A stretch of DNA of 64,000 nucleotides from a virus. The stretch is from positions 24,720 through 88,719 of the IMG/VR virus record IMGVR_UViG_3300006108_000013, one strand, 5' to 3'. The notes under the pieces are model-generated. The model saw nothing but the letters and a program-made list of their open reading frames with translations, searched no databases and had not been told where the DNA came from. Shown in pieces: positions 1-64,000 of this stretch. Every line of letters begins with the position of its first letter. The first letter of the stretch is position 1. The translations under genes and the position numbers were made by a program.

Positions 1-525
1 TATAGTCAATATGCTACTAGTGTTTTATTAGGTAATACGTTTCAAAATGCCCCTTATATTGGTTGTGCTTGGGCGAGAGAAGTTGACTTACCAGGTGAAA
101 CAATAAACGCCTCTCATGAAGGATTAGAATACGGAGGATATCAATCCCCTGCTATATCTGACACGAGAAAAAAATATGAAAAGTTATCAGTAACAATGTT
201 AGAAACAAATGCATCATTTATTGATTTAATTTTAAGACCTTGGGCAATTGCAGTTGGTTATAATGGATTGGTTGCAAGAGATAAATCATCTCAAAAATAT
301 GTAAAATGTGGTCAATTAGACATCGTAATGCTTGCAAAAACTGGTTATGGTAGTCCAATGGCTCCTAGAAAAGTTTACAGTTTTAGTAATGTTGCACCTG
401 TTACAATTCCTCCAGAATCATATTCTTATATGGAAGAAGGTTTAAGAACAAGTCCCGTTGAATTTGTTTTTGATTCATATTGGGTGTCAGATGCAGCTAC
501 TGGATCTTTAATACAATCTCTCTAA
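1..525 (+). CDS. Tail-tube-fold protein (partial, 5' end outside window)
   Basis: The frame is open from base 1, so the gene begins upstream; 174 residues are visible. An internal Met lies at 196, but the residues before it continue the same fold pattern (an LPG motif, then Y-x-x-LSVTM), so 196 is not the start. The layout, with an early LPG segment, a mid 'SVTM' strand and a final 'VEFVFDSYWVS' strand, recalls the T4 gp19 tail tube family, whose last strands end in a hydrophobic-DYW pattern. Its place just before baseplate genes fits a tube or tube-initiator protein. Family assignment is by pattern only; a gp54-like junction protein is the alternative. Confidence 0.5.
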   Translation, partial: YSQYATSVLLGNTFQNAPYIGCAWAREVDLPGETINASHEGLEYGGYQSPAISDTRKKYEKLSVTMLETNASFIDLILRPWAIAVGYNGLVARDKSSQKYVKCGQLDIVMLAKTGYGSPMAPRKVYSFSNVAPVTIPPESYSYMEEGLRTSPVEFVFDSYWVSDAATGSLIQSL

Positions 526-533
526 GTTATTGA

Positions 534-1505
534 GTGGAATACTATAACTATAGTACTGAATTACCCTTTTCTGGTAAAAAGATTAGGTTTAAGGAAATTA
601 CAACCCAACAACAAATAGCTTTGGCAAAGGCTAATTTGTCGTTTCCTAATACTAAAAATAACTATTTTGATTATAATGATTTTGTTTTAAAAACCATTAA
701 AAATTCCTTAGAAAATAAAGAAGAATTAGACGATATTAATATCGTAGATTATGTTTTATTTTTAACAAAATTGAGAATAATAAGTGTAGGTTCTATCATA
801 GAGTTAATTACCAAAACTGATAATCAGGAATTTAAAACGGCAAAAACTACGATTGATTTAAATTTATTTTTAAAAAATTTATATTTTGGTGCAACCGAAG
901 CTATTAAGGAAAACTTAATAACTGAAGGTAATATGGAAATTAAGATCGGTTGGCCCACCGTAAAATCGATAAAAACCTTTCAACAGATAATTGATAACGA
1001 TTACAAAATAATATTCGATAGTTTTCAAGAATTTATTGAGTATATAAAAATCGATGACAAAAAAATAATTTTTTCTAATTTTAATTCTACACAGCGAAAT
1101 GAAATTTTTTGCAAACTATCCGTTTCAATGCTCAAAAAAGTTCAAGAATTGATTTTAGAAAACGTAAAAAAGTTAAATCAATGTAATCTATTTGGCATAG
1201 AATCATTTAAAAATAATACCTTTAATCTTTATAATCTTTCCTTTATTGATTTTATAAGACTATTTTTTACATATGACGTAAGATCACTCTATCAGGAAAT
1301 CTACTTTATGGCAGGAGAGAACCTGTTACCTGAATATGTATTAACAATTTCACCAGCCGAAAGAAAAGTATATTCATCTATTATAATAGAAACACGAAAG
1401 AAGAGAGAAAATAGCCAAAATGATGGAGTTGACAACATGATTAAGAGTAATTCTAGTAAAACGGTTAGGGATTTGGCACTTGAATTTGGACAAACACCAC
1501 CCTAA
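534..1505 (+). CDS. Baseplate hub assembly protein, gp26/gp51-like
   Basis: 323 residues. The N-terminus (LPFSGKKIRFKEITTQQQ, residues 9-26) followed by a helical stretch and a 'DYVLFLTKLRIISVGS' segment (about 72-87) matches the layout of the T4 baseplate protein family that contains gp26 and gp51, which help assemble the central hub. The start is a GTG at 534: an in-frame TGA at 531-533 excludes anything upstream, and no Shine-Dalgarno sequence is seen. It is longer than T4 gp26 (about 208 residues). The next gene is a diverged relative, as if the two T4 roles were kept as a tandem pair. The role is inferred from family and neighbours. Confidence 0.6.
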   Translation: MEYYNYSTELPFSGKKIRFKEITTQQQIALAKANLSFPNTKNNYFDYNDFVLKTIKNSLENKEELDDINIVDYVLFLTKLRIISVGSIIELITKTDNQEFKTAKTTIDLNLFLKNLYFGATEAIKENLITEGNMEIKIGWPTVKSIKTFQQIIDNDYKIIFDSFQEFIEYIKIDDKKIIFSNFNSTQRNEIFCKLSVSMLKKVQELILENVKKLNQCNLFGIESFKNNTFNLYNLSFIDFIRLFFTYDVRSLYQEIYFMAGENLLPEYVLTISPAERKVYSSIIIETRKKRENSQNDGVDNMIKSNSSKTVRDLALEFGQTPP

Positions 1506-1513
1506 ATAATAAC

Positions 1514-2323
1514 ATGACAGAAGAAAATACAATTTTAGATTTTAATTCAGCGATTAATGCTCTCAATAGCATATCAGAATCGTTCAAAATTGACGTTTAT
1601 ATTCCTTCAAAGCAAAAGACCATATCATTTAAAGAAATTGATGCAAAGCAACAAAAAAGCCTTTTAAGCGCAGCTATTGACAATTCAGTTTACAACTCTG
1701 ATTTCATTAAAACTTTTTATTCTATCTTAAAAGAGAATATTTTAGCAGAAGACAAGTCAATTGTTGATGAATTGACCATAACAGATAGATCGTTTATCGC
1801 AATTGCTTTAAAATCACAGATTTCAGAAGAGTTAAATGTTAAATTTACGGATGAAGTTTCATCTAAAATAAACTTAAAGGATGTTATTTCTAAATTCACA
1901 ACTTATAAAACGCCATCTTTAACTGAAGTTGAACTTAAAAACGAGTCTGTTACTTTAACTGTTGGTATAACCTTGCCAACTATTAAGATAGAAGTAGATT
2001 ACGAAGAGAATTTCTATAAAGATTATAAGAAAGTAGATCAAATTAAGACTAATAAAGATGTACAAGATATTATATCTGATGCATTTATATCAGAAACCTC
2101 AAAATATATCAGTTATGTCAATATAAATGGGGCAAAATATGATTTTAACACTTTAACTTTCAATCAAAAAATTAGAGTTGTTGAAAAACTTCCATCGGGA
2201 TTGATTCAAAAAGTTTTAGAACAAGTGTCAAAATGGAAAAATGATATTGATTCTGTTTTAACTGTTACTAATGGTGATCTTAAGAGGGTTATTGCTATAG
2301 ATAGTTTATTATTTTTAAGTTAA
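1514..2323 (+). CDS. Second gp26/gp51-like baseplate protein
   Basis: 269 residues. Residues 26-50 (IDVYIPSKQKTISFKEIDAK and onward) repeat the 'IxFKEIxxxQQ' signature of the preceding gene, again followed by helices and a 'DRSFIAIALKSQIS' segment. This suggests both derive from one gp26/gp51-type ancestor. The gap to the gene before is 8 nt; CCTAAATA ends 5 nt before the ATG, but this overlaps the upstream stop and may not be a promoter. The C-terminal half is rich in charged helices. It probably acts in hub assembly. Divergence between the pair is high, so separate functions are likely. Confidence 0.5.
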   Translation: MTEENTILDFNSAINALNSISESFKIDVYIPSKQKTISFKEIDAKQQKSLLSAAIDNSVYNSDFIKTFYSILKENILAEDKSIVDELTITDRSFIAIALKSQISEELNVKFTDEVSSKINLKDVISKFTTYKTPSLTEVELKNESVTLTVGITLPTIKIEVDYEENFYKDYKKVDQIKTNKDVQDIISDAFISETSKYISYVNINGAKYDFNTLTFNQKIRVVEKLPSGLIQKVLEQVSKWKNDIDSVLTVTNGDLKRVIAIDSLLFLS

Positions 2324-2342
2324 GCTTAAACCATCTTTGCCA

Positions 2343-2350
2343 TATAAATA
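2343..2350 (+). promoter_or_regulatory. Late promoter, TATAAATA
   Basis: A perfect T4-type late -10 element, TATAAATA, ends 6 nt before the ATG at 2357. In T4 transcription starts about 5-6 nt after this element, so the mRNA would begin almost at the start codon. The same element with the same 6-nt gap precedes the gene at 14195. Confidence 0.65.
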
Positions 2351-2356
2351 TTATAT

Positions 2357-4375
2357 ATGGCAGAAGACATTCTAAAAGTCCTAGATAGCGTTAGAGATAG
2401 TTTTAGTGGGGAGATTGATACCCAGAACTTTATCGATAGACTTTTATTTGGTGATGATAGTGCTTATATAAATGATTTTCATTCTGCTTTTAAAGAAAAT
2501 TATTTTCTTCCTGTTACCGGAAAAATAAAAGATTTTTATTCTTTAATAAAAAAGAAATTAGATACTGTAAACAATACCACTATTGACAAGTTGACCGATC
2601 CCTTTGGGCTTTCAAGTATTAATAAAGAATACGAAGATGCAATTAAACAATATAAAGCAAACATGGAAAAATTTCTTAATAAGAAATTTGAATCAACTGA
2701 AGAAAAAAATCCAAATGCTTTAAACTTAAAACAAAATCGAGCAGGTCAATATGTAGATCAGAATAATAGATTTGTATCTAATGAGGTAAGAGATCAATTT
2801 CTTGCACAACAAGCAGCAGCAAAACCAGCAGAAAATTTAAATAGAGTAAGTCAACCTATTCAAAATATAATTCCTGATTCGGTAAAAAATACAAACCCAA
2901 GCCAAGCTCTCGATCAAGAACAAAAGAATTTCGGTCCTCAAGAAATATTAATTAACTTTTCAAAAAACGGTAAACAATTTTTAACAGAACTTCTAGATAA
3001 TGAATTTAAAAAATTACCTAAACCATCTGTTAACGTTAATAATGTTAAAGCAGAAGATAAAAATTCTCCAACTTGGTTATTAGCAAGTTTAATACTAGGG
3101 TTAATATCAGATGCGATATTATTGACTAAGAAATTAGGTGGTGCTTTTGAAGCATTAATTAAAAATCCAATAACTAGATTAATGGGTATTTTAGAAGATG
3201 AAGGACTTTATAAATTTGCTGACTATAAAGCATGGTTTGAATTACGTTGGGAAAAATATATCTGGGAACCGCTGAAATCGAAATTTCCAAGTTTAGAAGA
3301 GTTAGGAACTAAATTTGAAATTTTTGGCAGTAGAATTGTTAAATTTAAAGATTCTATTGTACAAGGATTAAAATTAGATGACCTAGGTGCATGGATTTCT
3401 CTTCGTTGGGAGCAATATATAAAAAATCCAATAACAAAAGTATTTGGTGAAATACCAAAAAGTTTTGAAGGCGTAACTCAGTTGGGTGAACGCTTATTAG
3501 GATGGGTTACTAAATTCAGAGGACCACTTAGTTATATAATGGAAGGACTTGAGGCAATCGCTAGAATTTTTACTATTCCTGTAATGGCAGCTATAAGTGG
3601 TATTATAGATGGATTTAGAACTCTTTTTAGTGTTTTTGGAGATGATAAACTTTCGTTTATACAAAAAACAACTGCTGTTGTTACTGGGTTTTTTGGTGGT
3701 GTAGGTAGTTTGGCAGGTGATTTTGTAAAATTAATTGGAGATATAATATCCCTTATTCCTGGTTTACATGGTGTTGGCTCGGCAATAGAAAAAATCGCTA
3801 GTGTTATGGATACTCATAATTTGGGTAAACAGGCTGCTGATACCATGAAAGAAGTAAAGGAGTCTGGTGGCATTGTAAACGCTGGAAAAGATGTATTAAA
3901 AGGTATTTTTTCTTTTAAGGAAGGAGTTCAACCAGAAGATAGGGAAGCGTATAAACAACTTGAAAGTTATAAAAATGCAACCCCCGAAAGAAAAAAACAA
4001 ATTGATGAAATGCAAGCTAATTATTATAAAGGATTAGATGAAAAAAGTAAAACTGTAGCAACGCAAGACGCAGAGATTAGCGCAACTGAAATTAGAGGTG
4101 CGGATGGTAAAACTTATATTCCAAATAAAACAGAAGATACAATAATAGCTACTAAATCTGGTGGTTCAATAGATAAGTCTATTAGTAACTTAAATAAAAC
4201 TGTAGCAAGTTTAGCTTTAGCAATTGGTAAAATGCAAACCGATAACAATCAATCACAAAATAATGTTTCTGCTGTTAACATAACAGCAAATAATAATTCT
4301 AAATCCTCTTCACGAGATCCAATACACGATATGAGAATTGGACATTATATATTATCAGGGAGGGGAATGGCTTAA
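2357..4375 (+). CDS. Tail tape measure protein, gp29-like
   Basis: 672 residues, close to T4 gp29 (590). The N-terminal half is charged and helical. Residues about 385-500 are a Gly/Ala-rich hydrophobic block (for example 'MAAISGIIDGF', 'GFFGGVGSLAGDF'), the typical composition of a tape measure. The C-terminus is polar and Asn/Ser rich. Two copies of a 'RWEKYI/RWEQYI' segment followed by '..NPITK' near residues 297 and 350 show internal repetition. It lies between gp26/51-like genes and a gp48-like gene, as gp29 does in T4. It would set tail length and sit inside the tube. The call rests on composition, size and synteny. Confidence 0.6.
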   Translation: MAEDILKVLDSVRDSFSGEIDTQNFIDRLLFGDDSAYINDFHSAFKENYFLPVTGKIKDFYSLIKKKLDTVNNTTIDKLTDPFGLSSINKEYEDAIKQYKANMEKFLNKKFESTEEKNPNALNLKQNRAGQYVDQNNRFVSNEVRDQFLAQQAAAKPAENLNRVSQPIQNIIPDSVKNTNPSQALDQEQKNFGPQEILINFSKNGKQFLTELLDNEFKKLPKPSVNVNNVKAEDKNSPTWLLASLILGLISDAILLTKKLGGAFEALIKNPITRLMGILEDEGLYKFADYKAWFELRWEKYIWEPLKSKFPSLEELGTKFEIFGSRIVKFKDSIVQGLKLDDLGAWISLRWEQYIKNPITKVFGEIPKSFEGVTQLGERLLGWVTKFRGPLSYIMEGLEAIARIFTIPVMAAISGIIDGFRTLFSVFGDDKLSFIQKTTAVVTGFFGGVGSLAGDFVKLIGDIISLIPGLHGVGSAIEKIASVMDTHNLGKQAADTMKEVKESGGIVNAGKDVLKGIFSFKEGVQPEDREAYKQLESYKNATPERKKQIDEMQANYYKGLDEKSKTVATQDAEISATEIRGADGKTYIPNKTEDTIIATKSGGSIDKSISNLNKTVASLALAIGKMQTDNNQSQNNVSAVNITANNNSKSSSRDPIHDMRIGHYILSGRGMA

Positions 4376-4377
4376 TT

Positions 4378-5430
4378 ATGGGAATACAAGGTACTAGATT
4401 TTATGGCGTTGGTAACGCTCCGCAAAATATACCAGATTTAAATCTTGCGTCTAATAATGTTCCATATTTGACACCAAATGGAACAGGTTGTATAGATGTA
4501 TTAAATGATTTATATTGGTCTAATTCAGGTGATGTTTCGGAAGTTCCGTTCATCATGGCAACAGAATACGAATTACAATTTGGTACATGGGTTCAAAATT
4601 TAGCTAATGCTTATTTTTTAACAGCAAATGCGACAAATTTAAAAGATACCGATCCTTATTTAACATTATATTCCGCAAAGCCTACGGGATTTAGTTATGC
4701 TTTTCCTTGGTTAGTGGGTTCTGAAAATCCAAAAATAAGATCCGTTGGTAATCAATGGAGTGATGCTTCGGCTGCGAGTAGTGGTTCAAGTTCATCCACT
4801 GGTGGCACTAAACCAAATGGTAAAATGGCAGCAGTATCAAATTTTGTAGGCGCAGCATTAGGTGTAGCTGGTGCTGCCATATCACCAGGCATTGGATTGG
4901 AAGCAACATATCAATATAACGATACTAATATCCAAGAATTAACAATTAAATTTCCTTTATATAATACAATTGACACAAAAAGTGCATTGGACAATTATAA
5001 TTTTGTTTCTTTGTTTACGTTTCAAAATTTAAAAAATAGAACATCTTTTATCACGTTTATACCGCCAAAAATTTATAGTTTAGATGGTCTTGCTTTTGGT
5101 GGAATATATTGGCCCGCCGCTTATGTGAGTAACTTAGACATAGAAAGTATTGGCACAGCGAGATATCTTTATGAAAGTGGATATAATGCACAAACTGGTG
5201 GTAAGGGATTATTAGTCCCTGAAGCATATAAAATTAGTATAACATTTAAACAATTAGTTGCAGATAGTTCTAATATATTTTCTGGAACAATGGGTGGTAC
5301 AAAAGTTCAAGTCTTAAAGCCAATTGGTGAACAATTAAAGGCTAATGGTGCAGCGTTGGGTAACGAAATAAAAGGACTGCAAACTGCTGTTGGTCAAGGG
5401 GTACAGAATTTAGGCAATAAATTAAAATAA
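4378..5430 (+). CDS. Baseplate tail-tube cap protein, gp48-like
   Basis: 350 residues, near T4 gp48 (364). The C-terminal segment 'YKISITFKQLVADSSNIFSG' (residues about 285-304) follows the T4 gp48 ending, where a strand of the form xxLEITxREIxxLxR is followed by a Tyr/Phe-Ser/Tyr-x-G turn. A Ser/Gly linker (about 137-145) and an Ala/Gly hydrophobic stretch (about 155-172) separate two strand-rich parts. In T4 this protein caps the hub and starts tube polymerisation. It directly follows the tape-measure gene (2 nt gap) and is followed 1 nt later by the gp53-like gene. Order and C-terminal pattern both support it. Confidence 0.6.
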   Translation: MGIQGTRFYGVGNAPQNIPDLNLASNNVPYLTPNGTGCIDVLNDLYWSNSGDVSEVPFIMATEYELQFGTWVQNLANAYFLTANATNLKDTDPYLTLYSAKPTGFSYAFPWLVGSENPKIRSVGNQWSDASAASSGSSSSTGGTKPNGKMAAVSNFVGAALGVAGAAISPGIGLEATYQYNDTNIQELTIKFPLYNTIDTKSALDNYNFVSLFTFQNLKNRTSFITFIPPKIYSLDGLAFGGIYWPAAYVSNLDIESIGTARYLYESGYNAQTGGKGLLVPEAYKISITFKQLVADSSNIFSGTMGGTKVQVLKPIGEQLKANGAALGNEIKGLQTAVGQGVQNLGNKLK

Positions 5431-5431
5431 A

Positions 5432-5791
5432 ATGAATCAAAATAATTTTTCAAATTTACCAAAGCTAAATTCTCCTTATAGATATGAGAATTTTTTAAAC
5501 GTATATCAGGATAAAGATAGCAATTATTTTTATAATTTATTAAGAAACATAACAATAATACCAGCAAATAATAATTCAATTGAAGATAGCTATACGATAA
5601 AATCAAATGATACATGGTATTTAATTTCATATAATCATTATGGAACTATGGATTTATGGTGGTTAGTTTGTGAATATAATAATATTACTAATCCCACTTT
5701 AATGCCACCAGCTGGGACAACTTTGAAATTATTGAAATCTGAATACGTTTCTGCTATTTTACAACAATTAAATTTACAAAATAATAGTTAA
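5432..5791 (+). CDS. Baseplate wedge protein, gp53-like with LysM fold
   Basis: 119 residues. After a short N-terminal arm, residues about 52-105 (YTIKSNDTWYLISYNHYG, then WWLVCEYNNITNP, then G-x-x-LKLLK) show the LysM-like pattern found in T4 gp53: D-T/x-W, a helix, WW, N-x-x-NP. The family sits in the baseplate wedge. It is shorter than T4 gp53 (about 196 residues), so it may keep only the core domain. The stop codon shares TTAA (5788-5791) with the converging minus-strand gene, leaving no room for a terminator. Confidence 0.65.
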   Translation: MNQNNFSNLPKLNSPYRYENFLNVYQDKDSNYFYNLLRNITIIPANNNSIEDSYTIKSNDTWYLISYNHYGTMDLWWLVCEYNNITNPTLMPPAGTTLKLLKSEYVSAILQQLNLQNNS

Positions 5792-6174
5792 ATTATATCT
5801 TCAAGATCAAAGTAAAATCTAACATAGATTCTACTTTTGTCTTTTCCTTTTTTACCAGAAGTATAACAATATACTTGGTCTTTATATTTGAATAAATGAA
5901 AATCTGGCATATCTTCATCATAAACATTTAATTCAAAATCTATATCTGGATTTTTATATAGAAATTCTTCAACTTCATCAACTGGTAAATCTTGTAAACC
6001 GTTTTGATATTCTAAAATATTAAGTTTATTTTGTAATCGTGTCCATATTCCAGTTTCGTCAGTTAAGTGTAAAACAAAAATGGGCCAACGACTATCGTAT
6101 TGAAAAACACCATCCTTTTTACCCAAATCAACAATTTTTTCTTCTTTTAGTGGTTCAGAATCAGGCTGGTTCAC
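5788..6174 (-). CDS. Hypothetical protein between gp53-like and terminase genes
   Basis: 128 residues, acidic, no family recognised. The start is a GTG at 6174-6172; an out-of-frame ATG overlaps it by one base. A Trp-rich patch (RWPIFVLHLTDETGIW, about 29-44) and an acidic centre (DLPVDEVEEFL, then DVNVYDEDMPDF-like) precede a basic, aromatic end that finishes with YVRFYFDLEDII. It opposes the surrounding structural block, convergent with gp53-like (4-nt overlap) and divergent from terL, so it needs its own promoter. The isolated strand switch suggests a late acquired cargo gene. Function unknown. Confidence 0.6.
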   Translation of the reverse strand: MNQPDSEPLKEEKIVDLGKKDGVFQYDSRWPIFVLHLTDETGIWTRLQNKLNILEYQNGLQDLPVDEVEEFLYKNPDIDFELNVYDEDMPDFHLFKYKDQVYCYTSGKKGKDKSRIYVRFYFDLEDII

Positions 6175-6192
6175 ATAAGTATTTACTATACA

Positions 6193-8073
6193 ATGGGAAG
6201 AAAGCCTAAAATAGTAAATGATGCACCGTCTTTATCTGATCTTAATGCAGAAGATATTTTAGTAGATGGTAGCTTTTATAAAGGAAATGAAAACCTTTTA
6301 AGAGGAAACGCTCAAATTAAATGGACTCCAGAAATGATGGAGGAAATGAGATTATGTGCAAAAAAGATTTTACATTTTGCTGAAGAGTACTTTTATATTA
6401 TTACCGAAGAAGGTAAACAAAAAATTAGCTTATATAAATATCAAAAACAATTATTAAAAGCTTTCGTAAATAATAGATTCAATGTAGTTTTATCAAGCCG
6501 CCAGAGCGGAAAAACAACTACGATAACGATATATGCACTTTGGATGGTATGCTTCCAAAGTGACAAAAGAGTAACAATTGTTGCTAATAAAGAGAGTACA
6601 GCAAAAGAAATTTATGCTCGTATTAAAATGTCATTTGAAGAGCTTCCGATTTGGATGAAACCATCGGTAAAATCATTTAGAAATGATGGGTTTGATTTGC
6701 AAAATGGATCAAAAATAACAGTTGCTTCAACATCAACATCTTCTGCTCGTGGTACTACAAGTAATCTTTTGATTATAGATGAGATGGCTCACTGTTCAAA
6801 TGACCTCATGAAAGAGCTATGGAAATCTGCTATTCCTATTATTTCTTCTATGAAGAAATCACAGCTTGTTGTTATCAGTACGCCTAATGGTGTAGATAAT
6901 AAGTTTTATGAGCTTGTAGAACAAGCTAAAAAACCAGATAGCGATTGGCATTTAGAAACGGTTAATTGGTGGGATGTGCCAGGTCGTGACGAGGCTTGGA
7001 AAAAAGAGGCAATGGACGCAATCGGGTCTAAAGACGATTTCGATCAAGAGTATGGAAATGTTTTCCATGAGAAAGGAAAAACCGCAATTGATCCCGAAGA
7101 ATTAGAAAGATTAAAAGCTCAATGTAAAGATCCTATTCTTGTAATGGATAACGGTGATTATAAGATATTCACCCAACCGAAAGATGGTTCTTTTTATGTA
7201 ATCGGAGTAGACGTTGGTGAAGGTATTGGTAGATCTAACAGCGTATGTCAAATATTGGACGTATCTGATTTGGGTAACATAGATCAAGTTGCTGTTTATG
7301 CTAGCAATAATATAAGCCCTTATAATTTTGGCACACGAATAATGGGTATCTTAGAAGATTGGGGAAGACCACCTGTTTTAATTGAAAATAACAACAACGG
7401 TGTAGAAGTATTGAATGTTTTATCAAAAACTCATAACTATGAAAATATAGTTACATATACTTTTGAGGGTATGAGTAAACATTATAATAATGATAATCGT
7501 TTAGGTATTCATAATCATACTAATACTCGTTATAAAGGTATTACAAATTTCAGATATTGGGCTAATAGTTTAAAAGCATTAAAATTAAATGATCTAGATA
7601 CAGCAGTAGAACTTTCAAATTTTGTTCGTTTACCCAATTTTACCTTTAGCAAAAGAACAGATAAAGATTTAGATGATAGAGTAATGGCTCTGGTTTGGGC
7701 ATTATTTTTACTCGATCCAAATTTAGCTACAAAATATTTTAGTGTTATTGATTTAGATGACCAAGGAAGACCATTAAAAATAAAACCTCTTATAGATAAT
7801 TCTGATTTAATTGGAAAAAGTCCTATTTTTCAAGGGCAAGTTTCAATTTATAAGAAAACTGCTGTTAGCACAACACCTTTATCGTGGATTGGTAGATTCG
7901 ATGAAAACCATAATCCACAAATGGACGAAGATGTTGCAAATTTTGCTGCATGGTTACAAGGTTGGGATGGTAAAAGCGTTCCACCTATATACAGACCAAT
8001 TTCTAGACCTATTAAACCATCTGAACCTGATAAATATGAAGGGGATGGTTATATGCCATCTATATTATTTTAA
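6193..8073 (+). CDS. terL: Terminase large subunit (ATPase-nuclease), gp17-like
   Basis: 626 residues, the usual size for gp17-type terminases (T4: 610). It pumps DNA into the prohead and cuts concatemers. Walker A is SSRQSGKTTT (101-110), Walker B with the catalytic acid is LLIIDEMAH (D196/E197), and the RNase H-type nuclease shows its first metal-binding Asp in VIGVDVGEG (D340) and a late acidic pair DDRVMALVWA (about D494). A Q-motif-like 'YKYQKQLLK' precedes Walker A. No small-subunit gene was recognised nearby. The start ATG at 6193 lies 18 nt from the divergent gene's GTG, a very small regulatory gap. Confidence 0.95.
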   Translation: MGRKPKIVNDAPSLSDLNAEDILVDGSFYKGNENLLRGNAQIKWTPEMMEEMRLCAKKILHFAEEYFYIITEEGKQKISLYKYQKQLLKAFVNNRFNVVLSSRQSGKTTTITIYALWMVCFQSDKRVTIVANKESTAKEIYARIKMSFEELPIWMKPSVKSFRNDGFDLQNGSKITVASTSTSSARGTTSNLLIIDEMAHCSNDLMKELWKSAIPIISSMKKSQLVVISTPNGVDNKFYELVEQAKKPDSDWHLETVNWWDVPGRDEAWKKEAMDAIGSKDDFDQEYGNVFHEKGKTAIDPEELERLKAQCKDPILVMDNGDYKIFTQPKDGSFYVIGVDVGEGIGRSNSVCQILDVSDLGNIDQVAVYASNNISPYNFGTRIMGILEDWGRPPVLIENNNNGVEVLNVLSKTHNYENIVTYTFEGMSKHYNNDNRLGIHNHTNTRYKGITNFRYWANSLKALKLNDLDTAVELSNFVRLPNFTFSKRTDKDLDDRVMALVWALFLLDPNLATKYFSVIDLDDQGRPLKIKPLIDNSDLIGKSPIFQGQVSIYKKTAVSTTPLSWIGRFDENHNPQMDEDVANFAAWLQGWDGKSVPPIYRPISRPIKPSEPDKYEGDGYMPSILF

Positions 8074-8076
8074 TTT

Positions 8077-8667
8077 ATGTATCAAACACCATTAAACAGA
8101 TCTAGGAATGATAAATTCACGATGATTTTGGACTTGCCTCTTGCAATGAAGGCAATAAGCGATCCTGTTCTTGGTACGAATTACTCTGCTGATCCTATTC
8201 AATTTACCATTTATGGATCTCCTGTGCCAGCAATAACAGTTCCTGATATCAATTTGCCTTTTGGTGGACAGGTTGCTAGAATTTCTTCTAATTCCAGACC
8301 TGCTTATAATCCATTAACAATAAAATTTTTAGTTGATAATGGCTATAAAAATTATTGGATACTTTGGAACTGGTTAAATCTTTTTAACAATTCGCAAACT
8401 TCTAGTTCTGATATTGCATCTTTTCCTAACAATAATAATATTTTAAAAAATCCAGTTTCTCAATATGTTTCAACCTTTAATATCTTTTCATTGGATGAAT
8501 ATAATAATAAAGTAGTGAATTTTTCATATACTAATGCATTTCCAACTGGATTAAGTGAAATAAACTTTTCAAATCAAGACCCAAGCGAGGTTAATTGTAC
8601 TGTTACCTTTGCTTTTAATCAATTAAATGTATCTTTGGTTGCTAATGTTGATCAAGTTAATTGTTAA
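8077..8667 (+). CDS. Tail tube protein, gp19-like
   Basis: 196 residues. An N-terminal helix (FTMILDLPLAMK), then 'SPVPAITVPDINLPFGGQ' (about 49-66), a 'PLTIKFLVDN' strand, a WW-rich helix (YWILWNWLNLF) and a last strand (VNCTVTFAFNQLNV) follow the gp19/gp54 tail-tube plan: LP-G loop, strand, helix, closing strand. It lies 3 nt after terL and 2 nt before the hub gene. With the partial gene at the window start this makes two tube-fold genes in one tail module; one may be the baseplate-tube junction protein. Confidence 0.6.
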   Translation: MYQTPLNRSRNDKFTMILDLPLAMKAISDPVLGTNYSADPIQFTIYGSPVPAITVPDINLPFGGQVARISSNSRPAYNPLTIKFLVDNGYKNYWILWNWLNLFNNSQTSSSDIASFPNNNNILKNPVSQYVSTFNIFSLDEYNNKVVNFSYTNAFPTGLSEINFSNQDPSEVNCTVTFAFNQLNVSLVANVDQVNC

Positions 8668-8669
8668 TT

Positions 8670-10376
8670 ATGGACTCGGCTAATAATACTCAGTCTAATG
8701 GATTACCACCAATAAATTCTACTACTGGTGCAGCAACGCAAAATAATATAAATCAGGCGTTTATTTCGACGATACAGAATGTACCGTATTATTTTGAAAT
8801 ATTTCTCTTTAATGCATTAGAAAGTGATGGTTATGCACCCGTTCCTATAACTTGGAAAATTATTGATGAAATATCAATAGAAGAGTCGTTTATGACTTGG
8901 GTTGTAAAAGGTTATATTACATTAAATTCGGACTTTGAAGTTTTGGAAAGAGGTGCATTAGCAGCTGCCTCAAGTCCTGCGATAAAAGCACCGTATGTTT
9001 TTAGAACCGATGGTAGAAATAAAATTAGTTTACGAATAAGACCTTTGCTTTCTGATCCAAATTATTTGGATAAAGATTGGGAAATGTCTTTTGATTGTGT
9101 AATTTATGATATAGAAGATTTAGATTCCGATAGCAACGGAAGAAAATTAAGAAGATATTATTTTTGGGATGAAAGATATCAAATATTAACGGAAAGAAAT
9201 ATAGATTATTCATCAGTTTATAGCAATCCTAATTTTACTTCCGCAAATGGGTTAACAATGCAACAGAAAGCATATAATCCAAATTTAATGTTAAAGGATA
9301 TAATAACAACCGCAGCATCAAATCCACCCATAATGGTTAAGGGTATTAGTAATAATGTTAATAACACTATTAAAGTTGGATTTGATTATCGATTAAAGGG
9401 AGAGAGTATCGCAAATCCAACTCAATCAATGGCTGTTTTTGATGATGGTGGAACCGATAAAATAAACCAATTATTAGAATCGAATTGGGATAATGGTAAC
9501 CAAAGTAATTTATACTTTTATACATCACCTGCAAACTCAAGGGCAATTGATGATATAACACATGTTTTAAATTATTGTGTTTCTAATGTGCAAAATGGTC
9601 CGGTTTTTCTTCGTTTTGGTAGAGCAAATAGTGATAAAAAATGGAAGCTTGTATCTTTAGCTTCTATATTTTCACAATCACAACAAAATCAAATTGAAAG
9701 ATTTTTTATAGAAGATGGTATTCCTGCTCAGACTCCTTATGTTGCTAGATCGTGGGCTGATCCAAATGGTAATAATGTAAACTTTGTATCGCCAATGGGA
9801 TCAAGAATTCAAAATTACAAATATTCTCCAATGGTTGCAACAGATGACGCAAGAATAACAAATGCTCCTGTTCACAATTATAACTTTAATACTAATTCAT
9901 GGACTGTAAATTTCGCTCAAAATACTGCAAAAGCTGTTAGAGATGGATTACAATCTTTTGGAAAATTGGGTCTTTTTAATTTGAGTAGTGCTAATTCAAA
10001 TTCAGCTAATGCTCATGTATTATTAAATTTAAATCAATCAAAACAAAATGGATCAATATTAAAAAATGTTTTAGTAACATCAGAATTTTTCCCACCTAAT
10101 TATGCTGCAAATAAAATGTTAAAAGATGCATTATTTTTAAATGAAGCAATATCTTTTGATACATTTGGATTAACATTAAGAACAGCAGGTAAATTTATTT
10201 TTATTGATAAACCAAATAGTTCAACATCGAATCCATTCGATGATAAATTTTTAGGTCAATGGTTAACCGTAAAGGTGAATCATATCTTTAGAACGGATGG
10301 ATATGTAAATAATATTTGTGCAATAAAGGTTGACTCGCATTCAAAACTTTGGACGCAAACCGATAAAACAATTTAA
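8670..10376 (+). CDS. Baseplate hub protein, gp27-like
   Basis: 568 residues. A TTG-initiated frame begins at 8661, but the ATG at 8670, just after the upstream stop (8665-8667), is the sensible start. The N-terminal half has paired strands ('YYFEIFLFNAL', 'SFMTWVVKGYITL', 'RNKISLRIRPL'). The C-terminus has the hub-like closing barrel 'LTLRTAGKFIFIDK', a Pro/Ser/Asn loop, then 'GQWLTVKVNHIFRTDGY'. This last pattern (LRTxGKxxxI..., G-x-W-x-V-x-x-x-HxF) is typical of gp27-type hub proteins that form the ring on the spike. It is larger than T4 gp27 (391 residues). Assigned by pattern and position before the spike genes. Confidence 0.55.
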   Translation: MDSANNTQSNGLPPINSTTGAATQNNINQAFISTIQNVPYYFEIFLFNALESDGYAPVPITWKIIDEISIEESFMTWVVKGYITLNSDFEVLERGALAAASSPAIKAPYVFRTDGRNKISLRIRPLLSDPNYLDKDWEMSFDCVIYDIEDLDSDSNGRKLRRYYFWDERYQILTERNIDYSSVYSNPNFTSANGLTMQQKAYNPNLMLKDIITTAASNPPIMVKGISNNVNNTIKVGFDYRLKGESIANPTQSMAVFDDGGTDKINQLLESNWDNGNQSNLYFYTSPANSRAIDDITHVLNYCVSNVQNGPVFLRFGRANSDKKWKLVSLASIFSQSQQNQIERFFIEDGIPAQTPYVARSWADPNGNNVNFVSPMGSRIQNYKYSPMVATDDARITNAPVHNYNFNTNSWTVNFAQNTAKAVRDGLQSFGKLGLFNLSSANSNSANAHVLLNLNQSKQNGSILKNVLVTSEFFPPNYAANKMLKDALFLNEAISFDTFGLTLRTAGKFIFIDKPNSSTSNPFDDKFLGQWLTVKVNHIFRTDGYVNNICAIKVDSHSKLWTQTDKTI

Positions 10377-10377
10377 T

Positions 10378-10680
10378 ATGGATAAAGAAAAATTAAAAAA
10401 AATATTATTAGAAAATGTTAAAAAGAACGCTAATCGTCAAGCAATGCCATCCCCCGTTCAAATGGCTAAAAATTTAGCGCATACAGCAGTGGCAACAGTT
10501 AAATCCGTTGCGGCTGGTAATCCAATTAATGCGCCACAGGATCTTATTGATAAGAGAAAAAATATATGTAACGCTTGCCCTGCCTTTAGCAAGGATCAAA
10601 ATAGATGTACAAAATGTGGGTGTAATATGGGAATGAAAACCTATATCAAAGCTGCTTCTTGTCCCCTTGGTAAATGGTAG
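10378..10680 (+). CDS. Small zinc-ribbon-like protein
   Basis: 100 residues. The frame is open further upstream, but the ATG at 10378, directly after the previous stop, gives the compact start. The N-terminal half is a basic helix (KEKLKKILLENVKKNANR). The C-terminal part has cysteines in the order C-x2-C-x8-C-x2-C-x-C and a final C (residues about 63-96: NICNACPAF, RCTKCGCN, SCPLGKW), enough for a zinc site. Small proteins of this type occur in T4-like structural regions; function unknown. Its 3' end overlaps the converging dNMP kinase gene by 35 nt. Confidence 0.6.
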   Translation: MDKEKLKKILLENVKKNANRQAMPSPVQMAKNLAHTAVATVKSVAAGNPINAPQDLIDKRKNICNACPAFSKDQNRCTKCGCNMGMKTYIKAASCPLGKW

Positions 10681-11251
10681 ACATTTTTTCTATTGCTTCT
10701 TTAGCATAAGAATCAATATTTGCTCTATCATTTTGTTCGCTTAAAGAATCCCAAGAAACGATATAATCAGCCATTTGTTTAATAATAAAATTATTAACTC
10801 TTTCTGTATCATTAGCATCATAAATTCCTTTTCTTTCTACAAAAATTAAGAATCCATTCATCTCATTTTTAAGCCAGAAAACTTCATCTTTAGGATATTC
10901 TACATATCTAATGTCAGGTAAAATATTTATTGCATCCTGTTCGGGTTGAAATTGCTCAATAAAATATCTACCTTGCGTTTTTGCTCTCTGCATTTTGCCA
11001 TATTCCACAAGAAGAGGTCTCATAAATTCCTTTTCTTCAGTTATTTCGGTGAAAGAATCTAATTTAAACTTTCTTTCTATCAATTCTTGTAAATCTCCCT
11101 TTACTGTATCACCTGCAATTGATTTTCTAACTGCTAAAACTCCTAATTTTAGGAATTCTCTGGTTAATGCTCTACAGAGAGTATCTTTACCAGCACGAGC
11201 AGCACCGGATATACCAATGACATTAGGGTATGAAAATAGAGTTTCAGGCAT
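10646..11251 (-). CDS. Deoxynucleoside monophosphate kinase, T4 gp1-like
   Basis: 201 residues, cytoplasmic. The P-loop GISGAARAGKDT (13-24) near the N-terminus, followed by an 'Y-G-K-M-Q-R-A' helix and a C-terminal helical lid, fits the phage dNMP kinases that phosphorylate dTMP, dGMP and modified dCMP to supply dNTPs. Length is near T4 gp1 (241), slightly short. It is a lone minus-strand gene inside the tail block, and its last 35 nt overlap the zinc-ribbon gene on the other strand. Without a lid alignment the substrate range cannot be read. Confidence 0.7.
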   Translation of the reverse strand: MPETLFSYPNVIGISGAARAGKDTLCRALTREFLKLGVLAVRKSIAGDTVKGDLQELIERKFKLDSFTEITEEKEFMRPLLVEYGKMQRAKTQGRYFIEQFQPEQDAINILPDIRYVEYPKDEVFWLKNEMNGFLIFVERKGIYDANDTERVNNFIIKQMADYIVSWDSLSEQNDRANIDSYAKEAIEKMSTIYQGDKKQL

Positions 11252-11256
11252 AAATA
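11249..11256 (+). promoter_or_regulatory. Possible late element CATAAATA
   Basis: CATAAATA on the + strand overlaps the start codon of the minus-strand kinase gene and lies 38 nt before the ATG at 11295. It fits the NATAAATA late pattern, but the distance differs from the other sites here, so it is weak. Confidence 0.3.
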
Positions 11257-11294
11257 TATTATAAGGGTAAATTTATAAAAATCAAATAAAATTT

Positions 11295-12980
11295 ATGGCA
11301 GACAATACATCATTTGGAAATGTAACAGTTCCACAAGTGCAAATTACCTATGCTGGAGAACAGAATAATTCCGTCCCTACTGGTAATTTAATCGGTGGTG
11401 GTAGTAATATATTTAACAATATAGCTAATTCGCCAGAAGTTCAAGCTGCCACTACGCCCTTAACAGTCCCTCCTTCTAACGTTAGTGAAAATAATGTAAT
11501 TGGTAATATTGGCGTAACAACAAACCCGAATCAAACTATATCATCAAGTCCGCCTCCACCCGCTAAACCATCGCCAAATGTAAACGCATCTCATAAACAG
11601 AGTATAAAAAAAGCTCAGGCTAATCAAAAGCCTGATTCATTAATTGATTTAGAAAAAAAATCCGGTTTAAATACAGAAGATTTAGTTTATCTTAAAGGTA
11701 AATTTTGCAGAATAAATGATAACTATTGGTATCTGTTATTGTGCTTTTTAGTTTATGGATTTGATTATCAGGTAATGACAGCAAATGCAAATCCTGATCA
11801 TGCACAGGCACATGTTGATCAAAATTTTATCAGAGATTTCAAAGCTCTTGCTAATACAAATGATCCAATTTTATTAAAAATAATTCAAAAAACACCAGCA
11901 TTTAGTAAACATTGTTTTGATGATATTGGAATGTTTGGTGTTACTCATGGTGTAAATTCAAATAAACAACCAGCAAACCCAATGTCAGGACCTACCAAGC
12001 AAGCTGGTACAAGTTTAGTGGAAAGATTATTAAACACTATTAATAATAAAATTAATGGTTTGTTAGAAAATAATTTAAATAAAACAAGAACCCAAGCTTA
12101 TTTAGCTTTACCAGCAACTGCCTTTGCATCATTTCAAAAAGCAGTTGCTGCTATAAATGGAATTATAAATGCATATGAAGCATTATTGCGTGATATATAT
12201 CAAGGCATAGTTCAATTAGTTCAGCAGATTTATGCAGTCATAAATGGAATCATTGCTGCAATTCAATATTATCTTTTAAGTTTAATTAACAAATATATTA
12301 TCCCAATAGATTTATTATGTTTGATATTAGAATTATTAGAATCTTTTTTTGGCGATAGTAAATTTTTCTCTTCGTTATTTAATCAATCTGCATTTTTAAA
12401 CAAATATTTAGGACAATTTGAATCCGCAATAAACAAAGAAGTTAGCATGGTTGGTAATGTATTGGGATCTTTGCAACCACATTTTCCACCGCAAGTAAAT
12501 CAAGTTATTCAAATTGTAAACAGCTTGGCATTAAATCCCGCATTAGGAACAGGTGTATTGCATTATGGTTATCATCAGTCTTTACTCGGCTTACAAGCTA
12601 GCTTGATAAGTCAAATTGTTACAAAGTACGGTCCTAACTTTGCAGCTTTATCACCTTTAGGGCAAAACCAAAATGGAAATACTTCACCGTTTCCACCTGC
12701 CCCTTCCACCTTTAATAACAGTTCATATAAAAATTATAATGGAATTCCTACATATATTAATAATATGCCACAGATTCCACAAACTATAAGCTTACCTGGC
12801 GTTAGTAATGTACCTAATCCATTTTCTGTATTTAATAATCCAAATGCAGGATTTGGTAATATTGGAAATGATTTAGCTGCTATTGGTCAAGGGTTTAATG
12901 ATATCGGAACCGCTGGTAATAATTTAGGAACCGCTATTAACAATGCGGTAAATCCAAATACCGCTGCACCTGCGCAATAA
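11295..12980 (+). CDS. Putative structural (tail/baseplate) protein
   Basis: 561 residues, no family recognised. The N-terminus is low complexity (Asn, Gly, Pro, Ser) with a PPPPAKP stretch near residue 80. Residues about 116-165 are folded-looking (YLKGKFCRINDNYWYLLLCF). The middle (about 275-350) is a long run of hydrophobic Ala/Ile/Leu helices with Gln (AINGIINAYEALL, YAVINGIIAAIQYYLL). The C-terminus is again Asn/Gly/Pro rich with 'GNNLGTAIN'-type repeats. It lies between hub and spike genes, 1 nt before the spike lysozyme-like gene, which argues for a virion protein. The hydrophobic core could be a membrane-active or tape-like segment. Confidence 0.5.
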   Translation: MADNTSFGNVTVPQVQITYAGEQNNSVPTGNLIGGGSNIFNNIANSPEVQAATTPLTVPPSNVSENNVIGNIGVTTNPNQTISSSPPPPAKPSPNVNASHKQSIKKAQANQKPDSLIDLEKKSGLNTEDLVYLKGKFCRINDNYWYLLLCFLVYGFDYQVMTANANPDHAQAHVDQNFIRDFKALANTNDPILLKIIQKTPAFSKHCFDDIGMFGVTHGVNSNKQPANPMSGPTKQAGTSLVERLLNTINNKINGLLENNLNKTRTQAYLALPATAFASFQKAVAAINGIINAYEALLRDIYQGIVQLVQQIYAVINGIIAAIQYYLLSLINKYIIPIDLLCLILELLESFFGDSKFFSSLFNQSAFLNKYLGQFESAINKEVSMVGNVLGSLQPHFPPQVNQVIQIVNSLALNPALGTGVLHYGYHQSLLGLQASLISQIVTKYGPNFAALSPLGQNQNGNTSPFPPAPSTFNNSSYKNYNGIPTYINNMPQIPQTISLPGVSNVPNPFSVFNNPNAGFGNIGNDLAAIGQGFNDIGTAGNNLGTAINNAVNPNTAAPAQ

Positions 12981-12981
12981 T

Positions 12982-14178
12982 ATGAATGAACCGATTTTAG
13001 GAAATCATATTGGAATTGTAATTGATAGTGATAACACAGATGGGTTACAAATTTTTGTTCCAAATGTTACTAATACTCTTATTGATGGTTGGAATGGAGA
13101 TTTAAAAGATCTATCATTTAAGACTGTTGAAACGCAACAAACTAGCGGAGGAATTACCCCTGCCATTTTCCAAAGATTAAAGGAAGTTTTACCTTGGGCG
13201 AAACCAGCGGCTCCGTTTTTTGGTGGCGGTACATCAGCACCCGTTAATACATCTTTAGGGGCGGCAACAGTAAGTCCGCAATCAAATGCAGTTCAAGCAC
13301 AAAACAATCCACCAACACCGATTAGTAATACTAGTCAAAATCAACCAGTTGCACCTAATGCAAATTTAAATCAAACTAGTTCTGCTGATAGTGCTGGATT
13401 GCAAAAGTTAGCATCAGATAGACAGGCAAGATTTGCTCAAGAATTACAAGATCCAGTTGTTCAAAATCGTTTGGCTGCATCGGCTATACATGAAGTTGGA
13501 AGCAACCCTTATGCACAACAGGCAATGATGGAAACCGTTTTCAATCGTGCACAGTTTACAGGTCAATCAATTATCTCAATTCTGAATGCCGATTACGGTC
13601 CGGGTTGGGGTGGAAGGGATAAAGTTAATGTTCCAGCATCTTCTAATTCTATCCAAGCCATGAATAACGTTTTAAATGGTAGTAACATTACTGGAATGGC
13701 TGTTGACAATTCTTCAAATGAAGCTGGTAATACACTTGCGGCAAGAAACGTAGCGTATGGTACATCTGGTTATGTTTGGTTAGATAGCAGTCATGGTCAA
13801 ATTGTTACTGATCAAGCTACAATTGATGCATTAAATTCTGGCAGTACACAAGGAAATTACGAATTATTATATCGTGGATCAAACGGCAGTAGAAATCAAA
13901 CGGGTGCAAGTATAAATGCGAATTCTTACGCTGATGCAAATGGATTACAATCTTCTGCTTTAGTATCAAGTGGAACTTCAATTATAGGTTATAGTCCTAA
14001 TAGGAGTATGGTTGCTAATATGGTTAGTGCTCATCTACCAAGTGGAGGTGCAAATGGATTTTATTCAAAACCAGCTATCGGTGCAAAGGTTTGGGTATTT
14101 TTTTATGGTGGAGATATTCAAAGACCAATATATTTTGCATCTGTTCTTGATGGTTCAGGCGTTGCATATCAATCTTAA
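12982..14178 (+). CDS. Spike hydrolase, gp5-like, OB fold with inserted cell-wall hydrolase
   Basis: 398 residues. The N-terminus (LGNHIGIVIDSDNTDGLQIF, about 6-25) resembles the first strands of the gp5 OB fold. A long Pro/Ala/Asn/Gln linker follows. Residues about 148-255 look like a cell-wall hydrolase: 'AASAIHEVGSNPYAQQA' with candidate catalytic Glu171, then 'METVFNRAQ', a SleB/lysozyme-like arrangement. Residues 360-392 (GFYSKPAIGAKVWVFFYGGD, then RPIYFASV) are the closing OB strands (P-x-x-G-x-x-V-x-V-x-F, then P-x-x). So the hydrolase appears inserted in the OB domain instead of following it as in T4 gp5. It likely punctures peptidoglycan during infection. The beta-helix is in the next gene. 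Confidence 0.6.
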   Translation: MNEPILGNHIGIVIDSDNTDGLQIFVPNVTNTLIDGWNGDLKDLSFKTVETQQTSGGITPAIFQRLKEVLPWAKPAAPFFGGGTSAPVNTSLGAATVSPQSNAVQAQNNPPTPISNTSQNQPVAPNANLNQTSSADSAGLQKLASDRQARFAQELQDPVVQNRLAASAIHEVGSNPYAQQAMMETVFNRAQFTGQSIISILNADYGPGWGGRDKVNVPASSNSIQAMNNVLNGSNITGMAVDNSSNEAGNTLAARNVAYGTSGYVWLDSSHGQIVTDQATIDALNSGSTQGNYELLYRGSNGSRNQTGASINANSYADANGLQSSALVSSGTSIIGYSPNRSMVANMVSAHLPSGGANGFYSKPAIGAKVWVFFYGGDIQRPIYFASVLDGSGVAYQS

Positions 14179-14180
14179 TT

Positions 14181-14188
14181 TATAAATA
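14181..14188 (+). promoter_or_regulatory. Late promoter, TATAAATA
   Basis: Perfect TATAAATA ending 6 nt before the ATG at 14195, in the 16-nt gap after the gp5-like gene. Same spacing as the site at 2343-2350. Confidence 0.65.
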
Positions 14189-14194
14189 TATAAT

Positions 14195-16228
14195 ATGTCA
14201 GCAGATAAATCAGATAATCAAGCATTTAGCCAGACTAATAATCTAGCATCCGATGCTGGCAGTTTGCAATTAAACTCTTATATTTCCACGAGTCCTAATT
14301 CTAGTATTGTTAATGACCAATCTATAGCAGGATTGTTTCATAAAAATGGATCTTATTTACAATTTATAGGTGGTGATGGTCTTTTTAATACTAAAGCTGA
14401 TTTTCATTATAATATAGGTGGAAATATGACATATTCTGTCATAGGCGATACTCAATTTACAACTCTCGGTCAAAGTCATACTATGGCATCAACTGGCGGT
14501 GCTCATATACAAACTGATTTAAGTCCATCTGCCATAGCTGCTCATGCTGCACACCAACAATCTTTAGATAAAATCCAACAAGCTAAAGCTGATGCTTTTA
14601 ATGGTGCAACAAAAAAAGTTCCATGTCCAGTATGTAATCAAAGTATTACTAATGATAGAGCTAGTGCAATTTTAGATAAAATTTTGGGTGGATTGAGCAA
14701 TATATGGCCCCCTTATATACCGTTTTCTTATACAACTTTTAGAAAAGTAATTGGTGGATTGGTAATCCCAATGTTGAGTATTTTTACTAATAAGAGTGCA
14801 ACTAAAAAAGGAACTTGCAATCATCCCAACTGTGATGGTAATAATGTAACCGTACCTGATTTTGATTCTGCTACAAAGGCAGCAACTTCTGCTATCCAAG
14901 GTGACACGACGATACAAGATAACGAGCAAAAAATGGCAAAACAGGATGTTATCGGTGCTCAGCATCATGCCAACTTTGCACTTAAAGCAGGTGTTGTACC
15001 TAGTTCAGTTTCGCCTTATGTAGAAAACGTAAATAACTCAAATTTTCCAACAGCACATGAATGTAATGGTCAGGCTTTAGCAAACGTATCGAATGGAGCA
15101 CCTAGCAAAATAAATTATTATTTAACTCCTGATCATTCACCAGTTGGAAATATTCATTTAGACGCATCTCATAGTGTTGATGTAACATCTGGTGGTAATG
15201 GTACGCATTTAATTTCGCAAGGACCTGTTGAGATAAAGGCAGGTCACGTAGAGGTTACATCAACTCAAGCAAATGTAGATATTTTTGCTAAAGGATTAGC
15301 TCAATTAAGAGGTAAACAAGTTATCATTGATGCAAAGGATAATAGTGGTGATGGTGGCGTTCATATAAACTCTAATCACGTTTTAACAACTGGTCAGCTT
15401 AGTGTCAATGGCGATTTATCTGTTAAAGGTTCCATCATGATGGATGGAACTGTTTATGCTCCAAATTTAGTTACAAAAAGTATGTCAATGCAGAGTGAAC
15501 CATCTGCTTCAATTCAATCCGTTGGACATGCGCCATCATGGAATAGTCCACCACCATTTAATGCTAATCAACAAGCAACTACTAGAAATATTTTTTCAGA
15601 AGCACTTCATGCAATTAAAGCAGGATTTGATTTTATAACAGGTGAATTATTAACGGTTACTGGATTATACAATGTTGTAGTCAGAGCAATAAACACCACA
15701 AAATTAGCAGTGCCAATAGACAATCAAGGTATACCAACTGGATTAGCTTTTACTTATGGTGCTGATATGACACCAGTTCAAGTTGTTGGTGTTGCTATGA
15801 CAGCATGGGGACCCGCACCACTTGAAGCATTTGTTGTACCTACTTTTATTCCTGTTTATAACGGTCCTCACAATCACGATAATATATCTGGTATGCATAG
15901 TCACCAATATAGCGGACCGGAAATAACTCACTGTGACACCACTGCTGGATTCCAAGCACAGAGACCTTCTCCAGCACCGCAGCCGACTCCACCGAGAGGA
16001 AACGGCGCAGGTACAAGTCCTGCTGATTCTGGTTCGCTTCCTATATCACTTTGCTTTGGATTAGGTTTAGGTGGCGGTAGCGGTACTGGCGCAAGAAATG
16101 CGGCTTATGGTGTTCAAGGTGATGGAGATGGATTCAATGGTAATAACTACGTTGAAGCATATCCTAATTATAACCCAGATGGTTCGCTTAACCCACCGCC
16201 AAAATTAAGCCCATTCAGAAATTGCTAA
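14195..16228 (+). CDS. Central spike protein with His-rich apex motif
   Basis: 677 residues. Residues about 45-100 and 320-420 contain short Gly/Asp-spaced strands ('GGNMTYSVIGDTQFTT', 'GPVEIKAGHVEVTSTQAN', 'GQLSVNGDLSVKGSIMMDG') typical of the triple beta-helix of gp5/gpV-type spikes. Between them an insertion carries CPVC (about 143-146) and CNHPNC (about 207-212), a potential four-Cys metal site flanking hydrophobic helices. HNHDNISGMHSHQ (about 559-571) gives two HxH pairs like the iron-binding spike tips of gpV/gp5.4. About 110 Gly/Pro-rich residues follow. It probably forms the membrane-piercing needle beside the gp5-like hydrolase. It converges with the next gene (4-nt stop overlap). 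Confidence 0.65.
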   Translation: MSADKSDNQAFSQTNNLASDAGSLQLNSYISTSPNSSIVNDQSIAGLFHKNGSYLQFIGGDGLFNTKADFHYNIGGNMTYSVIGDTQFTTLGQSHTMASTGGAHIQTDLSPSAIAAHAAHQQSLDKIQQAKADAFNGATKKVPCPVCNQSITNDRASAILDKILGGLSNIWPPYIPFSYTTFRKVIGGLVIPMLSIFTNKSATKKGTCNHPNCDGNNVTVPDFDSATKAATSAIQGDTTIQDNEQKMAKQDVIGAQHHANFALKAGVVPSSVSPYVENVNNSNFPTAHECNGQALANVSNGAPSKINYYLTPDHSPVGNIHLDASHSVDVTSGGNGTHLISQGPVEIKAGHVEVTSTQANVDIFAKGLAQLRGKQVIIDAKDNSGDGGVHINSNHVLTTGQLSVNGDLSVKGSIMMDGTVYAPNLVTKSMSMQSEPSASIQSVGHAPSWNSPPPFNANQQATTRNIFSEALHAIKAGFDFITGELLTVTGLYNVVVRAINTTKLAVPIDNQGIPTGLAFTYGADMTPVQVVGVAMTAWGPAPLEAFVVPTFIPVYNGPHNHDNISGMHSHQYSGPEITHCDTTAGFQAQRPSPAPQPTPPRGNGAGTSPADSGSLPISLCFGLGLGGGSGTGARNAAYGVQGDGDGFNGNNYVEAYPNYNPDGSLNPPPKLSPFRNC

Positions 16229-17268
16229 CCATTTATAGCAGTCTTAATTTGAGACAATTTAGTAGCTGAAGTAGCTTTATTAAGTGTATCGTAGCTTGTT
16301 AAAGCATTAGCCCCAAAATTATCAATCTGTTCACTAATAATAGTTTGAGCAAGATTTGGATCTTGAACATGCGAAAGAAGTAAAGTGTAATCGGGAATGG
16401 GGGACATAACCATTCTTGCCATTGCATTATTTGTAGGTTTAATCATCGGTATAACTTGAATAGTTGAACCAGAAGTTATATAGCCTATTCCATTTGGATT
16501 TACATTACCAGCAGGTAAAAGTGCATTTAAAACCGACTGTGCTGAATCTAAATGATATTTTAAATAAACAGTAGATTGCGAAACATTAGATGCCATATGA
16601 TCTAATTGAACATAGAATAAAGGTGGCATATTTGTTTGAACTAAAGTCGCTCTCCAGCCATTACCGGATTTAACATCATTTGAAACTTCAGTGGGATATA
16701 CAAGTTTTATATATTCGATAAATGCATTTGCATAAATATCTTGTTGATTTTGTAAATAATTTGCATAAAAAGCTGCAATTGATTCTTCAGTTATTGGCTC
16801 CATTAATCCCGTAGGATTAGGTGGAACATAATAACCATAAAGATTTATATCTCCATTGCCAACTGTCGTTTGCACTGGCTGATTTTGACGAGATAAAATT
16901 GGTACATCATCAGGACCACAAACATAGGAGTCAATAACTTTTACACCACCTGCTTTTTTAACCTCAAGCTGAGTTATAATTTTCGGTAAAAATTCCGTAA
17001 AACAAGCAGATAAAATCGCACCATCAGAAAACCTAGGATCACCACAAGCAGTTAATACGGAGAAATTAACATGAGGTGTCCAATCGTAAGAAGGTGGTGT
17101 TACTAATACTGGATCTACATTTGGATTGGTTGCAAAATTAACAAGATCGCACAAAAACGGCAATATATTATATGCAGAACCCATTGCAGCCAACGTAGAA
17201 CCCGTTGGATATAACGAGGAATCAAATAAAGGTGCGCATGTCGTATCTATATTATTCATCGTCTGCAT
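16225..17268 (-). CDS. Hypothetical protein next to spike genes
   Basis: 347 residues, unknown family. It is Asn/Pro/Thr rich with few charges, a composition like virion proteins. Notable segments are 'SAYNILPFLCDLVNFATNP' near residue 31, 'FSDGAILSACFTEFLPKI' near 80, and a helix 'EESIAAFYANYLQNQQDIYA' (about 158-177). Several Cys are present but no zinc pattern. It is the last gene of the minus-strand replication-side transcript, and its start overlaps the upstream gene by 17 nt. It could be a structural protein transcribed against the tail block. Function not inferred. Confidence 0.6.
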   Translation of the reverse strand: MQTMNNIDTTCAPLFDSSLYPTGSTLAAMGSAYNILPFLCDLVNFATNPNVDPVLVTPPSYDWTPHVNFSVLTACGDPRFSDGAILSACFTEFLPKIITQLEVKKAGGVKVIDSYVCGPDDVPILSRQNQPVQTTVGNGDINLYGYYVPPNPTGLMEPITEESIAAFYANYLQNQQDIYANAFIEYIKLVYPTEVSNDVKSGNGWRATLVQTNMPPLFYVQLDHMASNVSQSTVYLKYHLDSAQSVLNALLPAGNVNPNGIGYITSGSTIQVIPMIKPTNNAMARMVMSPIPDYTLLLSHVQDPNLAQTIISEQIDNFGANALTSYDTLNKATSATKLSQIKTAING

Positions 17269-17647
17269 CTAAAAAATTTTCGTGTTGCTGTTTAAGGAAA
17301 ATTGTTTTTAAAAATTCCATAATCGCATCACGATCTCTTGCGTTTTTAAAATTTTGTAAAATGATTCTATCACCATTTACATTGTATCCAAACATTAAAA
17401 AAGTATCCAAATATTCGGATACTATACCTTTAAGAATACCTAAATCCCTCATTGAGATTTGGTTTTCTTTTCGGTTTTCCTTCATCCATTTATCAATACT
17501 TTTCTGAAGTTCTACGTTAGAAATAGCATCAAATACCTTTCGGGTTAACTCTTCTTGTGAATCGTTTCTTTCGATTTTTATATTATTAGTTAGGCTTTCC
17601 ACCGAAGAAAGCGAAGGTGTATTTGTTTTCTTTTTTCGGGGAGCCAT
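17252..17647 (-). CDS. Hypothetical basic/acidic small protein
   Basis: 131 residues. It has a very basic N-terminus (MAPRKKKTN), a helical centre (RKVFDAISNVELQKSIDKWM) and an acidic tail (LDADDE). It sits between a conserved small gene and the 347-residue gene in the clamp-side operon, with an overlap downstream and a 5-nt gap upstream. A small transcription accessory such as a gp33-like coactivator (T4: 112 residues) was considered because a gp55-like sigma factor is present, but no matching motif can be pointed to. Left unassigned. Confidence 0.55.
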   Translation of the reverse strand: MAPRKKKTNTPSLSSVESLTNNIKIERNDSQEELTRKVFDAISNVELQKSIDKWMKENRKENQISMRDLGILKGIVSEYLDTFLMFGYNVNGDRIILQNFKNARDRDAIMEFLKTIFLKQQHENFLDADDE

Positions 17648-17652
17648 AATAT

Positions 17653-17973
17653 TTACTTTCGATAAGATTCTGCTTTATTATTGATATTAAACTTAACAAG
17701 ATATTCAATCAAAACCTCAATTGAACTGGTTTTAATTTTAAAATGTTCTGGAATATACTGACCTCCATCATGCATTTCAAAATATTCTTCTCCTAAATAA
17801 TTATGATTATTAAAACAAGTAATCATTACCGATGATACTTTGGGGTCAACAACTACAGTCCACGATCTTGGATCGCTGTCTGAATAATCAGTGAATACTT
17901 TATCAGTTACATAACCGCTATCACGAAGACGCTTAATGAAGTAACTACATGTTGTTAGTTTATTTTTAGCCAT
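17653..17973 (-). CDS. Conserved hypothetical T4-like protein
   Basis: 106 residues. The sequence begins TTCSYFIKRLRDSGY and continues with a 'DPRSWTVVVDP' strand, 'SVMITCFNN' and 'EMHDGGQYIP' (about 66-75), a compact alpha-beta layout. Proteins with this arrangement accompany the clamp gene in other T4-like genomes as conserved hypotheticals (from memory). It lies 21 nt after the clamp gene and has its own AATAAATA element 5 nt before the ATG, so it may be transcribed late as well as by read-through. Function unknown. Confidence 0.6.
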   Translation of the reverse strand: MAKNKLTTCSYFIKRLRDSGYVTDKVFTDYSDSDPRSWTVVVDPKVSSVMITCFNNHNYLGEEYFEMHDGGQYIPEHFKIKTSSIEVLIEYLVKFNINNKAESYRK

Positions 17974-17978
17974 AATAT

Positions 17979-17986
17979 TATTTATT
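17979..17986 (-). promoter_or_regulatory. Late element AATAAATA
   Basis: On the minus strand AATAAATA ends 5 nt before the ATG at 17973, in the 21-nt gap after the clamp gene. It matches the NATAAATA late pattern seen at four + strand sites. Confidence 0.45.
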
Positions 17987-17994
17987 TGTTTATT

Positions 17995-18759
17995 CTATTT
18001 AACAAGAGCAGAAACGATATATTTAAGTTGAACGTTATCGTCTTCCTTAGTATTAAAGACAAAAACTTTCATTTTATCGTTGTTTTTAACCTTAACTTTT
18101 ACAGGATATTTGCTACTAACCAAGCTCTTAAATACTTCAATCTTTATTGATATGTGATCCATCTCATTGCCTTCATATTCATTGGCAATTAACAATGAAA
18201 CGTTATCAACATTCTGCATGGTTTTATCATCAATCTCAGCATAAACTTTGCCGTTGTTGGTGTAAAAATAAATCTTTGTAACGTCAGATACAAAAGAATA
18301 TGCTGACATGATTTGTCTAATCTTAGCTAATGATATTTCAAACTCTGTATCAAATTGAAGCGCAGCTATATTTTCAATTTTAACAGGTGCTTCCTTAATG
18401 ATACCATCGTCTACCAAATGATATTTGAAATGAGTATTTTCGCCAGTTTCTTCGTTTTTTGACTGACACTTAATATTATTTGGGAGAATTTTTAATGAAA
18501 ATTCTCCATCATCACCTAAACACTCTAAACCAGTAAGAAGTTTTTTAATATTAATTATATTCAATTTGCTATCATCAATTTCCATTGGGAGCTTGCAATT
18601 AGCATAAAGAATAACACTGTTATCCTGTGATGTACAAATTGAATCTAAAACATCACCTCTAGTTTTTAGCACACAGCTTTCGGTAAGCCTATTGATAGGC
18701 TTTAAAAGCTTTTCTAAAGATGTTTTAGGTAGAGGTAAAAATTTTCCGTTATCACTCAT
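17995..18759 (-). CDS. DNA polymerase sliding clamp, gp45-like
   Basis: 254 residues (T4 gp45: 228). The end 'VFVFNTKEDDNVQLKYIVSALVK' (split here as VFVFNTKEDD and LKYIVSALVK) together with 'FKSLVSSKYPVKVKVKNN' follows the gp45 C-terminal pattern. The N-terminal part has the paired sheet-helix repeats of clamp domains ('LNIINIKKLLTGLECLGDD'). It tethers PolB to DNA and in T4 also activates late transcription through gp55, whose homologue is at 49787. The start overlaps the upstream gene by 8 nt. Clamp loader genes (gp44/gp62), which follow gp45 in T4, are not next to it here. Confidence 0.8.
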   Translation of the reverse strand: MSDNGKFLPLPKTSLEKLLKPINRLTESCVLKTRGDVLDSICTSQDNSVILYANCKLPMEIDDSKLNIINIKKLLTGLECLGDDGEFSLKILPNNIKCQSKNEETGENTHFKYHLVDDGIIKEAPVKIENIAALQFDTEFEISLAKIRQIMSAYSFVSDVTKIYFYTNNGKVYAEIDDKTMQNVDNVSLLIANEYEGNEMDHISIKIEVFKSLVSSKYPVKVKVKNNDKMKVFVFNTKEDDNVQLKYIVSALVK

Positions 18760-19180
18760 GTTGATTCAATGTTGTTTGAATCAATTCTAACAGAGTTTGA
18801 AGCGTATTACCAATCTTTTCTACCTTATCTTCAATATTTTTTAAAGACTCAGATGCTACGGCAGGTGATACCTGTGCAGGAGGCGTTGGCATTGGGATTA
18901 ACTCTGGTGCAGGTGCGACGAAAGACCTAGGCTCTGGTACAGCCATTGCCTCACGCATTGCATCTTCCATCGCCTTCTGTTGAAGGCGATCTACTGGTGC
19001 AGGTTGATTAAACCTTACGTTTTGACCTTTTGCCTTGGCGACAAAGGCGTTGATATCAATTCGATTTGCTGGCATTCCGCCATTATCAGATCTTAAAGAA
19101 TCAACAACCCTTAGTTGCCCACCAACCATCGCCGCAAGTTTAGCAGCTTCTAATGCTTCTTCCTGTTGCTGGCGATTCAT
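18752..19180 (-). CDS. Hypothetical protein with Pro-rich linker and C-terminal coil
   Basis: 142 residues. It has an N-terminal Ala/Glu/Gln helix (QQQEEALEAAKLAAMVGG), a central basic region, then a Pro/Ala-rich linker (about 83-107, PAPELIPMPTPPAQ) and a C-terminal coiled-coil-like heptad stretch (SLKNIEDKVEKIGNTLQTLL). It lies between SSB and clamp in one transcript, overlapping the clamp start by 8 nt. It could be a small adaptor in the replisome, but no family is recognised. Pro-linkers of the same style occur in the 99-residue gene at 22473. Confidence 0.6.
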   Translation of the reverse strand: MNRQQQEEALEAAKLAAMVGGQLRVVDSLRSDNGGMPANRIDINAFVAKAKGQNVRFNQPAPVDRLQQKAMEDAMREAMAVPEPRSFVAPAPELIPMPTPPAQVSPAVASESLKNIEDKVEKIGNTLQTLLELIQTTLNQHE

Positions 19181-19185
19181 CTATT

Positions 19186-20034
19186 TTAGAGATCCTTGAG
19201 AATATCTTGCATCTTCTTGTCGTGATCGGACAAGGTGGACGGTTCAACCGACTTAACAGGAGTTACAACCTCGTCTGAATTGTCGTCATCATCGATATCA
19301 TCGACAGTTGTTGCTGATTCATCCTTACCAAAGAAATGAACATCAAGAAGTTTCTTAATATCATCATATGACTTGGCTTGGAAGATTGTATCAAGAGCCT
19401 TGAACTTACCATAAACTTCATCGAGATCATCAAGACCTTCAATCTCGCTAGGAGAAACAAACTTAGAAGCAACATAGGTTGGATAGCCACCATCATTCTT
19501 CTCAACCTTAATCCTTAGATTGCAACCAGAAGGAGAAAGATTAAAGATCTTGTGAGCACCAAACTCCTCTGCATCATCACCATCAATTGCATTCTGGATA
19601 ATCTTGTGCAGTTGAGTACCTGCATTGATAATCTTAACCTGCCCCTGATTATCAGGATTGGTAGGATCTTTGATAACGTAGGCGCAATAGAGCCACTTTT
19701 CGGTTCTCTTGAGGGGGCGAGACTGTTCAATAAGAACTTCATTCTTTGCGTTATAAGCCTTGCTACGATATTCATCAATTGGGCATTTCTCACCATATGT
19801 ATGAGGGCAAAGAACACTAATGAACTTGCCGTTGACGTTTGACTTAAAAACGTGCTGGTAATAGTGGAAACGAGTCAGCTTCGTATTCTCAAGATTTGGG
19901 ATGAGACGAACAAGATAAGTCTTGTCTGGCTCCATCTTCAAGAAATCCTTGAAGCTGTTTTCTGATGCAGTGTCCTTCGTGGAAAGGGCATCCTTGAGTG
20001 AATCGAATAGGTTTGAGTTGTATTTAGTTGTCAT
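19186..20034 (-). CDS. Single-stranded DNA-binding protein, gp32-like
   Basis: 282 residues (T4 gp32: 301). A short basic N-terminal arm is followed by 'NSFKDFLKMEPDKTYLVRL' and the OB-fold core. Candidate zinc ligands are H61, C76, H78 and C84 (SVLCPHTYGEKCPIDE); T4 uses His plus three Cys, so the set is not identical. The C-terminus is strongly acidic (DDIDDDDNSDE) before a short helix, the tail that recruits replication proteins in T4. It coats ssDNA in replication and recombination. It is downstream of the helicase and possible loader genes, with a candidate own promoter at 20047-20074. The codon mix looks more GC-rich than its neighbours, as for a highly expressed gene. Confidence 0.85.
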   Translation of the reverse strand: MTTKYNSNLFDSLKDALSTKDTASENSFKDFLKMEPDKTYLVRLIPNLENTKLTRFHYYQHVFKSNVNGKFISVLCPHTYGEKCPIDEYRSKAYNAKNEVLIEQSRPLKRTEKWLYCAYVIKDPTNPDNQGQVKIINAGTQLHKIIQNAIDGDDAEEFGAHKIFNLSPSGCNLRIKVEKNDGGYPTYVASKFVSPSEIEGLDDLDEVYGKFKALDTIFQAKSYDDIKKLLDVHFFGKDESATTVDDIDDDDNSDEVVTPVKSVEPSTLSDHDKKMQDILKDL

Positions 20035-20044
20035 AATGTTCTCT

Positions 20045-20713
20045 TTATACTAACAGGATTTTGCTGGATTGCAAGTTGTTTTTTATAAAAATCTTAATTT
20101 TGTTTGTCGCTTCCTTTACAAGAGTCTTCGTTTCATTTGAAGAATTGTATCTGTTTTTATATGCTACAAAATTCTCATTAAGATTTTTTGCAAAAAGTTC
20201 TACTTCGTCCTTGGGTAAATTTGAAAGACATTCGTGAAGGTTGCCCAATTCCATCAAGCTATATGGACTAATACGATGCTCTCTATAATGGTTTAACCAT
20301 GAAAGCATGTATCCAGTTTTATGCGTTAAGTATTTTTCCAATAGAATATTGTTTTCAAGACAAAACATTCCAATAAACCTAAAACTTTCTTTAATGTGAT
20401 CGAATTGCTTTTCTGGATTTTCTTCTTCTTGTTTCTTTTTAAAAAGCGTATAATTTTTAGTAGCAGCAAGAGTTGTAAAAAAAGAAAGAGATGGATATTT
20501 TTCTTCGGGATGCATCTCATTAGGAGCCTTAAAATAATCTTCCATTTTTATATGGGGATAACGAGAGAGGAAAATAAAAATCTTTTTGATGGAAACGATA
20601 GTGTTTTCATCTAAATCAGAAAAATCTTTTCTAGGTGTATAGGGTTGTCCTTTCCTAGAATTTTTTAAATAACAATTGTATATGGATTTTTCTTTATCTG
20701 ATAAATTAGGCAT
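20045..20713 (-). CDS. Possible helicase loader, gp59-like
   Basis: 222 residues, close to T4 gp59 (217). It is all-helical and basic. The central segment 'YPHIKMEDYFKAPNEMHP' followed by 'EKYPSLSFFTT' (about 52-80) and 'FRFIGMFCLENNILLEKYL' resembles, from memory, gp59-type loaders. Position supports it: it lies between the DnaB-type helicase and gp32 genes, and in T4 gene 59 lies beside 32. It would load gp41 helicase onto gp32-coated ssDNA. The match is by size, helicity and context, so an unrelated replication protein is possible. Confidence 0.4.
   Translation of the reverse strand: MPNLSDKEKSIYNCYLKNSRKGQPYTPRKDFSDLDENTIVSIKKIFIFLSRYPHIKMEDYFKAPNEMHPEEKYPSLSFFTTLAATKNYTLFKKKQEEENPEKQFDHIKESFRFIGMFCLENNILLEKYLTHKTGYMLSWLNHYREHRISPYSLMELGNLHECLSNLPKDEVELFAKNLNENFVAYKNRYNSSNETKTLVKEATNKIKIFIKNNLQSSKILLV
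20047..20074 (-). promoter_or_regulatory. Candidate promoter of the SSB gene
   Basis: TTGCAA, 16-nt spacer, TAGTAT on the minus strand, inside the end of the gp59-like gene, ending 12 nt before the SSB start. The -35 is imperfect. It would give SSB extra transcription beyond read-through. Confidence 0.35.
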
Positions 20714-21008
20714 TTTTCTTACGGTTTAATTTGGATCTGAATATCTTTTTATAGACATTGGGTGTAGATCCAAGATACGTCTTTATTATATTTTGTAAAG
20801 AATATTCTCCGAGTAATGCAAAATAAATTTTTTGTGTTTTCTTATCGTCCACCAAAAATTTTAAAAAATTGAGATAGTTCATTTTTTTACCTTTGGCAAT
20901 ACAAACAAAAGAACCAAATTTTAAAGTGATATCTTCAAATTCTTCAACGTTTAATGCATCGTATGGATTGCTTAAATTATCAAATTGTTGTGATGATGTT
21001 ATAATCAT
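20706..21008 (-). CDS. Hypothetical protein in replication operon
   Basis: 100 residues with a basic C-terminus (KIFRSKLNRKKNA). The sequence begins with a Ser/Asn-rich start, then 'VEEFEDITLKFGSFVCIAKG' and 'YLNFLKFLVDDKKTQKIYF', an alpha-beta mix. The 3' end overlaps the gp59-like gene by 8 nt. T4 has gene 33 (112 residues) in the 33-59-32 cluster, so a late coactivator is a positional guess, but no gp33 motif is visible. A promoter-like sequence with an inverted repeat lies directly upstream (21012-21042). Confidence 0.55.
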   Translation of the reverse strand: MIITSSQQFDNLSNPYDALNVEEFEDITLKFGSFVCIAKGKKMNYLNFLKFLVDDKKTQKIYFALLGEYSLQNIIKTYLGSTPNVYKKIFRSKLNRKKNA

Positions 21009-21011
21009 TAA

Positions 21012-21042
21012 GTTTACTTACATGTAAACCTTTAATTGTCAC
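21012..21042 (-). promoter_or_regulatory. Candidate promoter overlapped by inverted repeat
   Basis: Minus strand GTGACA, 16-nt spacer, TAAGTA (21042 to 21015), then 6 nt to the ATG at 21008. The -10 lies in an inverted repeat with arms 21012-21017 (gtttac) and 21024-21029 (gtaaac), 6-nt loop, which could be an operator or hairpin. Confidence 0.4.
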
Positions 21043-22429
21043 TATCATCTGAGTAATTTTCTGCACTATTTAAAATATCAGTTATACTTGGGTTAGAATC
21101 ATTAGATAAATTCTTCGGAGCAGATCCTTTAAGCGTATAATTAAATACAACATCATCAAGCTCAGAAATTGATAGCGTTGGATAATCAATTTTTAGCTGG
21201 GTATGGATTCCTCTGCTACCAAAACGATTTTTAGCAATACCCAAATGAATAATACCAAGTTCAAAATCCTGTTCATCAACCCAAATTGGAAACTGTGCAT
21301 CGGCGGTATGAGCAAGACCCATAGATTCACTAGTTGTTTCTAGGTCTGGCATTTCATTTTTATACCCAGAACGATTGGTTTGAGTTGCTGTTATGATTGG
21401 GCATTCAAATTTATACGTCAAAGCTCTAACGTATTCTGTAATTTCCTTGATTGATTCGTATGAATTTTTATTAGCATGGGGCGGAGCAATAAGATTCAAA
21501 TAATCCAAAATGATTACGTCAGGTTTAACACCTTTTCTGATAAGTTTTTCAATATAAGTCTTAATACCAAGAACAGTAACACCCTTTGTTGGGAATTCTT
21601 TAATGATAAGTTTACTTTCGCTGTTTTTAACCTTATATTGATGAAGTTTTGACTTAAGAGGATCAATTTGCAATTTAAGATCATTAGATGGAATCTTAGA
21701 TAGACATGCACTAATTCTTTTTGCGTAAACGTGTTCAGGCATTTCCAAAGAAATCAAAACAACTGTTTTATTCTGATTAAGAATATTGGTTGCCATATTA
21801 CCCAAAAATATAGATTTACCCACGTTTGTTGATCCGTAGAATACATATAATGCTCTACCATCTTTGAGAAAGCCACCACCAAGGTTTTTATCAAGCCACT
21901 TCCAACCCGTAGAAATTTTCTCTTCGGTTTTTAAAAGTTCATCAGCATGTTCATCAATACTTTCCAAATAATCTAATCCAAGATTATCAACCAAGGAAAG
22001 ATTACACGCTTCTTCAAATTTTTTAAGCAGAATTGAACTATCAATCTCACCACTCTGAACGTCTACGGACGTATTAAAATAAGTGTTTAATATAGCTTTT
22101 TGCTTTAACCATCTTTCGGTATTTTTAAGCAAAACTTCTTTATCATATTGCTTATCAAGATTGTTGAAAGAAAGTATAACTCTCTTAAGAGCCTGTTTAT
22201 CATCTTCAGATGGTAAATGTGCTTTAATTTCTGTTACATTTGGAATCTTTTGAAACTCTTGATAATAAGAATTTACAGTATTAAAGATAGTTTTAATATC
22301 CTTATCTTTAAAGTAAGCAGGTTTTACATGCTCAATTATAGTCTCAAGATATGACTCATCAAAGATCGAGTTATACATAACGATCTTTTCATATTCATCA
22401 AGATCTAAAGGGATTGATTTATCTGACAT
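21032..22429 (-). CDS. Replicative DNA helicase, DnaB/gp41-like
   Basis: 465 residues from the ATG at 22429 (a TTG three bases earlier is in frame but unnecessary). It unwinds duplex DNA ahead of the fork as a hexamer. RecA-type core: Walker A FYGSTNVGKS near residues 197-206, Walker B 'VIILDYLNLI' near 315, and a downstream 'ITATQTNRSGY' motif with the polymerase-side Gln typical of DnaB. The N-terminal 150 residues are helical. It matches T4 gp41 in length (475) and lies in the same transcript as SSB and the possible loader. A sigma70-like promoter core ends 6 nt before the ATG. Confidence 0.9.
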   Translation of the reverse strand: MSDKSIPLDLDEYEKIVMYNSIFDESYLETIIEHVKPAYFKDKDIKTIFNTVNSYYQEFQKIPNVTEIKAHLPSEDDKQALKRVILSFNNLDKQYDKEVLLKNTERWLKQKAILNTYFNTSVDVQSGEIDSSILLKKFEEACNLSLVDNLGLDYLESIDEHADELLKTEEKISTGWKWLDKNLGGGFLKDGRALYVFYGSTNVGKSIFLGNMATNILNQNKTVVLISLEMPEHVYAKRISACLSKIPSNDLKLQIDPLKSKLHQYKVKNSESKLIIKEFPTKGVTVLGIKTYIEKLIRKGVKPDVIILDYLNLIAPPHANKNSYESIKEITEYVRALTYKFECPIITATQTNRSGYKNEMPDLETTSESMGLAHTADAQFPIWVDEQDFELGIIHLGIAKNRFGSRGIHTQLKIDYPTLSISELDDVVFNYTLKGSAPKNLSNDSNPSITDILNSAENYSDDSDN

Positions 22430-22435
22430 CAAACC

Positions 22436-22466
22436 ATTATAGGTTGCTTCTTATATAAAAGCAACC
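22436..22466 (-). promoter_or_regulatory. Helicase-gene promoter with hairpin
   Basis: TTGCTT (22464-22459), 17-nt spacer, TATAAT (22441-22436) on the minus strand, then 6 nt to the ATG. The region from -35 to the spacer end forms a perfect 8-bp hairpin, arms 22442-22449 and 22459-22466, loop 9 nt. The hairpin may end the upstream transcript but lacks a T run. Confidence 0.55.
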
Positions 22467-22472
22467 CATAAA

Positions 22473-22772
22473 TTACTTATTTCCCCAAATAGTACCACCA
22501 AAAAGATTTCCAATGCCCTTAGTAACTTTATTAGTTTCGGTTGAGGGTCTTTTTGTAAAAGCATTTGGTATATTATGTGGATCTTGTGTCCGATCAAATG
22601 CAACAGGTGCTGGCTGCGGAGCAGGTTCAGGAATCGAAGGGGGCGTAGCTACGGAAGTTTCTATTGCTTGCTCAACTTCTTTTGCTTCATTCTCAACCAA
22701 ATTATACTTTTCCTTAAAAAAAGATAAAAGTTCTTCTTCCTTACCACTCAAAAGTTCAAATAACGTTGTCAT
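22473..22772 (-). CDS. Hypothetical small acidic protein
   Basis: 99 residues. The N-terminal helix 'TLFELLSGKEEELLSFFKEK' is followed by a Pro/Ala linker (TPPSIPEPAPQPAP, about 44-57) and a Gly/Asn-rich end (GIGNLFGGTIWGNK). It lies 9 nt after uvsX and before the helicase promoter. The shape, one helix plus flexible tail, suggests a small binding partner of a replication protein. No family recognised. Confidence 0.6.
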   Translation of the reverse strand: MTTLFELLSGKEEELLSFFKEKYNLVENEAKEVEQAIETSVATPPSIPEPAPQPAPVAFDRTQDPHNIPNAFTKRPSTETNKVTKGIGNLFGGTIWGNK

Positions 22773-22781
22773 ATTGATTAT

Positions 22782-23885
22782 TTAGACACCTTCATTCTTA
22801 AAAGCAAGAGCACTCTGGAGCTTTTTCTCCAACTCTGGAAGGATCTTAAGCCAAACATCCTCATTATCTTTCCAATCCTTGAAGAAACCAAGCGTTTCAC
22901 CGTTAAAAACGTATCTATGACCTGCTTTTTCAAGCACACCATAGCCTTCTGCCATTTCAAGAAGACCAGAATACTTGTTCAAACCAGTTCTAAAGTTCAA
23001 ATACATTTCAATTTCAAGAAATGGCGTAACAAAACGATTTTTTGTTGTCAATGCTCTTAATGTTAAGCCGTTAATACCCTTTGAAAGAAGAGTAGTTTCG
23101 GTATTTGAATCTTTATTCTTACTATCTTCTGCTCTTTCTGCCTTCTTTGCCATCTGAACGATTACAGAAGCCATGTAAAGAGGTCCTGAGCCACCAGCTT
23201 GCTTCTTAATTGCTGTTGGATGAAGCTGAGATGGGTCATCATAGATATGATTAGTAAAAACAACAGGGCAATTTGCCTTTGCTGCTGAATGTGTAATTGC
23301 TCTCATCATTGATTTAAGAGCCTTTGCACGATTACCCATATCAGGCGTATCAGAACCTTCTTGAATCTTCTTTTTTTCCTGTGCAGTGATCAAATTACCC
23401 AGTGAATCAATTGCGAGAAGAACCTTTCCTTGCAATCCCTTCTCAATAACAATATCAAGAAACTTTACAATTTGATTTCTACAATCTTCGGTAACTTCAC
23501 TAGGAACATGTTTGATCTTTGATGTATCGCAACCAAGTCTCTTGGCGGTGTTTTCATCCAATGCACCTTCGGTATCAAAATATGCAATGTGCATACCCTT
23601 TTTATTTTGTGCATTAGCCATAATCTTGTTAACCATTAAGGTTTTGCCGCATGATTCAGGTCCTACAAATCCAGTAAGTCTACCCATTGGGATTCCCCCA
23701 TAAAGAGAACCCGATATAATCGCATTTAGTGCATACGATCCAGTATCAATCCAATCATTTACACTAGATAGACTGTTATCATCAAGAAAAGCAGCTTCTG
23801 GATTTAGATCTGATAATACATTAAATGCATCTTCGATGCTTCCAACATTAACTTCTTCTGTTTCTTCGTTTTTCTTTTTAGCCAT
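22782..23885 (-). CDS. uvsX: RecA-like recombinase, UvsX
   Basis: 367 residues (T4 UvsX: 391). It forms filaments on ssDNA and drives strand exchange and recombination-dependent replication. Walker A is GPESCGKT (75-82), preceded by 'YGGIPMGRLTGFV'. Walker B is KVLLAIDS with D160. An 'ITHSAAKANCPVVFTNHIYD' segment corresponds to the DNA-binding loop 2 and following strand. UvsW, UvsY-like, gp46 and gp47 genes elsewhere in the window complete the T4 recombination set. A sigma70-like promoter with a 7-nt leader precedes it. Confidence 0.93.
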   Translation of the reverse strand: MAKKKNEETEEVNVGSIEDAFNVLSDLNPEAAFLDDNSLSSVNDWIDTGSYALNAIISGSLYGGIPMGRLTGFVGPESCGKTLMVNKIMANAQNKKGMHIAYFDTEGALDENTAKRLGCDTSKIKHVPSEVTEDCRNQIVKFLDIVIEKGLQGKVLLAIDSLGNLITAQEKKKIQEGSDTPDMGNRAKALKSMMRAITHSAAKANCPVVFTNHIYDDPSQLHPTAIKKQAGGSGPLYMASVIVQMAKKAERAEDSKNKDSNTETTLLSKGINGLTLRALTTKNRFVTPFLEIEMYLNFRTGLNKYSGLLEMAEGYGVLEKAGHRYVFNGETLGFFKDWKDNEDVWLKILPELEKKLQSALAFKNEGV

Positions 23886-23892
23886 ATGATAT

Positions 23893-23920
23893 ATAATAAC
23901 AAAAAATCCCAGAAAGTCAA
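23893..23920 (-). promoter_or_regulatory. uvsX promoter, core 7 nt from the ATG
   Basis: Minus strand TTGACT (23920-23915), 16-nt spacer, TATTAT (23898-23893), 7 nt, ATG at 23885. The -35 hexamer falls entirely within the loop of the terminator hairpin at 23902-23938. Confidence 0.65.
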
Positions 23921-23938
23921 AGACAATCTGGGATTTTT
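23902..23938 (-). terminator. Rho-independent-type terminator, symmetric
   Basis: A 12-bp stem with arms 23902-23913 and 23927-23938, core TCCCAGA/TCTGGGA, 13-nt loop. On the minus strand it is followed by a run of six T and lies 24 nt after the stop of the 126-residue gene. It has A/T tracts on both sides, so it could act in both directions. Confidence 0.7.
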
Positions 23939-23961
23939 AGCGAGTTATTTTTTATCGCAGT

Positions 23962-24342
23962 TTACTCGTCAAATAAATTGATTACGCTTTGATTTGTTCC
24001 ACCAGTTGGAGCCTGTGCTGGGGCAGCAAACGTATTGGTCTTATTAAACATCTGGGCATATTGAGCCTGAAGTCTAAAGTCGAGAGCATCGATATCGGTT
24101 GTGCTAACACGATTGACATCGTAGTTTACCGTTACGTCACCCGTCTTGTCTCCGAGGAATTCTCTGAAGAAAAGCGGAAGAAGCTGAACTGACATCTTAC
24201 CCTGATTATCAGCAGGAATGACATGGAGAACAACTGGATTCTTAATTGAGATCTTAGTTGTGTCGGTTGATGTTACAGTCTCACCAAGAATGGTGCGACC
24301 TACGGAATCTAATATTACGGTTAGTGATGTTGTATTTGACAT
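23962..24342 (-). CDS. Conserved hypothetical small beta-rich protein
   Basis: 126 residues. Strand-like segments 'LTVILDSVGRTILGE', 'KISIKNPVVLHVIP' and 'MSVQLLPLFFREFLGDK' are followed by a flexible Ala/Pro/Thr tail ending in LFDE. The early 'DSxGRTIxGE...IxNPxxL' arrangement recalls Sm-like beta barrels, but this is only a visual impression. It is a single-gene unit: own promoter-like core (24349-24376) 6 nt upstream and a strong terminator downstream. That isolation and higher GC suggest separate, perhaps high, expression. Confidence 0.6.
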   Translation of the reverse strand: MSNTTSLTVILDSVGRTILGETVTSTDTTKISIKNPVVLHVIPADNQGKMSVQLLPLFFREFLGDKTGDVTVNYDVNRVSTTDIDALDFRLQAQYAQMFNKTNTFAAPAQAPTGGTNQSVINLFDE

Positions 24343-24348
24343 ATAATA

Positions 24349-24376
24349 AATTTAACACATTTTTTAAGTATTGCAA
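24349..24376 (-). promoter_or_regulatory. Promoter core 6 nt before gene 24342
   Basis: Minus strand TTGCAA (24376-24371), 16-nt spacer, TAAATT (24354-24349), 6 nt, ATG. It is back to back with the + strand late element at 24380-24387. Confidence 0.45.
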
Positions 24377-24379
24377 GTA

Positions 24380-24387
24380 GATAAATA
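24380..24387 (+). promoter_or_regulatory. Late element GATAAATA
   Basis: GATAAATA ends 7 nt before the ATG at 24395 on the + strand and divides this gene from the divergent early-type promoter. Confidence 0.5.
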
Positions 24388-24394
24388 TAAGATA

Positions 24395-24805
24395 ATGAAA
24401 AAATATGAAAAAATTTATAGAGATTTGATTTCTTATAATCCGCCATCGTTTGATAATAAAGAAATAAAAAGTTTTGATGGTGAAAACTACGAATCAAAAA
24501 ATTTTATTGCTTATAAAGTTGAATATAAAATAAAATATACTGATAAAGATAAAATTCACGTATCAGGATATGATTTTTTAACTGAAAAAGACGCTGAAAC
24601 TGAAATGTTTAATTTTTTTAATAAGATTATAAATGATTTACCTGCAAATATAGCAAATAAACATTTACAAGATATCGCTGATCAAGAAAAAAATAAACCG
24701 GAAGAATATCTATCTTATGAAGATGGGTTGAAAGCCTTTGAAAACATTAAAAGAAAATTAAGAGGCGAAAGTTTTAAAGATTTCTTTAATTCAAGACCAT
24801 CCTAA
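24395..24805 (+). CDS. Hypothetical protein, isolated + strand gene
   Basis: 136 residues from the ATG at 24395; a TTG frame start at 24371 lies inside the promoter region and is rejected. It is Lys/Tyr/Asp rich: 'YKVEYKIKYTDKDKIHVSGY' (about 40-59) reads as a beta hairpin, followed by helices ending in 'LRGESFKDFFNSRP'. It is the only + strand gene between 16228 and 28090 and overlaps the convergent thyX by 15 nt. Its GATAAATA element suggests late expression, opposing the early block. Function unknown. Confidence 0.6.
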   Translation: MKKYEKIYRDLISYNPPSFDNKEIKSFDGENYESKNFIAYKVEYKIKYTDKDKIHVSGYDFLTEKDAETEMFNFFNKIINDLPANIANKHLQDIADQEKNKPEEYLSYEDGLKAFENIKRKLRGESFKDFFNSRPS

Positions 24806-25432
24806 TGCTTCTGAAACATTAGGAAATTGATCTTTAAAAATATCTTTAATTGCATATGCAATTTCACGATGTTCTTTTTGAGTATCTTCTTTTGCTCTAA
24901 TATCAATATAGTGAATCCAGCTACGAATAGTACCACTCATATAAATCGTAGTAGAAGTATTAAGAGGTAAAACCATACGAGCACATTCTTTTGCAACGCC
25001 TTGATCAATTAATTCATGATAAAGCTCTTCGCATTTATTTTGCACTAAACATAATTCGTCTCGTAGATTAACTGGAAGTTCTACTATTTCATCACCAACT
25101 TGACGATTTGTTTTACCTTGTAATCTCCACTCAATATCTTCAAGTTCAGTTGCTGTCGAATATCTTTGGGAAAATTCTTGAAAAGAAAAACTACGATGAC
25201 GTAAAATCTGTGCAGCAATTGCACGAGATGTTTTAATTTCTATTGTCATACTTGCCATCTCCATAGGCGACCAGTGTTTGTGCTTGATTAAATAAGCAAG
25301 CAGCTTTGGTGCGGTTTCGGTATTCATCTGATTAGATGGATTAGAAACTCTTGCGCAGTAAGAAATTAAATCTTCTGCTGTCGTTAAGCCTTCTATTTCG
25401 GGTTTAGTTATTGATACTAGTTTTGTTTTCAT
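24791..25432 (-). CDS. thyX: FAD-dependent thymidylate synthase ThyX
   Basis: 213 residues. It converts dUMP to dTMP using methylenetetrahydrofolate, NADPH and FAD. The ThyX signature RHRSFSFQEFSQRY (78-91) fits RHRxxSxxExSxRY, and 'CARMVLPLNTSTTIYMSGT' near residue 150 carries the conserved C-terminal substrate region. Length is normal for the family. The start overlaps the polB stop by 4 nt (ATGA), so polymerase and dTMP supply share one transcript. Phage ThyX often replaces T4-type ThyA. Confidence 0.95.
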   Translation of the reverse strand: MKTKLVSITKPEIEGLTTAEDLISYCARVSNPSNQMNTETAPKLLAYLIKHKHWSPMEMASMTIEIKTSRAIAAQILRHRSFSFQEFSQRYSTATELEDIEWRLQGKTNRQVGDEIVELPVNLRDELCLVQNKCEELYHELIDQGVAKECARMVLPLNTSTTIYMSGTIRSWIHYIDIRAKEDTQKEHREIAYAIKDIFKDQFPNVSEALGWS

Positions 25433-28002
25433 GAAAATAAAGAAATTAAATCGTTATACTCCTCGCAACCAATTTCCGGTGTGGGCCAACCAATAATGTT
25501 AAAGATTCTGGTTACAACAGGCATGACTGTTTTCTCAAACATCATCTTGTAATCGGGTTTAATATAAGCTTGAATTTCTGTCGGCAATTCATCGGCAAAT
25601 GCAAATGCATCATAACCAAATTTATTTTTCTTACAATAAAAAACCTTTATTTTAGACCCAGTTTGGATTGGATGATATTTATTTTCAAGGTTTAACTTCT
25701 TGAGTAGAGTATTAAAATATATAGCAGCCTTAGTATGACCTTGAGTACCCTTGGCAATTTGATCATCTTTAACTTTATCTTGATATTCCTTTAACTTGTT
25801 TACCTTTTTTCTAATTGCAATTGCGTCAACAGGAAGACTACAGAATTGTTCGTATCCATTTTGAAAAAGCTGATTAGCTTTCTTTCTATCTTTAGAGAGA
25901 ATCGCAGATTCAACAATAGATTTGATCAATTCTTTAATTTCTTTTGAAATTTTTGAAGTGGCAACCTCAATTCCTTTATACAAAAATTCATTAGTTGGTA
26001 CACCTTCGCTATCCAAGATATGAAGAATGTAATATTTTTTTGCCTGAAGCAAAGCGGCATCGCATATTTTTTCTCTCTTGAAAAAATATCTTGGATCAAT
26101 TGTCTTTAATTCGATTTTAGCCCACTCATTAATTTTTTCATTAAGGTATTTTCCAATATCTTTAATAGTTTCGGATGCTTCAGGTGTGATTTCGTTATTT
26201 TTCCCCAAAATGATACCCATCTTGTCAAATAATTTTCTAAAACTGAAGTATACGCTATCTGTATCGGAATAAACACAAATATCATGAAGATCTCCATCAA
26301 ATCCCTTACTAACTGCATACTCATGAACTATTCTTGCTCCGTTTTTAACGACTGCTTGTCCTGTTAACGTAACACTTTCTGCATGTTCGATATCAAAAAG
26401 TGGAGAATAGATGTTAGAAAAGACCCCATAAATAGAATTAAGAAGAGTTTTATACACGTTTTGAAGTGTATAATTGTCATTAGCTTCTTCCTCAAGAATT
26501 CTCTTTTCGTTTTCATCCTTTGTCTTAGCTAATTTCTTTTCTGCTTCCAACATTTTATTCTTTGCTGCAATTCTTTCGTTGTAAAGTTTATCAATCAACT
26601 TTGGAACAACGCCTTTTACTTTTTGTGTGTATAAAATATTTGCCTTTGTAATTGAAAGTTGTTGTTCGGTGATAAATTTTTTAAAATTATCAGCTGTAAA
26701 TGACATTTTTTTGTCGTTTGAAAACATTACTTCGAACTTTCCATCTTCAAACTTTGAAATTTTACCAATCTTTGTCTCTGGTGAGATATTTAAAGTAATA
26801 ATTGTATTTGGATAAAGACTATTTGCATCATATGTGACTAGATCGTCGTATAAGCCAGGCACTGGTTCGTAAACATAGCCACCAGCGAAGGATTTTTTCT
26901 CTCTTTCGTCTTTAAATGTTGGAATTATATAGCCATCTCTCATTGCTTGGTGCGCAACTGCACCAGTAATGACGGAAACCTTTGCCAGTGCCTTTGTAAA
27001 CGGTACAAATCCCCTATAAGAAAGGTTGCGAATGAGTCTAAGATACTTTAATTTTTCCTCCAGCTTGATTAAAATACGAACGTCCTGAATGTTATAGTCA
27101 ACAAACTTCATCCAATCCTCATCAGCAAGGCGAGAAAGCGAATAACTACCAACTGCAATTTTCCCTTCACCTAATTCATATTCGCCAATGTAATTTAAAC
27201 CATAGCTTTCACGATCACCCATTGAGAATGTCTTATAAACTTCCATGTAGTCCAAAATACTAATACCGTGAATATACCAACGATCAATTGCTTGACCTAA
27301 TTTGTTAACGGAAACCTTTTCCCTGAATTGAATTCTATTAACAGGTGATAATTCCTTTGGTTTACTCTCGTCTTCCCAAATTTTCGCAATTCTATTAATA
27401 ATATATGGAATATCATAGTTATCAATGTTCCAACCAGTGACAATATCAGGATAATCCTTTTTCCAAAACTTAAGAAATTGAGTCAGAAGATCTTTTTCCG
27501 AATAACACTTGATATATTTTACATTTTCATCAGTTGTTGCGTATTTATTACAACCAAATGTGTAATATATTTCACTTAAAGAATCATAAATTGTAATAAG
27601 ATTGATTGGATCATTTGCATCGGATGCTTTCGAGAAACCTGTACCATCCGAATAAGTCTCAATATCAATATAAAAGATTTTTAATGGTTGTTTTCCATAA
27701 TCTTCTTTGTCTACATCGTTCTTAAAGTTATCAAGAAGAAATTGTTGGTCAGTTCCGAGATTGTAAAACAATCTATCAATAGGGGTTTCTTCTATAAACT
27801 TATTTCTAGCTCTTTGATTGTTAAATTTAACCTTTTTAAGGGAAGAATTAAAGATAGATTTGCCATCGCAACCATTTTGCGATTCGATATATAAATATGG
27901 AGAATATGAGCATAGAACCTTTGTTCTATTGCCGTCTTTATCCCAAGTAAAGAGGTGAATTACCTCATTATTATTGTCATAGTATATTCCTCTATAGCTC
28001 AT
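25429..28002 (-). CDS. DNA polymerase, family B, gp43-like
   Basis: 857 residues (T4 gp43: 898). The 3'-5' exonuclease is intact: Exo I FYIDIETYSDG with D113/E115, Exo II WNIDNYDIPY with D194, Exo III YNIQDVRI with D307. Polymerase motifs: A YDANSLYPNT (391-400), B KTLLNSIYG (518-526), C YSDTDSVYF (578-586). The C-terminus carries 'KIKVFYCKKN' and a short end that in T4 contacts the clamp. No intein or split is seen, although an HNH endonuclease gene lies just upstream on the other strand. A TTGACA-N17-TATTAT promoter ends 8 nt before the ATG. Confidence 0.96.
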   Translation of the reverse strand: MSYRGIYYDNNNEVIHLFTWDKDGNRTKVLCSYSPYLYIESQNGCDGKSIFNSSLKKVKFNNQRARNKFIEETPIDRLFYNLGTDQQFLLDNFKNDVDKEDYGKQPLKIFYIDIETYSDGTGFSKASDANDPINLITIYDSLSEIYYTFGCNKYATTDENVKYIKCYSEKDLLTQFLKFWKKDYPDIVTGWNIDNYDIPYIINRIAKIWEDESKPKELSPVNRIQFREKVSVNKLGQAIDRWYIHGISILDYMEVYKTFSMGDRESYGLNYIGEYELGEGKIAVGSYSLSRLADEDWMKFVDYNIQDVRILIKLEEKLKYLRLIRNLSYRGFVPFTKALAKVSVITGAVAHQAMRDGYIIPTFKDEREKKSFAGGYVYEPVPGLYDDLVTYDANSLYPNTIITLNISPETKIGKISKFEDGKFEVMFSNDKKMSFTADNFKKFITEQQLSITKANILYTQKVKGVVPKLIDKLYNERIAAKNKMLEAEKKLAKTKDENEKRILEEEANDNYTLQNVYKTLLNSIYGVFSNIYSPLFDIEHAESVTLTGQAVVKNGARIVHEYAVSKGFDGDLHDICVYSDTDSVYFSFRKLFDKMGIILGKNNEITPEASETIKDIGKYLNEKINEWAKIELKTIDPRYFFKREKICDAALLQAKKYYILHILDSEGVPTNEFLYKGIEVATSKISKEIKELIKSIVESAILSKDRKKANQLFQNGYEQFCSLPVDAIAIRKKVNKLKEYQDKVKDDQIAKGTQGHTKAAIYFNTLLKKLNLENKYHPIQTGSKIKVFYCKKNKFGYDAFAFADELPTEIQAYIKPDYKMMFEKTVMPVVTRIFNIIGWPTPEIGCEEYNDLISLFS

Positions 28003-28010
28003 TTACTGTG

Positions 28011-28039
28011 ATAATATCATTTGTAACTTTTTTTGTCAA
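28011..28039 (-). promoter_or_regulatory. polB promoter, TTGACA-N17-TATTAT
   Basis: Perfect -35 TTGACA (28039-28034), 17-nt spacer, -10 TATTAT (28016-28011), then 8 nt to the ATG at 28002. It is the best example of the short-leader promoter type in this window. Confidence 0.75.
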
Positions 28040-28089
28040 ATTCTAATTTTTTTTTTATTAAAAAGCTATATATTCAAATAAGTAGTTTT

Positions 28090-28893
28090 ATGAAAAAATT
28101 TAACAATTCAAAATATACTAAATGGTATTTTTCTATTGTCAATCATAGAAAAATAAATCCCGTATTAAATTCTAAATATAAAGAAATACATCATATTGTA
28201 CCTAGAAAAATGGGCGGAAACAACAATAAAGAAAATCTAGTTGCTTTAACCGCAAAGGAACATTTTATTGTACATTTACTTTTAACGAAAATGACAAGCG
28301 GATTAGATAAAAAATATATGTTTCACGCATTAAATTTAATGGCATACACTAGAAAAATTAAATTAACGTCAAAAACATATTCTTATATTAAAGAAAATTA
28401 TTCTAAAGAAAATTTAGGATATAAAAATATAATGTTTGGTAAAGTTGGAGAAAATCATCCAGCATTTGGATATAAACATACTGAAGAACATAAAAAATAT
28501 ATTTCAAATAAGCTTAAAGGAAGAAAACATAAAGAAGAATCTATAAAAAAAATGTCAGAAAAGGCTAAAGGTAGAAAAATCTCAGAAGAGACAAAAAATA
28601 AAATTTCAAAAGCTAATAAAGGATTTAATAATTTTATGTTTGGCAAAAACCATTCCTTGGAAACTAAACAAAAAATGAAAAAAAATCATTGGTGTTTAAA
28701 AAAACCATATAAACTGTGGCATATATTAGATAATAGTACTAAAGAAAATATTTTTTACTATGGAAGTATTTATACATTATGTAAAACTTTAAATACTAGA
28801 GCATCAATTTTATTAAAAACTATTAAAACAAATAAACCTGTTAATAAAGGAGTATTAAAAAATCTTATTATTATAAATTCTTATAATTTTTGA
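28090..28893 (+). CDS. HNH homing endonuclease with NUMOD3 repeats
   Basis: 267 residues from the ATG at 28090; the open frame reaches back to a TTG at 28033, but that region contains the polB promoter. HNH core: 'EIHHIVPRKMGG', then 'NKENLVALTAKEH' and a later His (about residues 35-72). Three NUMOD3-type DNA-binding repeats follow (AFGYKHTEEHKKYISN, GRKHKEESIKKM, GRKISEETKNKI) and a C-terminal helix-turn-helix-like 'SIYTLCKTLNTRASIL'. It is very AT and Lys rich, unlike its neighbours, as usual for mobile endonucleases. It is free-standing, placed beside polB, a favoured homing site, and overlaps the next minus gene by 13 nt. Confidence 0.9.
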   Translation: MKKFNNSKYTKWYFSIVNHRKINPVLNSKYKEIHHIVPRKMGGNNNKENLVALTAKEHFIVHLLLTKMTSGLDKKYMFHALNLMAYTRKIKLTSKTYSYIKENYSKENLGYKNIMFGKVGENHPAFGYKHTEEHKKYISNKLKGRKHKEESIKKMSEKAKGRKISEETKNKISKANKGFNNFMFGKNHSLETKQKMKKNHWCLKKPYKLWHILDNSTKENIFYYGSIYTLCKTLNTRASILLKTIKTNKPVNKGVLKNLIIINSYNF

Positions 28894-30194
28894 TCTGGGT
28901 TTAAATCTATTAACCCCGAATTACTTTCGTTTCTTTCTTTAGAACCCCAACTAGTAAAATACAAGTCGTGATATTTTTGAATGTGATCTTCAAGCCACAA
29001 TCCTTCTGTAAACTTTCTAGCTTTACCAGAAAGATCCATATAACGATCAAAATCAGATGTCAAATAATCTAATTGGTCAATTAATTCATCACCAGATTTG
29101 AATTTATGCTCTGCTTCAGCATAGGTGCAAAGATCTTGATACGTGCCAGGTAATCCTAGACCACCTGCTTCAACCATTTTGATGTTGCTCTTTGATTTAT
29201 TAAAGATGTTATCGATCAATGGAGCAAAAACTGCATTACAATTAGCATCAACAAGTCCCTGCGGATAATCTGGTAAAGGAGACCAATCAATAAACTCCAT
29301 TTCGCCATTATCAATATATGGTTTGACTGCTAATGGGAAACACCCCTTCCAAACAAACTTAAATTTCTTACGAGCCTTGATAATCGAATCAACCACATGG
29401 TAGAAATCATCTTTAAGACCTGTTCTGTTGAGAACATCAATGTGCGTACCTGATCCCGAATAAAGAATACGAGGTCTTTTCTTATTTTGATCGTATAATC
29501 TTTCAAGTTTCTGCTTATCGTAGAATCTATCAAGCCAAAACTTGGGTGCATAATTGGGAATAACTGTAATATTTTTATTACCTGTTTTTTCCTGATAATA
29601 TTCCTTCATGAATGGGCAAGTAACGGTAATTTCATCCATCATTCCCATAATTTCCAAGATACTATCAATAATTGATTGATCACAGAAAGCATCTTTGCAA
29701 CGATTATAGTCTGGAATGTCATTTTTGAAAACAATATCATCGACTTCGTAAATTAAACGGAAATCCATTTGCTTACTGGCTTTCTTAAGCTCTTTAATGA
29801 AGTCTCTTTGTACAGGAGTTGCTTGTCTTTGCATTCTAATCGCTTTTACGCTTTGGTAAAAACGAACATCCATTACCATACAGGTTAAACCAGATATACA
29901 AGCCTTCTGATATTGATTTAGCATGAACTCGGGCCAAATCATTCTCCAGAAACCACACCCACCATAGTCCGCATAGTAATTTAACGCTCTAGGAAGAGAA
30001 CTTTCTGGCATTTCTAATGGTGGTGGTGCTGGAACATTAACTGGTTTTAATGAAACATGAGAATATACTGGCATTCCTGCTGGTAAACCATGAGGAGGAT
30101 TTGGAATTCCCGAATATGTCGGTGCATATTCAAATGTAATACCGTTATTTAACGCAGGTGCTGCTTTTGGTTGTTCTTTGAGTTTAAGTGCCAT
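28881..30194 (-). CDS. Glycosyltransferase, GT-B-like
   Basis: 437 residues. The N-terminal 60 residues are Pro rich (PNPPHGLPAGMP, VNVPAPPPLEMP). The rest fits a GT-B transferase: 'RLIYEVDDIVF' (about 146-156), 'VTCPFMKEYYQEKTG', 'ITVIPNYAP', then 'RPRILYSGSGTHIDV' at the start of the nucleotide-sugar domain and 'IKMVEAGGLGLPG' with the conserved Glu. It lies downstream of gp46, outside the main glycan island but on the same strand. The acceptor cannot be read. A TATAAATT sequence 5 nt before the ATG resembles the late element. Confidence 0.7.
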   Translation of the reverse strand: MALKLKEQPKAAPALNNGITFEYAPTYSGIPNPPHGLPAGMPVYSHVSLKPVNVPAPPPLEMPESSLPRALNYYADYGGCGFWRMIWPEFMLNQYQKACISGLTCMVMDVRFYQSVKAIRMQRQATPVQRDFIKELKKASKQMDFRLIYEVDDIVFKNDIPDYNRCKDAFCDQSIIDSILEIMGMMDEITVTCPFMKEYYQEKTGNKNITVIPNYAPKFWLDRFYDKQKLERLYDQNKKRPRILYSGSGTHIDVLNRTGLKDDFYHVVDSIIKARKKFKFVWKGCFPLAVKPYIDNGEMEFIDWSPLPDYPQGLVDANCNAVFAPLIDNIFNKSKSNIKMVEAGGLGLPGTYQDLCTYAEAEHKFKSGDELIDQLDYLTSDFDRYMDLSGKARKFTEGLWLEDHIQKYHDLYFTSWGSKERNESNSGLIDLNPDQKL

Positions 30195-30223
30195 ATGTAA
30201 ATTTATAAAATTATGTTAATATA

Positions 30224-32032
30224 TCAACTGACTATTTTAGTGACACCGTTTTCTTTTTCTAGGAGAAGAACATTATCAATTCTTGCCATATCTGATGATT
30301 TATGACTTACAATATATACTGATTCATCATACTTTACAACTCTTTCTTTTAGCAAACCAATAATTTTGTCGGTTCCTTGTTGGTCGAGTGCAGAATCAAT
30401 CATTTCATCGTAGATATTCAAGGAATATGAGGTTCCATTATGTGTTCTCAATAAGTCTTGAAACATAAATAAGATTGCAGTGTCAATTCTTTTTCTTTCT
30501 CCACCACTAAAATTAAAATATGAACACTCTTTACCTGTTTCATTGGTAATAGTCTCTTCAAATAGCTCGTTAAACTCGCATTTGCATGGAGTATCAAGCT
30601 CCTTCAAATAATAATTTAACTTATTATTAAGAAGTTTAAGCATTTTCTTAACGATATATGTCTTAACGCCTTCTTCTGAAACAATAAACTTAACTGAATC
30701 AAGAATTGCCATTTGTGTTTTTACATCAATTAATTCTTTTTCAGTTTTTTCAATTTCTTTCTTTGTGTTTTCAATGTTTGAATCAATTGATGGATCATCC
30801 TTCTTGGTATCCTCAATCCATTTCAAACAATCTTTAATGTTTCCTTCGCAATTTAAAATTTTCTGATTATTAATTTTAATGTCATTTTTCTTTTGATCTA
30901 ATTCTCTAATCTTTTTATTGATTTTATCAATTCCTTCTTCGACTTCTTCGATTTTATCATCCCAAGTAATTTTTTCAGCATTAACATTAAATGCTTCTTT
31001 CATAAGAGTTGATGTTTTGTCATCAATATCTTTTAATAATTGCTTAACGGCTTCAAGATCTTCCTCGCAATAGTCTCTATTACAAGTTGGACACGTATTA
31101 CCTTTGTCTATAATTTTTTGTTTCTCCTTTGCTAACTGTTTTATCTCTGCTGATATGTCAGAACTTTTTGTTATTAGATCAGATCTCGTATTAATAAATG
31201 ATTTAACGCCAGTTTTTAAAATGTTAACCTTGTTTTCTTGCTCCTGAATTTGTTTAATAATATCTTCTAATGAAGGAAGATCATTATTCTGTAAATCTTC
31301 TATAAGTTTTTCATTATCTCTAATACGAGAATTAAAAGCATCAATCTTTTCTTGCTTTTTTGTTTCTGCATTAGTCTTTTGATCTTCAAATGTGGTTAAG
31401 TTTCTTTGAAGATTAATAAAATTGTTACTCAATAAATCATTTTCTTTCTTATAATCATTATAATCACCCCTAGCCTTGAGTAACATTTCACTAAAAATGT
31501 TAAGATTAAGAATTCCTTCGATGAACTTTCTTTTATCGGTCTTCTTTTGCGCCATAAAAGGCACTGTATTGTTTGCAGACATAATAACTGCATTCTGGAA
31601 GACTTCTTCTGTTGCGCCAAGTATCTCTTTAATATATGCATTAGTCTCTGGCATCGTAGAAAGAGTCATATCAACATCTCTTTGTTGATTGTGAGCAGTG
31701 ATAGTAACCTTACTTGGTTCTAAAGATCTTTCTATTGTGTATGGTGTTACATGATTCTCGGTAATTTCTTCAAAATTCAATGAAACCTTACAATCTTTCT
31801 TGCTAAGATTATGAATTATCTTGTCATTTTTAATATCACGAATGGTATTACCAAATAAACACCAGTAAATTGCTTCAAGAATTGAACTTTTACCTATTCC
31901 ATTCTTACCTCCCTTATCTTTGTTCTCCCCTGTAATAAGATTTATCCCTTTTTGAAAAGGAATAATCAAAGGTTCTTTACCAACAGATAAAAAATTTTGT
32001 ATTTCTACGTAGTTGAATTTAATTCTTTTCAT
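30224..32032 (-). CDS. Recombination endonuclease ATPase subunit, gp46 (SbcC/Rad50-like)
   Basis: 602 residues (T4 gp46: 560). It pairs with gp47 to resect DNA ends for UvsX. Walker A is GKNGIGKS (42-49), the zinc hook CPTC (C314, C317) sits at the apex of two long Lys/Glu coiled coils, the ABC signature is FSGGERKR (about 507-514) and Walker B is 'LNIYDEMID' with the acidic pair. Its partner gp47 is about 16.7 kb away at 48697, with the glycan island between. A candidate promoter and hairpin precede it at 32038-32072. Confidence 0.92.
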   Translation of the reverse strand: MKRIKFNYVEIQNFLSVGKEPLIIPFQKGINLITGENKDKGGKNGIGKSSILEAIYWCLFGNTIRDIKNDKIIHNLSKKDCKVSLNFEEITENHVTPYTIERSLEPSKVTITAHNQQRDVDMTLSTMPETNAYIKEILGATEEVFQNAVIMSANNTVPFMAQKKTDKRKFIEGILNLNIFSEMLLKARGDYNDYKKENDLLSNNFINLQRNLTTFEDQKTNAETKKQEKIDAFNSRIRDNEKLIEDLQNNDLPSLEDIIKQIQEQENKVNILKTGVKSFINTRSDLITKSSDISAEIKQLAKEKQKIIDKGNTCPTCNRDYCEEDLEAVKQLLKDIDDKTSTLMKEAFNVNAEKITWDDKIEEVEEGIDKINKKIRELDQKKNDIKINNQKILNCEGNIKDCLKWIEDTKKDDPSIDSNIENTKKEIEKTEKELIDVKTQMAILDSVKFIVSEEGVKTYIVKKMLKLLNNKLNYYLKELDTPCKCEFNELFEETITNETGKECSYFNFSGGERKRIDTAILFMFQDLLRTHNGTSYSLNIYDEMIDSALDQQGTDKIIGLLKERVVKYDESVYIVSHKSSDMARIDNVLLLEKENGVTKIVS

Positions 32033-32037
32033 TTATA

Positions 32038-32072
32038 CCCTATTAGTATAGGGCGTTTTAAAATTAAATCAA
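32038..32072 (-). promoter_or_regulatory. gp46 promoter with start-proximal hairpin
   Basis: Minus strand TTGATT (32072-32067), 16-nt spacer, TATACT (32050-32045), 12 nt to the ATG. A 6-bp hairpin CCCTAT/ATAGGG (32043-32038 and 32053-32048) spans the -10 and ends 5 nt before the start; its AGGG is also the only Shine-Dalgarno-like sequence. It separates gp46 expression from the upstream sugar operon. Confidence 0.45.
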
Positions 32073-32975
32073 CTTTAAAATCCAATCTCTAACATTTATG
32101 GTTGGATTATAATTTAAATGTTTTTTTGCCTCTGAAATATCTGCTAATGTATGCTCGGCTTCACCTTCTCTTGCTGGTATGTGAGTTATATCATCACTTA
32201 TTAGCTTTGCTATATCATTTATAGAAATATTTTCACCTGTTCCGATATTATATAAATTTCTACCATCGTGCGTTGGTGTTTCGGCTGCTAAAATATTAAC
32301 ATTTGCTATATCATGAACATGGACAAAATCTCTGCGTTGTTCACCTGTTCCAACAATGGTTAACGATTCATTATTATTTTTTTGGCGTTTAAAAATACCT
32401 ATAACTGGAGCATATTGACCAGTTGTTGGGCTTCTTTCCCCAAAAACATTAAAATATCTAAATACAACAGTTTTTAAACCATACATCTTTGTATACATTT
32501 CAACCATTTGTTCTCCTGAATATTTTGTAGCAGAATATGGGTTCAAACAATCAATTGGTTCATTTTCATCAGTGGGAAGTTTACATAAATTACCATAAAC
32601 AGAAGAAGTGGAAGAATATATAAACTTTTCAACATTATAAAGCCTACTATATTGCAACATTTTGGTTGTACCGACTGCATTTATTTGTGTCGCTCTTACT
32701 GGGTTAAGAATTGCAGGACCTATTCTAGATTCTGCTGCTAAATGAAAAACATATTTTGCATTTTCAAAAATTTCTTTATGCGGAATGGAATCATCGTTAA
32801 TATCAAACTTAAAATATTTTGCAGAATCATTAAAATAAAATTCTTCATTTGATTCGGCTGATAAATCATCGATTACGTATACATCATAATTTTTTTCTAT
32901 AAGTTTATCAACTAAATGACTACCAATAAACCCACAACCACCTGTTACTACTGCTTTATTTTTTAAATTGCTCAT
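32064..32975 (-). CDS. NAD-dependent sugar epimerase, extended SDR
   Basis: 303 residues. Rossmann motif TGGCGFIG (11-18), active-site SSTSSVYG (121-128) and catalytic Y147/K151 in NPYSATKYSG, then 'VFRYFNVFGERSP' and 'RRDFVHVHDIANV', the GalE-like layout. It would epimerise or dehydrate a nucleotide-linked sugar. As the last gene of the gmhA-talC-GHMP kinase-HAD/nucleotidyltransferase operon it may act on the heptose nucleotide made there, but UDP-hexose 4-epimerase is equally compatible. It overlaps the gene before by 20 nt. Confidence 0.85.
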   Translation of the reverse strand: MSNLKNKAVVTGGCGFIGSHLVDKLIEKNYDVYVIDDLSAESNEEFYFNDSAKYFKFDINDDSIPHKEIFENAKYVFHLAAESRIGPAILNPVRATQINAVGTTKMLQYSRLYNVEKFIYSSTSSVYGNLCKLPTDENEPIDCLNPYSATKYSGEQMVEMYTKMYGLKTVVFRYFNVFGERSPTTGQYAPVIGIFKRQKNNNESLTIVGTGEQRRDFVHVHDIANVNILAAETPTHDGRNLYNIGTGENISINDIAKLISDDITHIPAREGEAEHTLADISEAKKHLNYNPTINVRDWILKLI

Positions 32976-33687
32976 GTATTAATGTTTTAAATTTTGTTGT
33001 GCTCCATCCGTGATCCCTATTTATGAAATATTCAGTAATATTCAAATCTTTACCTGTATAATCTTTGTCCTTGTAATCATCTCCCATGATTCTAACATGA
33101 AATATGAAATTGGATAAAATCTCATAGAGATCTTTTTCGGTTTCATATGTAATAATTTCATCAATGTATTTGATAGATGATAAAATCTCCTTTCTTTCGT
33201 CTACTGTATGAATTGGTTTTAATTTTTCTGGTCTTTCTTTCGACGCATCAACATGAAGTAATACCGTAAGATGATCACATTGTTGTTTTGCTTCTTTGAA
33301 AGCACAAATATAACCAAAGTGAACAACATCAAAAGAACCAATTATTACTCCTTTTTTTTGATTTATCGGTTTAAAAAATGATTCACTGTAAATTGCTTTA
33401 TCATCAACAAATAAATCATACGGAGGCTTACCTAAAATTAATTCGTGATATTTTAATCCCCAATTATTAATTTGATTCTTTGTCAGGCTATAATATTTGT
33501 CTAAAACCAATGCTAAATTTCCTTTAAATTCCGTTGTACCCCTAGCAGTATATATTTTAATATAATATCCTTTGTCATAAAGATCATTTACTATGTTAAT
33601 TCGATCTGTAATAGGAATTGCATTGTGATAACCTTTTTTTTCAGTTATACATAAAGTATTATCTAAATCAAAACAATAAATTTGCAT
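32956..33687 (-). CDS. Bifunctional HAD phosphatase / sugar-phosphate nucleotidyltransferase
   Basis: 243 residues, two domains. Residues 1-105 are HAD-like: DLDNT (7-11) with both catalytic Asp and 'KIYTARG' as motif II, like capsule phosphatases. Residues 112-243 are a cytidylyltransferase-like fold: GSFDVVHFGY (117-126), where the classical HxGH reads HxGY, then 'DERKEILSSIKYIDEI' and 'RDHGWSTTKF'. By analogy with GmhB plus the HldE C-domain it could remove the 7-phosphate of a heptose bisphosphate and add a nucleotide. Neighbouring heptose-type genes support this; exact substrate and nucleotide are inferred. It shares one base with the GHMP kinase gene. Confidence 0.75.
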   Translation of the reverse strand: MQIYCFDLDNTLCITEKKGYHNAIPITDRINIVNDLYDKGYYIKIYTARGTTEFKGNLALVLDKYYSLTKNQINNWGLKYHELILGKPPYDLFVDDKAIYSESFFKPINQKKGVIIGSFDVVHFGYICAFKEAKQQCDHLTVLLHVDASKERPEKLKPIHTVDERKEILSSIKYIDEIITYETEKDLYEILSNFIFHVRIMGDDYKDKDYTGKDLNITEYFINRDHGWSTTKFKTLIHEQFKK

Positions 33688-34670
33688 TAGTTTGTAAAAT
33701 TACCTAAAATCATTGACCCATGATTATCCATTCCAAAATGTAATCTTGGGAAATTGTTATTTAACATAAATTCATCCAGTTTATCTTGGTTATTTGGACA
33801 ATATAATAGTAGAAATCCGCCTCCACCTGCCCCAATTATCTTGCCACCTAACACACCAAAATATTTTTTAGTGTGTTCATAAATCTCATCAACGATAGGG
33901 ACAGAAATTTTATTAGACAATTGTTTTTTAAGTTGCCAATATTCGTCCATTAAAATACCATAACTTTCAAAATCGCCATCAAGTAAATAAGTTATTGTTT
34001 TTAAGCCATGCTCTTTAACAATTTTTAATATGTCTTCGGAATTACCCTTCAGTTTCTGTTGATCAGAAAGAACTTCGGAAGCATCACGTTTAATGTTTAG
34101 ATAATAAACACATAAATTAGATATAAATTTATTTTTTAAACTTTCGTTTATCTTTAAATCGCTTACGTTTACATTACCATTCATTCCAATATTAAGAATT
34201 TTAATTCCACCGTATGCTGCAATATACTGATCTTGTTTTCCTACTGGTTCTTTCAATCTGTTAATTTCTATGTCACATGCCTCTTCTGCGAGTATATGAG
34301 GCTCTCTATTAAGCTTTTTATATTCTCTTATGCAATTCAACGTTCCAACTAAAAAACTACCAGACGAACCTAGTCCAGTATTAGAAGGAAGATCCGCACA
34401 GGAATTTATTTCGCAACTATTATCGATCCCATGAATCAAAAGTGCTTCTTTTGCTCTATGATTTTTTAATTCCGAAGCATGGTTAACAATTTCAATTTGG
34501 GAATAACGAAGTTTTAATTGCTTTTCAAAAAAATCTGGTTTGTAAGTCAAGTAAATATACTTGTTAATAGCCATAGAAACGACTAGTCCGCCATGTTTTG
34601 AGTAAAAACTGGGTAGGTCTGTTCCACCGCCACCTAAAGTAATTCTTAAAGGAGTTCTGCTAATGATCAT
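33687..34670 (-). CDS. hddA: GHMP sugar kinase, HddA-like (heptose 7-phosphate kinase)
   Basis: 327 residues. Substrate strand TPLRITLGGGGTDLP (6-20), ATP loop DLPSNTGLGSSGSF (93-106) and third motif IGAGGGGFLLLY (about 284-295) define a GHMP kinase. The N-terminal GGGGTDLPSFY and the gmhA neighbour place it with D-glycero-alpha-D-manno-heptose 7-phosphate kinases, which give the 1,7-bisphosphate. Start overlaps the transaldolase stop by 4 nt (ATGA). A related fucose or hexose kinase cannot be excluded. Confidence 0.8.
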   Translation of the reverse strand: MIISRTPLRITLGGGGTDLPSFYSKHGGLVVSMAINKYIYLTYKPDFFEKQLKLRYSQIEIVNHASELKNHRAKEALLIHGIDNSCEINSCADLPSNTGLGSSGSFLVGTLNCIREYKKLNREPHILAEEACDIEINRLKEPVGKQDQYIAAYGGIKILNIGMNGNVNVSDLKINESLKNKFISNLCVYYLNIKRDASEVLSDQQKLKGNSEDILKIVKEHGLKTITYLLDGDFESYGILMDEYWQLKKQLSNKISVPIVDEIYEHTKKYFGVLGGKIIGAGGGGFLLLYCPNNQDKLDEFMLNNNFPRLHFGMDNHGSMILGNFTN

Positions 34671-35374
34671 ATGTTCAAATTTGATAATTTTGCATCATCA
34701 AAGAACATTTTAACAGTTTCTAAAGAAAAGTCACTTAAATTTTTATCTTTAAGCTTTAATTTTGGTAAAATATCAGGAGTTACTGTAATAATATCGCAAC
34801 CAGAACGTTCTGCTTCGTATACATTATACACTGAACGTGTACTCGCCCACAATGTTTCTATTTTTGACTTCCTATCTTTTAAAAATTGCGTGGTTGCAGA
34901 TGTTAATTCGATTGGATTTCTACCAGTATCAGAAATTCTACCAGCAAATATTGAAATTATAAGAGGATGAAAAGTTCCTATAAGGTTTTTGATGATGCTT
35001 CCAACCTGTACACCATCAAAAACAGCCGTAACGTTAATTTTTATACCTTTATCATTCATTTTGGTAATCAAATCGACAGTAGAAACACCTTTAGTGTTGG
35101 TTATGGGAACTTTCACGTAAATATTATCACCATATTCTGCAATTTTTTGGATTTGATATTCCATTTCATCCAATTCATCGGCAAAAATCTCAAAGGAAAA
35201 AGGTAAATCTGAAATCTTACTAGTTATTTCTTTTATAAATGGAACATATTCGGTAATACCAGCCTTTTTCATGAGGCTAGGATTAGTTGTAAAACCTGTT
35301 ACTGTTTTATTATTTTCATATATGTCAAATATCTCTTTGACATTTGATGTATCAGCGAATATTTTAATGCTCAT
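34667..35374 (-). CDS. talC: Transaldolase-like protein, TalC type
   Basis: 235 residues from the ATG at 35374, one base after the gmhA stop; a longer frame from 35398 overlaps gmhA and adds non-homologous residues. Family signs: IFADTSNVKEI at the N-terminus, GFTTNPSLM (27-35), Schiff-base Lys88 in IYVKVPIT, 'INVTAVFDGVQ' and 'IFAGRISDTG'. Short transaldolases make sedoheptulose 7-phosphate, the substrate of GmhA, so the pair can feed heptose synthesis from host fructose 6-phosphate. Cyanophages carry talC for another purpose (carbon flux). No phosphosugar-independent role is visible. Confidence 0.85.
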   Translation of the reverse strand: MSIKIFADTSNVKEIFDIYENNKTVTGFTTNPSLMKKAGITEYVPFIKEITSKISDLPFSFEIFADELDEMEYQIQKIAEYGDNIYVKVPITNTKGVSTVDLITKMNDKGIKINVTAVFDGVQVGSIIKNLIGTFHPLIISIFAGRISDTGRNPIELTSATTQFLKDRKSKIETLWASTRSVYNVYEAERSGCDIITVTPDILPKLKLKDKNLSDFSLETVKMFFDDAKLSNLNI

Positions 35375-35375
35375 A

Positions 35376-35942
35376 TTATTTTGTAAAGTAATTAACAACC
35401 AAATGTAAAATTATACCTTGCCATTCTTCTGCATGGGCAGTGACTCTTTCGGGTTTTATAGGCGGAATTAGGATACAAGCATTTGAAAGCTGTTTAGCAA
35501 CACCACCATCTTTACTCACAACAGAAAGTATATAGCTTTTTGTTTTCTTTGCTAATTTCATTGCGTTAACAAGATTTTTAGATGTTGTTTCAGAACCACC
35601 GCCAACGGAAAAAATAATAATTGCATCCTTTGATGAAAGTTTACTACCCTTTAACCAATTTGCATAAGAATCTTCCCAAGATTCATCGTTTATTCTTGCG
35701 GTAAGTTCAGAAACATTATCAGTAACTGCGTAAGTTTCTATTCCAAGAATCTTTCTAAAATCATTTACGGCATGGCTGGCATTTGCAGCACTTCCACCAA
35801 CACCTAAAACAAAAAGTCTACCTTTTGTAGATTTAATTTTTTTAATTATTTCAATAAATTTAACAATTGAATCCGTTTCAATGTTATCTATAATTGATAT
35901 TATCTCACCAAAATATGTTGTAATGTAATTTTTAATTTTCAT
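35376..35942 (-). CDS. gmhA: Sedoheptulose 7-phosphate isomerase, GmhA-like
   Basis: 188 residues, a normal GmhA length. SIS fold with GVGGSAANASHAVNDF (48-63), 'DESWEDSYANWL' and 'IIIFSVGGGSETTSKN' (about 112-127), and a C-terminal 'AEEWQGIILHLVV' that carries the active-site Glu/His pair. It converts sedoheptulose 7-phosphate to D-glycero-D-manno-heptose 7-phosphate. It heads the five-gene heptose-type operon and is followed by talC and the GHMP kinase. The start overlaps the frameshifted methyltransferase by 11 nt. Confidence 0.85.
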   Translation of the reverse strand: MKIKNYITTYFGEIISIIDNIETDSIVKFIEIIKKIKSTKGRLFVLGVGGSAANASHAVNDFRKILGIETYAVTDNVSELTARINDESWEDSYANWLKGSKLSSKDAIIIFSVGGGSETTSKNLVNAMKLAKKTKSYILSVVSKDGGVAKQLSNACILIPPIKPERVTAHAEEWQGIILHLVVNYFTK

Positions 35943-36402
35943 ATGTAAAAAGTGTATCTACGTCTGATATATTTTCCAAAATTTTGTAATTCTTAGAAGT
36001 CATATAAGAAGATATCATATTATACCTATATTCGTTACCAGTTTCAATTAAAAAATATTTAGGTTTATATTCATTTATGTCAAATCCATTTAAAACTTCT
36101 ATTTCATATCCTTCGACATCTAAACTAAAAAAATCTATATTAGATATGTTATGTTTCTTTAAAATAGAATTTAAAGTTGTACAAGGTACATTTATAATCG
36201 AACTGTTTTCGTTTTTAAAATCCAAACTGTTTTTTAAATCATCATCAAAATAATTTTCTTTACGAGTAATCTGTCCACATAAAGATGAGGAAATATCACT
36301 ATAAGAAAAATCACCACTTATAGTTTTATCTTCGTAATTATCGCTAACTAATGCATAATTTTCCACTATACAATTTGGTCTATTTTTTTTTACATTCTTC
36401 AT
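35932..36402 (-). CDS. FkbM-type methyltransferase, C-terminal part (frameshifted)
   Basis: 156 residues. It holds the C-terminal half of an FkbM SAM-dependent O-methyltransferase: 'NVPCTTLNSILKKHNI', 'IDFFSLDVEGYEIEVLNGFD' (about 95-114, the signature S-x-D-V/I-E-G) and 'YFLIETGNEYRY'. The frame is separated from the N-terminal half (36380-36571) by one base in an A9 tract (36391-36383 on the minus strand). Removing one A joins them through 'EECKKNRPNCIV'. The local ATG at 36402 may allow separate translation, but this piece lacks the SAM-binding loop. Confidence 0.75.
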   Translation of the reverse strand: MKNVKKNRPNCIVENYALVSDNYEDKTISGDFSYSDISSSLCGQITRKENYFDDDLKNSLDFKNENSSIINVPCTTLNSILKKHNISNIDFFSLDVEGYEIEVLNGFDINEYKPKYFLIETGNEYRYNMISSYMTSKNYKILENISDVDTLFTYEN

Positions 36403-36571
36403 ATTTTATAAAAGAAGGTTCAATTAGTAATCCAGACCAACCATATTTTTGTTCGTACATTAATGTGTTAGATTGATTAACTCCATCATTAGCACCAGCT
36501 TCTATAAAGAATCCATTATTAAAATTTAAATATTTTAATAATTTTTCGTCTAAATTATTTAAAGAATACAT
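36380..36571 (-). CDS. FkbM-type methyltransferase, N-terminal part (frameshifted)
   Basis: 63 residues with the SAM-binding start of FkbM enzymes: 'NGFFIEAGANDGVNQSNT' (19-36) and 'YGWSGLLIEPS', ending in CKKK and a TAG that arises directly after nine A. The rest continues in the next frame at 35932-36402. The combined protein would be about 212 residues, close to intact family members. Options are a sequencing homopolymer error, a real inactivating mutation, slippage-mediated expression, or phase variation. Confidence 0.75.
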   Translation of the reverse strand: MYSLNNLDEKLLKYLNFNNGFFIEAGANDGVNQSNTLMYEQKYGWSGLLIEPSFIKYEECKKK

Positions 36572-36572
36572 T

Positions 36573-37292
36573 TTACCCCTTTAAAAAAAGCTCATCGATA
36601 TCATCATATTCCATTAAATCTACTAATTTAGATTTTTTTTCTGGGTGTGTAAAATTATCATTGTATTGATAAGGAGGAGTAAAATCCATTTCAAAATTTT
36701 CTTCCCATAAAAAGGCAATTTCCGTTTGTAAATCTCCGAATTTATTATGATACGCCTGACTAGAAGCAAAATTAAAATTTACATGCTCCATTAATCCCAT
36801 TTTAGGGTATCCACAAAATACTTTATTTTTAATAGTGTAAATCCACCTATGGTGATGATACCCCAAATAATTTCCTTCCCATCTCTTCGTATCCATGTAT
36901 TTAGTTGGAACTGCAATCAGTCCTGCGTCCGCTATTTTGAATAAATTTAAAATAACCTGAATAGGTGCATTAAGATCTTCTAATGTATGAGTGCATACCA
37001 CGAAATCAAACTTACCATTTTTCTCGACGTATTTAAAAATAGGAGTCCACGTATCATTTAATTCCATATCTCCACCAAATTTAATAACATTGTCATTTTT
37101 TAATTTTTCTGGTTGAAAATCTAAAATATGAGTTGTGTATTCTGGTATTCTTAATTTGGCAGCACCACCAATATCTATTAATGTAATATCTCTCCCCTTT
37201 TTTTGTTTTAATTCATTTAAATAGTCATAAACTTCTTTATCCTTGGTGTGTTCATGTTCACCATTCCAACTGGATTTTATATATTTTATCAT
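36573..37292 (-). CDS. SAM-dependent methyltransferase, class I
   Basis: 239 residues. 'ITLIDIGGAAKLRIPEY' (about 36-52) is the SAM-binding loop, followed by 'THILDFQPEK', and 'FDFVVCTHTLEDLNAP' (about 95-110) corresponds to the motif before the substrate helix. The C-terminal half has 'YHHHRWIYTI' and many aromatics. It sits in the glycan island between FkbM and TylF-type enzymes with 1-nt and 3-nt gaps, so a sugar or glycan O-methylation role is likely. The acceptor is unknown. Confidence 0.7.
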   Translation of the reverse strand: MIKYIKSSWNGEHEHTKDKEVYDYLNELKQKKGRDITLIDIGGAAKLRIPEYTTHILDFQPEKLKNDNVIKFGGDMELNDTWTPIFKYVEKNGKFDFVVCTHTLEDLNAPIQVILNLFKIADAGLIAVPTKYMDTKRWEGNYLGYHHHRWIYTIKNKVFCGYPKMGLMEHVNFNFASSQAYHNKFGDLQTEIAFLWEENFEMDFTPPYQYNDNFTHPEKKSKLVDLMEYDDIDELFLKG

Positions 37293-37295
37293 ATT

Positions 37296-37970
37296 TTATA
37301 TTAATTTAAATAAACCTTGACTGTAGCTTTCTTTTTGATGTAGCAATGGCTGATAATCAAAACCAGTATCCAATAAAAATTCAGCAAAAGCTTTAATCTC
37401 ATGATTTCGGTAATCATCATAATCATTGATTTCATCAAACAATAATACCGAGCCTTTTTTGAATCTAGGAGTCAATTCTGTTAAAACTGTTTTAGCGGAT
37501 GAATATAAGTCACCATCAATATGAACGAAAGCAACATCACCTTCAAACTTTTTTAAGAAAAGTGGTAAAGAATCCTCGAAAAGACCCTTTATAAGTTTTA
37601 CGTTTTCGGGCCATGGCTTCCAATTTTGTGGAAGGCTACTATCAAACATAGAATGATTTTCGCCAACAATATAACCTGGTGGTACATTACCACCTAAACT
37701 ATAACAATTTTTTGGATTATTTGAATCCCAATACTCAGGTAATCCTTCAAAGCAATCAAAGCCATATATTTCCTTTGGTGCTTTTCTGGAAAATTGTTCA
37801 ATACTTCTTCCAGTAAATACACCAAATTCTAACCATAATCCATCAAGTTCAACGTATTCGGTGCATTTTAAATGAAACGTTTCATGATAATCATGAATGC
37901 AATCCGTTACAATTGCTTCGGTTCTGAGTCTATGTTCTATTTCGTCTATTTTTTCTTCTACTGTTTTCAT
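37296..37970 (-). CDS. TylF/macrocin-type O-methyltransferase
   Basis: 224 residues. 'GLWLEFGVFTGRSIEQFS' (about 44-61) is the SAM loop; 'YGFDCFEGLPEYW', 'VKLIKGLFEDSLPLFL', 'VAFVHIDGDLYSSAKTVL' (metal-binding HIDGD) and 'GSVLLFDEINDYD' are the hallmarks of the TylF family, which methylates sugar hydroxyls. Length fits the family. It is tightly packed between a methyltransferase and a GT4 gene. Together the three methyltransferases could cap or decorate the glycan built by the adjacent transferases. Confidence 0.88.
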   Translation of the reverse strand: MKTVEEKIDEIEHRLRTEAIVTDCIHDYHETFHLKCTEYVELDGLWLEFGVFTGRSIEQFSRKAPKEIYGFDCFEGLPEYWDSNNPKNCYSLGGNVPPGYIVGENHSMFDSSLPQNWKPWPENVKLIKGLFEDSLPLFLKKFEGDVAFVHIDGDLYSSAKTVLTELTPRFKKGSVLLFDEINDYDDYRNHEIKAFAEFLLDTGFDYQPLLHQKESYSQGLFKLI

Positions 37971-37974
37971 ATTT

Positions 37975-39066
37975 TTATTTAGAGAGGTTATCGTATAAGT
38001 CTATAATAGATTGTTCAACTTTTCTATAATCATATTTTTGATAATATCTAGTTAGAGTGTTTTCGCTTTTTTCGACATAGTAATCTTTATTATCTCTTAA
38101 CAATGATAATTCTGATGCATATTCTTCAACTGAATATGCCACCTTTCCACATCCTTCTATTTGCTCTAAATGTCCCATATTTAACGCAGGATGACTTACA
38201 ACAGGTTTACCGTGATACATTGCTTCTATTATTGAAGCAGAACAAACCTCGCCGTCTGATCTTGCATGAGCAAAAACATCAATTCCTTCTAAATAATTGT
38301 GAATGTTTTCAACAGAACTTGTAAATTTTACAAAATAAACATTTTTAAGCTGTAATTCTCTAGCTAAATTTATATGTTGTTCACTTCCACCCAGAATAAT
38401 AAAACAAGTATTGTCATTCTGCACTAATGAATATGCTTGCAAAGAAACAGGTGAAAATATATCACCTCTGGTTGCTTGGTGAAAGCCGTATACAAATTTA
38501 TCCTCACTTATACCTAATAATTCTCTAATATTTGATTTCTTTTTTTCTGGTACTTTTACAATAGATGGGATTATTTCGGCTTTTGATATATTACCACCAT
38601 TAGCTCCCCATTTATCAGCTTGCCATTTGCACAATAAAATAGCTTTCTTAATGTTTGGTTTATCTTCTCCTGTAAAACTATGAATGCTATCAATGATTGA
38701 ACATTGGTTAATTAAATTAAATGGATATTCGGGATAACCACATCTACCAGTTTGCACAAAATCATAATTGGATTCTTTAAAAATATCCCAAAAATTAGTA
38801 CCAACCCATTCATACGGTTCAACGTTACCGATTTTATGATCAACATGAACTTGGATTGTTTTTATACCATTGTTTTCTACGAATTCTTTTCTTTTGAGGT
38901 CGTTATCAGGATGTTCAAAACTAGAATACCAAAATGGTGCGGCATTAGTGTAAAAATAATCAACTTGATAACGATCTTTAGGTAATAAACAAGCTATAGT
39001 CTGGAGATATTTTTCAATTCCACCGGAAGCTAATCCTGCAAATTTAATAAATGCTATTTTTTTCAT
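37975..39066 (-). CDS. Glycosyltransferase family 4-like
   Basis: 363 residues, GT-B fold. The N-terminus 'GLASGGIEKYLQTIACLLP' (11-29) is the typical acceptor-side glycine loop. The C-terminal domain has 'CFIILGGSEQH', 'GIDVFAHARSDGEVCSASII' and 'EAMYHGKPVVSHP', the E-x7-E nucleotide-sugar motif. It is probably a retaining transferase using a nucleotide sugar in the cytoplasm. It shares one base with the next gene of the island. Confidence 0.88.
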   Translation of the reverse strand: MKKIAFIKFAGLASGGIEKYLQTIACLLPKDRYQVDYFYTNAAPFWYSSFEHPDNDLKRKEFVENNGIKTIQVHVDHKIGNVEPYEWVGTNFWDIFKESNYDFVQTGRCGYPEYPFNLINQCSIIDSIHSFTGEDKPNIKKAILLCKWQADKWGANGGNISKAEIIPSIVKVPEKKKSNIRELLGISEDKFVYGFHQATRGDIFSPVSLQAYSLVQNDNTCFIILGGSEQHINLARELQLKNVYFVKFTSSVENIHNYLEGIDVFAHARSDGEVCSASIIEAMYHGKPVVSHPALNMGHLEQIEGCGKVAYSVEEYASELSLLRDNKDYYVEKSENTLTRYYQKYDYRKVEQSIIDLYDNLSK

Positions 39067-39779
39067 TATCTTTGTCTTTGTCCCGAATCTAATGTTGATG
39101 TATATAATCCGGTTCTAGAACCTTGTGTCGCTATAGATGGATACCACCAATAGGTTTTAGCATCAAATTTATATAACTGATAAGCAATCTCCCAATCGGA
39201 AACTAATTGGAATGGAACAGCCGATTCATATATTTTAGATGCTATTTGCGGTTTTAAAAGATAAGCTTCTGCACAATTTGTTGCAGGATGATTCATTAAA
39301 AATGAATTCTCGCTTACCTTTTTACTTTCCATAAGTTTATGACTTTGAAAATTGACACCACATCCTTCGCCTAAGAATATCGCATCCCAATCATTTGGTG
39401 TTTCTTGAAAATATTTCTTATAAAAACTGTTAAAATTACTATTAAACAGTACATCATCTTCTAAAATAAGACCAAAATTTTCACATTCAATTGAAAGTTT
39501 TTTAATTGCAATCAAGTGTTTGATTGTACATGATATTTCAGGCATATTTAATACTCTGAATTTATGAATATTAGAATCCCATAATGGTTTAATTTTATTT
39601 GCAAATTTTTCTTCATCCGCAAGATAAAATTGATTTAAAACATCTACATTTAAATCTTCTTTATCGTATTCTGTTATAAATTCATAAGGAATTTTACAAT
39701 TTTCTAAAAAAGGAATTAGATTGGAGTATCTATCATTTAATTTAGTGTAATGAACTATGTAAATTTTATCAGGTTTCAT
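39066..39779 (-). CDS. Glycosyltransferase family 25-like
   Basis: 237 residues. 'IYIVHYTKLNDRYSNLIPFL' (6-25) and the metal-binding 'FGLILEDDVLF' (about 101-111), then 'WDAIFLGEGCG' and 'CAEAYLLKPQIA', are the GT25 pattern of LPS galactosyl/glucosyltransferases. The C-terminus ends 'SIATQGSRTGLY', matching the family's final loop. It is one of two GT25-like genes in the island (the other at 44010). Start overlaps the GT10 gene by 4 nt. Confidence 0.85.
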   Translation of the reverse strand: MKPDKIYIVHYTKLNDRYSNLIPFLENCKIPYEFITEYDKEDLNVDVLNQFYLADEEKFANKIKPLWDSNIHKFRVLNMPEISCTIKHLIAIKKLSIECENFGLILEDDVLFNSNFNSFYKKYFQETPNDWDAIFLGEGCGVNFQSHKLMESKKVSENSFLMNHPATNCAEAYLLKPQIASKIYESAVPFQLVSDWEIAYQLYKFDAKTYWWYPSIATQGSRTGLYTSTLDSGQRQR

Positions 39780-40678
39780 TTAATTTGATTAGAAATCAAG
39801 GTTATAACGGATTCAGGTTGAACGAAATCGGGTATCTTATTATCAATAAACCAAGGTTGGCGCAATATATTTTTATATTTTTCAATATCTGAATCTATCT
39901 CTTTTATTTTTTCTATGACTTCTTCATCTGAAGAATAATCATGGCAATTTATAAATGATTCGGGATTAAAATCCTTATTAACAGATTTAGACCCCCAATA
40001 AATTGGAACGCACATTGCAAACATAGAATGTATTATCTTTTCGGTGCAATATCCAAGAGATTCGCAATTTTCCATTGCAATATTAAATTTACATTGTTTT
40101 AACCAATCAATTTTATATTTTTGATCTCCTCTTGCCCAATTGCCTTTAGAATCAAGCACTAAATGCCCCGTATTATTATATAAAGGTCCGACACAATCTA
40201 CTTTCTTATAGTTGTTTAGCTTTGGAACGAACTCAACTCTTTTACCTTTAGGTTGTGTTGCCATAAATCCACAAAATTTAGTCTTATTAATTTGCTTTGG
40301 CTTATTTAAAAAATCTTCTAATGAAACCAAATTTGCTTGATCTCTATCATCATTATATGGGCGATTAAACCAATTTAAATATAATGCCCATAAAGGTAAA
40401 CGATACTCTCTAGGATCATCGGAATGACGAAAAGTATAAGCTAAATGGCATTCATTCCAATTTGGTGCTACGTCCTCACCCGTGTAAAAAACCTTTAGAC
40501 AATTATTATAGCGATCTCTTTCCCTTGCATTACCATAATCAACAGAAAAAAATAAAATATCTGGATTTACTTCATCAATTTCTACATCATATTTTGTTTT
40601 TAATAGATTGTAAAAATAATTGTCATCTTTAATAAGATTGGGCCAAAAGTCTACAAAGTTTAATTTTAATTTTCTCAT
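39776..40678 (-). CDS. Glycosyltransferase family 10 (alpha-1,3-fucosyltransferase-like)
   Basis: 300 residues. The GT10 donor domain is clear: 'CKFNIAMENCESLGYCTEKI' (about 209-228), 'HSMFAMCVPIYWGS', then 'DFNPESFINCHDY'. N-terminal parts 'VFYTGEDVAPNWNECHLAY' and 'YRLPLWALYLNW' also follow the family. GT10 enzymes transfer fucose or related 6-deoxy sugars from GDP-sugars. No GDP-fucose synthesis gene was recognised in the window, so the donor would come from the host or is a different sugar. Confidence 0.88.
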   Translation of the reverse strand: MRKLKLNFVDFWPNLIKDDNYFYNLLKTKYDVEIDEVNPDILFFSVDYGNARERDRYNNCLKVFYTGEDVAPNWNECHLAYTFRHSDDPREYRLPLWALYLNWFNRPYNDDRDQANLVSLEDFLNKPKQINKTKFCGFMATQPKGKRVEFVPKLNNYKKVDCVGPLYNNTGHLVLDSKGNWARGDQKYKIDWLKQCKFNIAMENCESLGYCTEKIIHSMFAMCVPIYWGSKSVNKDFNPESFINCHDYSSDEEVIEKIKEIDSDIEKYKNILRQPWFIDNKIPDFVQPESVITLISNQIK

Positions 40679-41709
40679 TTTAAAAAGGTTTCGATGATTT
40701 TCTCCATGTTATATTCTTGTTTCCAGTTTGGAAAATGTCTTTTAAATTTTCTAGTATCAGAAATCCACCATATATGATCTCCTATTCTATTTTCGTCTTT
40801 AATAGTATAGTTTAATTTCTTATTTATCATATTTTCTATTAAATTGATAGCTTCTATGACAGAACAATTTGAATATGTTCCTCCTCCAATGTTATAAACT
40901 TCACCATTTGCTCTAGGTGATTCAAAATATGCATCAAAGGCAGATATTAAATCCGAAGAATGGATATTATCTCTTACTTGCTTACCTTTGTACCCAAAAA
41001 TTGTATATGGAATATCATTTACGCAACATTTTACCAAATATGAAAGAAATCCATGAAGTTCAACACCGGAATGTTTTTGTCCAGTTAAGCAACCACCTCT
41101 AAATACAACGGTTTTTAAATTAAAATATTTTCCATATTCTTGAACCATTATATCAGCAGCCACTTTACTAGCACCAAATACACTATGTAAACAATGATCT
41201 ATTGATACCCATTCATCAAATCCATTTTCATGATCGGGTAAAAGAGGAGTGAATCTAGTTTCATCTTCGTGTAATGCAATTCTATTTGGTGTATCGCCAT
41301 AAACCTTGTTAGTTGATGTGAAAATAAATACTGCATCAGGTGAATACAATCTATAAGACTCTAAAAGGTTAATAGTACCGACTGCATTTACATTAAAATC
41401 GGTTAATGGTTCTTTACATGCCCAATCATGAGAAGGTTGAGCCGCCGTATGAATGATAAGGTCAAAATTACCCTGCTGTATAAAAATATTTTCAACTTCT
41501 TCTCGGTTAACGATATTAGAATTATAGTGAGTATAGTTTTTATGTTTTTTTAATTCGTTAAGTCTCCATTCAACTGATCCACCTTTACCAAAAAAATACT
41601 CTCTAAAATTATTATCGGTTCCCACAACCTGATAACCTTTATTGCAATAATATTCAACGGCTTCGGAGCCAATTAATCCACCAGAACCAGTAATTAAAAC
41701 TTTTTTCAT
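40675..41709 (-). CDS. CDP-paratose 2-epimerase-like SDR
   Basis: 344 residues. Rossmann loop GSGGLIGSEAVEYY (8-21), 'DLIIHTAAQPSHDWACKEPL' (about 80-99), 'FIFTSTNKVYGDTPN' (about 129-143), 'FGASKVAADIMVQEYGKYF', 'FRGGCLTG' and 'YNIGGGTYSNCSVIEAI' follow the CDP-paratose/CDP-tyvelose epimerase family closely. The usual catalytic Tyr of YxxxK reads Phe in FGASK, as I recall for many relatives. Tyvelose is a 3,6-dideoxyhexose of O-antigens. The earlier enzymes of CDP-paratose synthesis are not in the window, so host precursors or another substrate are implied. Confidence 0.82.
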   Translation of the reverse strand: MKKVLITGSGGLIGSEAVEYYCNKGYQVVGTDNNFREYFFGKGGSVEWRLNELKKHKNYTHYNSNIVNREEVENIFIQQGNFDLIIHTAAQPSHDWACKEPLTDFNVNAVGTINLLESYRLYSPDAVFIFTSTNKVYGDTPNRIALHEDETRFTPLLPDHENGFDEWVSIDHCLHSVFGASKVAADIMVQEYGKYFNLKTVVFRGGCLTGQKHSGVELHGFLSYLVKCCVNDIPYTIFGYKGKQVRDNIHSSDLISAFDAYFESPRANGEVYNIGGGTYSNCSVIEAINLIENMINKKLNYTIKDENRIGDHIWWISDTRKFKRHFPNWKQEYNMEKIIETFLK

Positions 41710-41712
41710 GCT

Positions 41713-42477
41713 TTAATTTATCCAGTTCCTTACTTTATTCCAATCCTGACCACCAGCAAAATGTCTTATCATAACATTATCAATTGATACTCTGTTTATA
41801 TTAAAACTACCACCTGTTTCACCAATCCATTCGGTTACATTAAACCCAGTATCAAATATATGAACATTTTCATTTAATTCATCAATTGAATACACCACAT
41901 CTTCGTTTATTTCACTATGAAACCCATTATTTGGATATTCCCAAAAAGATTTATCAGAGTGTCTTTTAATACCTGCTAAACTATACCAACTCGCTTGCTC
42001 TCTAAACTCATGCCAAAAGCTAGATTGAATTTGAAATCTTTCGTGTATTGAGATTTTATTATTTAATTTATTAAATCTATCATCTGATAAAATATTATTA
42101 ATAAGCTTTTTTGACCATTCATTAACTTTTATACTATACCAGCCCATACAATGGGTGTTACCGGAATCTATGGCGTATGAAAATGATTTTGGTGTTTCAA
42201 TTGAGACCGAATCATTAACAAAATACATATCTGCATCAATGTGTGCAAGCATATCGTCATCTACCAGAGTTCCCTTATCAATTAAATTCTTTACAATTGA
42301 AAATTTCCACCATGTTGGATTACCCCTATACAATTCAAGGGGTGCATCATTACCTATTACAACATATTTAAACCCATGTTTATCACAATATGCTTTATTT
42401 CTTGGTGAAATTATCTCATCAAAAATTTGTTGTCGGTAATCGTTATAACGTGCTATTACAAATAATATTTTTTTCAT
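41713..42477 (-). CDS. Putative glycosyltransferase, GT-A (GT34-like layout)
   Basis: 254 residues. 'ILFVIARYNDYRQQIFDE' at the N-terminus, 'YCDKHGFKYVVIGNDAP', 'PTWWKFSIVKNLI' and the metal site 'HIDADMYFVND' (about 97-107) match the layout of GT-A enzymes of the GMA12/MNN10 type, with a DxD centre. The C-terminus ends 'RHFAGGQDWNKVRNW', a typical H-x-x-G closing loop. It is part of the island with a 3-nt gap before the epimerase gene. Donor and acceptor unknown. Confidence 0.65.
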   Translation of the reverse strand: MKKILFVIARYNDYRQQIFDEIISPRNKAYCDKHGFKYVVIGNDAPLELYRGNPTWWKFSIVKNLIDKGTLVDDDMLAHIDADMYFVNDSVSIETPKSFSYAIDSGNTHCMGWYSIKVNEWSKKLINNILSDDRFNKLNNKISIHERFQIQSSFWHEFREQASWYSLAGIKRHSDKSFWEYPNNGFHSEINEDVVYSIDELNENVHIFDTGFNVTEWIGETGGSFNINRVSIDNVMIRHFAGGQDWNKVRNWIN

Positions 42478-43355
42478 TTCTGCAATGTTTTTAAGATATT
42501 AACACAAGTTCCTTCTAAAGTAAAATACTTTGGGTAAATTTCTTTTATTTTTTCAAGCATGAAATTATATCTTTCATCGGATATTGATTTTAATATACCA
42601 TCTAAATTTTCAATATCATCAAAATCAACTAATACACATATATCATGCCAGTTTATATCATCGATAAAAGGTAAAAATGGTTTTTGGTAATAAATATAAA
42701 CCGGAACTGAACCCAATTGCATTGATTCATATAGTCTAAAACTGGTTGCACCATAACCCCTTGGACATAAGGTAAATCTACTACGAGCAGTAGTAGTTAA
42801 AAATAAATCTATCTTTTCTTTTTCTACATTAGAAGACCAACTTTTAGTGTTTAATACATATTCACACTTTCCATTTAAAACTTCTAACATTTTATTTCTA
42901 ATATCGTGTGATATTTTCCCCCAAAATGTATCCCCATATGTTACGCTACCTACAAAACTACAGAATATATCTTTATCAAGAATTGGTTTGTTTGGTATTT
43001 CGCTGCAAATTAAGGGAATTGGTATTGTATTTGGTACATTCCCACCAGCGGAAAAATTTATTGTATTTATAGGTAGCTTTAAAGATGGCGCATCATCATG
43101 TTGTGATACTGTAAAATATTTTTTTGATCCATCTAATTCCTTTAGATCTTTTTGTAAATCAGGAATCATAGTTAATGCTTTTATGTAGATATCAGTCCAC
43201 ATGATAGGTATATACTTTCTATCTAACTTTTCAAATTCATCATAATTTTTTAAATAAAAATCTAAAAAGTATTGCTCCAAATATTTTCCTTGATGATAAG
43301 GCGGATATTGTGGATATTCTGCCTTTATACAGTATTTTTTAAATTGATCTAGCAT
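42474..43355 (-). CDS. Exostosin-like glycosyltransferase (GT47 type)
   Basis: 293 residues. The C-terminal domain reads 'SRFTLCPRGYGATSFRLYES' then 'MQLGSVPVYIYYQKPFLPF' (about 194-231) and 'DINWHDICVLVDFDDI', the exostosin motif (C-P-x-G, R-x-Y/E, G-x-x-P-V). A second gene of this type is at 45417. Exostosin-like domains add sugars to polysaccharide chains. It overlaps both neighbours by 4-17 nt, indicating coupled translation. Confidence 0.82.
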   Translation of the reverse strand: MLDQFKKYCIKAEYPQYPPYHQGKYLEQYFLDFYLKNYDEFEKLDRKYIPIMWTDIYIKALTMIPDLQKDLKELDGSKKYFTVSQHDDAPSLKLPINTINFSAGGNVPNTIPIPLICSEIPNKPILDKDIFCSFVGSVTYGDTFWGKISHDIRNKMLEVLNGKCEYVLNTKSWSSNVEKEKIDLFLTTTARSRFTLCPRGYGATSFRLYESMQLGSVPVYIYYQKPFLPFIDDINWHDICVLVDFDDIENLDGILKSISDERYNFMLEKIKEIYPKYFTLEGTCVNILKTLQK

Positions 43356-44013
43356 CGTATTTCTCCTTTACTAAATTTAACATTTTTATTTTATTTTTAA
43401 AAGGCGTTGCCCAATTAGCATGATGAATTACAATATCGCTAGGTATATCAAAAGGCTCTTCGCCTGTCCAAGTTTTACCTGTTCTAGCTGCTATTTCACC
43501 ATAAGTCCAGTATTTTACTGGTAGCATTTTCCAATTAAATGCAATCTTTTGATAAATTGGAAAATTTCCCAATAAATGATTAAAACATACTTGTTCTTCT
43601 GGAAAATGATGAAGATTACCTTTAACAGTCTGAAGAAATGCACGGGTTTTGGGCGTAGATCTCATCATAAAAAAACCAGTGTTGACACCTCCACCAAAAT
43701 CATTTTGAAAAATTGCATCAGCATCACCAAGATAATTTAATATTTCATCATGAAAAGGTTTAAAAAACTGAATATCTGGATCAGAAAACATAAAACATTT
43801 TCCATTTTCCGTTTCATAAGCGGCATCAATAAAACATTGAACCTTATACATCATTGTATCTCTCCAACCCTCACTATGAAATTCTGAACTAGGACAAACT
43901 TGTGGTTTAAATTTAACAACAAGTTCTAAATTTGGATCAAAAGGAAAACTTTTTATAAAATAATCCTTGAACATCCCATAATGAGATTCTGTAAAAACTG
44001 TATATAGTTTCAT
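43339..44013 (-). CDS. Putative nucleotide-sugar transferase, GT-A like
   Basis: 224 residues. 'GWRDTMMYKVQCFIDAAYE' (about 49-67), the metal-site strand 'CFMFSDPDIQFFKPF' (about 73-87) and 'GGGVNTGFFMMRSTPKTRAF' resemble the nucleotide-diphospho-sugar transferase family (PF03407 type). 'VIHHANWATPFKNKI' near the end supplies the closing His. Overlap with the GT25-like gene upstream is 4 nt. The specificity is not readable. Confidence 0.65.
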   Translation of the reverse strand: MKLYTVFTESHYGMFKDYFIKSFPFDPNLELVVKFKPQVCPSSEFHSEGWRDTMMYKVQCFIDAAYETENGKCFMFSDPDIQFFKPFHDEILNYLGDADAIFQNDFGGGVNTGFFMMRSTPKTRAFLQTVKGNLHHFPEEQVCFNHLLGNFPIYQKIAFNWKMLPVKYWTYGEIAARTGKTWTGEEPFDIPSDIVIHHANWATPFKNKIKMLNLVKEKYDARSI

Positions 44014-44672
44014 GTTCTGTAATTACCCTTTGAATCTCTTATATCAACAAAAGCACTTTTATATTTTCCTGTTTCGGAACCTTGTTTTAAAACTAAACCC
44101 GACCAAAGAACTCTTATTTTCATACGTGGAATAAAATAATTTAAAATTCTATCTATTGCATGACAATTTATTTTAGCAGCTATCAATAAACTTTCAACAC
44201 ACCGAAGACTAACAATATAAGCTCCTGTGCATCTGGTAATATATGAGGGATCATAATATAAAAGTGTGGGAGGTTTTTTATTTTGAACTTCCATACCACA
44301 ACATGAACTCAAAAATGCAACATCACCATCTAATTTTTCAAATTCAAAAGCAGCTTGTTCCAAATATAAATTAAGATTGATATTTTGAAAATCAATGTCA
44401 TCTTCTAATATAAGAACGTGTTCATATTTTCTTTTTAATTGTTGCTCATAGCAATATATGTGCGATTGATTTACGCAGAGTAAACGTGGATTAATATGGA
44501 AAGCATTTTTAATTTTTTTAATGCTTTCGGGTTTATCATATTGATCAACCCATTCAACTAAATCAGTTAATCCGAATTCTTCTAATTTCTTTTCCATATA
44601 TTCCCTTCTATCTGTTAAGGGTTTCCAATGTATAATATAGATTTTACTATAAAATTCTCTTATACTTTTCAT
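44010..44672 (-). CDS. Glycosyltransferase family 25-like
   Basis: 220 residues. 'KIYIIHWKPLTDRREYMEKK' near the start, 'HVLILEDDIDFQN' (about 84-96) and 'RCTGAYIVSLRCVESLL' (about 143-159) show the GT25 arrangement with the metal-binding EDD. The end 'VLWSGLVLKQGSETGKYKS' resembles the loop in the GT25 gene at 39066 (QGSRTGLY), so the two are paralogues. LPS core and collagen sugar transferases share this fold. Confidence 0.8.
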   Translation of the reverse strand: MKSIREFYSKIYIIHWKPLTDRREYMEKKLEEFGLTDLVEWVDQYDKPESIKKIKNAFHINPRLLCVNQSHIYCYEQQLKRKYEHVLILEDDIDFQNINLNLYLEQAAFEFEKLDGDVAFLSSCCGMEVQNKKPPTLLYYDPSYITRCTGAYIVSLRCVESLLIAAKINCHAIDRILNYFIPRMKIRVLWSGLVLKQGSETGKYKSAFVDIRDSKGNYRT

Positions 44673-45439
44673 ATTTTTAAAAATTCCATTTCTTTTTCAT
44701 TCTCATCAGATAAAGGATATAAAAATTGACCGTATGGTAATCGTTTTACAAGATATGAATATATAAATTCATGCCATTTTTTATGGTAAGGCGTACTTTC
44801 CCATAATTTGGAATTATGAACTGCTTCAGGAGAAAATTCATTCCATTTTAACTCGTGTTTTTCATGACAAATATAAACTTCTTTATTTCCTAAAAATGAA
44901 TTGCTTCTATTGTATAACTCTATTGCAAACGCAACATCCCATAAATGTTCAGCATAGATATAGTCTTGAAAATAATTTCTATTTTGTATCCACCAATCCT
45001 TTTTAACCGCCCATGCATCAAATCCAGCAATCTCTATTCTAAATGGTATAATATTATTTAAAGAATCAATTTTATAACAATCATGTCGAGAAAAAGAATA
45101 AGATTCATATTCACCCTTTGATATTAATTTTAATAATCTATCGGTTAATAAAATGTCACTATTTAAAAATAAAAAGTAATCGCAATCAACAGTAGATAAA
45201 GCATCAAAAAAATCTTTAGCTATTGGTTTATCAGAATTTGACCCTTTAATTATATCTTTTGCTTTTCTTTTTAGTACTGGCAAATGATTAAATCCTAAAG
45301 TGTAATTTTTTTCATTTTCAAATGTTATATTATAAAGAGAAACATTTGAATGTTTTGCCACAAGCCGATTTAATACTTCTATACATTGATCTTGTCTAGT
45401 GTAATATCCAAAAATATTAATTCCTATCGCTATTTTCAT
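44669..45439 (-). CDS. Putative glycosyltransferase, GT-A like
   Basis: 256 residues. 'AIGINIFGYYTRQDQCIEVL' at the start, 'DCDYFLFLNSDILLTDRLLK' (about 90-109) with a central S-D, and 'YSFSRHDCYKID' then 'GFDAWAVKKDWW' (about 141-152) look like a GT-A transferase with an SxD metal site. 'AEHLWDVAFAIELYNR' and a late 'CHEKHELKW' give acid and His residues. It overlaps the exostosin-like gene by 23 nt. Family number not assigned. Confidence 0.6.
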   Translation of the reverse strand: MKIAIGINIFGYYTRQDQCIEVLNRLVAKHSNVSLYNITFENEKNYTLGFNHLPVLKRKAKDIIKGSNSDKPIAKDFFDALSTVDCDYFLFLNSDILLTDRLLKLISKGEYESYSFSRHDCYKIDSLNNIIPFRIEIAGFDAWAVKKDWWIQNRNYFQDYIYAEHLWDVAFAIELYNRSNSFLGNKEVYICHEKHELKWNEFSPEAVHNSKLWESTPYHKKWHEFIYSYLVKRLPYGQFLYPLSDENEKEMEFLKI

Positions 45440-46346
45440 ATATTTTACTGATTTCTTTTATAAACCCCAGTGGCGATATGCTATTTTCATATATCTCTCT
45501 TATTTTAATCTGTAAATCAATATATTGATTATCCGATATGGAATTCCAAAAATTATTAACCGCTTCGTTTATTTCATCTATTGAATTAACAAATATCGAT
45601 ATATTTTTCCAATCTATTTTATCTTCGAATGGGAAGATCATATCAGAATTAACTATCAATGGTATTTTACCTAAACTCATTGTCTCGTATAATCGATATG
45701 AAAAATTACCAACGCCTTTACAGCATAATATTATATCACTATCATACATGTTATCTATATATTGTTTTCTTAAAGTTGGATTATGAACGGAACCACCCCA
45801 AAATCCTTCCTTTCTAACTAAAAAATTAGTAATAACGTTTTCATTTATATTTAAAATATCCATTGCTTGTTGTCTATATTCATTAGATAAAGCACCACAA
45901 AAACCAATTGTTGGTTTTTTGGTTTTTATTTTTGGTTGAAAATATTTTGTATTATTAAAATCATCCGACCATGCTGGCAAAGCATATTCATTTTGTTTTC
46001 TTTTTGATCTATAGAAAGAAGTTCTGTAGACATCAATGCAATTTGGTAAGTTTGTCGGTGTTGCATTATCATCGTTATATAATGCAATAACTTTTTTATT
46101 ATATTTTTCTGCTAAATTTATATATTCACCTATATTTTGATTTAATTTAGCGTGATATACTATAACATCGCAGTCATCTATTGATGTATATTGAATATAT
46201 TTTCTGGCTTCTTTAATCCATTTTCTTACATCAACAAAATCTAAATTTTTTTCTATTAATTCAAGACTAAGAAAAGGAAATAGCAAAATATGCTCTTGAA
46301 CTACTTCATTTGTTGGAAACATGTGTGGGTTTGACCAAATTTTCAT
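45417..46346 (-). CDS. Exostosin-like glycosyltransferase
   Basis: 309 residues. 'KPTIGFCGALSNEYRQQAMD' (about 146-165) opens the donor domain; 'DIILCCKGVGNFSYRLYETM' and 'SLGKIPLIVNSDMIFPFEDK' follow the exostosin pattern (C-x-G, S-x-R-x-Y/E, G-x-x-P). The N-terminal domain has 'VIVYHAKLNQNIGEY' and 'KVIALYNDDNATP'. It is a diverged relative of the gene at 42474. Linked to both neighbours by ATGA-type overlaps. Confidence 0.8.
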   Translation of the reverse strand: MKIWSNPHMFPTNEVVQEHILLFPFLSLELIEKNLDFVDVRKWIKEARKYIQYTSIDDCDVIVYHAKLNQNIGEYINLAEKYNKKVIALYNDDNATPTNLPNCIDVYRTSFYRSKRKQNEYALPAWSDDFNNTKYFQPKIKTKKPTIGFCGALSNEYRQQAMDILNINENVITNFLVRKEGFWGGSVHNPTLRKQYIDNMYDSDIILCCKGVGNFSYRLYETMSLGKIPLIVNSDMIFPFEDKIDWKNISIFVNSIDEINEAVNNFWNSISDNQYIDLQIKIREIYENSISPLGFIKEISKIYENSDRN

Positions 46347-47122
46347 GATTTAATATTTTTTAATTTTTTAATAACATCTTCTTGTGGGATATCTGGTATT
46401 TGATTGACCATTATACCATGTTTTTTGATAAAAAGCTGCCATTGTTCTTGTATTCTTTGTTCTCTTGATCCATCTGGACGATCTGCTTGTAAACGACTTA
46501 CCGCAACAGGATTATTTTCAATATATAAGTCCGAATCGGCTATATCAGCAAAATACCAAAAGGGTGCTGCATAATCTTGTTGGGATTCTCTATATGCCAT
46601 GTCAATATCAAAAGGATCTCTAAATTGAGTATCATATAAACCAACTTTTTCATAGCATGATTTATGATGATATGTAAATTCGTTGCACATATTTTTATAA
46701 AAGGATATTTTAACATTGTTTTTATAATTAACTGTTAAACGAGGTGTTCTATTACCGATTGGACCAGATTCCCATGCCATGCTTGTATAGCAGAGATATT
46801 TTAAACCAGTTTCTTTAGATGCTTTAATATATTCATCAAATATATCAGGTCTTTTTATTATCATATCGTCTTCAATTATGAAGATGTGTTCGCAATTCCT
46901 GTTTAAAAGAAAATTTATAGCATCATTTCGACAAATTGCTGGATAGCAGTTAGTGTTATGTTGCACCCAATGGCATGCATAGTTCTCCTTGTAATGATTA
47001 CCTCCATTGATGACAACTAATTCATCAATTTTGGCAAGAGGAAGTGATTCATAAAGAGTTTTAAAGTAATCTTCTGAATTATATGTAACTATTCCTACTC
47101 CGATTTTTTCTTTTTTTTCCAT
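46343..47122 (-). CDS. GT-A glycosyltransferase, tandem paralogue 1
   Basis: 259 residues. 'IGVGIVTYNSEDYFKTLYES' (6-25), 'CHWVQHNTNCYPAICRNDAI', 'HIFIIEDDMIIKRPDIF' with metal-binding EDD (about 80-82) and 'YHHKSCYEKVGLYDTQF' define a GT2-like fold. It is homologous to the two genes upstream (47095, 47906): same N-terminal GVGI start, EDD-region spacing and a final '...FIKKHG' helix. The C-terminal sequence has 'PVAVSRLQADRPDGS'. It is probably an active transferase. Confidence 0.75.
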   Translation of the reverse strand: MEKKEKIGVGIVTYNSEDYFKTLYESLPLAKIDELVVINGGNHYKENYACHWVQHNTNCYPAICRNDAINFLLNRNCEHIFIIEDDMIIKRPDIFDEYIKASKETGLKYLCYTSMAWESGPIGNRTPRLTVNYKNNVKISFYKNMCNEFTYHHKSCYEKVGLYDTQFRDPFDIDMAYRESQQDYAAPFWYFADIADSDLYIENNPVAVSRLQADRPDGSREQRIQEQWQLFIKKHGIMVNQIPDIPQEDVIKKLKNIKS

Positions 47123-47919
47123 ATTTCTTGTAATGATTTAACACAATCTTGTTCAGTGTAAGGTTTTTCAGCGGGTCCGTAACCACCAATAACACTAAAT
47201 CCTTGTTTTTTAATAAATAAATCTAAACCATTTTTAAATGTTTGTTGAAAATCGGATTCAGTTCTAATTTTACTCTGCTGATGATCTGGGACAATATCCT
47301 TTAACATCTTATCCGAACCATGAACATCAGCAAACCAACGAAATGGAGGATGATAACCTGCTTTAATGGCTCTGTAGGTGTGATCTACATGCTCCATAGC
47401 ATTATAATAGTCTTCATCAATTAAACCAATCTCATCTAAAACGGATATATGAAAATAACTAAATGCACCAAGAAGATTTGGGTATAAATCTATCTTTGTG
47501 TCATCTGGATAATTTACGGTTTTTCTTATTATTGGATTTCCGTAACCATCTCGGTTATGATTACCATGTAATCCATAATTTAAATGTTTAACACCAGTAA
47601 CATTTGCGGTTTTAATATATTCTCTGAATACAAATACGTCTTCGATCTCAATATCATCTTCCATTAAGAAGATATGCTCACAATTTCTTTCCATTAAGAA
47701 TTTTAAAGCTGCGTTTTTAGCTTTACCAACACCTTGTCTACCAATTGTATCTATTAAATTTATTGGTTGGTACTTTAATTTATTAGTACCATCATTTACC
47801 GTTACCGTCTCAAAATCTGTATATATTTGAAGTGCTTTACTAAGACTTTCACTAGCCTTAATATAAAAATCTTCCCTGTCGCATGTAATTATACCGACAC
47901 CAATTTTATTTTTTTGCAT
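47095..47919 (-). CDS. GT-A glycosyltransferase, tandem paralogue 2
   Basis: 274 residues. 'GVGIITCDREDFYIKASESL' (7-26), 'GVGKAKNAALKFLMERNCEH' and the metal site 'HIFLMEDDIEIEDVFVF' correspond one to one with the neighbouring paralogues. 'MEHVDHTYRAIKAGYHPPF' (about 190-208) supplies the base region of a GT2-like fold. The C-terminus ends in a KKKKK stretch. It overlaps the gene before by 14 nt and the gene after by 28 nt. Tandem duplication is the likely origin. Confidence 0.75.
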   Translation of the reverse strand: MQKNKIGVGIITCDREDFYIKASESLSKALQIYTDFETVTVNDGTNKLKYQPINLIDTIGRQGVGKAKNAALKFLMERNCEHIFLMEDDIEIEDVFVFREYIKTANVTGVKHLNYGLHGNHNRDGYGNPIIRKTVNYPDDTKIDLYPNLLGAFSYFHISVLDEIGLIDEDYYNAMEHVDHTYRAIKAGYHPPFRWFADVHGSDKMLKDIVPDHQQSKIRTESDFQQTFKNGLDLFIKKQGFSVIGGYGPAEKPYTEQDCVKSLQEIWKKKKKSE

Positions 47920-48700
47920 AATTGGTTTGAATTACTTCCATTGATTTGAGTAATTCCTCTTGAGATACATGTGGTGGATCATTTTGCGTAGGCAGATACT
48001 TGTGTTCATTCAAGAAATGTGCATAACTTAATTGAACGTCTCTTGATTGATCTGGCATATCCTTAAATCCAAGTTTATTGATATTACCGATACCGCTTTC
48101 TAACCAATCACTAGGTATTGTTGGATGATAGTTGTTTGGTGGGTAAGCATTTTTGTTTCTGACCTTTGTGACATAATCTAAAACATCTAATTGTAAACTA
48201 TTGAAGTATCTTTCATCGAAATAGCCAAATGTTTTTACTATTCCTGAAAACAAAAATAAAAACTCTGTATTTAAATGTTTGGAAAGGTTAAGTGTTACAC
48301 CCTTTTCATCATCTTCAAGAGGAATATTATCGGTTGATGCTCCTGTAATAATCCACGTACCAAAGGTGTCAGCAAGCTTAAGAGTCTTTTCAAAAATTTC
48401 TGGATTTTTGATAACTTGATTGGAATGAATAAGAAAATAATACTTTAATCCCTTTAATCTCATTTGAGAAATTAACCAATTTCTCATTGTTGCTAACTGT
48501 ACAGACGTTGTATATTTTTTATATTCTTGTACAACACCATATGGATCTTTATTATTGTTATTTGAAACAACAAATACTTGATTTGGTCTAGGATCACCAT
48601 CTCCACGGTATATAAAATCTTGAGGTACAGATTTTAAACAATTATTTAAATCTTCTTGAGTATAAAGGTCAAGAATGCCTATTCCTATTTCGTTGTTCAT
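47906..48700 (-). CDS. GT-A-like protein, tandem paralogue 3, metal motif lost
   Basis: 264 residues. It aligns by eye with the two downstream paralogues: 'GIGILDLYTQEDLNNCLKSV' at the start, 'QLATMRNWLISQMRLKGLKY' in place of the acceptor helix, then 'YFLIHSNQVIKNPEIF', where HSN replaces the EDD of the paralogues (about 94-96). The end has 'AHFLNEHKYLP' for their FIKKHG helix. With the metal-binding acids gone it may be non-catalytic, use a metal-free mechanism, or act as a scaffold. It is the first gene of the island after gp47 (4-nt overlap). Confidence 0.65.
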   Translation of the reverse strand: MNNEIGIGILDLYTQEDLNNCLKSVPQDFIYRGDGDPRPNQVFVVSNNNNKDPYGVVQEYKKYTTSVQLATMRNWLISQMRLKGLKYYFLIHSNQVIKNPEIFEKTLKLADTFGTWIITGASTDNIPLEDDEKGVTLNLSKHLNTEFLFLFSGIVKTFGYFDERYFNSLQLDVLDYVTKVRNKNAYPPNNYHPTIPSDWLESGIGNINKLGFKDMPDQSRDVQLSYAHFLNEHKYLPTQNDPPHVSQEELLKSMEVIQTNYAKK

Positions 48701-49755
48701 TTTGATAATAAATTATAACTTTCTGTAAGATATTCAATGACTTCTTTTTTGTTTTCGATGTCTAGAGTGTTAACAAATTCCTCAATATCCTTGAGTAAGT
48801 TACCAGAGTCAATTTCCTTTGCCTCATTTAAGATGGCTGAATCGGTATTATCCGCTAAATAATCGGTTCTAATTGATAACGGCAATGTTTTATGGAGTTT
48901 TGTGGTTAAAAGTGCAAGCTCCTCTTGCCCAATTTCAGTATCAACTACCAAACTAACAATATTATTCTCTAAAATTGCCTTTAACTGTTCTATATTTTCA
49001 GAATTAGAATTATCTATGAAATTTTTTACTGATACTTTATGATGTTTAGGTGAAATATTATTTTCGATGAACTCAAATTCATTATTTTGTAGATCTAGTA
49101 TATAGATACCCCTTGCATCACCTGCATCTCCGAAATTATGTTGATAAGGACTTCCAAGATAAACAATCCTACCATTATCATATTTTCTGTCATCTTTTTT
49201 ATGGAAATGACCTGAAACTATCAACGGTGCTTTCTTAAAAAGCTGTTTTGATTCCATCCCGTGTTCACAAACTTTATAAGAGTTCATGTAAAAAGAACTA
49301 ATCTCAAAATGACCAAAGATAATACCATCAGTTTTGGGAATTTGATCATATTCAACACCCCAAGGAACCATAACAATATCCTTATATGGTGTTTTTATGG
49401 TTTCACATTCTTTATCAACTATATTGATATTACCCCATCCATCAAGAATTGATATAGAATTTACCGTACTATTGTTTTTATAAAAACAATCATGATTTCC
49501 GCTGGAAATATAAATTGTAAAATCTTTAAAATAATCAAAAAACTCTTTTGCGGTTGCTAGAGTAGCAACATTGATCTCACTTCTGTTGTGAAATATGTCA
49601 CCAGGTATTATAATCTCATCAATTCCTAATTTTAGGTATTCTTCGGATGCCCATTTAGCAAAATTCAAAGCAATATCATGCCATTGCTTGCTATCTTGTC
49701 CAAGCCCAATGTGGATATCAGAAAAACATCCTATTTTTCTACTAGAAATCTTCAT
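48697..49755 (-). CDS. Recombination nuclease subunit, gp47 (SbcD/Mre11-like)
   Basis: 352 residues (T4 gp47: 339). Metallophosphoesterase motifs are complete: SDIHIG (D13, H15), PGDIFHNR (D53), GNHD (N87, H88, D89) and SGHFHKKD (H183, H185). It is the nuclease partner of gp46 for end resection in recombination-dependent replication. In T4 the two genes are adjacent; here gp46 is at 30224. The stop overlaps the first glycan-island gene by 4 nt, so gp47 and the island are translationally linked. Confidence 0.93.
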   Translation of the reverse strand: MKISSRKIGCFSDIHIGLGQDSKQWHDIALNFAKWASEEYLKLGIDEIIIPGDIFHNRSEINVATLATAKEFFDYFKDFTIYISSGNHDCFYKNNSTVNSISILDGWGNINIVDKECETIKTPYKDIVMVPWGVEYDQIPKTDGIIFGHFEISSFYMNSYKVCEHGMESKQLFKKAPLIVSGHFHKKDDRKYDNGRIVYLGSPYQHNFGDAGDARGIYILDLQNNEFEFIENNISPKHHKVSVKNFIDNSNSENIEQLKAILENNIVSLVVDTEIGQEELALLTTKLHKTLPLSIRTDYLADNTDSAILNEAKEIDSGNLLKDIEEFVNTLDIENKKEVIEYLTESYNLLSK

Positions 49756-49786
49756 TAAGAAGATAATAACAGGTAATTTAAATTTT

Positions 49787-50452
49787 TCAATGCCTTTCTC
49801 TTTCTTTGTTTATTCTAATGTTGTTATTTTTCATCAAAACGTTGTAATTTTGAGACATCATTAAAATTTCATTTGAATATTTGTCATGGGTTTCAGCCAT
49901 ATGCTTCTCTTTTTTGATTCGATTACGGAAAGCATTAAATGCAATGCGTGTGAAATAAGAAAAAGGATTTGTTCCCTTATCACGATTGTACTTTTTAGCC
50001 ATAAGTGCTTTCATCATTCTAATAACGCCATCTCCAACCATTTCTTCTCGATATGTGTAGTTAATAAAATTTGGTGCATAACTTAATTTATGTGAAATTT
50101 TACTAACCATATTGGCTAAATTATCAGACATTTTACCAGTGTCATAATAATTCATGATTTCGGCATCGAATTCCTTTGGATCTACATAAAACTTTGCCTT
50201 GTCAGCAGTAGCCTTTCCTCTTTTTTTAGGTGCTTCAACTTCTTCTAAAATGGGTTCATCCTCTAGGGGTTGTTCGTCCTCTAAAGCATTTTCGACTAAA
50301 TCGGTGTCATCTTCTTCATTTATTAATAGTTCTTCTTCGTGATCATCTCTTAAGTCATACCCATCATCGATGACATCATGATAGATTAGATCATCAAATG
50401 TATCTTCTTTTTTTATTCGTTTTTTTCTTTTAATGTATGTCGGTTTTTTCAT
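49787..50452 (-). CDS. Late sigma factor, gp55-like
   Basis: 221 residues (T4 gp55: 185). Region 2-like core: 'APNFINYTYREEMVGDGVIR' (126-145) followed by 'NPFSYFTRIAFNAFRNRIKK' (162-181), close to the T4 pattern (NPFAYFTQ..., RRIKKE). It would direct host RNA polymerase to TATAAATA-type late promoters such as 2343 and 14181. Residues 1-80 are an extra arm: a basic start (KRKKRIKKE), then a strongly acidic stretch (DDGYDLRDDHEEELL and onward), not present in T4. The C-terminus would hold the clamp-binding tail. It overlaps uvsW by 23 nt. Confidence 0.85.
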   Translation of the reverse strand: MKKPTYIKRKKRIKKEDTFDDLIYHDVIDDGYDLRDDHEEELLINEEDDTDLVENALEDEQPLEDEPILEEVEAPKKRGKATADKAKFYVDPKEFDAEIMNYYDTGKMSDNLANMVSKISHKLSYAPNFINYTYREEMVGDGVIRMMKALMAKKYNRDKGTNPFSYFTRIAFNAFRNRIKKEKHMAETHDKYSNEILMMSQNYNVLMKNNNIRINKERERH

Positions 50453-51857
50453 AAATGTAATTTTCGGAAATATATAAAGTTTCTCTTTCTGTTAAATGTC
50501 TTTTGCCATACTTTGTATTATCGGAAATATCAAAAATATTAGCCATTGTTTTTGTTGGATGTAATCTCAATGCACGACCTATGGACTGCATGATTTTAAT
50601 CTTTGCTTTTCCAGCAGATGCAAAAATAATATTATGTAGATTGGGTATATTTATACCTGTGCTGAATATCTTTGATATTGCAACAACAATTACATCACTT
50701 CTACCATCCATTAATTTTCTTATGGCTTCACGATCTTCCATTTCGGTTGATCCTCTTATGAAATAAACAATTTTATTAAACTCTTTGCATTTTTCTTTCA
50801 AAAGTTGCTCTAGCGTTTCTCCGTGTTGGATTCTATCAGCCATTATGATAGTGTTATTTTTGAGTTTTAACGCAAGATTTGTGATAATTTCGTTCCTTCT
50901 TGAGTTATTTGTCAAAAATTCAAGTTCTTTTTCGAAAGCTTCACTCGGTCTATTAGGGTTATGTTCTATTTTTGGTATATTTTTATGAACTACATTTAAT
51001 ATAAAGATTTTAAAATCTGAAACGTAATTTTTATCTTTAAGATCTTGAGTTTTTTCTTGGAATATGATGGGTCCTATCTTTCCAATGATATTCCATTGAT
51101 CAATCAAAGAGGTTGGCATCGTTCCAGTAAAACCAAACCTATAGTTAGTGTTTACAAGTTGCAAAACTTTGTTGATTTCGTTACCTTTTCTTAAACCATG
51201 CGTTTCATCAACTAATAATAGATCTATATCACCCAAAAGCGATAAATCTGATTTTTCACTCAATAGAATTTGGGTTCCTGCAACAATTGTTGTCGCCTGT
51301 GGATCAGGGATATTGTCACCTGACCATTTAGTAACGCTTTCCATGCCATATTCTTCAAAATCTTTTGATGTTTGCTCGACAAGTTGTATATTTGGAACTA
51401 AAACCAATGCTTTTGCGTTTGGTTTATACATTGAAAGTCTCATACTCTCAATGATACCAGCCATGATAAGAGTTTTACCACCAGCAGTAGGAATGCAAAT
51501 TACGCCTCTTCCTTTTTTTACTGCTTCTCTTATCGACTTGTCTTGGTGATCTCTATAGGTTAAACAATATTTTTTAATAATAGGATCTTCGTATCCAACA
51601 AAAAATTTATTTTTTAAATCTTCGGTTATTTGATATTTTTTCTGGGTGCTATCAAGATAAGATGTGATATCTTTAAGCATACCTATTTCAAATTTTCCAG
51701 CTGGGGTTATACAATAAAGTCTTGCTGGTACAAATCTAGTATTTCTTCGATGTGCAGGATTAGAAATGGAAAACTTCTCACGTATTAATGCAAGTGTAGT
51801 CGCATCAGAATCAATCTGACCTTGCTTACCATTTGAAGTTATCCCTAAATTGATCAT
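50430..51857 (-). CDS. uvsW: Recombination helicase UvsW
   Basis: 475 residues (T4 UvsW: 503). SF2 helicase: 'YRDHQDKSIREAVKKGRGVI' (101-120, Q-like), Walker A PTAGGKT (123-129), motif II DETH (216-219), motif III 'GFTGTMP', and motif VI 'QSIGRALRLHP' (about 434-444). It unwinds branched DNA and R-loops and shifts replication to the recombination mode in T4. It shares a transcript with a UvsY-like gene upstream (4-nt overlap) and the late sigma gene downstream. Confidence 0.92.
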   Translation of the reverse strand: MINLGITSNGKQGQIDSDATTLALIREKFSISNPAHRRNTRFVPARLYCITPAGKFEIGMLKDITSYLDSTQKKYQITEDLKNKFFVGYEDPIIKKYCLTYRDHQDKSIREAVKKGRGVICIPTAGGKTLIMAGIIESMRLSMYKPNAKALVLVPNIQLVEQTSKDFEEYGMESVTKWSGDNIPDPQATTIVAGTQILLSEKSDLSLLGDIDLLLVDETHGLRKGNEINKVLQLVNTNYRFGFTGTMPTSLIDQWNIIGKIGPIIFQEKTQDLKDKNYVSDFKIFILNVVHKNIPKIEHNPNRPSEAFEKELEFLTNNSRRNEIITNLALKLKNNTIIMADRIQHGETLEQLLKEKCKEFNKIVYFIRGSTEMEDREAIRKLMDGRSDVIVVAISKIFSTGINIPNLHNIIFASAGKAKIKIMQSIGRALRLHPTKTMANIFDISDNTKYGKRHLTERETLYISENYIYEKTDIH

Positions 51858-52252
51858 GTTGTTTCAAGTTTGGTAATTTCAGTAATATTACGAATATCAT
51901 ACGTAATACTTGAAAATACCTTTTCTACCTTTTCTAGATATTCAATTAATAAATCAACATCTTCTATTTCTTCATTTATTTTTTTAATAGTATCAGATGC
52001 TTCAACCTTTTCCTTTATTGATGCCTTCGGAACGCCTGTTGGTATACCTCCGCTTTCCAGTTGCTTTAAAACGCTTTCTTTTAATTCCTTCTTTCTTTTT
52101 TCTAATCTGTTTTTATTTCTTTTTTGCTCCATTAAACGAGCGATCCACTTATGTTTAAGTGCAGGAGCACGTAACTGCCTATCCATCAGATTAATCTGGT
52201 CAATTTGCAAATCTTCTTTAATTTCTTCCTGAAATTTATCAAATAGCTCCAT
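51854..52252 (-). CDS. Recombination mediator, UvsY-like
   Basis: 132 residues (T4 UvsY: 137), helical and charged. The start 'LFDKFQEEIKEDLQIDQINL' (3-22) mirrors the UvsY N-terminus (LxxLQEELKKDxxIDxxxL), followed by 'APALKHKWIARLMEQKRNKN' in place of the LYSKWLNKHxxIK segment, an SGG turn and a C-terminal helix with 'IEYLEKVEKVFSSI'. In T4 it loads UvsX on gp32-coated ssDNA and neighbours uvsW, as here. It is the first gene of the long minus-strand block; the opposite block starts 24 nt away. Confidence 0.65.
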   Translation of the reverse strand: MELFDKFQEEIKEDLQIDQINLMDRQLRAPALKHKWIARLMEQKRNKNRLEKRKKELKESVLKQLESGGIPTGVPKASIKEKVEASDTIKKINEEIEDVDLLIEYLEKVEKVFSSITYDIRNITEITKLETT

Positions 52253-52276
52253 AAGTATTAATTAATATAACATATT

Positions 52277-52513
52277 ATGAATGGATTGCAAATAATAATT
52301 AAAAATGTTTTAGAAGAAATGGCAACTAATTGTGCTGGTCAAGGTGGAGCACTCGGTTCTTCTTCTGGAACACCCTCTCAATTTAGTGGAGATGGAGTGT
52401 GGAATCCTAAAGAAACAAGATTGGCTCAACCATTAGGTGGTGTTATCAGAAGAAATTTCCCACCGTTAATGAATTCTAAACGCAAAAGAAAAAAGAAGAG
52501 TAAAAAGAAATAA
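52277..52513 (+). CDS. Hypothetical small basic protein
   Basis: 78 residues. N-terminal amphipathic helix 'GLQIIIKNVLEEMATNC', a Gly/Ser-rich middle (GQGGALGSSSGTPSQ) and a very basic end (SKRKRKKKSKKK). It is the first + strand gene after the divergent junction and overlaps the GIY-YIG gene by one base. The basic tail suggests nucleic acid binding. The N-terminal helix followed by LEE-M weakly resembles the LxE leader discussed for other genes, but the residue after Glu is atypical. Confidence 0.55.
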   Translation: MNGLQIIIKNVLEEMATNCAGQGGALGSSSGTPSQFSGDGVWNPKETRLAQPLGGVIRRNFPPLMNSKRKRKKKSKKK

Positions 52514-52944
52514 TGGATACAGGGCACTGGATCTTAAATGAATCTGTTGAAATAACAGAAGAAACTTTCGGCTTTATATACGAAATAACAAATACAGTTA
52601 CCAATAAAAAATATATTGGTAAAAAACAATGTCATTCTCGTATTAAAAGAAAACCATTAAAGGGTAAAAAACGAAATAGAATAGATTCAAAGGAATCGGA
52701 TTGGAAAACGTATACTAGTTCATCTAATGAACTGATTGAAGATATTAAAAAACATGGAAAGGATAAGTTTATTTTTAAAATATTAAGAACTTGTGATTCG
52801 AAATGGGCATTGGCTTATTTTGAAGCAAAAGAACAGATGGAAAAGGATGTTTTATTCAGAAAAGATTACTATAATGGCATTTTAAACTTGAGAATTGGTA
52901 AAGCACCCAAGCAAGAGCTAGAAAAATACGGTATTTTAGACTAA
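52513..52944 (+). CDS. GIY-YIG-type nuclease
   Basis: 143 residues. 'GFIYEITNTVTNKKYIGKKQ' (about 16-35) is the GIY...YIG strand pair; a basic stretch with candidate catalytic Arg follows, then 'ELIEDIKKHGKDKF' , 'YFEAKEQ' with the metal-binding Glu (about residue 116) and 'YNGILNLRIG' with the terminal Asn. This compact form is common in T4-like phages, without a DNA-binding domain as in classic homing enzymes, so a DNA repair or host DNA degradation role is possible. No intron or interrupted gene is seen nearby. Confidence 0.75.
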   Translation: MDTGHWILNESVEITEETFGFIYEITNTVTNKKYIGKKQCHSRIKRKPLKGKKRNRIDSKESDWKTYTSSSNELIEDIKKHGKDKFIFKILRTCDSKWALAYFEAKEQMEKDVLFRKDYYNGILNLRIGKAPKQELEKYGILD

Positions 52945-52954
52945 ATATTAAGAC

Positions 52955-53500
52955 ATGGACTCTAGATGTATATATTGCGCTTCAAAGTATTATGGTAGAC
53001 CTTGCCTTTATAGTCCAACCAAAACCCATGTTCACTTTGATGCGCCAAATAAATGTATTTTTTGTGGTTCAAAGGTAACAGGAACGGGTTGCCCCTTTAA
53101 TCCATATGGAAAAGTTCATATTAAAGGTCCTGAATTCCTTGCAAACGTCAAAGAACAGGTAGAAAAATCTACGATTTTGAGTTATCTTTATGAGAATATC
53201 TCAAAATTGAACCTAACGCCTATAATATCACCTCTAAATCGTTTTTATAAAAGATTGGCTGGAATCCTTGCGAATGCTGGTCAACCATTACTGGAGGCAT
53301 TGGAGCTTCAGCATACCCCTACATACGAAAAGCTCTCAAGAGAACAGAATGTTTTAGCATTTGAACTTAAAGAAAGACTCAAAAAGCAGTATAAAGACAT
53401 AAATGAGAGTGTGAAATATGCAAATACTGCTCTGCCACAAGAAATTGTTGAAAATATACTGTTAGATGTTATAATATCTAATAGGGATGAGAACATCTAA
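52955..53500 (+). CDS. Protein with tandem zinc-knuckle repeats
   Basis: 181 residues. Two copies of a Cys/His unit: CIYCASKYYGRPC...H near residues 5-27 and CIFCGSKVTGTGC...H near 34-56, each C-x2-C-x7/8-C followed by a Y/N-x-P turn and a His, so an internal duplication of a zinc site. The rest (about 60-181) is helical and charged ('YEKLSREQNVLAFELKERL'). ACTAAATA, part of the preceding stop, ends 7 nt before the ATG. It overlaps the next gene by 14 nt. Function unknown; small DNA or RNA binder is possible. Confidence 0.65.
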   Translation: MDSRCIYCASKYYGRPCLYSPTKTHVHFDAPNKCIFCGSKVTGTGCPFNPYGKVHIKGPEFLANVKEQVEKSTILSYLYENISKLNLTPIISPLNRFYKRLAGILANAGQPLLEALELQHTPTYEKLSREQNVLAFELKERLKKQYKDINESVKYANTALPQEIVENILLDVIISNRDENI

Positions 53501-53996
53501 AGAGTATTTTTGTTACTACATCAAAGATAATGTCCTTATCTTTGATGTTTTTGATTATATTGAAGAGTTAGCAGCTGATTATGTTGATTATGCCCATGAA
53601 TGGGGGTTTGTCAAAGAAGACAAGGTTTCTGATAAGAAATTAAGAATCAAAGAGTTTATTCAGCTATGGATTTCAGATGCTGTAATTAGCATAAATGATA
53701 AAGCCAGCAAATCAAAATGTAAAATTCTGTGTTTTTATAGAGAAAAACAAGATTTAAATATATGGTCTACCTTTTTTGAAGAACCTTTTAAGTTTATTTC
53801 TATAGCAAAAAAGAATTTAAAGCAAAGATTGCCTAATTTTATTGAACATCAGAGTGAAAAACCTATGTTTCAGACTATTAAAGGTACTTTTAACCATATT
53901 CCTTGCATTATTCCTACAGGAGAAGATGAAGAATTTTTAACAAAAGTTAAAAAAAGGTTAAAACACCCTATTGACAAATATAAACCAATTGGGTAA
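53487..53996 (+). CDS. Hypothetical protein
   Basis: 169 residues. N-terminal strand-helix 'YFCYYIKDNVLIFDVFDYIE', a helix with 'DYVDYAHEWGFVKEDK', and the basic C-terminal segment 'KKNLKQRLPNFIEHQ' and 'KVKKRLKHPIDKYKP'. No motif recognised. Translation appears coupled to the zinc-knuckle gene by a 14-nt overlap. It is followed by the longest gap in the window (151 nt). Confidence 0.55.
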   Translation: MRTSKEYFCYYIKDNVLIFDVFDYIEELAADYVDYAHEWGFVKEDKVSDKKLRIKEFIQLWISDAVISINDKASKSKCKILCFYREKQDLNIWSTFFEEPFKFISIAKKNLKQRLPNFIEHQSEKPMFQTIKGTFNHIPCIIPTGEDEEFLTKVKKRLKHPIDKYKPIG

Positions 53997-54147
53997 AATA
54001 GGATGTCGTCCGTTTTAATACCTTTAAGTTCTTTTAATTTAACTATATTATTAATTATAATACTTAAAGTACTTTAATATACTATAATACTTTTAATATT
54101 TCTTGGCAAAATTTGACTTTTGCACTTTTTGCGTTAAATTTTTCTAT
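53997..54147 (+). promoter_or_regulatory. AT-rich intergenic region with palindrome and promoter
   Basis: The longest non-coding stretch seen. It holds a perfect 14-bp palindrome TTAAAGTACTTTAA (54064-54077), several TAATACTT/TAATACCT-like repeats around it, and a promoter core TTGACT (54113-54118), 16-nt spacer, TAAATT (54135-54140), 7 nt before the ATG at 54148. No tRNA fold seen. It may control the lysis cassette. Confidence 0.5.
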
Positions 54148-54456
54148 ATGACTAGAATTGAAATGAGAATGGATGAATTAGTAAATGCTTTAGAGCGTAT
54201 AGCAAATGCATTAGAAGAACAAAACAAGCCAAAGGGGTTGGGTAGTTCTTTTAAGAGTAAATGGTCTGGTAACGGTGTTGCACCATTAAATTGCTATAGT
54301 GGAGATGAAGTACATTTACCTACAGCAACGAGTGATTTAGTTACTGCATCACATGATGGTGATATTTTATATAAAGCACCAGAAAAGCCAACTTGGTATA
54401 ATATTAAAGATCCCAACTTTACCAATCAAGACTTGAATAATGAACTTTACGGTTAA
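54148..54456 (+). CDS. Hypothetical small protein before lysis genes
   Basis: 102 residues from the ATG at 54148; a TTG-initiated frame at 54103 runs through the promoter and is rejected. The N-terminal heptad helix 'MRMDELVNALERIANALEEQ' (7-26) suggests oligomerisation; the remainder is Ser/Gly/Asn rich with 'KPTWYNIKDPNF'. It lies 8 nt before the lipoprotein/spanin-like gene, so it may belong to the lysis unit. No family recognised. Confidence 0.55.
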   Translation: MTRIEMRMDELVNALERIANALEEQNKPKGLGSSFKSKWSGNGVAPLNCYSGDEVHLPTATSDLVTASHDGDILYKAPEKPTWYNIKDPNFTNQDLNNELYG

Positions 54457-54464
54457 ATAAAATT

Positions 54465-55046
54465 ATGAAAAAATTATTTATTTTAGCAACTTTACTACTT
54501 GTTTCCTGTACGGTTTATACCGAAAAACAATCAGAAGCACTCAGTCAAAATGTATATGCAACAAATGATTCTGTAAACAAGGGTCGAGTTGATCTTGCAT
54601 ACTATTATTCAGATCAAACTACACGTTTAGTTAAAATCCCAAAACATAGAATCAATATTCAATCGGTTTACGAAGCAGGTGATGTTGTTAAAGATTCAAA
54701 ACAAGGAGAAAAAACTCAAGTTGTTTTAGTTCCAAAACAGTATCAAAATAGTAAAGTTATAGTTGTTGAATCATCTGAATATGACAACCTCTTAAAAGAT
54801 AGAGAAACCAAAGATCAGTTGGCAAAAGATAATATTAATATGAAGAATGACAAAATTAATACCGATAAAGAAATTGCAAGACAAAAGGATATGAATGACA
54901 AGATGGTAAATGACTTAAACAATTATAAAACACTTGTAGTCAAGAAAGATCTGGCTATTCTTTGGCGAAATTGCGTAATCGTAGGATTAATGGCACTTAT
55001 TGCTCTTTATTTCTATCTTAAAGCTAATGGATTATTCTTTTTATGA
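54465..55046 (+). CDS. Lipoprotein with C-terminal membrane segment, candidate u-spanin
   Basis: 193 residues. Signal peptide MKKLFILATLLLVSC with lipobox LVSC and acylated Cys15. The middle (about 100-160) is a charged coiled-coil-like run ('DRETKDQLAKDNINMKNDK'). Residues about 168-187 form a single membrane helix (CVIVGLMALIALYFYL) with few residues after. An outer-membrane lipid anchor plus an inner-membrane helix on one chain is the layout of a unimolecular spanin, which fuses both membranes at lysis. Downstream are membrane and endolysin genes. It is larger than T1 gp11 (131 residues); a periplasmic scaffold is the alternative. Confidence 0.6.
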   Translation: MKKLFILATLLLVSCTVYTEKQSEALSQNVYATNDSVNKGRVDLAYYYSDQTTRLVKIPKHRINIQSVYEAGDVVKDSKQGEKTQVVLVPKQYQNSKVIVVESSEYDNLLKDRETKDQLAKDNINMKNDKINTDKEIARQKDMNDKMVNDLNNYKTLVVKKDLAILWRNCVIVGLMALIALYFYLKANGLFFL

Positions 55047-55213
55047 CAACATTAACACAAATAACATCCGCAGTTGAAACTGACATTCCTATAGTAAAAA
55101 AAGAAGTCGTAAAGGATGCAAATATACTTGTTTTATGGATTAAAACCAATCCATACAAAGCAGTATTTTTGCTAGGATTCATTGTTGGATTTATTTTAGG
55201 CACATTGATTTAA
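55043..55213 (+). CDS. Small membrane protein of the lysis cassette
   Basis: 56 residues, overlapping the previous stop by 4 nt (ATGA). The N-terminal 30 residues are polar (TDIPIVKKEVVKDAN); residues about 39-55 are a hydrophobic helix with a Gly pattern (AVFLLGFIVGFILGTL). It ends directly after the membrane segment. Placement between a spanin-like gene and a holin-like gene suggests a holin, pinholin or antiholin role, but a single helix cannot decide this. Confidence 0.6.
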   Translation: MTTLTQITSAVETDIPIVKKEVVKDANILVLWIKTNPYKAVFLLGFIVGFILGTLI

Positions 55214-55234
55214 ATTGCCTGAATAAGTAACTAT

Positions 55235-55705
55235 ATGTGGAATCATATAGTTCTTATAGCTCAAACAGCTAGTGCTTTTTTAACAAATGGAAAAGCACCG
55301 CCGAATACTCCACCTGAATTGGAAAAACAGATGGAGGATGTAAATCATTTAGCATCAAAAAAGTTTTTTGTTATCATGACTTCTTTGTTGATAATTGTAT
55401 CGATGTTTTTTATCGCCGTAGGAATTTTATTTTGGATTCCTAAAGATCACGATATTGTTATTACAACTTATGCAACAATTTTTACAAAAATAATGGAGCA
55501 AATTGCTCTTGTTATTTCTGTTTATTTAGGTGCTCAAGGTTTAGTTGATTTAAAATATAATAGTTCTTCAAGTGTTGGTGTTTTTGGTAACGCTCAATCA
55601 ATAACACAAAATTCAAATGTACCAATGGCTCTTCCTGTCAGCGTAGTTGAACAAGTTTTAACAAATAATGCAAAAGAGCAAGATTATAATATAACCGAAT
55701 TATGA
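55235..55705 (+). CDS. Putative holin
   Basis: 156 residues. Two hydrophobic stretches: about 44-67 ('FFVIMTSLLIIVSMFFIAVG') and about 78-103 ('IVITTYATIFTKIM', 'IALVISVYLGAQGL'), joined by a short charged turn (WIPKDHD). The C-terminal 50 residues are polar Asn/Ser/Val rich. It overlaps the endolysin start by 4 nt, the classic holin-endolysin arrangement. It would form the inner-membrane lesion that releases the endolysin. Assigned by topology and neighbour, not by family motif. Confidence 0.6.
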   Translation: MWNHIVLIAQTASAFLTNGKAPPNTPPELEKQMEDVNHLASKKFFVIMTSLLIIVSMFFIAVGILFWIPKDHDIVITTYATIFTKIMEQIALVISVYLGAQGLVDLKYNSSSSVGVFGNAQSITQNSNVPMALPVSVVEQVLTNNAKEQDYNITEL

Positions 55706-56313
55706 AACAACCTAGTCCAAAAGCATTAAGTCTAATTTTAGAATACGAGATTGGTGGAGGCAAATCTTACTATGATCAGCATCTTTCCCATCCTACATGG
55801 CCCGGAGGTCACAGCGGTCTAACATTGGGAATTGGTGTAGATTGCGGATATTATACACCAGATGAATTGCAAAAAATATTTTATTTCTTACCAGAAAAAC
55901 AACTTAATGCAGTCAAAGAGGCATCAGGTAAAACTGGTCAAGAAGGAAAGGAATATGTTCAAAAAGTTAAACCGTTAGGAATTACCGTAAGTTATGATCA
56001 AGCGATTGATATTTTTGATAAACTTACGTGGCCCAAATTCGCACGATTAACCGAAAACACATTCCCCCAAGTTGAAAATCTCTGTGATAATGCCTATGGT
56101 GCATTAGTATCATTGGTTTTCAATCGTGGTGGATCATTACAGGGAGATAGTAGAATAGAAATGAGAAATATAAGAGACTTAGTACCTAAAAAGGATTATA
56201 AAGGTATAGCTGAGCAAATAAGAAATATGAAAAGAATTTGGAAAGGTCAAGGTTTAGATGGTCTTTTGGAAAGAAGAGATGCAGAGGCAAATTTAATTGA
56301 AACCTGTGCATAA
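55702..56313 (+). CDS. Endolysin, lysozyme-like (GH24/pesticin-type layout)
   Basis: 203 residues with no signal peptide, so a holin is needed. 'LILEYEIGGGKSYYDQHLSH' (11-30) holds the candidate catalytic Glu (E14 or E16) and 'PGGHSGLTLGIGVDCGYYT' (34-52) the T-x-G-x-G-x-D strand of lysozyme-like muramidases. 'FNRGGSLQGD' and 'RRDAEANLIE' complete the fold. It hydrolyses peptidoglycan at the end of infection. It is the last gene of the lysis unit and is followed by a late element at 56316. Confidence 0.78.
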   Translation: MKQPSPKALSLILEYEIGGGKSYYDQHLSHPTWPGGHSGLTLGIGVDCGYYTPDELQKIFYFLPEKQLNAVKEASGKTGQEGKEYVQKVKPLGITVSYDQAIDIFDKLTWPKFARLTENTFPQVENLCDNAYGALVSLVFNRGGSLQGDSRIEMRNIRDLVPKKDYKGIAEQIRNMKRIWKGQGLDGLLERRDAEANLIETCA

Positions 56314-56315
56314 AA

Positions 56316-56323
56316 GATAAATA
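56316..56323 (+). promoter_or_regulatory. Late element GATAAATA
   Basis: GATAAATA ends 7 nt before the ATG at 56331, directly after the endolysin stop. Same arrangement as 24380-24387. Confidence 0.5.
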
Positions 56324-56330
56324 TTGAAAT

Positions 56331-56792
56331 ATGAGTAAATTTTTAAAACTAGTTAGTAGATACAATAATCTATTAAGCGAAGCTGATCAGATTTCGCAAG
56401 AAGATGATGAAAACACTAGTCCTGATGTAGCGGAAAATCCGCAAGCAGCAACAGAAGGCGAAGAGTCCGCAGAGTTACAACAAGTTTCACCTACGATTCC
56501 GAGTGAATTACCAACCCAAGAAGCAAATCCACCAATGAATGATGATGGAACGGATGTTGAAACTTTCTTAGGAGCATTAAATGATTTCTTTGAGCAGACA
56601 TATGAAGGTGATGAAAATTTTAAAAATCAAGTTATTAATGCATTAAGCGGTAGAACAAATGCAACCAATTTACCATCTATTTTAAAAAAACTTACAGATT
56701 TGTTAAGTCCATCAACAACAACAAATCCACAGCAACAAATTAAAAACACAAGACAAGATTTAAATAATATTAATTCAGACGAAACTGTATAA
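56331..56792 (+). CDS. Acidic protein with LxE leader, possible internal head protein
   Basis: 153 residues. The first 17 residues form an amphipathic helix ending in L15-S16-E17 before A18 (NNLLSEADQ). This matches the T4 capsid-targeting leader, which the prohead protease cuts after (L/I)-x-E. The body is acidic and low complexity (EDDENTSPDVAENPQ, PTIPSELPTQ) with one helix 'FLGALNDFFEQTYEG'. A late element upstream fits a virion product. Genes 57834 and 59340 carry similar leaders. The protease itself is not in the window. Confidence 0.55.
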   Translation: MSKFLKLVSRYNNLLSEADQISQEDDENTSPDVAENPQAATEGEESAELQQVSPTIPSELPTQEANPPMNDDGTDVETFLGALNDFFEQTYEGDENFKNQVINALSGRTNATNLPSILKKLTDLLSPSTTTNPQQQIKNTRQDLNNINSDETV

Positions 56793-56796
56793 TAGT

Positions 56797-56824
56797 TTGA
56801 CTTTTAGTAAAAAACTATTAAGAT
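56797..56824 (+). promoter_or_regulatory. Promoter core 7 nt before gene 56832
   Basis: TTGACT (56797-56802), 16-nt spacer, TAAGAT (56819-56824), 7 nt, ATG at 56832. It starts an early-type unit that includes the NadR-like kinase gene. Confidence 0.55.
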
Positions 56825-56831
56825 AGTATTA

Positions 56832-57134
56832 ATGAATAATATTAATGAAACGTTTAGCATTAATTCTCTAACAAGAGAAGAAGTCAGAACAATCTTAGAA
56901 AGCCTTTTATTTGCATCATCGTGTGATGTATCGGGTTCATTCTACAAAGATGAATCGCTTAACATGTTTGAAATTGCTAAAAAGATTCGTACAATGTTTC
57001 CTTCTATCTTATTAGAAGATATTAATATAACACCTGTAGTTGATGAAAACGATAAGGAAGTATTTCATGATGATCATACTTCCGAAATTGTAAAGTTTTT
57101 CCCTGAAATCTTAGAACACACATTAGTTAAATAA
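56832..57134 (+). CDS. Hypothetical protein
   Basis: 100 residues. 'NSLTREEVRTILESLLFASS' (11-30) looks like a helix pair, followed by 'CDVSGSFYKDESLNMFEIAK' and an acidic end. It lies 1 nt before the kinase gene, which suggests co-expression. No family recognised. A promoter core directly upstream indicates it heads the unit. Confidence 0.55.
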   Translation: MNNINETFSINSLTREEVRTILESLLFASSCDVSGSFYKDESLNMFEIAKKIRTMFPSILLEDINITPVVDENDKEVFHDDHTSEIVKFFPEILEHTLVK

Positions 57135-57135
57135 T

Positions 57136-57825
57136 ATGAGAATTGCAATATCAGGTTCAACCAATATGGGTAAGTCCACCTTTATCACGGACTTTATTAA
57201 AAAGTGGGATATGTACGAAACCCCGCAGAAATCTTATCGTGATATCTTAAAGGATAAGAATCTTCCTCATAGCAAAGAGTCAACGGAAGAGACTCAAAAA
57301 GTTATCATGGACTTCTTGACTGATCAAGCTCTTGAAAACTCTACAAAAGAAAATGTTATTACTGATCGTTGCGTATTAGATTGTTTAGCATATTCGGCTT
57401 GGTTAAACCTCAACGGAGTTGTATCAGATAAGTTTTTAGATGAGCAAAGGATTTTGGTTAGAGAGACAATTAAACTTTATGATATTATTTTCTTCACGCC
57501 TTTAACAAAGGCAGCAACTGTACCAATTGAAAACGATGGCTTCAGGGAAATTGATGAAACTTTCCGTGAAGAAATTGATAATATTTTTAAAGCATTTGGT
57601 CAATCTTATAATCAAGGTGATGGTAGAATTTTTCCAAAGGAAGATTCTCCTGCTTGGATTGAAATCTTTGGTAGTAGAGAAGAGAGAATTAAGATTTGTG
57701 AACTTTACATAGGCGAAGATGGTAATATGTACGGAGGCGATGAAAGTCTACTCAGCGATATTATTGGCGCATCAGAAAGCGATCTTAAGAGGATAGAAAA
57801 AGATATGGGCATTACTACGAGATAA
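57136..57825 (+). CDS. P-loop kinase, NadR/AAA-type
   Basis: 229 residues. P-loop ISGSTNMGKST (5-15). 'DRCVLDCLAYSAWLNLNGVV' (about 77-96) with a DRC/DRS motif and 'YDIIFFTPL' (about 116-124) resemble the ATPase/kinase domain seen in NadR and in phage deoxynucleoside kinases. 'NDGFREIDETFREEID' would be the LID. It probably phosphorylates a nucleoside or nicotinamide riboside; the substrate cannot be decided here. The acidic C-terminal 45 residues (GEDGNMYGGDESLLSD) are an extension. Confidence 0.65.
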   Translation: MRIAISGSTNMGKSTFITDFIKKWDMYETPQKSYRDILKDKNLPHSKESTEETQKVIMDFLTDQALENSTKENVITDRCVLDCLAYSAWLNLNGVVSDKFLDEQRILVRETIKLYDIIFFTPLTKAATVPIENDGFREIDETFREEIDNIFKAFGQSYNQGDGRIFPKEDSPAWIEIFGSREERIKICELYIGEDGNMYGGDESLLSDIIGASESDLKRIEKDMGITTR

Positions 57826-57833
57826 GTAGTAAT

Positions 57834-58343
57834 ATGTTAAAAAATTACGATATTCTGGTTGAAAGTCTTTTAAACGAAGGTAGAAAAAGAGACGAGGTTA
57901 AAAAATTCAAATTTAATCTCGATTCCGTTAAAAAATTAGTCGATGACTTAGATGCCGAAGATGAGCATAAGGGTCATTTTAAATCCATCGTTTTAAAATT
58001 AAAAGATAAAGATTTTTATACACCAAAAACATTCAAACAAGCAATTGCTTTAATTTTTAGACAATTAAAGAAGGGTGAAATTGCAGAAGGTTATGCTACA
58101 CTTTTTTATGATTGGTTAAAAAATCACGATGAATGTCCATTCGAACCCTACACCAGTGAAGAGCCAGAAGATGACGAAGGCGAAGAACACAAATCAGTAG
58201 AAAATAGAGAACCAACCTCAAAAGAGACTGCTGAGTGGTTTGATAAAGAACCTTTACCAAAAGAGGATTCTACTGAGCTACCAGATGGTAAAGTAGATCA
58301 AGATGAAAAAGAAGAAGAAGCCGAGGTATTCTTCAAAAAGTAA
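57834..58343 (+). CDS. Acidic protein with LxE leader
   Basis: 169 residues. Residues 1-15 form a helix ending L13-N14-E15 before G16 (VESLLNEGRKR), a T4-like capsid-targeting and cleavage pattern. Residues 17-95 are a basic folded region (KRDEVKKFKFNLDSVKKLVD), and the C-terminal 60 are very acidic (EEPEDDEGEEHKS). It lies 8 nt after the kinase gene. It could be an internal head or scaffold-associated protein; no family recognised. Confidence 0.5.
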   Translation: MLKNYDILVESLLNEGRKRDEVKKFKFNLDSVKKLVDDLDAEDEHKGHFKSIVLKLKDKDFYTPKTFKQAIALIFRQLKKGEIAEGYATLFYDWLKNHDECPFEPYTSEEPEDDEGEEHKSVENREPTSKETAEWFDKEPLPKEDSTELPDGKVDQDEKEEEAEVFFKK

Positions 58344-58371
58344 TTGACATAAATCTACCATATGTTAAAGT
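58344..58371 (+). promoter_or_regulatory. Primase promoter core
   Basis: TTGACA (58344-58349), 16-nt spacer, TAAAGT (58366-58371), 6 nt, ATG at 58378. It also matches the short-leader promoter type found for polB and uvsX. Confidence 0.6.
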
Positions 58372-58377
58372 TAGGCG

Positions 58378-59343
58378 ATGAAGTATCGCTTACCTGAAAC
58401 ATATGTCATGAACAAGTTCATGCATTATGCAATTGAACCTGAGTTCAAAAAGCATAATGGATTATACAATGCAGCTTGTCCGATTTGCAAAGAGGGTAAG
58501 AGTTTAGGTAAAAAGAAAAGACTTTGGTATTATCCCCAATCTAATACTTTTCATTGTTTCAATTGTAATCAAACATGGAGTGCTCTTAATTGGATTAAGA
58601 AAGCTTCTGGTATGTCTTATGAGGATATTCAGGTTGAAATATCAACAAATGATTTTTCCGTAGATGTTTTTAAAAAGGAAATCAATACACCAACATTTAA
58701 AAGAAAAGATATTCCTGATTTACCATATGATTCAATTAATATTTTTGATCAGGTTCAACAGCAATATTACCAAAAAAGTAAAGAATTCCAGAGAGCATTA
58801 GAATATGTAACGGGAAGAAGATTGCATACTGCTGTTAATAAATCACCAAATCTTTTTATTAGTTTAACCGATAGCATTCATGCAAATAGATTTTGTATTC
58901 CTTTTTATGATAGAAATAAAAAGGTAGTGTTTTATCAAACCAGAGCACTTGATAAAACCGAGCCAAGATATTTAGGTAAATCTGGCTACGAGAAAACCGT
59001 TTTTGGTATCGATAGAGTTAACGTAGATATTCCTTACATTTTTTTGTTTGAAGGACCTATCGATTCAATGTTTGTTAAAAACGGAGTTGGTGTTGCTGGT
59101 ATATCCTTGACTAAAACACAATCAATTCAGTTAGCCGAATTTCCATTCCACCAAAGGATTTGGGTTTTAGACAACCCTCAACATGACGATACAACAAAGG
59201 ATAAAATAAAGGAGCTTCTAGAGAGAGGCGAAAAGGTTTTTAATTGGGGAATCGGTAAAGGCTATAAAGACTTTAATGAATGGGCTATGTTTGAAGATCT
59301 CGATGAAATCAATTATCAAGGAATACTTGACAATTGTTTTTAA
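58378..59343 (+). CDS. DNA primase, gp61/DnaG-like
   Basis: 321 residues (T4 gp61: 342). Zinc-binding domain with C34, C37 (CPIC) and C60, C63 (HCFNCNQTW). The Toprim part has FLFEGPIDS (222-230) with E225 and 'WVLDNPQHDD' with D265. It makes RNA primers for lagging-strand synthesis with the gp41-like helicase, encoded 36 kb away on the other strand. It has its own early-type promoter. Its stop shares TTAA with the converging next gene. Confidence 0.9.
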   Translation: MKYRLPETYVMNKFMHYAIEPEFKKHNGLYNAACPICKEGKSLGKKKRLWYYPQSNTFHCFNCNQTWSALNWIKKASGMSYEDIQVEISTNDFSVDVFKKEINTPTFKRKDIPDLPYDSINIFDQVQQQYYQKSKEFQRALEYVTGRRLHTAVNKSPNLFISLTDSIHANRFCIPFYDRNKKVVFYQTRALDKTEPRYLGKSGYEKTVFGIDRVNVDIPYIFLFEGPIDSMFVKNGVGVAGISLTKTQSIQLAEFPFHQRIWVLDNPQHDDTTKDKIKELLERGEKVFNWGIGKGYKDFNEWAMFEDLDEINYQGILDNCF

Positions 59344-59705
59344 GCTGTCTTTGCTTTGGCGTAACCTTCTAAGTCACGAGCGGTGATTGGTCCTATTCCA
59401 TTACCAGCACCGGATGCTCTGATGTCTTTTCTAGTTGGGTAACCCAATTTAACCCAAAATCTAATTAATTCAGGGCTTGGTGTGTCGTATGGGCTAAAAT
59501 CAAATTCTGCGATAGTATTGCCGTCTCTATCTTTAAAGTAGTGATCAATCTTACGATTTGAAGGTCTACCTTTTTCATCGGTTTCTATATCATCATAAGG
59601 AGCATAATGGGTTTCGATACCATTTATCATATATTTCTCATCCTTGTGAGGATCAGAAAGTTTGCCATAAGCTTCTTGAAGTAAAATTGTATCTTTATCT
59701 CTCAT
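59340..59705 (-). CDS. Hypothetical protein with LxE leader
   Basis: 121 residues. The start 'MRDKDTILLQEAYGKL' has L9-Q10-E11 before A12, again like a T4 prohead-protease site after a short leader. The body is 'NGIETHYAPYDDIE', 'KIDHYFKDRDGNTIAEFDFS' and a C-terminal 'RASGAGNGIGPITARDL'. It is the downstream member of a two-gene minus-strand unit, its start overlapping the previous stop by one base. No family recognised. Confidence 0.55.
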   Translation of the reverse strand: MRDKDTILLQEAYGKLSDPHKDEKYMINGIETHYAPYDDIETDEKGRPSNRKIDHYFKDRDGNTIAEFDFSPYDTPSPELIRFWVKLGYPTRKDIRASGAGNGIGPITARDLEGYAKAKTA

Positions 59706-60370
59706 TATTGTACGACATTATTTTGTTCAAGATCACGGATCTTCTTAGGAGCCGTATTAACGAATGTATTAAGAACTTCTTTAAGCTTTGCGATTTCGCC
59801 AGCGATACGTGTGATTGAGTCCGAAGCCTTACGAGTAATACCTCTTAAGAGACTTCCTGCACGATCATTATCTGAAAGGATACGATGAAGAGAATCATCG
59901 GATGGGTTATTCAAGAACTTTTCAAATTCATTGAGTTTTAATGCCCATTCTTTAACTTTCTTAATTGTTTCCATTGTTACATCTGGCGAAATACCTTCAA
60001 CATCAAATTTTGAACCGTCTGTTTCTGGTTCTAAAGAATTTTGGAAATCTTCTTGATTTTTTTCTGGTGTAAAATCTTCAGGCGCAGCTTCTTCAGATGG
60101 CGCAGCTGGCAACTCCTCAAGTTCTTCCTGCTCCCTTAAAAGGGCAACTAAGAAACTTTTGGCAAAAAGATAATCAGAAGACTCTTCTTTTACTTTGTTA
60201 AATTCAGGTGAACCACTCATGCTTCTAGCATTTATAATTGCTTGAGCTTTTCTTTCGCAGCAACATCTCTCTGGTACAGTAGTTTTAACCTTAGATGTCT
60301 TAAACTTATTTTGAGTTTGGAACTTAGGTTGGCTACTTTTTTTACTGTTGACTTTCTTAATAGGTTTCAT
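59705..60370 (-). CDS. Hypothetical protein, Lys-rich N-terminus and acidic middle
   Basis: 221 residues. The first 35 are very basic (KKVNSKKSSQPKFQTQNKFK), then a CCC triplet (about 37-39), an acidic, Pro/Glu-rich middle (EELEELPAAPSEEAAPE) and C-terminal helices ('ITRIAGEIAKLKEVLNTF'). This mixed-charge, helical profile resembles scaffold or internal proteins, but no family is recognised. TGTAAATA ends 5 nt before its ATG (60383-60376), a late-like variant. Confidence 0.55.
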   Translation of the reverse strand: MKPIKKVNSKKSSQPKFQTQNKFKTSKVKTTVPERCCCERKAQAIINARSMSGSPEFNKVKEESSDYLFAKSFLVALLREQEELEELPAAPSEEAAPEDFTPEKNQEDFQNSLEPETDGSKFDVEGISPDVTMETIKKVKEWALKLNEFEKFLNNPSDDSLHRILSDNDRAGSLLRGITRKASDSITRIAGEIAKLKEVLNTFVNTAPKKIRDLEQNNVVQ

Positions 60371-60375
60371 TAGTA

Positions 60376-60383
60376 TATTTACA
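60376..60383 (-). promoter_or_regulatory. Late-like variant TGTAAATA
   Basis: Minus strand TGTAAATA ends 5 nt before the ATG at 60370. Two mismatches at the 5' end to TATAAATA; spacing matches the other sites. Confidence 0.3.
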
Positions 60384-60400
60384 ACTATTTACCTTAAAAA

Positions 60401-61072
60401 ATGCCAAATCTACCAAGTAATTATCATTTTGTTATTGCGACACAATTTAACGATAAGGATTTTTGGGAAAAATCGCAAATTGCAATATTTTTAGAAAAAG
60501 CAGGTTATACAAATAACTGCACAGTCTTCTTTGAAAATAAAGAAGGACTGCCAAAAGTATATAATCAGTTTTTTACTGAACAAAATAAACTGAAGAAGAT
60601 TATTTTTGTTCATGATGATGTTTTAATTGAAGATTTATTTTGGGAAGAAAAGCTAAACATAGCATTTGAAAAATATGATATAGTTGGTTTGGCTGGGTCG
60701 AAGAAATGCGATCTTACAAGACCACCAGCATGGCATTTAATGAGCGATAGACAAGATCAAGTTGGTGAAGTTGGTCATTCACATCAAAAAAATGTATGGA
60801 CAACTGTTTTTGGTAAATCCGAATCTCGTGCATTAGTATTGGATGGACTTTTTATTGCCCTTAATATGGAAAGGGTTGTTCAAACCCTTTTAAGATTTGA
60901 TGAAAACTTTGATTTTCATCATTATGATATAACATTTTGTTTGAATGCTAATAAAAATAAGCTTAAAATGGGTGTAACTCCTATAAGAGTCGTTCATTTT
61001 GGGTTAGGTGATTCCATGAATACCAATGAATGGCAAGTTAGTGCTCAAAAATTTAATCAACTTTATAAATGA
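60401..61072 (+). CDS. Glycosyltransferase, GT2-like
   Basis: 223 residues. 'FVIATQFNDKDFWEKSQ' at the start, 'LPKVYNQFFTE', then 'IIFVHDDVLIEDLFWE' (about 67-82, metal-site HDD) and 'DIVGLAGSKKCDLTRPPAW' are typical of single-domain GT2-like transferases in phages and capsule loci. 'HHYDITFCLNANKNKLKMGV' near the end provides the C-terminal His/Asp. It lies far from the main glycan island. The next gene starts within its stop (ATGA). Confidence 0.75.
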   Translation: MPNLPSNYHFVIATQFNDKDFWEKSQIAIFLEKAGYTNNCTVFFENKEGLPKVYNQFFTEQNKLKKIIFVHDDVLIEDLFWEEKLNIAFEKYDIVGLAGSKKCDLTRPPAWHLMSDRQDQVGEVGHSHQKNVWTTVFGKSESRALVLDGLFIALNMERVVQTLLRFDENFDFHHYDITFCLNANKNKLKMGVTPIRVVHFGLGDSMNTNEWQVSAQKFNQLYK

Positions 61073-61446
61073 AAAACATTTTCTTTCCATATTTGCAATG
61101 GATTTTAAAAGTTACTACAAATAAACCAGAAATTCCTAATCATGTTGGATTTCTTAGTAATAGATGGTTGTCGATGGCTAGTAAACCGATTGCACAGATT
61201 GTAAATGCTACCACTAACAGATGGAACAATTGTCAAAATAGCTTTGATGATGCAAATGTAGTTAAAATTTATAGAACTTTAATCCCAAAGTATACAAAAA
61301 GAATAGAATACATAAAAAAATCCCCTAAAGAAGACGAAGAGATTAATGAAAATATTGAAATTTATTCTAATTTAATGGAAATCTCAAAAAGAGAAATTGA
61401 ATTATATCAAAACACACTTGAAGAATTAAATTTAACATCTAAATAA
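61069..61446 (+). CDS. Hypothetical helical protein
   Basis: 125 residues. 'FPYLQWILKVTTNKPEIPNH' and 'GFLSNRWLSMASKPIAQIVN' (about 27-46), then helices with 'RIEYIKKSPKEDEEINENIE'. The 'NRWLSM...IAQIVN' stretch recalls clamp-loader small subunits (gp62) of other T4-like phages, which would fill a gap since no gp44/gp62 was recognised, but T4 gp62 is 187 residues and no clear motif links them. Left as a suggestion. Translation is coupled to the GT gene by an ATGA overlap. Confidence 0.5.
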   Translation: MKNIFFPYLQWILKVTTNKPEIPNHVGFLSNRWLSMASKPIAQIVNATTNRWNNCQNSFDDANVVKIYRTLIPKYTKRIEYIKKSPKEDEEINENIEIYSNLMEISKREIELYQNTLEELNLTSK

Positions 61447-61452
61447 TACGAT

Positions 61453-61854
61453 ATGATACCCAGACCCAAACAAGAAGACCGCATCGGCGGTAAAGTACAA
61501 CTAGATCATTATCTAGGACATGCATTTGAACTAGACAATTGGAATTTAACAAAAGTATTGGATGATATTTTACTATGTCAATATATTGACGTAAACGAAG
61601 ATGGTACTGAAATCCTCAGAGGTAGCGTTTGGGTTCCAATTAATGTAGTAAACATGACATGGAGACTTGCAAAGGTGTTATTAGCAGGACCGGACTGCAA
61701 AACCGTTAAACAGGGTGATGTAATAGTATTCCCAAACGATAAGGGTATTCAGGTGGCAAATCTTAACGATATGAAGAATATTGTTTTCTTAAATGAATCC
61801 CGAATTTTTGGTGTTTGTGAACCAAAAGGAGAAAAGAAAAAGTCTAAAAAGTAA
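61453..61854 (+). CDS. GroES-like co-chaperonin (gp31-like role)
   Basis: 133 residues. The C-terminal half, 'LLAGPDCKTVKQGDVIVFPN' (about 75-94) and 'VFLNESRIFGVCEP' (about 111-124), follows the Cpn10 layout: G-P-x(n)-V-K-x-G-D-x-V-x-F, then an E-x-x-I-x-x-V ending. The central segment 'RGSVWVPINVVNMTW' would hold the mobile loop region. T4 gp31 replaces GroES for capsid folding. The basic tail (KGEKKKSKK) is extra. Assigned by pattern; alignment would confirm. Confidence 0.5.
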   Translation: MIPRPKQEDRIGGKVQLDHYLGHAFELDNWNLTKVLDDILLCQYIDVNEDGTEILRGSVWVPINVVNMTWRLAKVLLAGPDCKTVKQGDVIVFPNDKGIQVANLNDMKNIVFLNESRIFGVCEPKGEKKKSKK

Positions 61855-62234
61855 TGGCAATAAGTGTAGAAGGTTTATATGCTCTTTGTTCTAGCAATCT
61901 TGTTGAATTAAGATTTGTTAGGAGAAATAAGCGTGTAAACCCTAATACACGACGAATGCTTTGCACAAACGATCAAAGCTTATTTAAATCTGTCTTTGGT
62001 AAAGATGTTTTAAATTATAAAAAACCAAAACAAACGCCTCCGTATAATGCAAAATCGAAAGGTTTATGCACATTATGGGATATTTTAATGCAAGATTGGC
62101 GAAATATCCCAACCGAATCCGTAGAAGTTGTTGCTGTCATTCCAACCAAACCTTTAAAACAATTTTTAGTTTATTTCGACAAGGTTATTAGACCAATGAG
62201 TGCTGTTCAGAAAGAGCAGTTTATGAAAAAATAA
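61854..62234 (+). CDS. DUF2693-like conserved phage protein
   Basis: 126 residues. 'SSNLVELRFVRRNKRVNPNT' (about 13-32) with 'RRMLCTND', then 'LCTLWDILMQDWRNIPTESV' (about 71-90) resemble the DUF2693 pattern, in which a basic strand and a late 'V-W-D-x...WR-x' segment recur in T4-like phages. Function unknown; RNA or protein binding is plausible. It shares one base with the GroES-like gene and lies 1 nt before the next gene. Confidence 0.5.
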   Translation: MAISVEGLYALCSSNLVELRFVRRNKRVNPNTRRMLCTNDQSLFKSVFGKDVLNYKKPKQTPPYNAKSKGLCTLWDILMQDWRNIPTESVEVVAVIPTKPLKQFLVYFDKVIRPMSAVQKEQFMKK

Positions 62235-62235
62235 A

Positions 62236-62595
62236 ATGACAATATACGGAACAAAATTAGAAGAGGTTTGTAAGTTTTTATTACAAAAAAATATCACTCT
62301 GGAGTTAGGAAAAAAACTCCACAAGCAGGGTAAATTAATTTTGTTTTATCAAAAGAATTTTTATCTTACTTTTATAATGGATACACCAAAAAAGGCAAAG
62401 GAAAAAATAGAAATACCTATTCCCTTTGATGTAGAGCTTCATGAGGAAGACGATTTGGTGTATTTTGATTATAGAATTAAAACTTTATCAAAACATGCAC
62501 CTGAAATAGAAAATAATTTAATTTTATACCCTTCAAAGGTTGCAGGAAATAAATTTTGGGATACAATATTAACTATCAATGCAAGAATCAACTAA
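62236..62595 (+). CDS. Hypothetical protein
   Basis: 119 residues. 'LEEVCKFLLQKNITLELGKK' at the N-terminus is followed by strand-rich 'GKLILFYQKNFYLTFIMD' and 'EKIEIPIPFDVELHEEDDLV' then 'YFDYRIKTL'. It reads as a compact alpha-beta domain. Overlap with the next gene is 17 nt. No family recognised. Confidence 0.55.
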   Translation: MTIYGTKLEEVCKFLLQKNITLELGKKLHKQGKLILFYQKNFYLTFIMDTPKKAKEKIEIPIPFDVELHEEDDLVYFDYRIKTLSKHAPEIENNLILYPSKVAGNKFWDTILTINARIN

Positions 62596-62845
62596 AAACA
62601 TATATAGTGCTTTTTCAGGAACGTTTTATACGATCCCCGAAAAAGATTTTTCACTTTTGGATATGGGGCAACTACCTTTAACCAAAAAACCATCTTCAAG
62701 CTGTAAGAAATGTCTAGGAAGAGGTCATATTGGTAGAGATAGTCAAACTTTTACATATCAAATATGTAATTGTGTTAGAAAAGTGCTAGATATAGAAGAA
62801 ATTAAGAAAAGTATTACTGATAAAATTGATTTGAATAATCTATAG
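62579..62845 (+). CDS. Small DnaJ-type zinc-finger protein
   Basis: 88 residues. CKKCLGRGHIGRD (about 42-54) is a C-x2-C-x-G-x-G unit as in DnaJ, followed after 'TFTYQ' by ICNCVRK, giving a second Cys pair (C-x-C), so one zinc could be bound. The N-terminus is 'IYSAFSGTFYTIPEKDF'. Proteins of this type are common as conserved hypotheticals in T4-like genomes. Function unknown. Confidence 0.6.
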   Translation: MQESTKNIYSAFSGTFYTIPEKDFSLLDMGQLPLTKKPSSSCKKCLGRGHIGRDSQTFTYQICNCVRKVLDIEEIKKSITDKIDLNNL

Positions 62846-62853
62846 TAAAAAGG

Positions 62854-62861
62854 GGTAAATA
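62854..62861 (+). promoter_or_regulatory. Late-like variant GGTAAATA
   Basis: GGTAAATA ends 7 nt before the ATG at 62869, ahead of tail-fibre-related genes. One step from NATAAATA; weak. Confidence 0.35.
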
Positions 62862-62868
62862 GTATGTA

Positions 62869-63207
62869 ATGATGACATACAATATACCTCAACATATTGC
62901 TGGTGATACTTGGGTCGGTATCACCGATATTACCATTAATAGAAATGGTTCAGCAATAGATTTAACAGGAGCATATGCGGAATTTCAAGTTAAATTTCAA
63001 ATCGATGCCCCAACGGTTATTGATTTAAATACAAAAGCTGGCACAATAACATTTATAAACCCTACATCATCAGGTCAACTTGTAATTCCGCCTCAGATAA
63101 TCGACGTTCCGCCAGCTAATTACACTTATACTTTAAGAGTTACGTTATCATCGGGTGAAGTTGATACGTTTTTAACAGGAACGTGGCCCATCGTTAGATA
63201 TACCTAA
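62869..63207 (+). CDS. Tail fibre-associated protein, BppU N-domain-like
   Basis: 112 residues, no helix-forming stretch. 'HIAGDTWVGITDITINRNGS' (8-27), 'AIDLTGAYAEFQVKF' (28-42), 'GTITFINPTSSGQLVIPP' and 'ANYTYTLRVTLSSGEV' follow the all-beta N-domain of baseplate upper proteins (GDTWxxx..., DLTGaxxxFQVR, then G-x-x-x-Y...). It would anchor or initiate a fibre. The fibre gene begins 1 nt after its stop. Confidence 0.6.
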   Translation: MMTYNIPQHIAGDTWVGITDITINRNGSAIDLTGAYAEFQVKFQIDAPTVIDLNTKAGTITFINPTSSGQLVIPPQIIDVPPANYTYTLRVTLSSGEVDTFLTGTWPIVRYT

Positions 63208-63208
63208 A

Positions 63209-64000
63209 ATGAGTTGTAACGATGAAATTATTATAAATCAAAACACGACTCAAAATAGTGTTTTTGTAAATGAATTATCTGCTAATCAATCAATAGAAAT
63301 TATTGCAGGTGGTGGTTCTTTAGTTTTATCTGTTAATGGGCAGATTGGTAATGTCATTATAACACCATCATCAATAGGGTTAGGTAACGTTGACAATACA
63401 AGTGATTTAAATAAACCTCTATCATATGCTACTATCAGTGCTTTATTGTTAAAAACTGATTTATCGGCATTTAATGCACTTAATAATTTAGTAACTAGTC
63501 AATATCTTTCATGGGAAAACGTATATTTTACGGTTAATACTTTAAGTGGTAATTGGAATAATAGTTATAATTGGGTTAACAATAATAGTTCGAATGCAAT
63601 ATTTAATACAATTTCTGCATCATCATTATCTGGTGTTTTTTATGGTGATGGCAGTCATTTAATTGGCGCATCTTTACCAAATCAAGTAACTATTAATAGT
63701 ATAGTTTCTTCTAATTCTGCAAATTGGAATTCATCATATAATACGGTATTAAATTTAAGTGCTAATTGGAATTCTATTTCTTTTTTACAGACTCTTTCAA
63801 CTAATGATCAATCTGTTTATGCTCAAGTTAATACATTAAGTTCTAATTGGAACAGCGGAAGTGGATTTCAGTCTCAATCCGCTAATAATGCTAGTGTTTA
63901 TAGTAATGTAAATTCGAATTCTGCTAATTGGAATAGTATATCATTTTTACAGGCTTTATCTGCTAATGATAAGTCTGTTTATTCTACATTTAACGCACAG
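63209..64000 (+). CDS. Tail fibre protein (partial, runs off window end)
   Basis: The frame opens with ATG at 63209 and stays open to base 64000: 264 residues visible. 'GSLVLSVNGQIGNVIITPSS' and 'LGNVDNTSDLNKPLSYATIS' (about 60-79) are the collar motif common to long phage fibres (L-x-N-V-D-N-T-S-D-x-x-K-P). After it the sequence is a repeat of S-A-N-W-N-S segments with 'GDGSHLIG' in between. It would bind the host surface. Only the N-terminal shaft is visible; the receptor-binding tip lies outside. Confidence 0.85.
   Translation, partial: MSCNDEIIINQNTTQNSVFVNELSANQSIEIIAGGGSLVLSVNGQIGNVIITPSSIGLGNVDNTSDLNKPLSYATISALLLKTDLSAFNALNNLVTSQYLSWENVYFTVNTLSGNWNNSYNWVNNNSSNAIFNTISASSLSGVFYGDGSHLIGASLPNQVTINSIVSSNSANWNSSYNTVLNLSANWNSISFLQTLSTNDQSVYAQVNTLSSNWNSGSGFQSQSANNASVYSNVNSNSANWNSISFLQALSANDKSVYSTFNAQ
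63761..64000 (+). repeat. Fibre shaft repeat, 54-residue period
   Basis: Blocks starting GCTAATTGGAAT at 63761 and 63923 repeat with a period of 162 nt. Each encodes NWNSISFLQ-x-LS-x-ND-x-SVY (63764 on and 63926 on). A further SSNWNS copy lies between them near 63843, and earlier diverged NWN copies start near 63550. The array continues past the window end. Confidence 0.7.

Follow-up and report, generated by a model that had tools for sequence, protein, structure and literature searches.

In the uncultured T4-like phages analyzed here, many transcription units probably yield mRNAs with no leader or almost none (0 to 4 nt), and initiation makes no use of Shine-Dalgarno (SD) sequences. The evidence consists of the spacing between promoters and start codons, its excess over shuffled sequences, its conservation in relatives, the absence of SD sequences, the covariation of a terminator and the presence of a gp55-like gene. 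The window, as we call the whole 64,000-nucleotide stretch of DNA that was analyzed, covers positions 24720-88719 of a virus record 88.7 kb long (IMG/VR IMGVR_UViG_3300006108_000013) and has a GC content of 31.6%. PHROG matches identified T4-type replication genes in it, namely polB, UvsX, a DnaB-like helicase, a gp32-type SSB, thymidylate synthase, primase and UvsY, so that the replication and recombination core of the T4 superfamily (polB, uvsX, uvsY, gp41-like helicase and gp32) is present. In the phage collection, the best matches among isolates come from T4-like phages of Pelagibacter and cyanobacteria, and because they reach only about 30-33% identity in UvsX and PolB, the clade has no close isolate there. 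Besides the window we analyzed separate stretches of other phages and of relatives, the latter being about 80 uncultured T4-like IMG/VR loci retrieved by UvsX.

The preliminary description had listed seven sigma70-like cores lying directly before start codons, and all seven are present with the spacings given there. On the minus strand, the polB promoter (28003-28039) consists of TTGACA (28039-28034), N17, TATTAT (28016-28011) and 8 nt before ATG 28002; the uvsX promoter (23886-23920) of TTGACT (23920-23915), N16, TATTAT (23898-23893) and 7 nt before ATG 23885; the promoter of the gp41/DnaB-like helicase (22430-22464) of TTGCTT (22464-22459), N17, TATAAT (22441-22436) and 6 nt before ATG 22429; and that of a 126-aa gene (24343-24376) of TTGCAA (24376-24371), N16, TAAATT (24354-24349) and 6 nt before ATG 24342. 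The plus strand carries TTGACT-N16-TAAATT-7 nt before ATG 54148 (54113-54147), TTGACT-N16-TAAGAT-7 nt before ATG 56832 (56797-56831) and TTGACA-N16-TAAAGT-6 nt before ATG 58378 (58344-58377), the last at the gene matched by PHROG as primase. Under strict scoring two of the seven turn out weak: the -35 of the helicase promoter, TTGCTT, matches at 3/6 positions and the 24342 core at 8/12. Three further cores were found on the minus strand: TTGAAA, N16, TATTAT and 7 nt at a metallophosphoesterase-domain gene (49756-49790, ATG 49755), TTGATT, N16, TATAAT and 6 nt at a dNMP-kinase-like gene (11252-11285, ATG 11251), and TTGATA-N16-TAAATT-5 nt at a glycosyltransferase-like gene (30195-30227, ATG 30194), where the core overlaps a late-type box, TATAAATT, also 5 nt from the ATG. 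An inverted repeat of the ATAGGTTGC..GCAACCTAT type (22436-22468, minus strand) covers the helicase -35 and extends to the -10; it may act as an operator or terminate the preceding gene. The orthologous upstream regions of three relatives (L006, L007 and L019) retain the repeat along with the TTGC and a -10 resembling TATAAT.

Start codons were called mechanically, as the first ATG of each ORF, and those with an upstream gap of at least 20 nt were compared with 1000 dinucleotide shuffles. This start-anchored motif search, which had been proposed together with the preliminary description, gave a clear excess: a sigma70 core ended 5-9 nt before 9 of 23 starts, against a shuffle mean of 0.93 and a maximum of 5 in 1000. 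With cores of at least 9/12 the counts at this distance were 8 versus 0.41, and with at least 10/12, 5 versus 0.09. Thus a -10 element stands one initiation distance from the start codon more often than chance allows. Only 1.4% of the non-start ATGs in the window had a core of at least 9/12, the distance bins from 10 nt upward held 0-2 cores each, and no excess was seen at 10-60 nt (4 versus 3.4). Genes with short gaps showed a weaker excess (5/58 versus 1.3). Anchoring to the start codon matters, because an unanchored scan for sigma70-like cores in a 20 kb stretch gave 98 against 99.8 in shuffles.

The same arrangement was found in the relatives. After removal of similar upstream regions, and with 100 shuffles, a core of at least 9/12 lay at 5-9 nt in 76 of 219 starts, where 3.8 were expected (shuffle maximum 10). 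The distance histogram has a sharp peak at 6-9 nt, is highest at 6-7 nt and has dropped off by 12 nt. Unsupervised motif discovery, supplied with no promoter information, returned TTGA(C/T)(A/T), the first T of which sits near -35 relative to the ATG. In 118 promoters, a set chosen with the sigma70 matcher, most first Ts fall between -38 and -34, and the -10 has the consensus TATAAT with A/T as the next base. Among orthologous upstream regions, a core of at least 9/12 at 5-10 nt is kept in 21 of 38 distinct polB sequences, and the core is kept in 13/31 for ssb and 13/40 for the 24342 gene (at least 8/12 in 25 of 40 distinct). For the 30194 gene, 29 distinct upstream regions yielded the sigma70 core in 10 and the late box in 11. 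At polB, ssb, 24342 and 30194 the core was retained while the remaining intergenic DNA diverged. The Bacteroidetes-type promoter, TTG / TAnnTTTG (PMC9723704), was also considered and rejected: its -7 box TAnnTTTG was not seen, the -10 of the 118 promoters being TATAAT (a weak test, as these were sigma70-selected) and the unsupervised motif being TTGAC.

The cores had been described as early promoters. The presence of the sigma70 class at the starts was borne out, but the label early covers too little, as T4-late boxes sit at the same distance. Boxes of the form TATAAATA, with at most one mismatch, lie 5-7 nt before 11 window starts where 2.8 were expected; further regions of the relatives gave 34/198 versus 6.2 and 19/247 versus 4.7 expected. 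Exact copies are found on the plus strand at 2343-2350 and 14181-14188, each 6 nt upstream of an ATG (2357 and 14195, respectively). In T4 the late TATA box precedes the transcription start site by about one helical turn (PMC2988020), and by this geometry boxes 5-7 nt from the ATG predict transcription starts at or near the AUG. A profile built from the gp55 proteins of T4, HTVC008M and Mosig matched G000:74554-74913 (window 49835-50194) with an E value of 4e-22, within a 221-aa gp55-like late sigma gene (49787-50452, minus strand) whose product also shows a weak Sigma70_r2 match. Such a sigma was matched in 12 of 12 records searched, and the phage thus has the combination proper to the T4 superfamily, a late sigma of gp55 type and late promoters of the form TATAAATA. 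As judged from the sequences, the close-set promoters serve replication genes and virion-type genes alike, in the window phage and in dozens of relatives.

It had also been noted that few starts carry an SD sequence, and the counts agree: 0/24 window starts with free upstream DNA and 3/58 in the other window count, where chance would give 0.5 and 3.9. In the relatives, SD sequences precede 3 of 225 starts with free upstream DNA (4.4 by chance), and a slight excess, confined to the relatives, was seen at operon-internal genes (24/221 versus 12.4). The absence of SD sequences that belongs to a leaderless architecture is therefore found here, and the leadered, SD-led early genes of T4, which are a property of T4 and not part of the superfamily definition, are not. 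Because operon-internal genes cannot be leaderless and yet lack SD sequences, another SD-free route of initiation must exist. Genes of glycosyltransferase, epimerase and sugar-kinase-like type form a block (32064-49755, minus strand) that contains many ATGA overlaps and is nearly devoid of SD sequences, a layout that suggests translational coupling.

The uvsX promoter is combined with an intrinsic-terminator hairpin and U-tract (23904-23936, minus strand). The -35 lies within the hairpin loop and 3' arm, and the U-tract forms part of the spacer between -35 and -10. The hairpin RNA has a folding energy of -17.4 kcal/mol (z -6.5), and across 28 aligned relatives the TTGAC is invariant while the hairpin covaries, with a score of 0.412 against 0.149 in shuffled and at most 0.139 in slid alignments and 57 cells changed on both sides. 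In a minority of relatives the terminator lies directly upstream of the -35 and does not overlap it. Since the terminator is embedded in the promoter, RNA coming from upstream should stop before the uvsX ATG, and UvsX should therefore be made from RNA that starts at the ATG. The composite terminator-promoter was rejected as a general rule, being present in only 9 of 112 distinct promoters, all of them with the uvsX signature.

If the A of the ATG were the +1 nucleotide, a pyrimidine would be expected at -1. Of 118 promoter-bearing starts, 92 have one; for starts inside operons the figure is 207 of 413 (p 5e-8). Together with the shuffles, the non-start ATGs, the approximately 80 relatives, the T4 and cyanophage controls and the uvsX terminator, this bias supports the earlier proposal that the transcripts would be leaderless or nearly so. 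From the position of the promoters we infer the leaderless state, and with it the actual 5' ends, the sigma use, the early or late timing and the leaderless translation. Most likely, both promoter classes would make mRNAs with leaders of 0-4 nt that are translated without SD sequences. In the mechanism we propose, the host's RNA polymerase carrying the housekeeping sigma would recognize the TTGAC-N16-18-TATAAT promoters and the gp55-type late sigma the TATAAATA boxes. As about 6-8 nt, one initiation distance, separate the -10 element of both classes from the start codon that follows, transcription would begin at, or a few bases before, the A of the AUG, and translation would be initiated there by 70S ribosomes, on the 5' AUG. 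At uvsX, where the promoter is built into the preceding gene's terminator, leadered read-through RNA would also be halted. The sigma spacing and the ribosomal tolerance of leaderless mRNA are assumptions about the host, and at the thresholds used about 60% of the pooled starts that have 20 nt or more of free DNA upstream belong to neither promoter class.

Four other explanations were weighed. AT-rich intergenic DNA is rich in sigma70-like cores, from which those near start codons might simply have been picked by the reader, and the unanchored scan indeed gave no genome-level excess. Yet chance of this kind is extremely improbable given the start-anchored excess (9 versus 0.93 in the window, 76 versus 3.8 in the relatives), the lack of excess at other distances, the conservation of cores in orthologs and the unsupervised TTGAC motif. 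Promoters could also have been pushed against the start codon by neutral packing into short gaps, with an ordinary mode of translation, since many gaps measure 20-45 nt, about the size of a core promoter. We regard this as quite unlikely: even where gaps reach 60-99 nt, the 5-9 nt bin holds 20 of 31 cores, whereas T4 genes with gaps have their cores farther off and retain SD sequences. Packing may account for the origin of the arrangement, but its leaderless consequence remains.

The mechanical calling of starts leaves room for the idea that the real start codons lie downstream and that the mRNAs have ordinary leaders. This has a very low probability, because in 12 of 13 relatives the UvsX proteins can be aligned from their very first residue (MAKxK or similar), a second in-frame ATG occurs within 50 codons in only 47 of 122 such genes, and SD sequences before that next ATG (5/47) show no excess over control codons (10/117). 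Finally, the cores might be real but limited to one stage of infection, the main translated mRNAs being leadered and coming from promoters farther upstream. T4 genes often have several promoters of different classes, and some starts here, 30194 for example, bear both a sigma70 core and a late box; still, this reading seems unlikely in view of the covarying intrinsic terminator directly upstream of and inside the uvsX promoter and of the absence of any further core excess at 10-60 nt in the window (4 versus 3.4).

The preferred reading of leaderless transcripts has parallels in known systems. In the Deinococcus-Thermus "-10 region adjacent to ORF" expression (PMC12340547) and the bacterial TANNNT leaderless genes (PMC3160421), the -10 likewise precedes the start codon by one initiation distance, which yields mRNAs with no 5' UTR. 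Those are cellular genomes, whereas here the arrangement is found in a T4-like phage, the TTGAC -35 is usually recognizable and SD sequences are absent throughout. The two promoter classes, sigma70-type and TATAAATA, and the gp55-like late sigma are shared with T4 (PMC2988020), but the T4 stretch had no core at 5-9 nt, its late boxes were not enriched at 4-8 nt, and SD sequences preceded 20 of 32 starts (62%) with free upstream DNA and 17/48 in a second set. The Syn9 stretch also differed: it had no cores at 5-9 nt, and 15% of the starts that have free DNA upstream carried an SD sequence. The cultured Pelagibacter phage HTVC008M (L086) carries exact TATAAATA boxes 5 nt before start codons (6267, 7549, 18929, 31119 and 49747), which suggests leaderless late mRNAs, and Mosig EXVC030M has sigma70 cores 6-9 nt before the ATG in 7 of 50 starts against 0.5 expected, though some of its -10 calls (TAGGAT) could themselves be SD-like. 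Both differ from the window phage in that about 55% of the starts with free DNA upstream retain an SD sequence, which makes their leaderless layout only partial. Transcripts of the Thermus phages phiYS40 and P23-45, and the cI mRNA of lambda, have been reported as leaderless; these phages are unrelated to the window phage. When P23-45 was used as a positive control, the strict sigma70-core test detected only 1 of 31 starts.

We searched for the host by aligning uvsX to genome contigs and obtained no match. Alignment of bS21 from three relatives gave weak matches, the best to a Verrucomicrobia MAG (46%) and otherwise many to cyanobacteria, in a list biased by the search patterns; the Verrucomicrobia MAG contained no uvsX relative. 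For these reasons no host is claimed. The bS21 gene is encoded by 3 of 16 relatives (L087, L088 and L089) and also by the Pelagibacter phages HTVC008M and Mosig, and a link between phage bS21 and SD-independent initiation is possible.

T4 is the textbook phage for mRNAs that have leaders, are driven by SD sequences and undergo regulation in translation. Expression from leaderless mRNA is an established mechanism, of which a T4-type phage relying on it would be a novel form. The open-access literature, which leaves most subscription papers outside its scope, yielded no report of leaderless expression in the T4-like phage family. We give about even chances to the broader proposal that SD initiation has been dropped across an entire branch of uncultured T4-like phages in favor of leaderless mRNAs made with both host sigma and gp55, that promoters embedded in terminators insulate key units, and that the phage depends on, or imposes, 70S/leaderless initiation in its host. 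Such phages could be annotated by a simple rule: look for a TTGAC around position -35 relative to the ATG, or for a TATAAATA box at a distance of 5-7 nt. If leaderless expression holds for a major environmental branch of T4 phages, gene callers that expect SD sequences will misplace starts, regulation through leaders would be impossible on those genes, and the host would probably be a bacterium dominated by leaderless or SD-free initiation.
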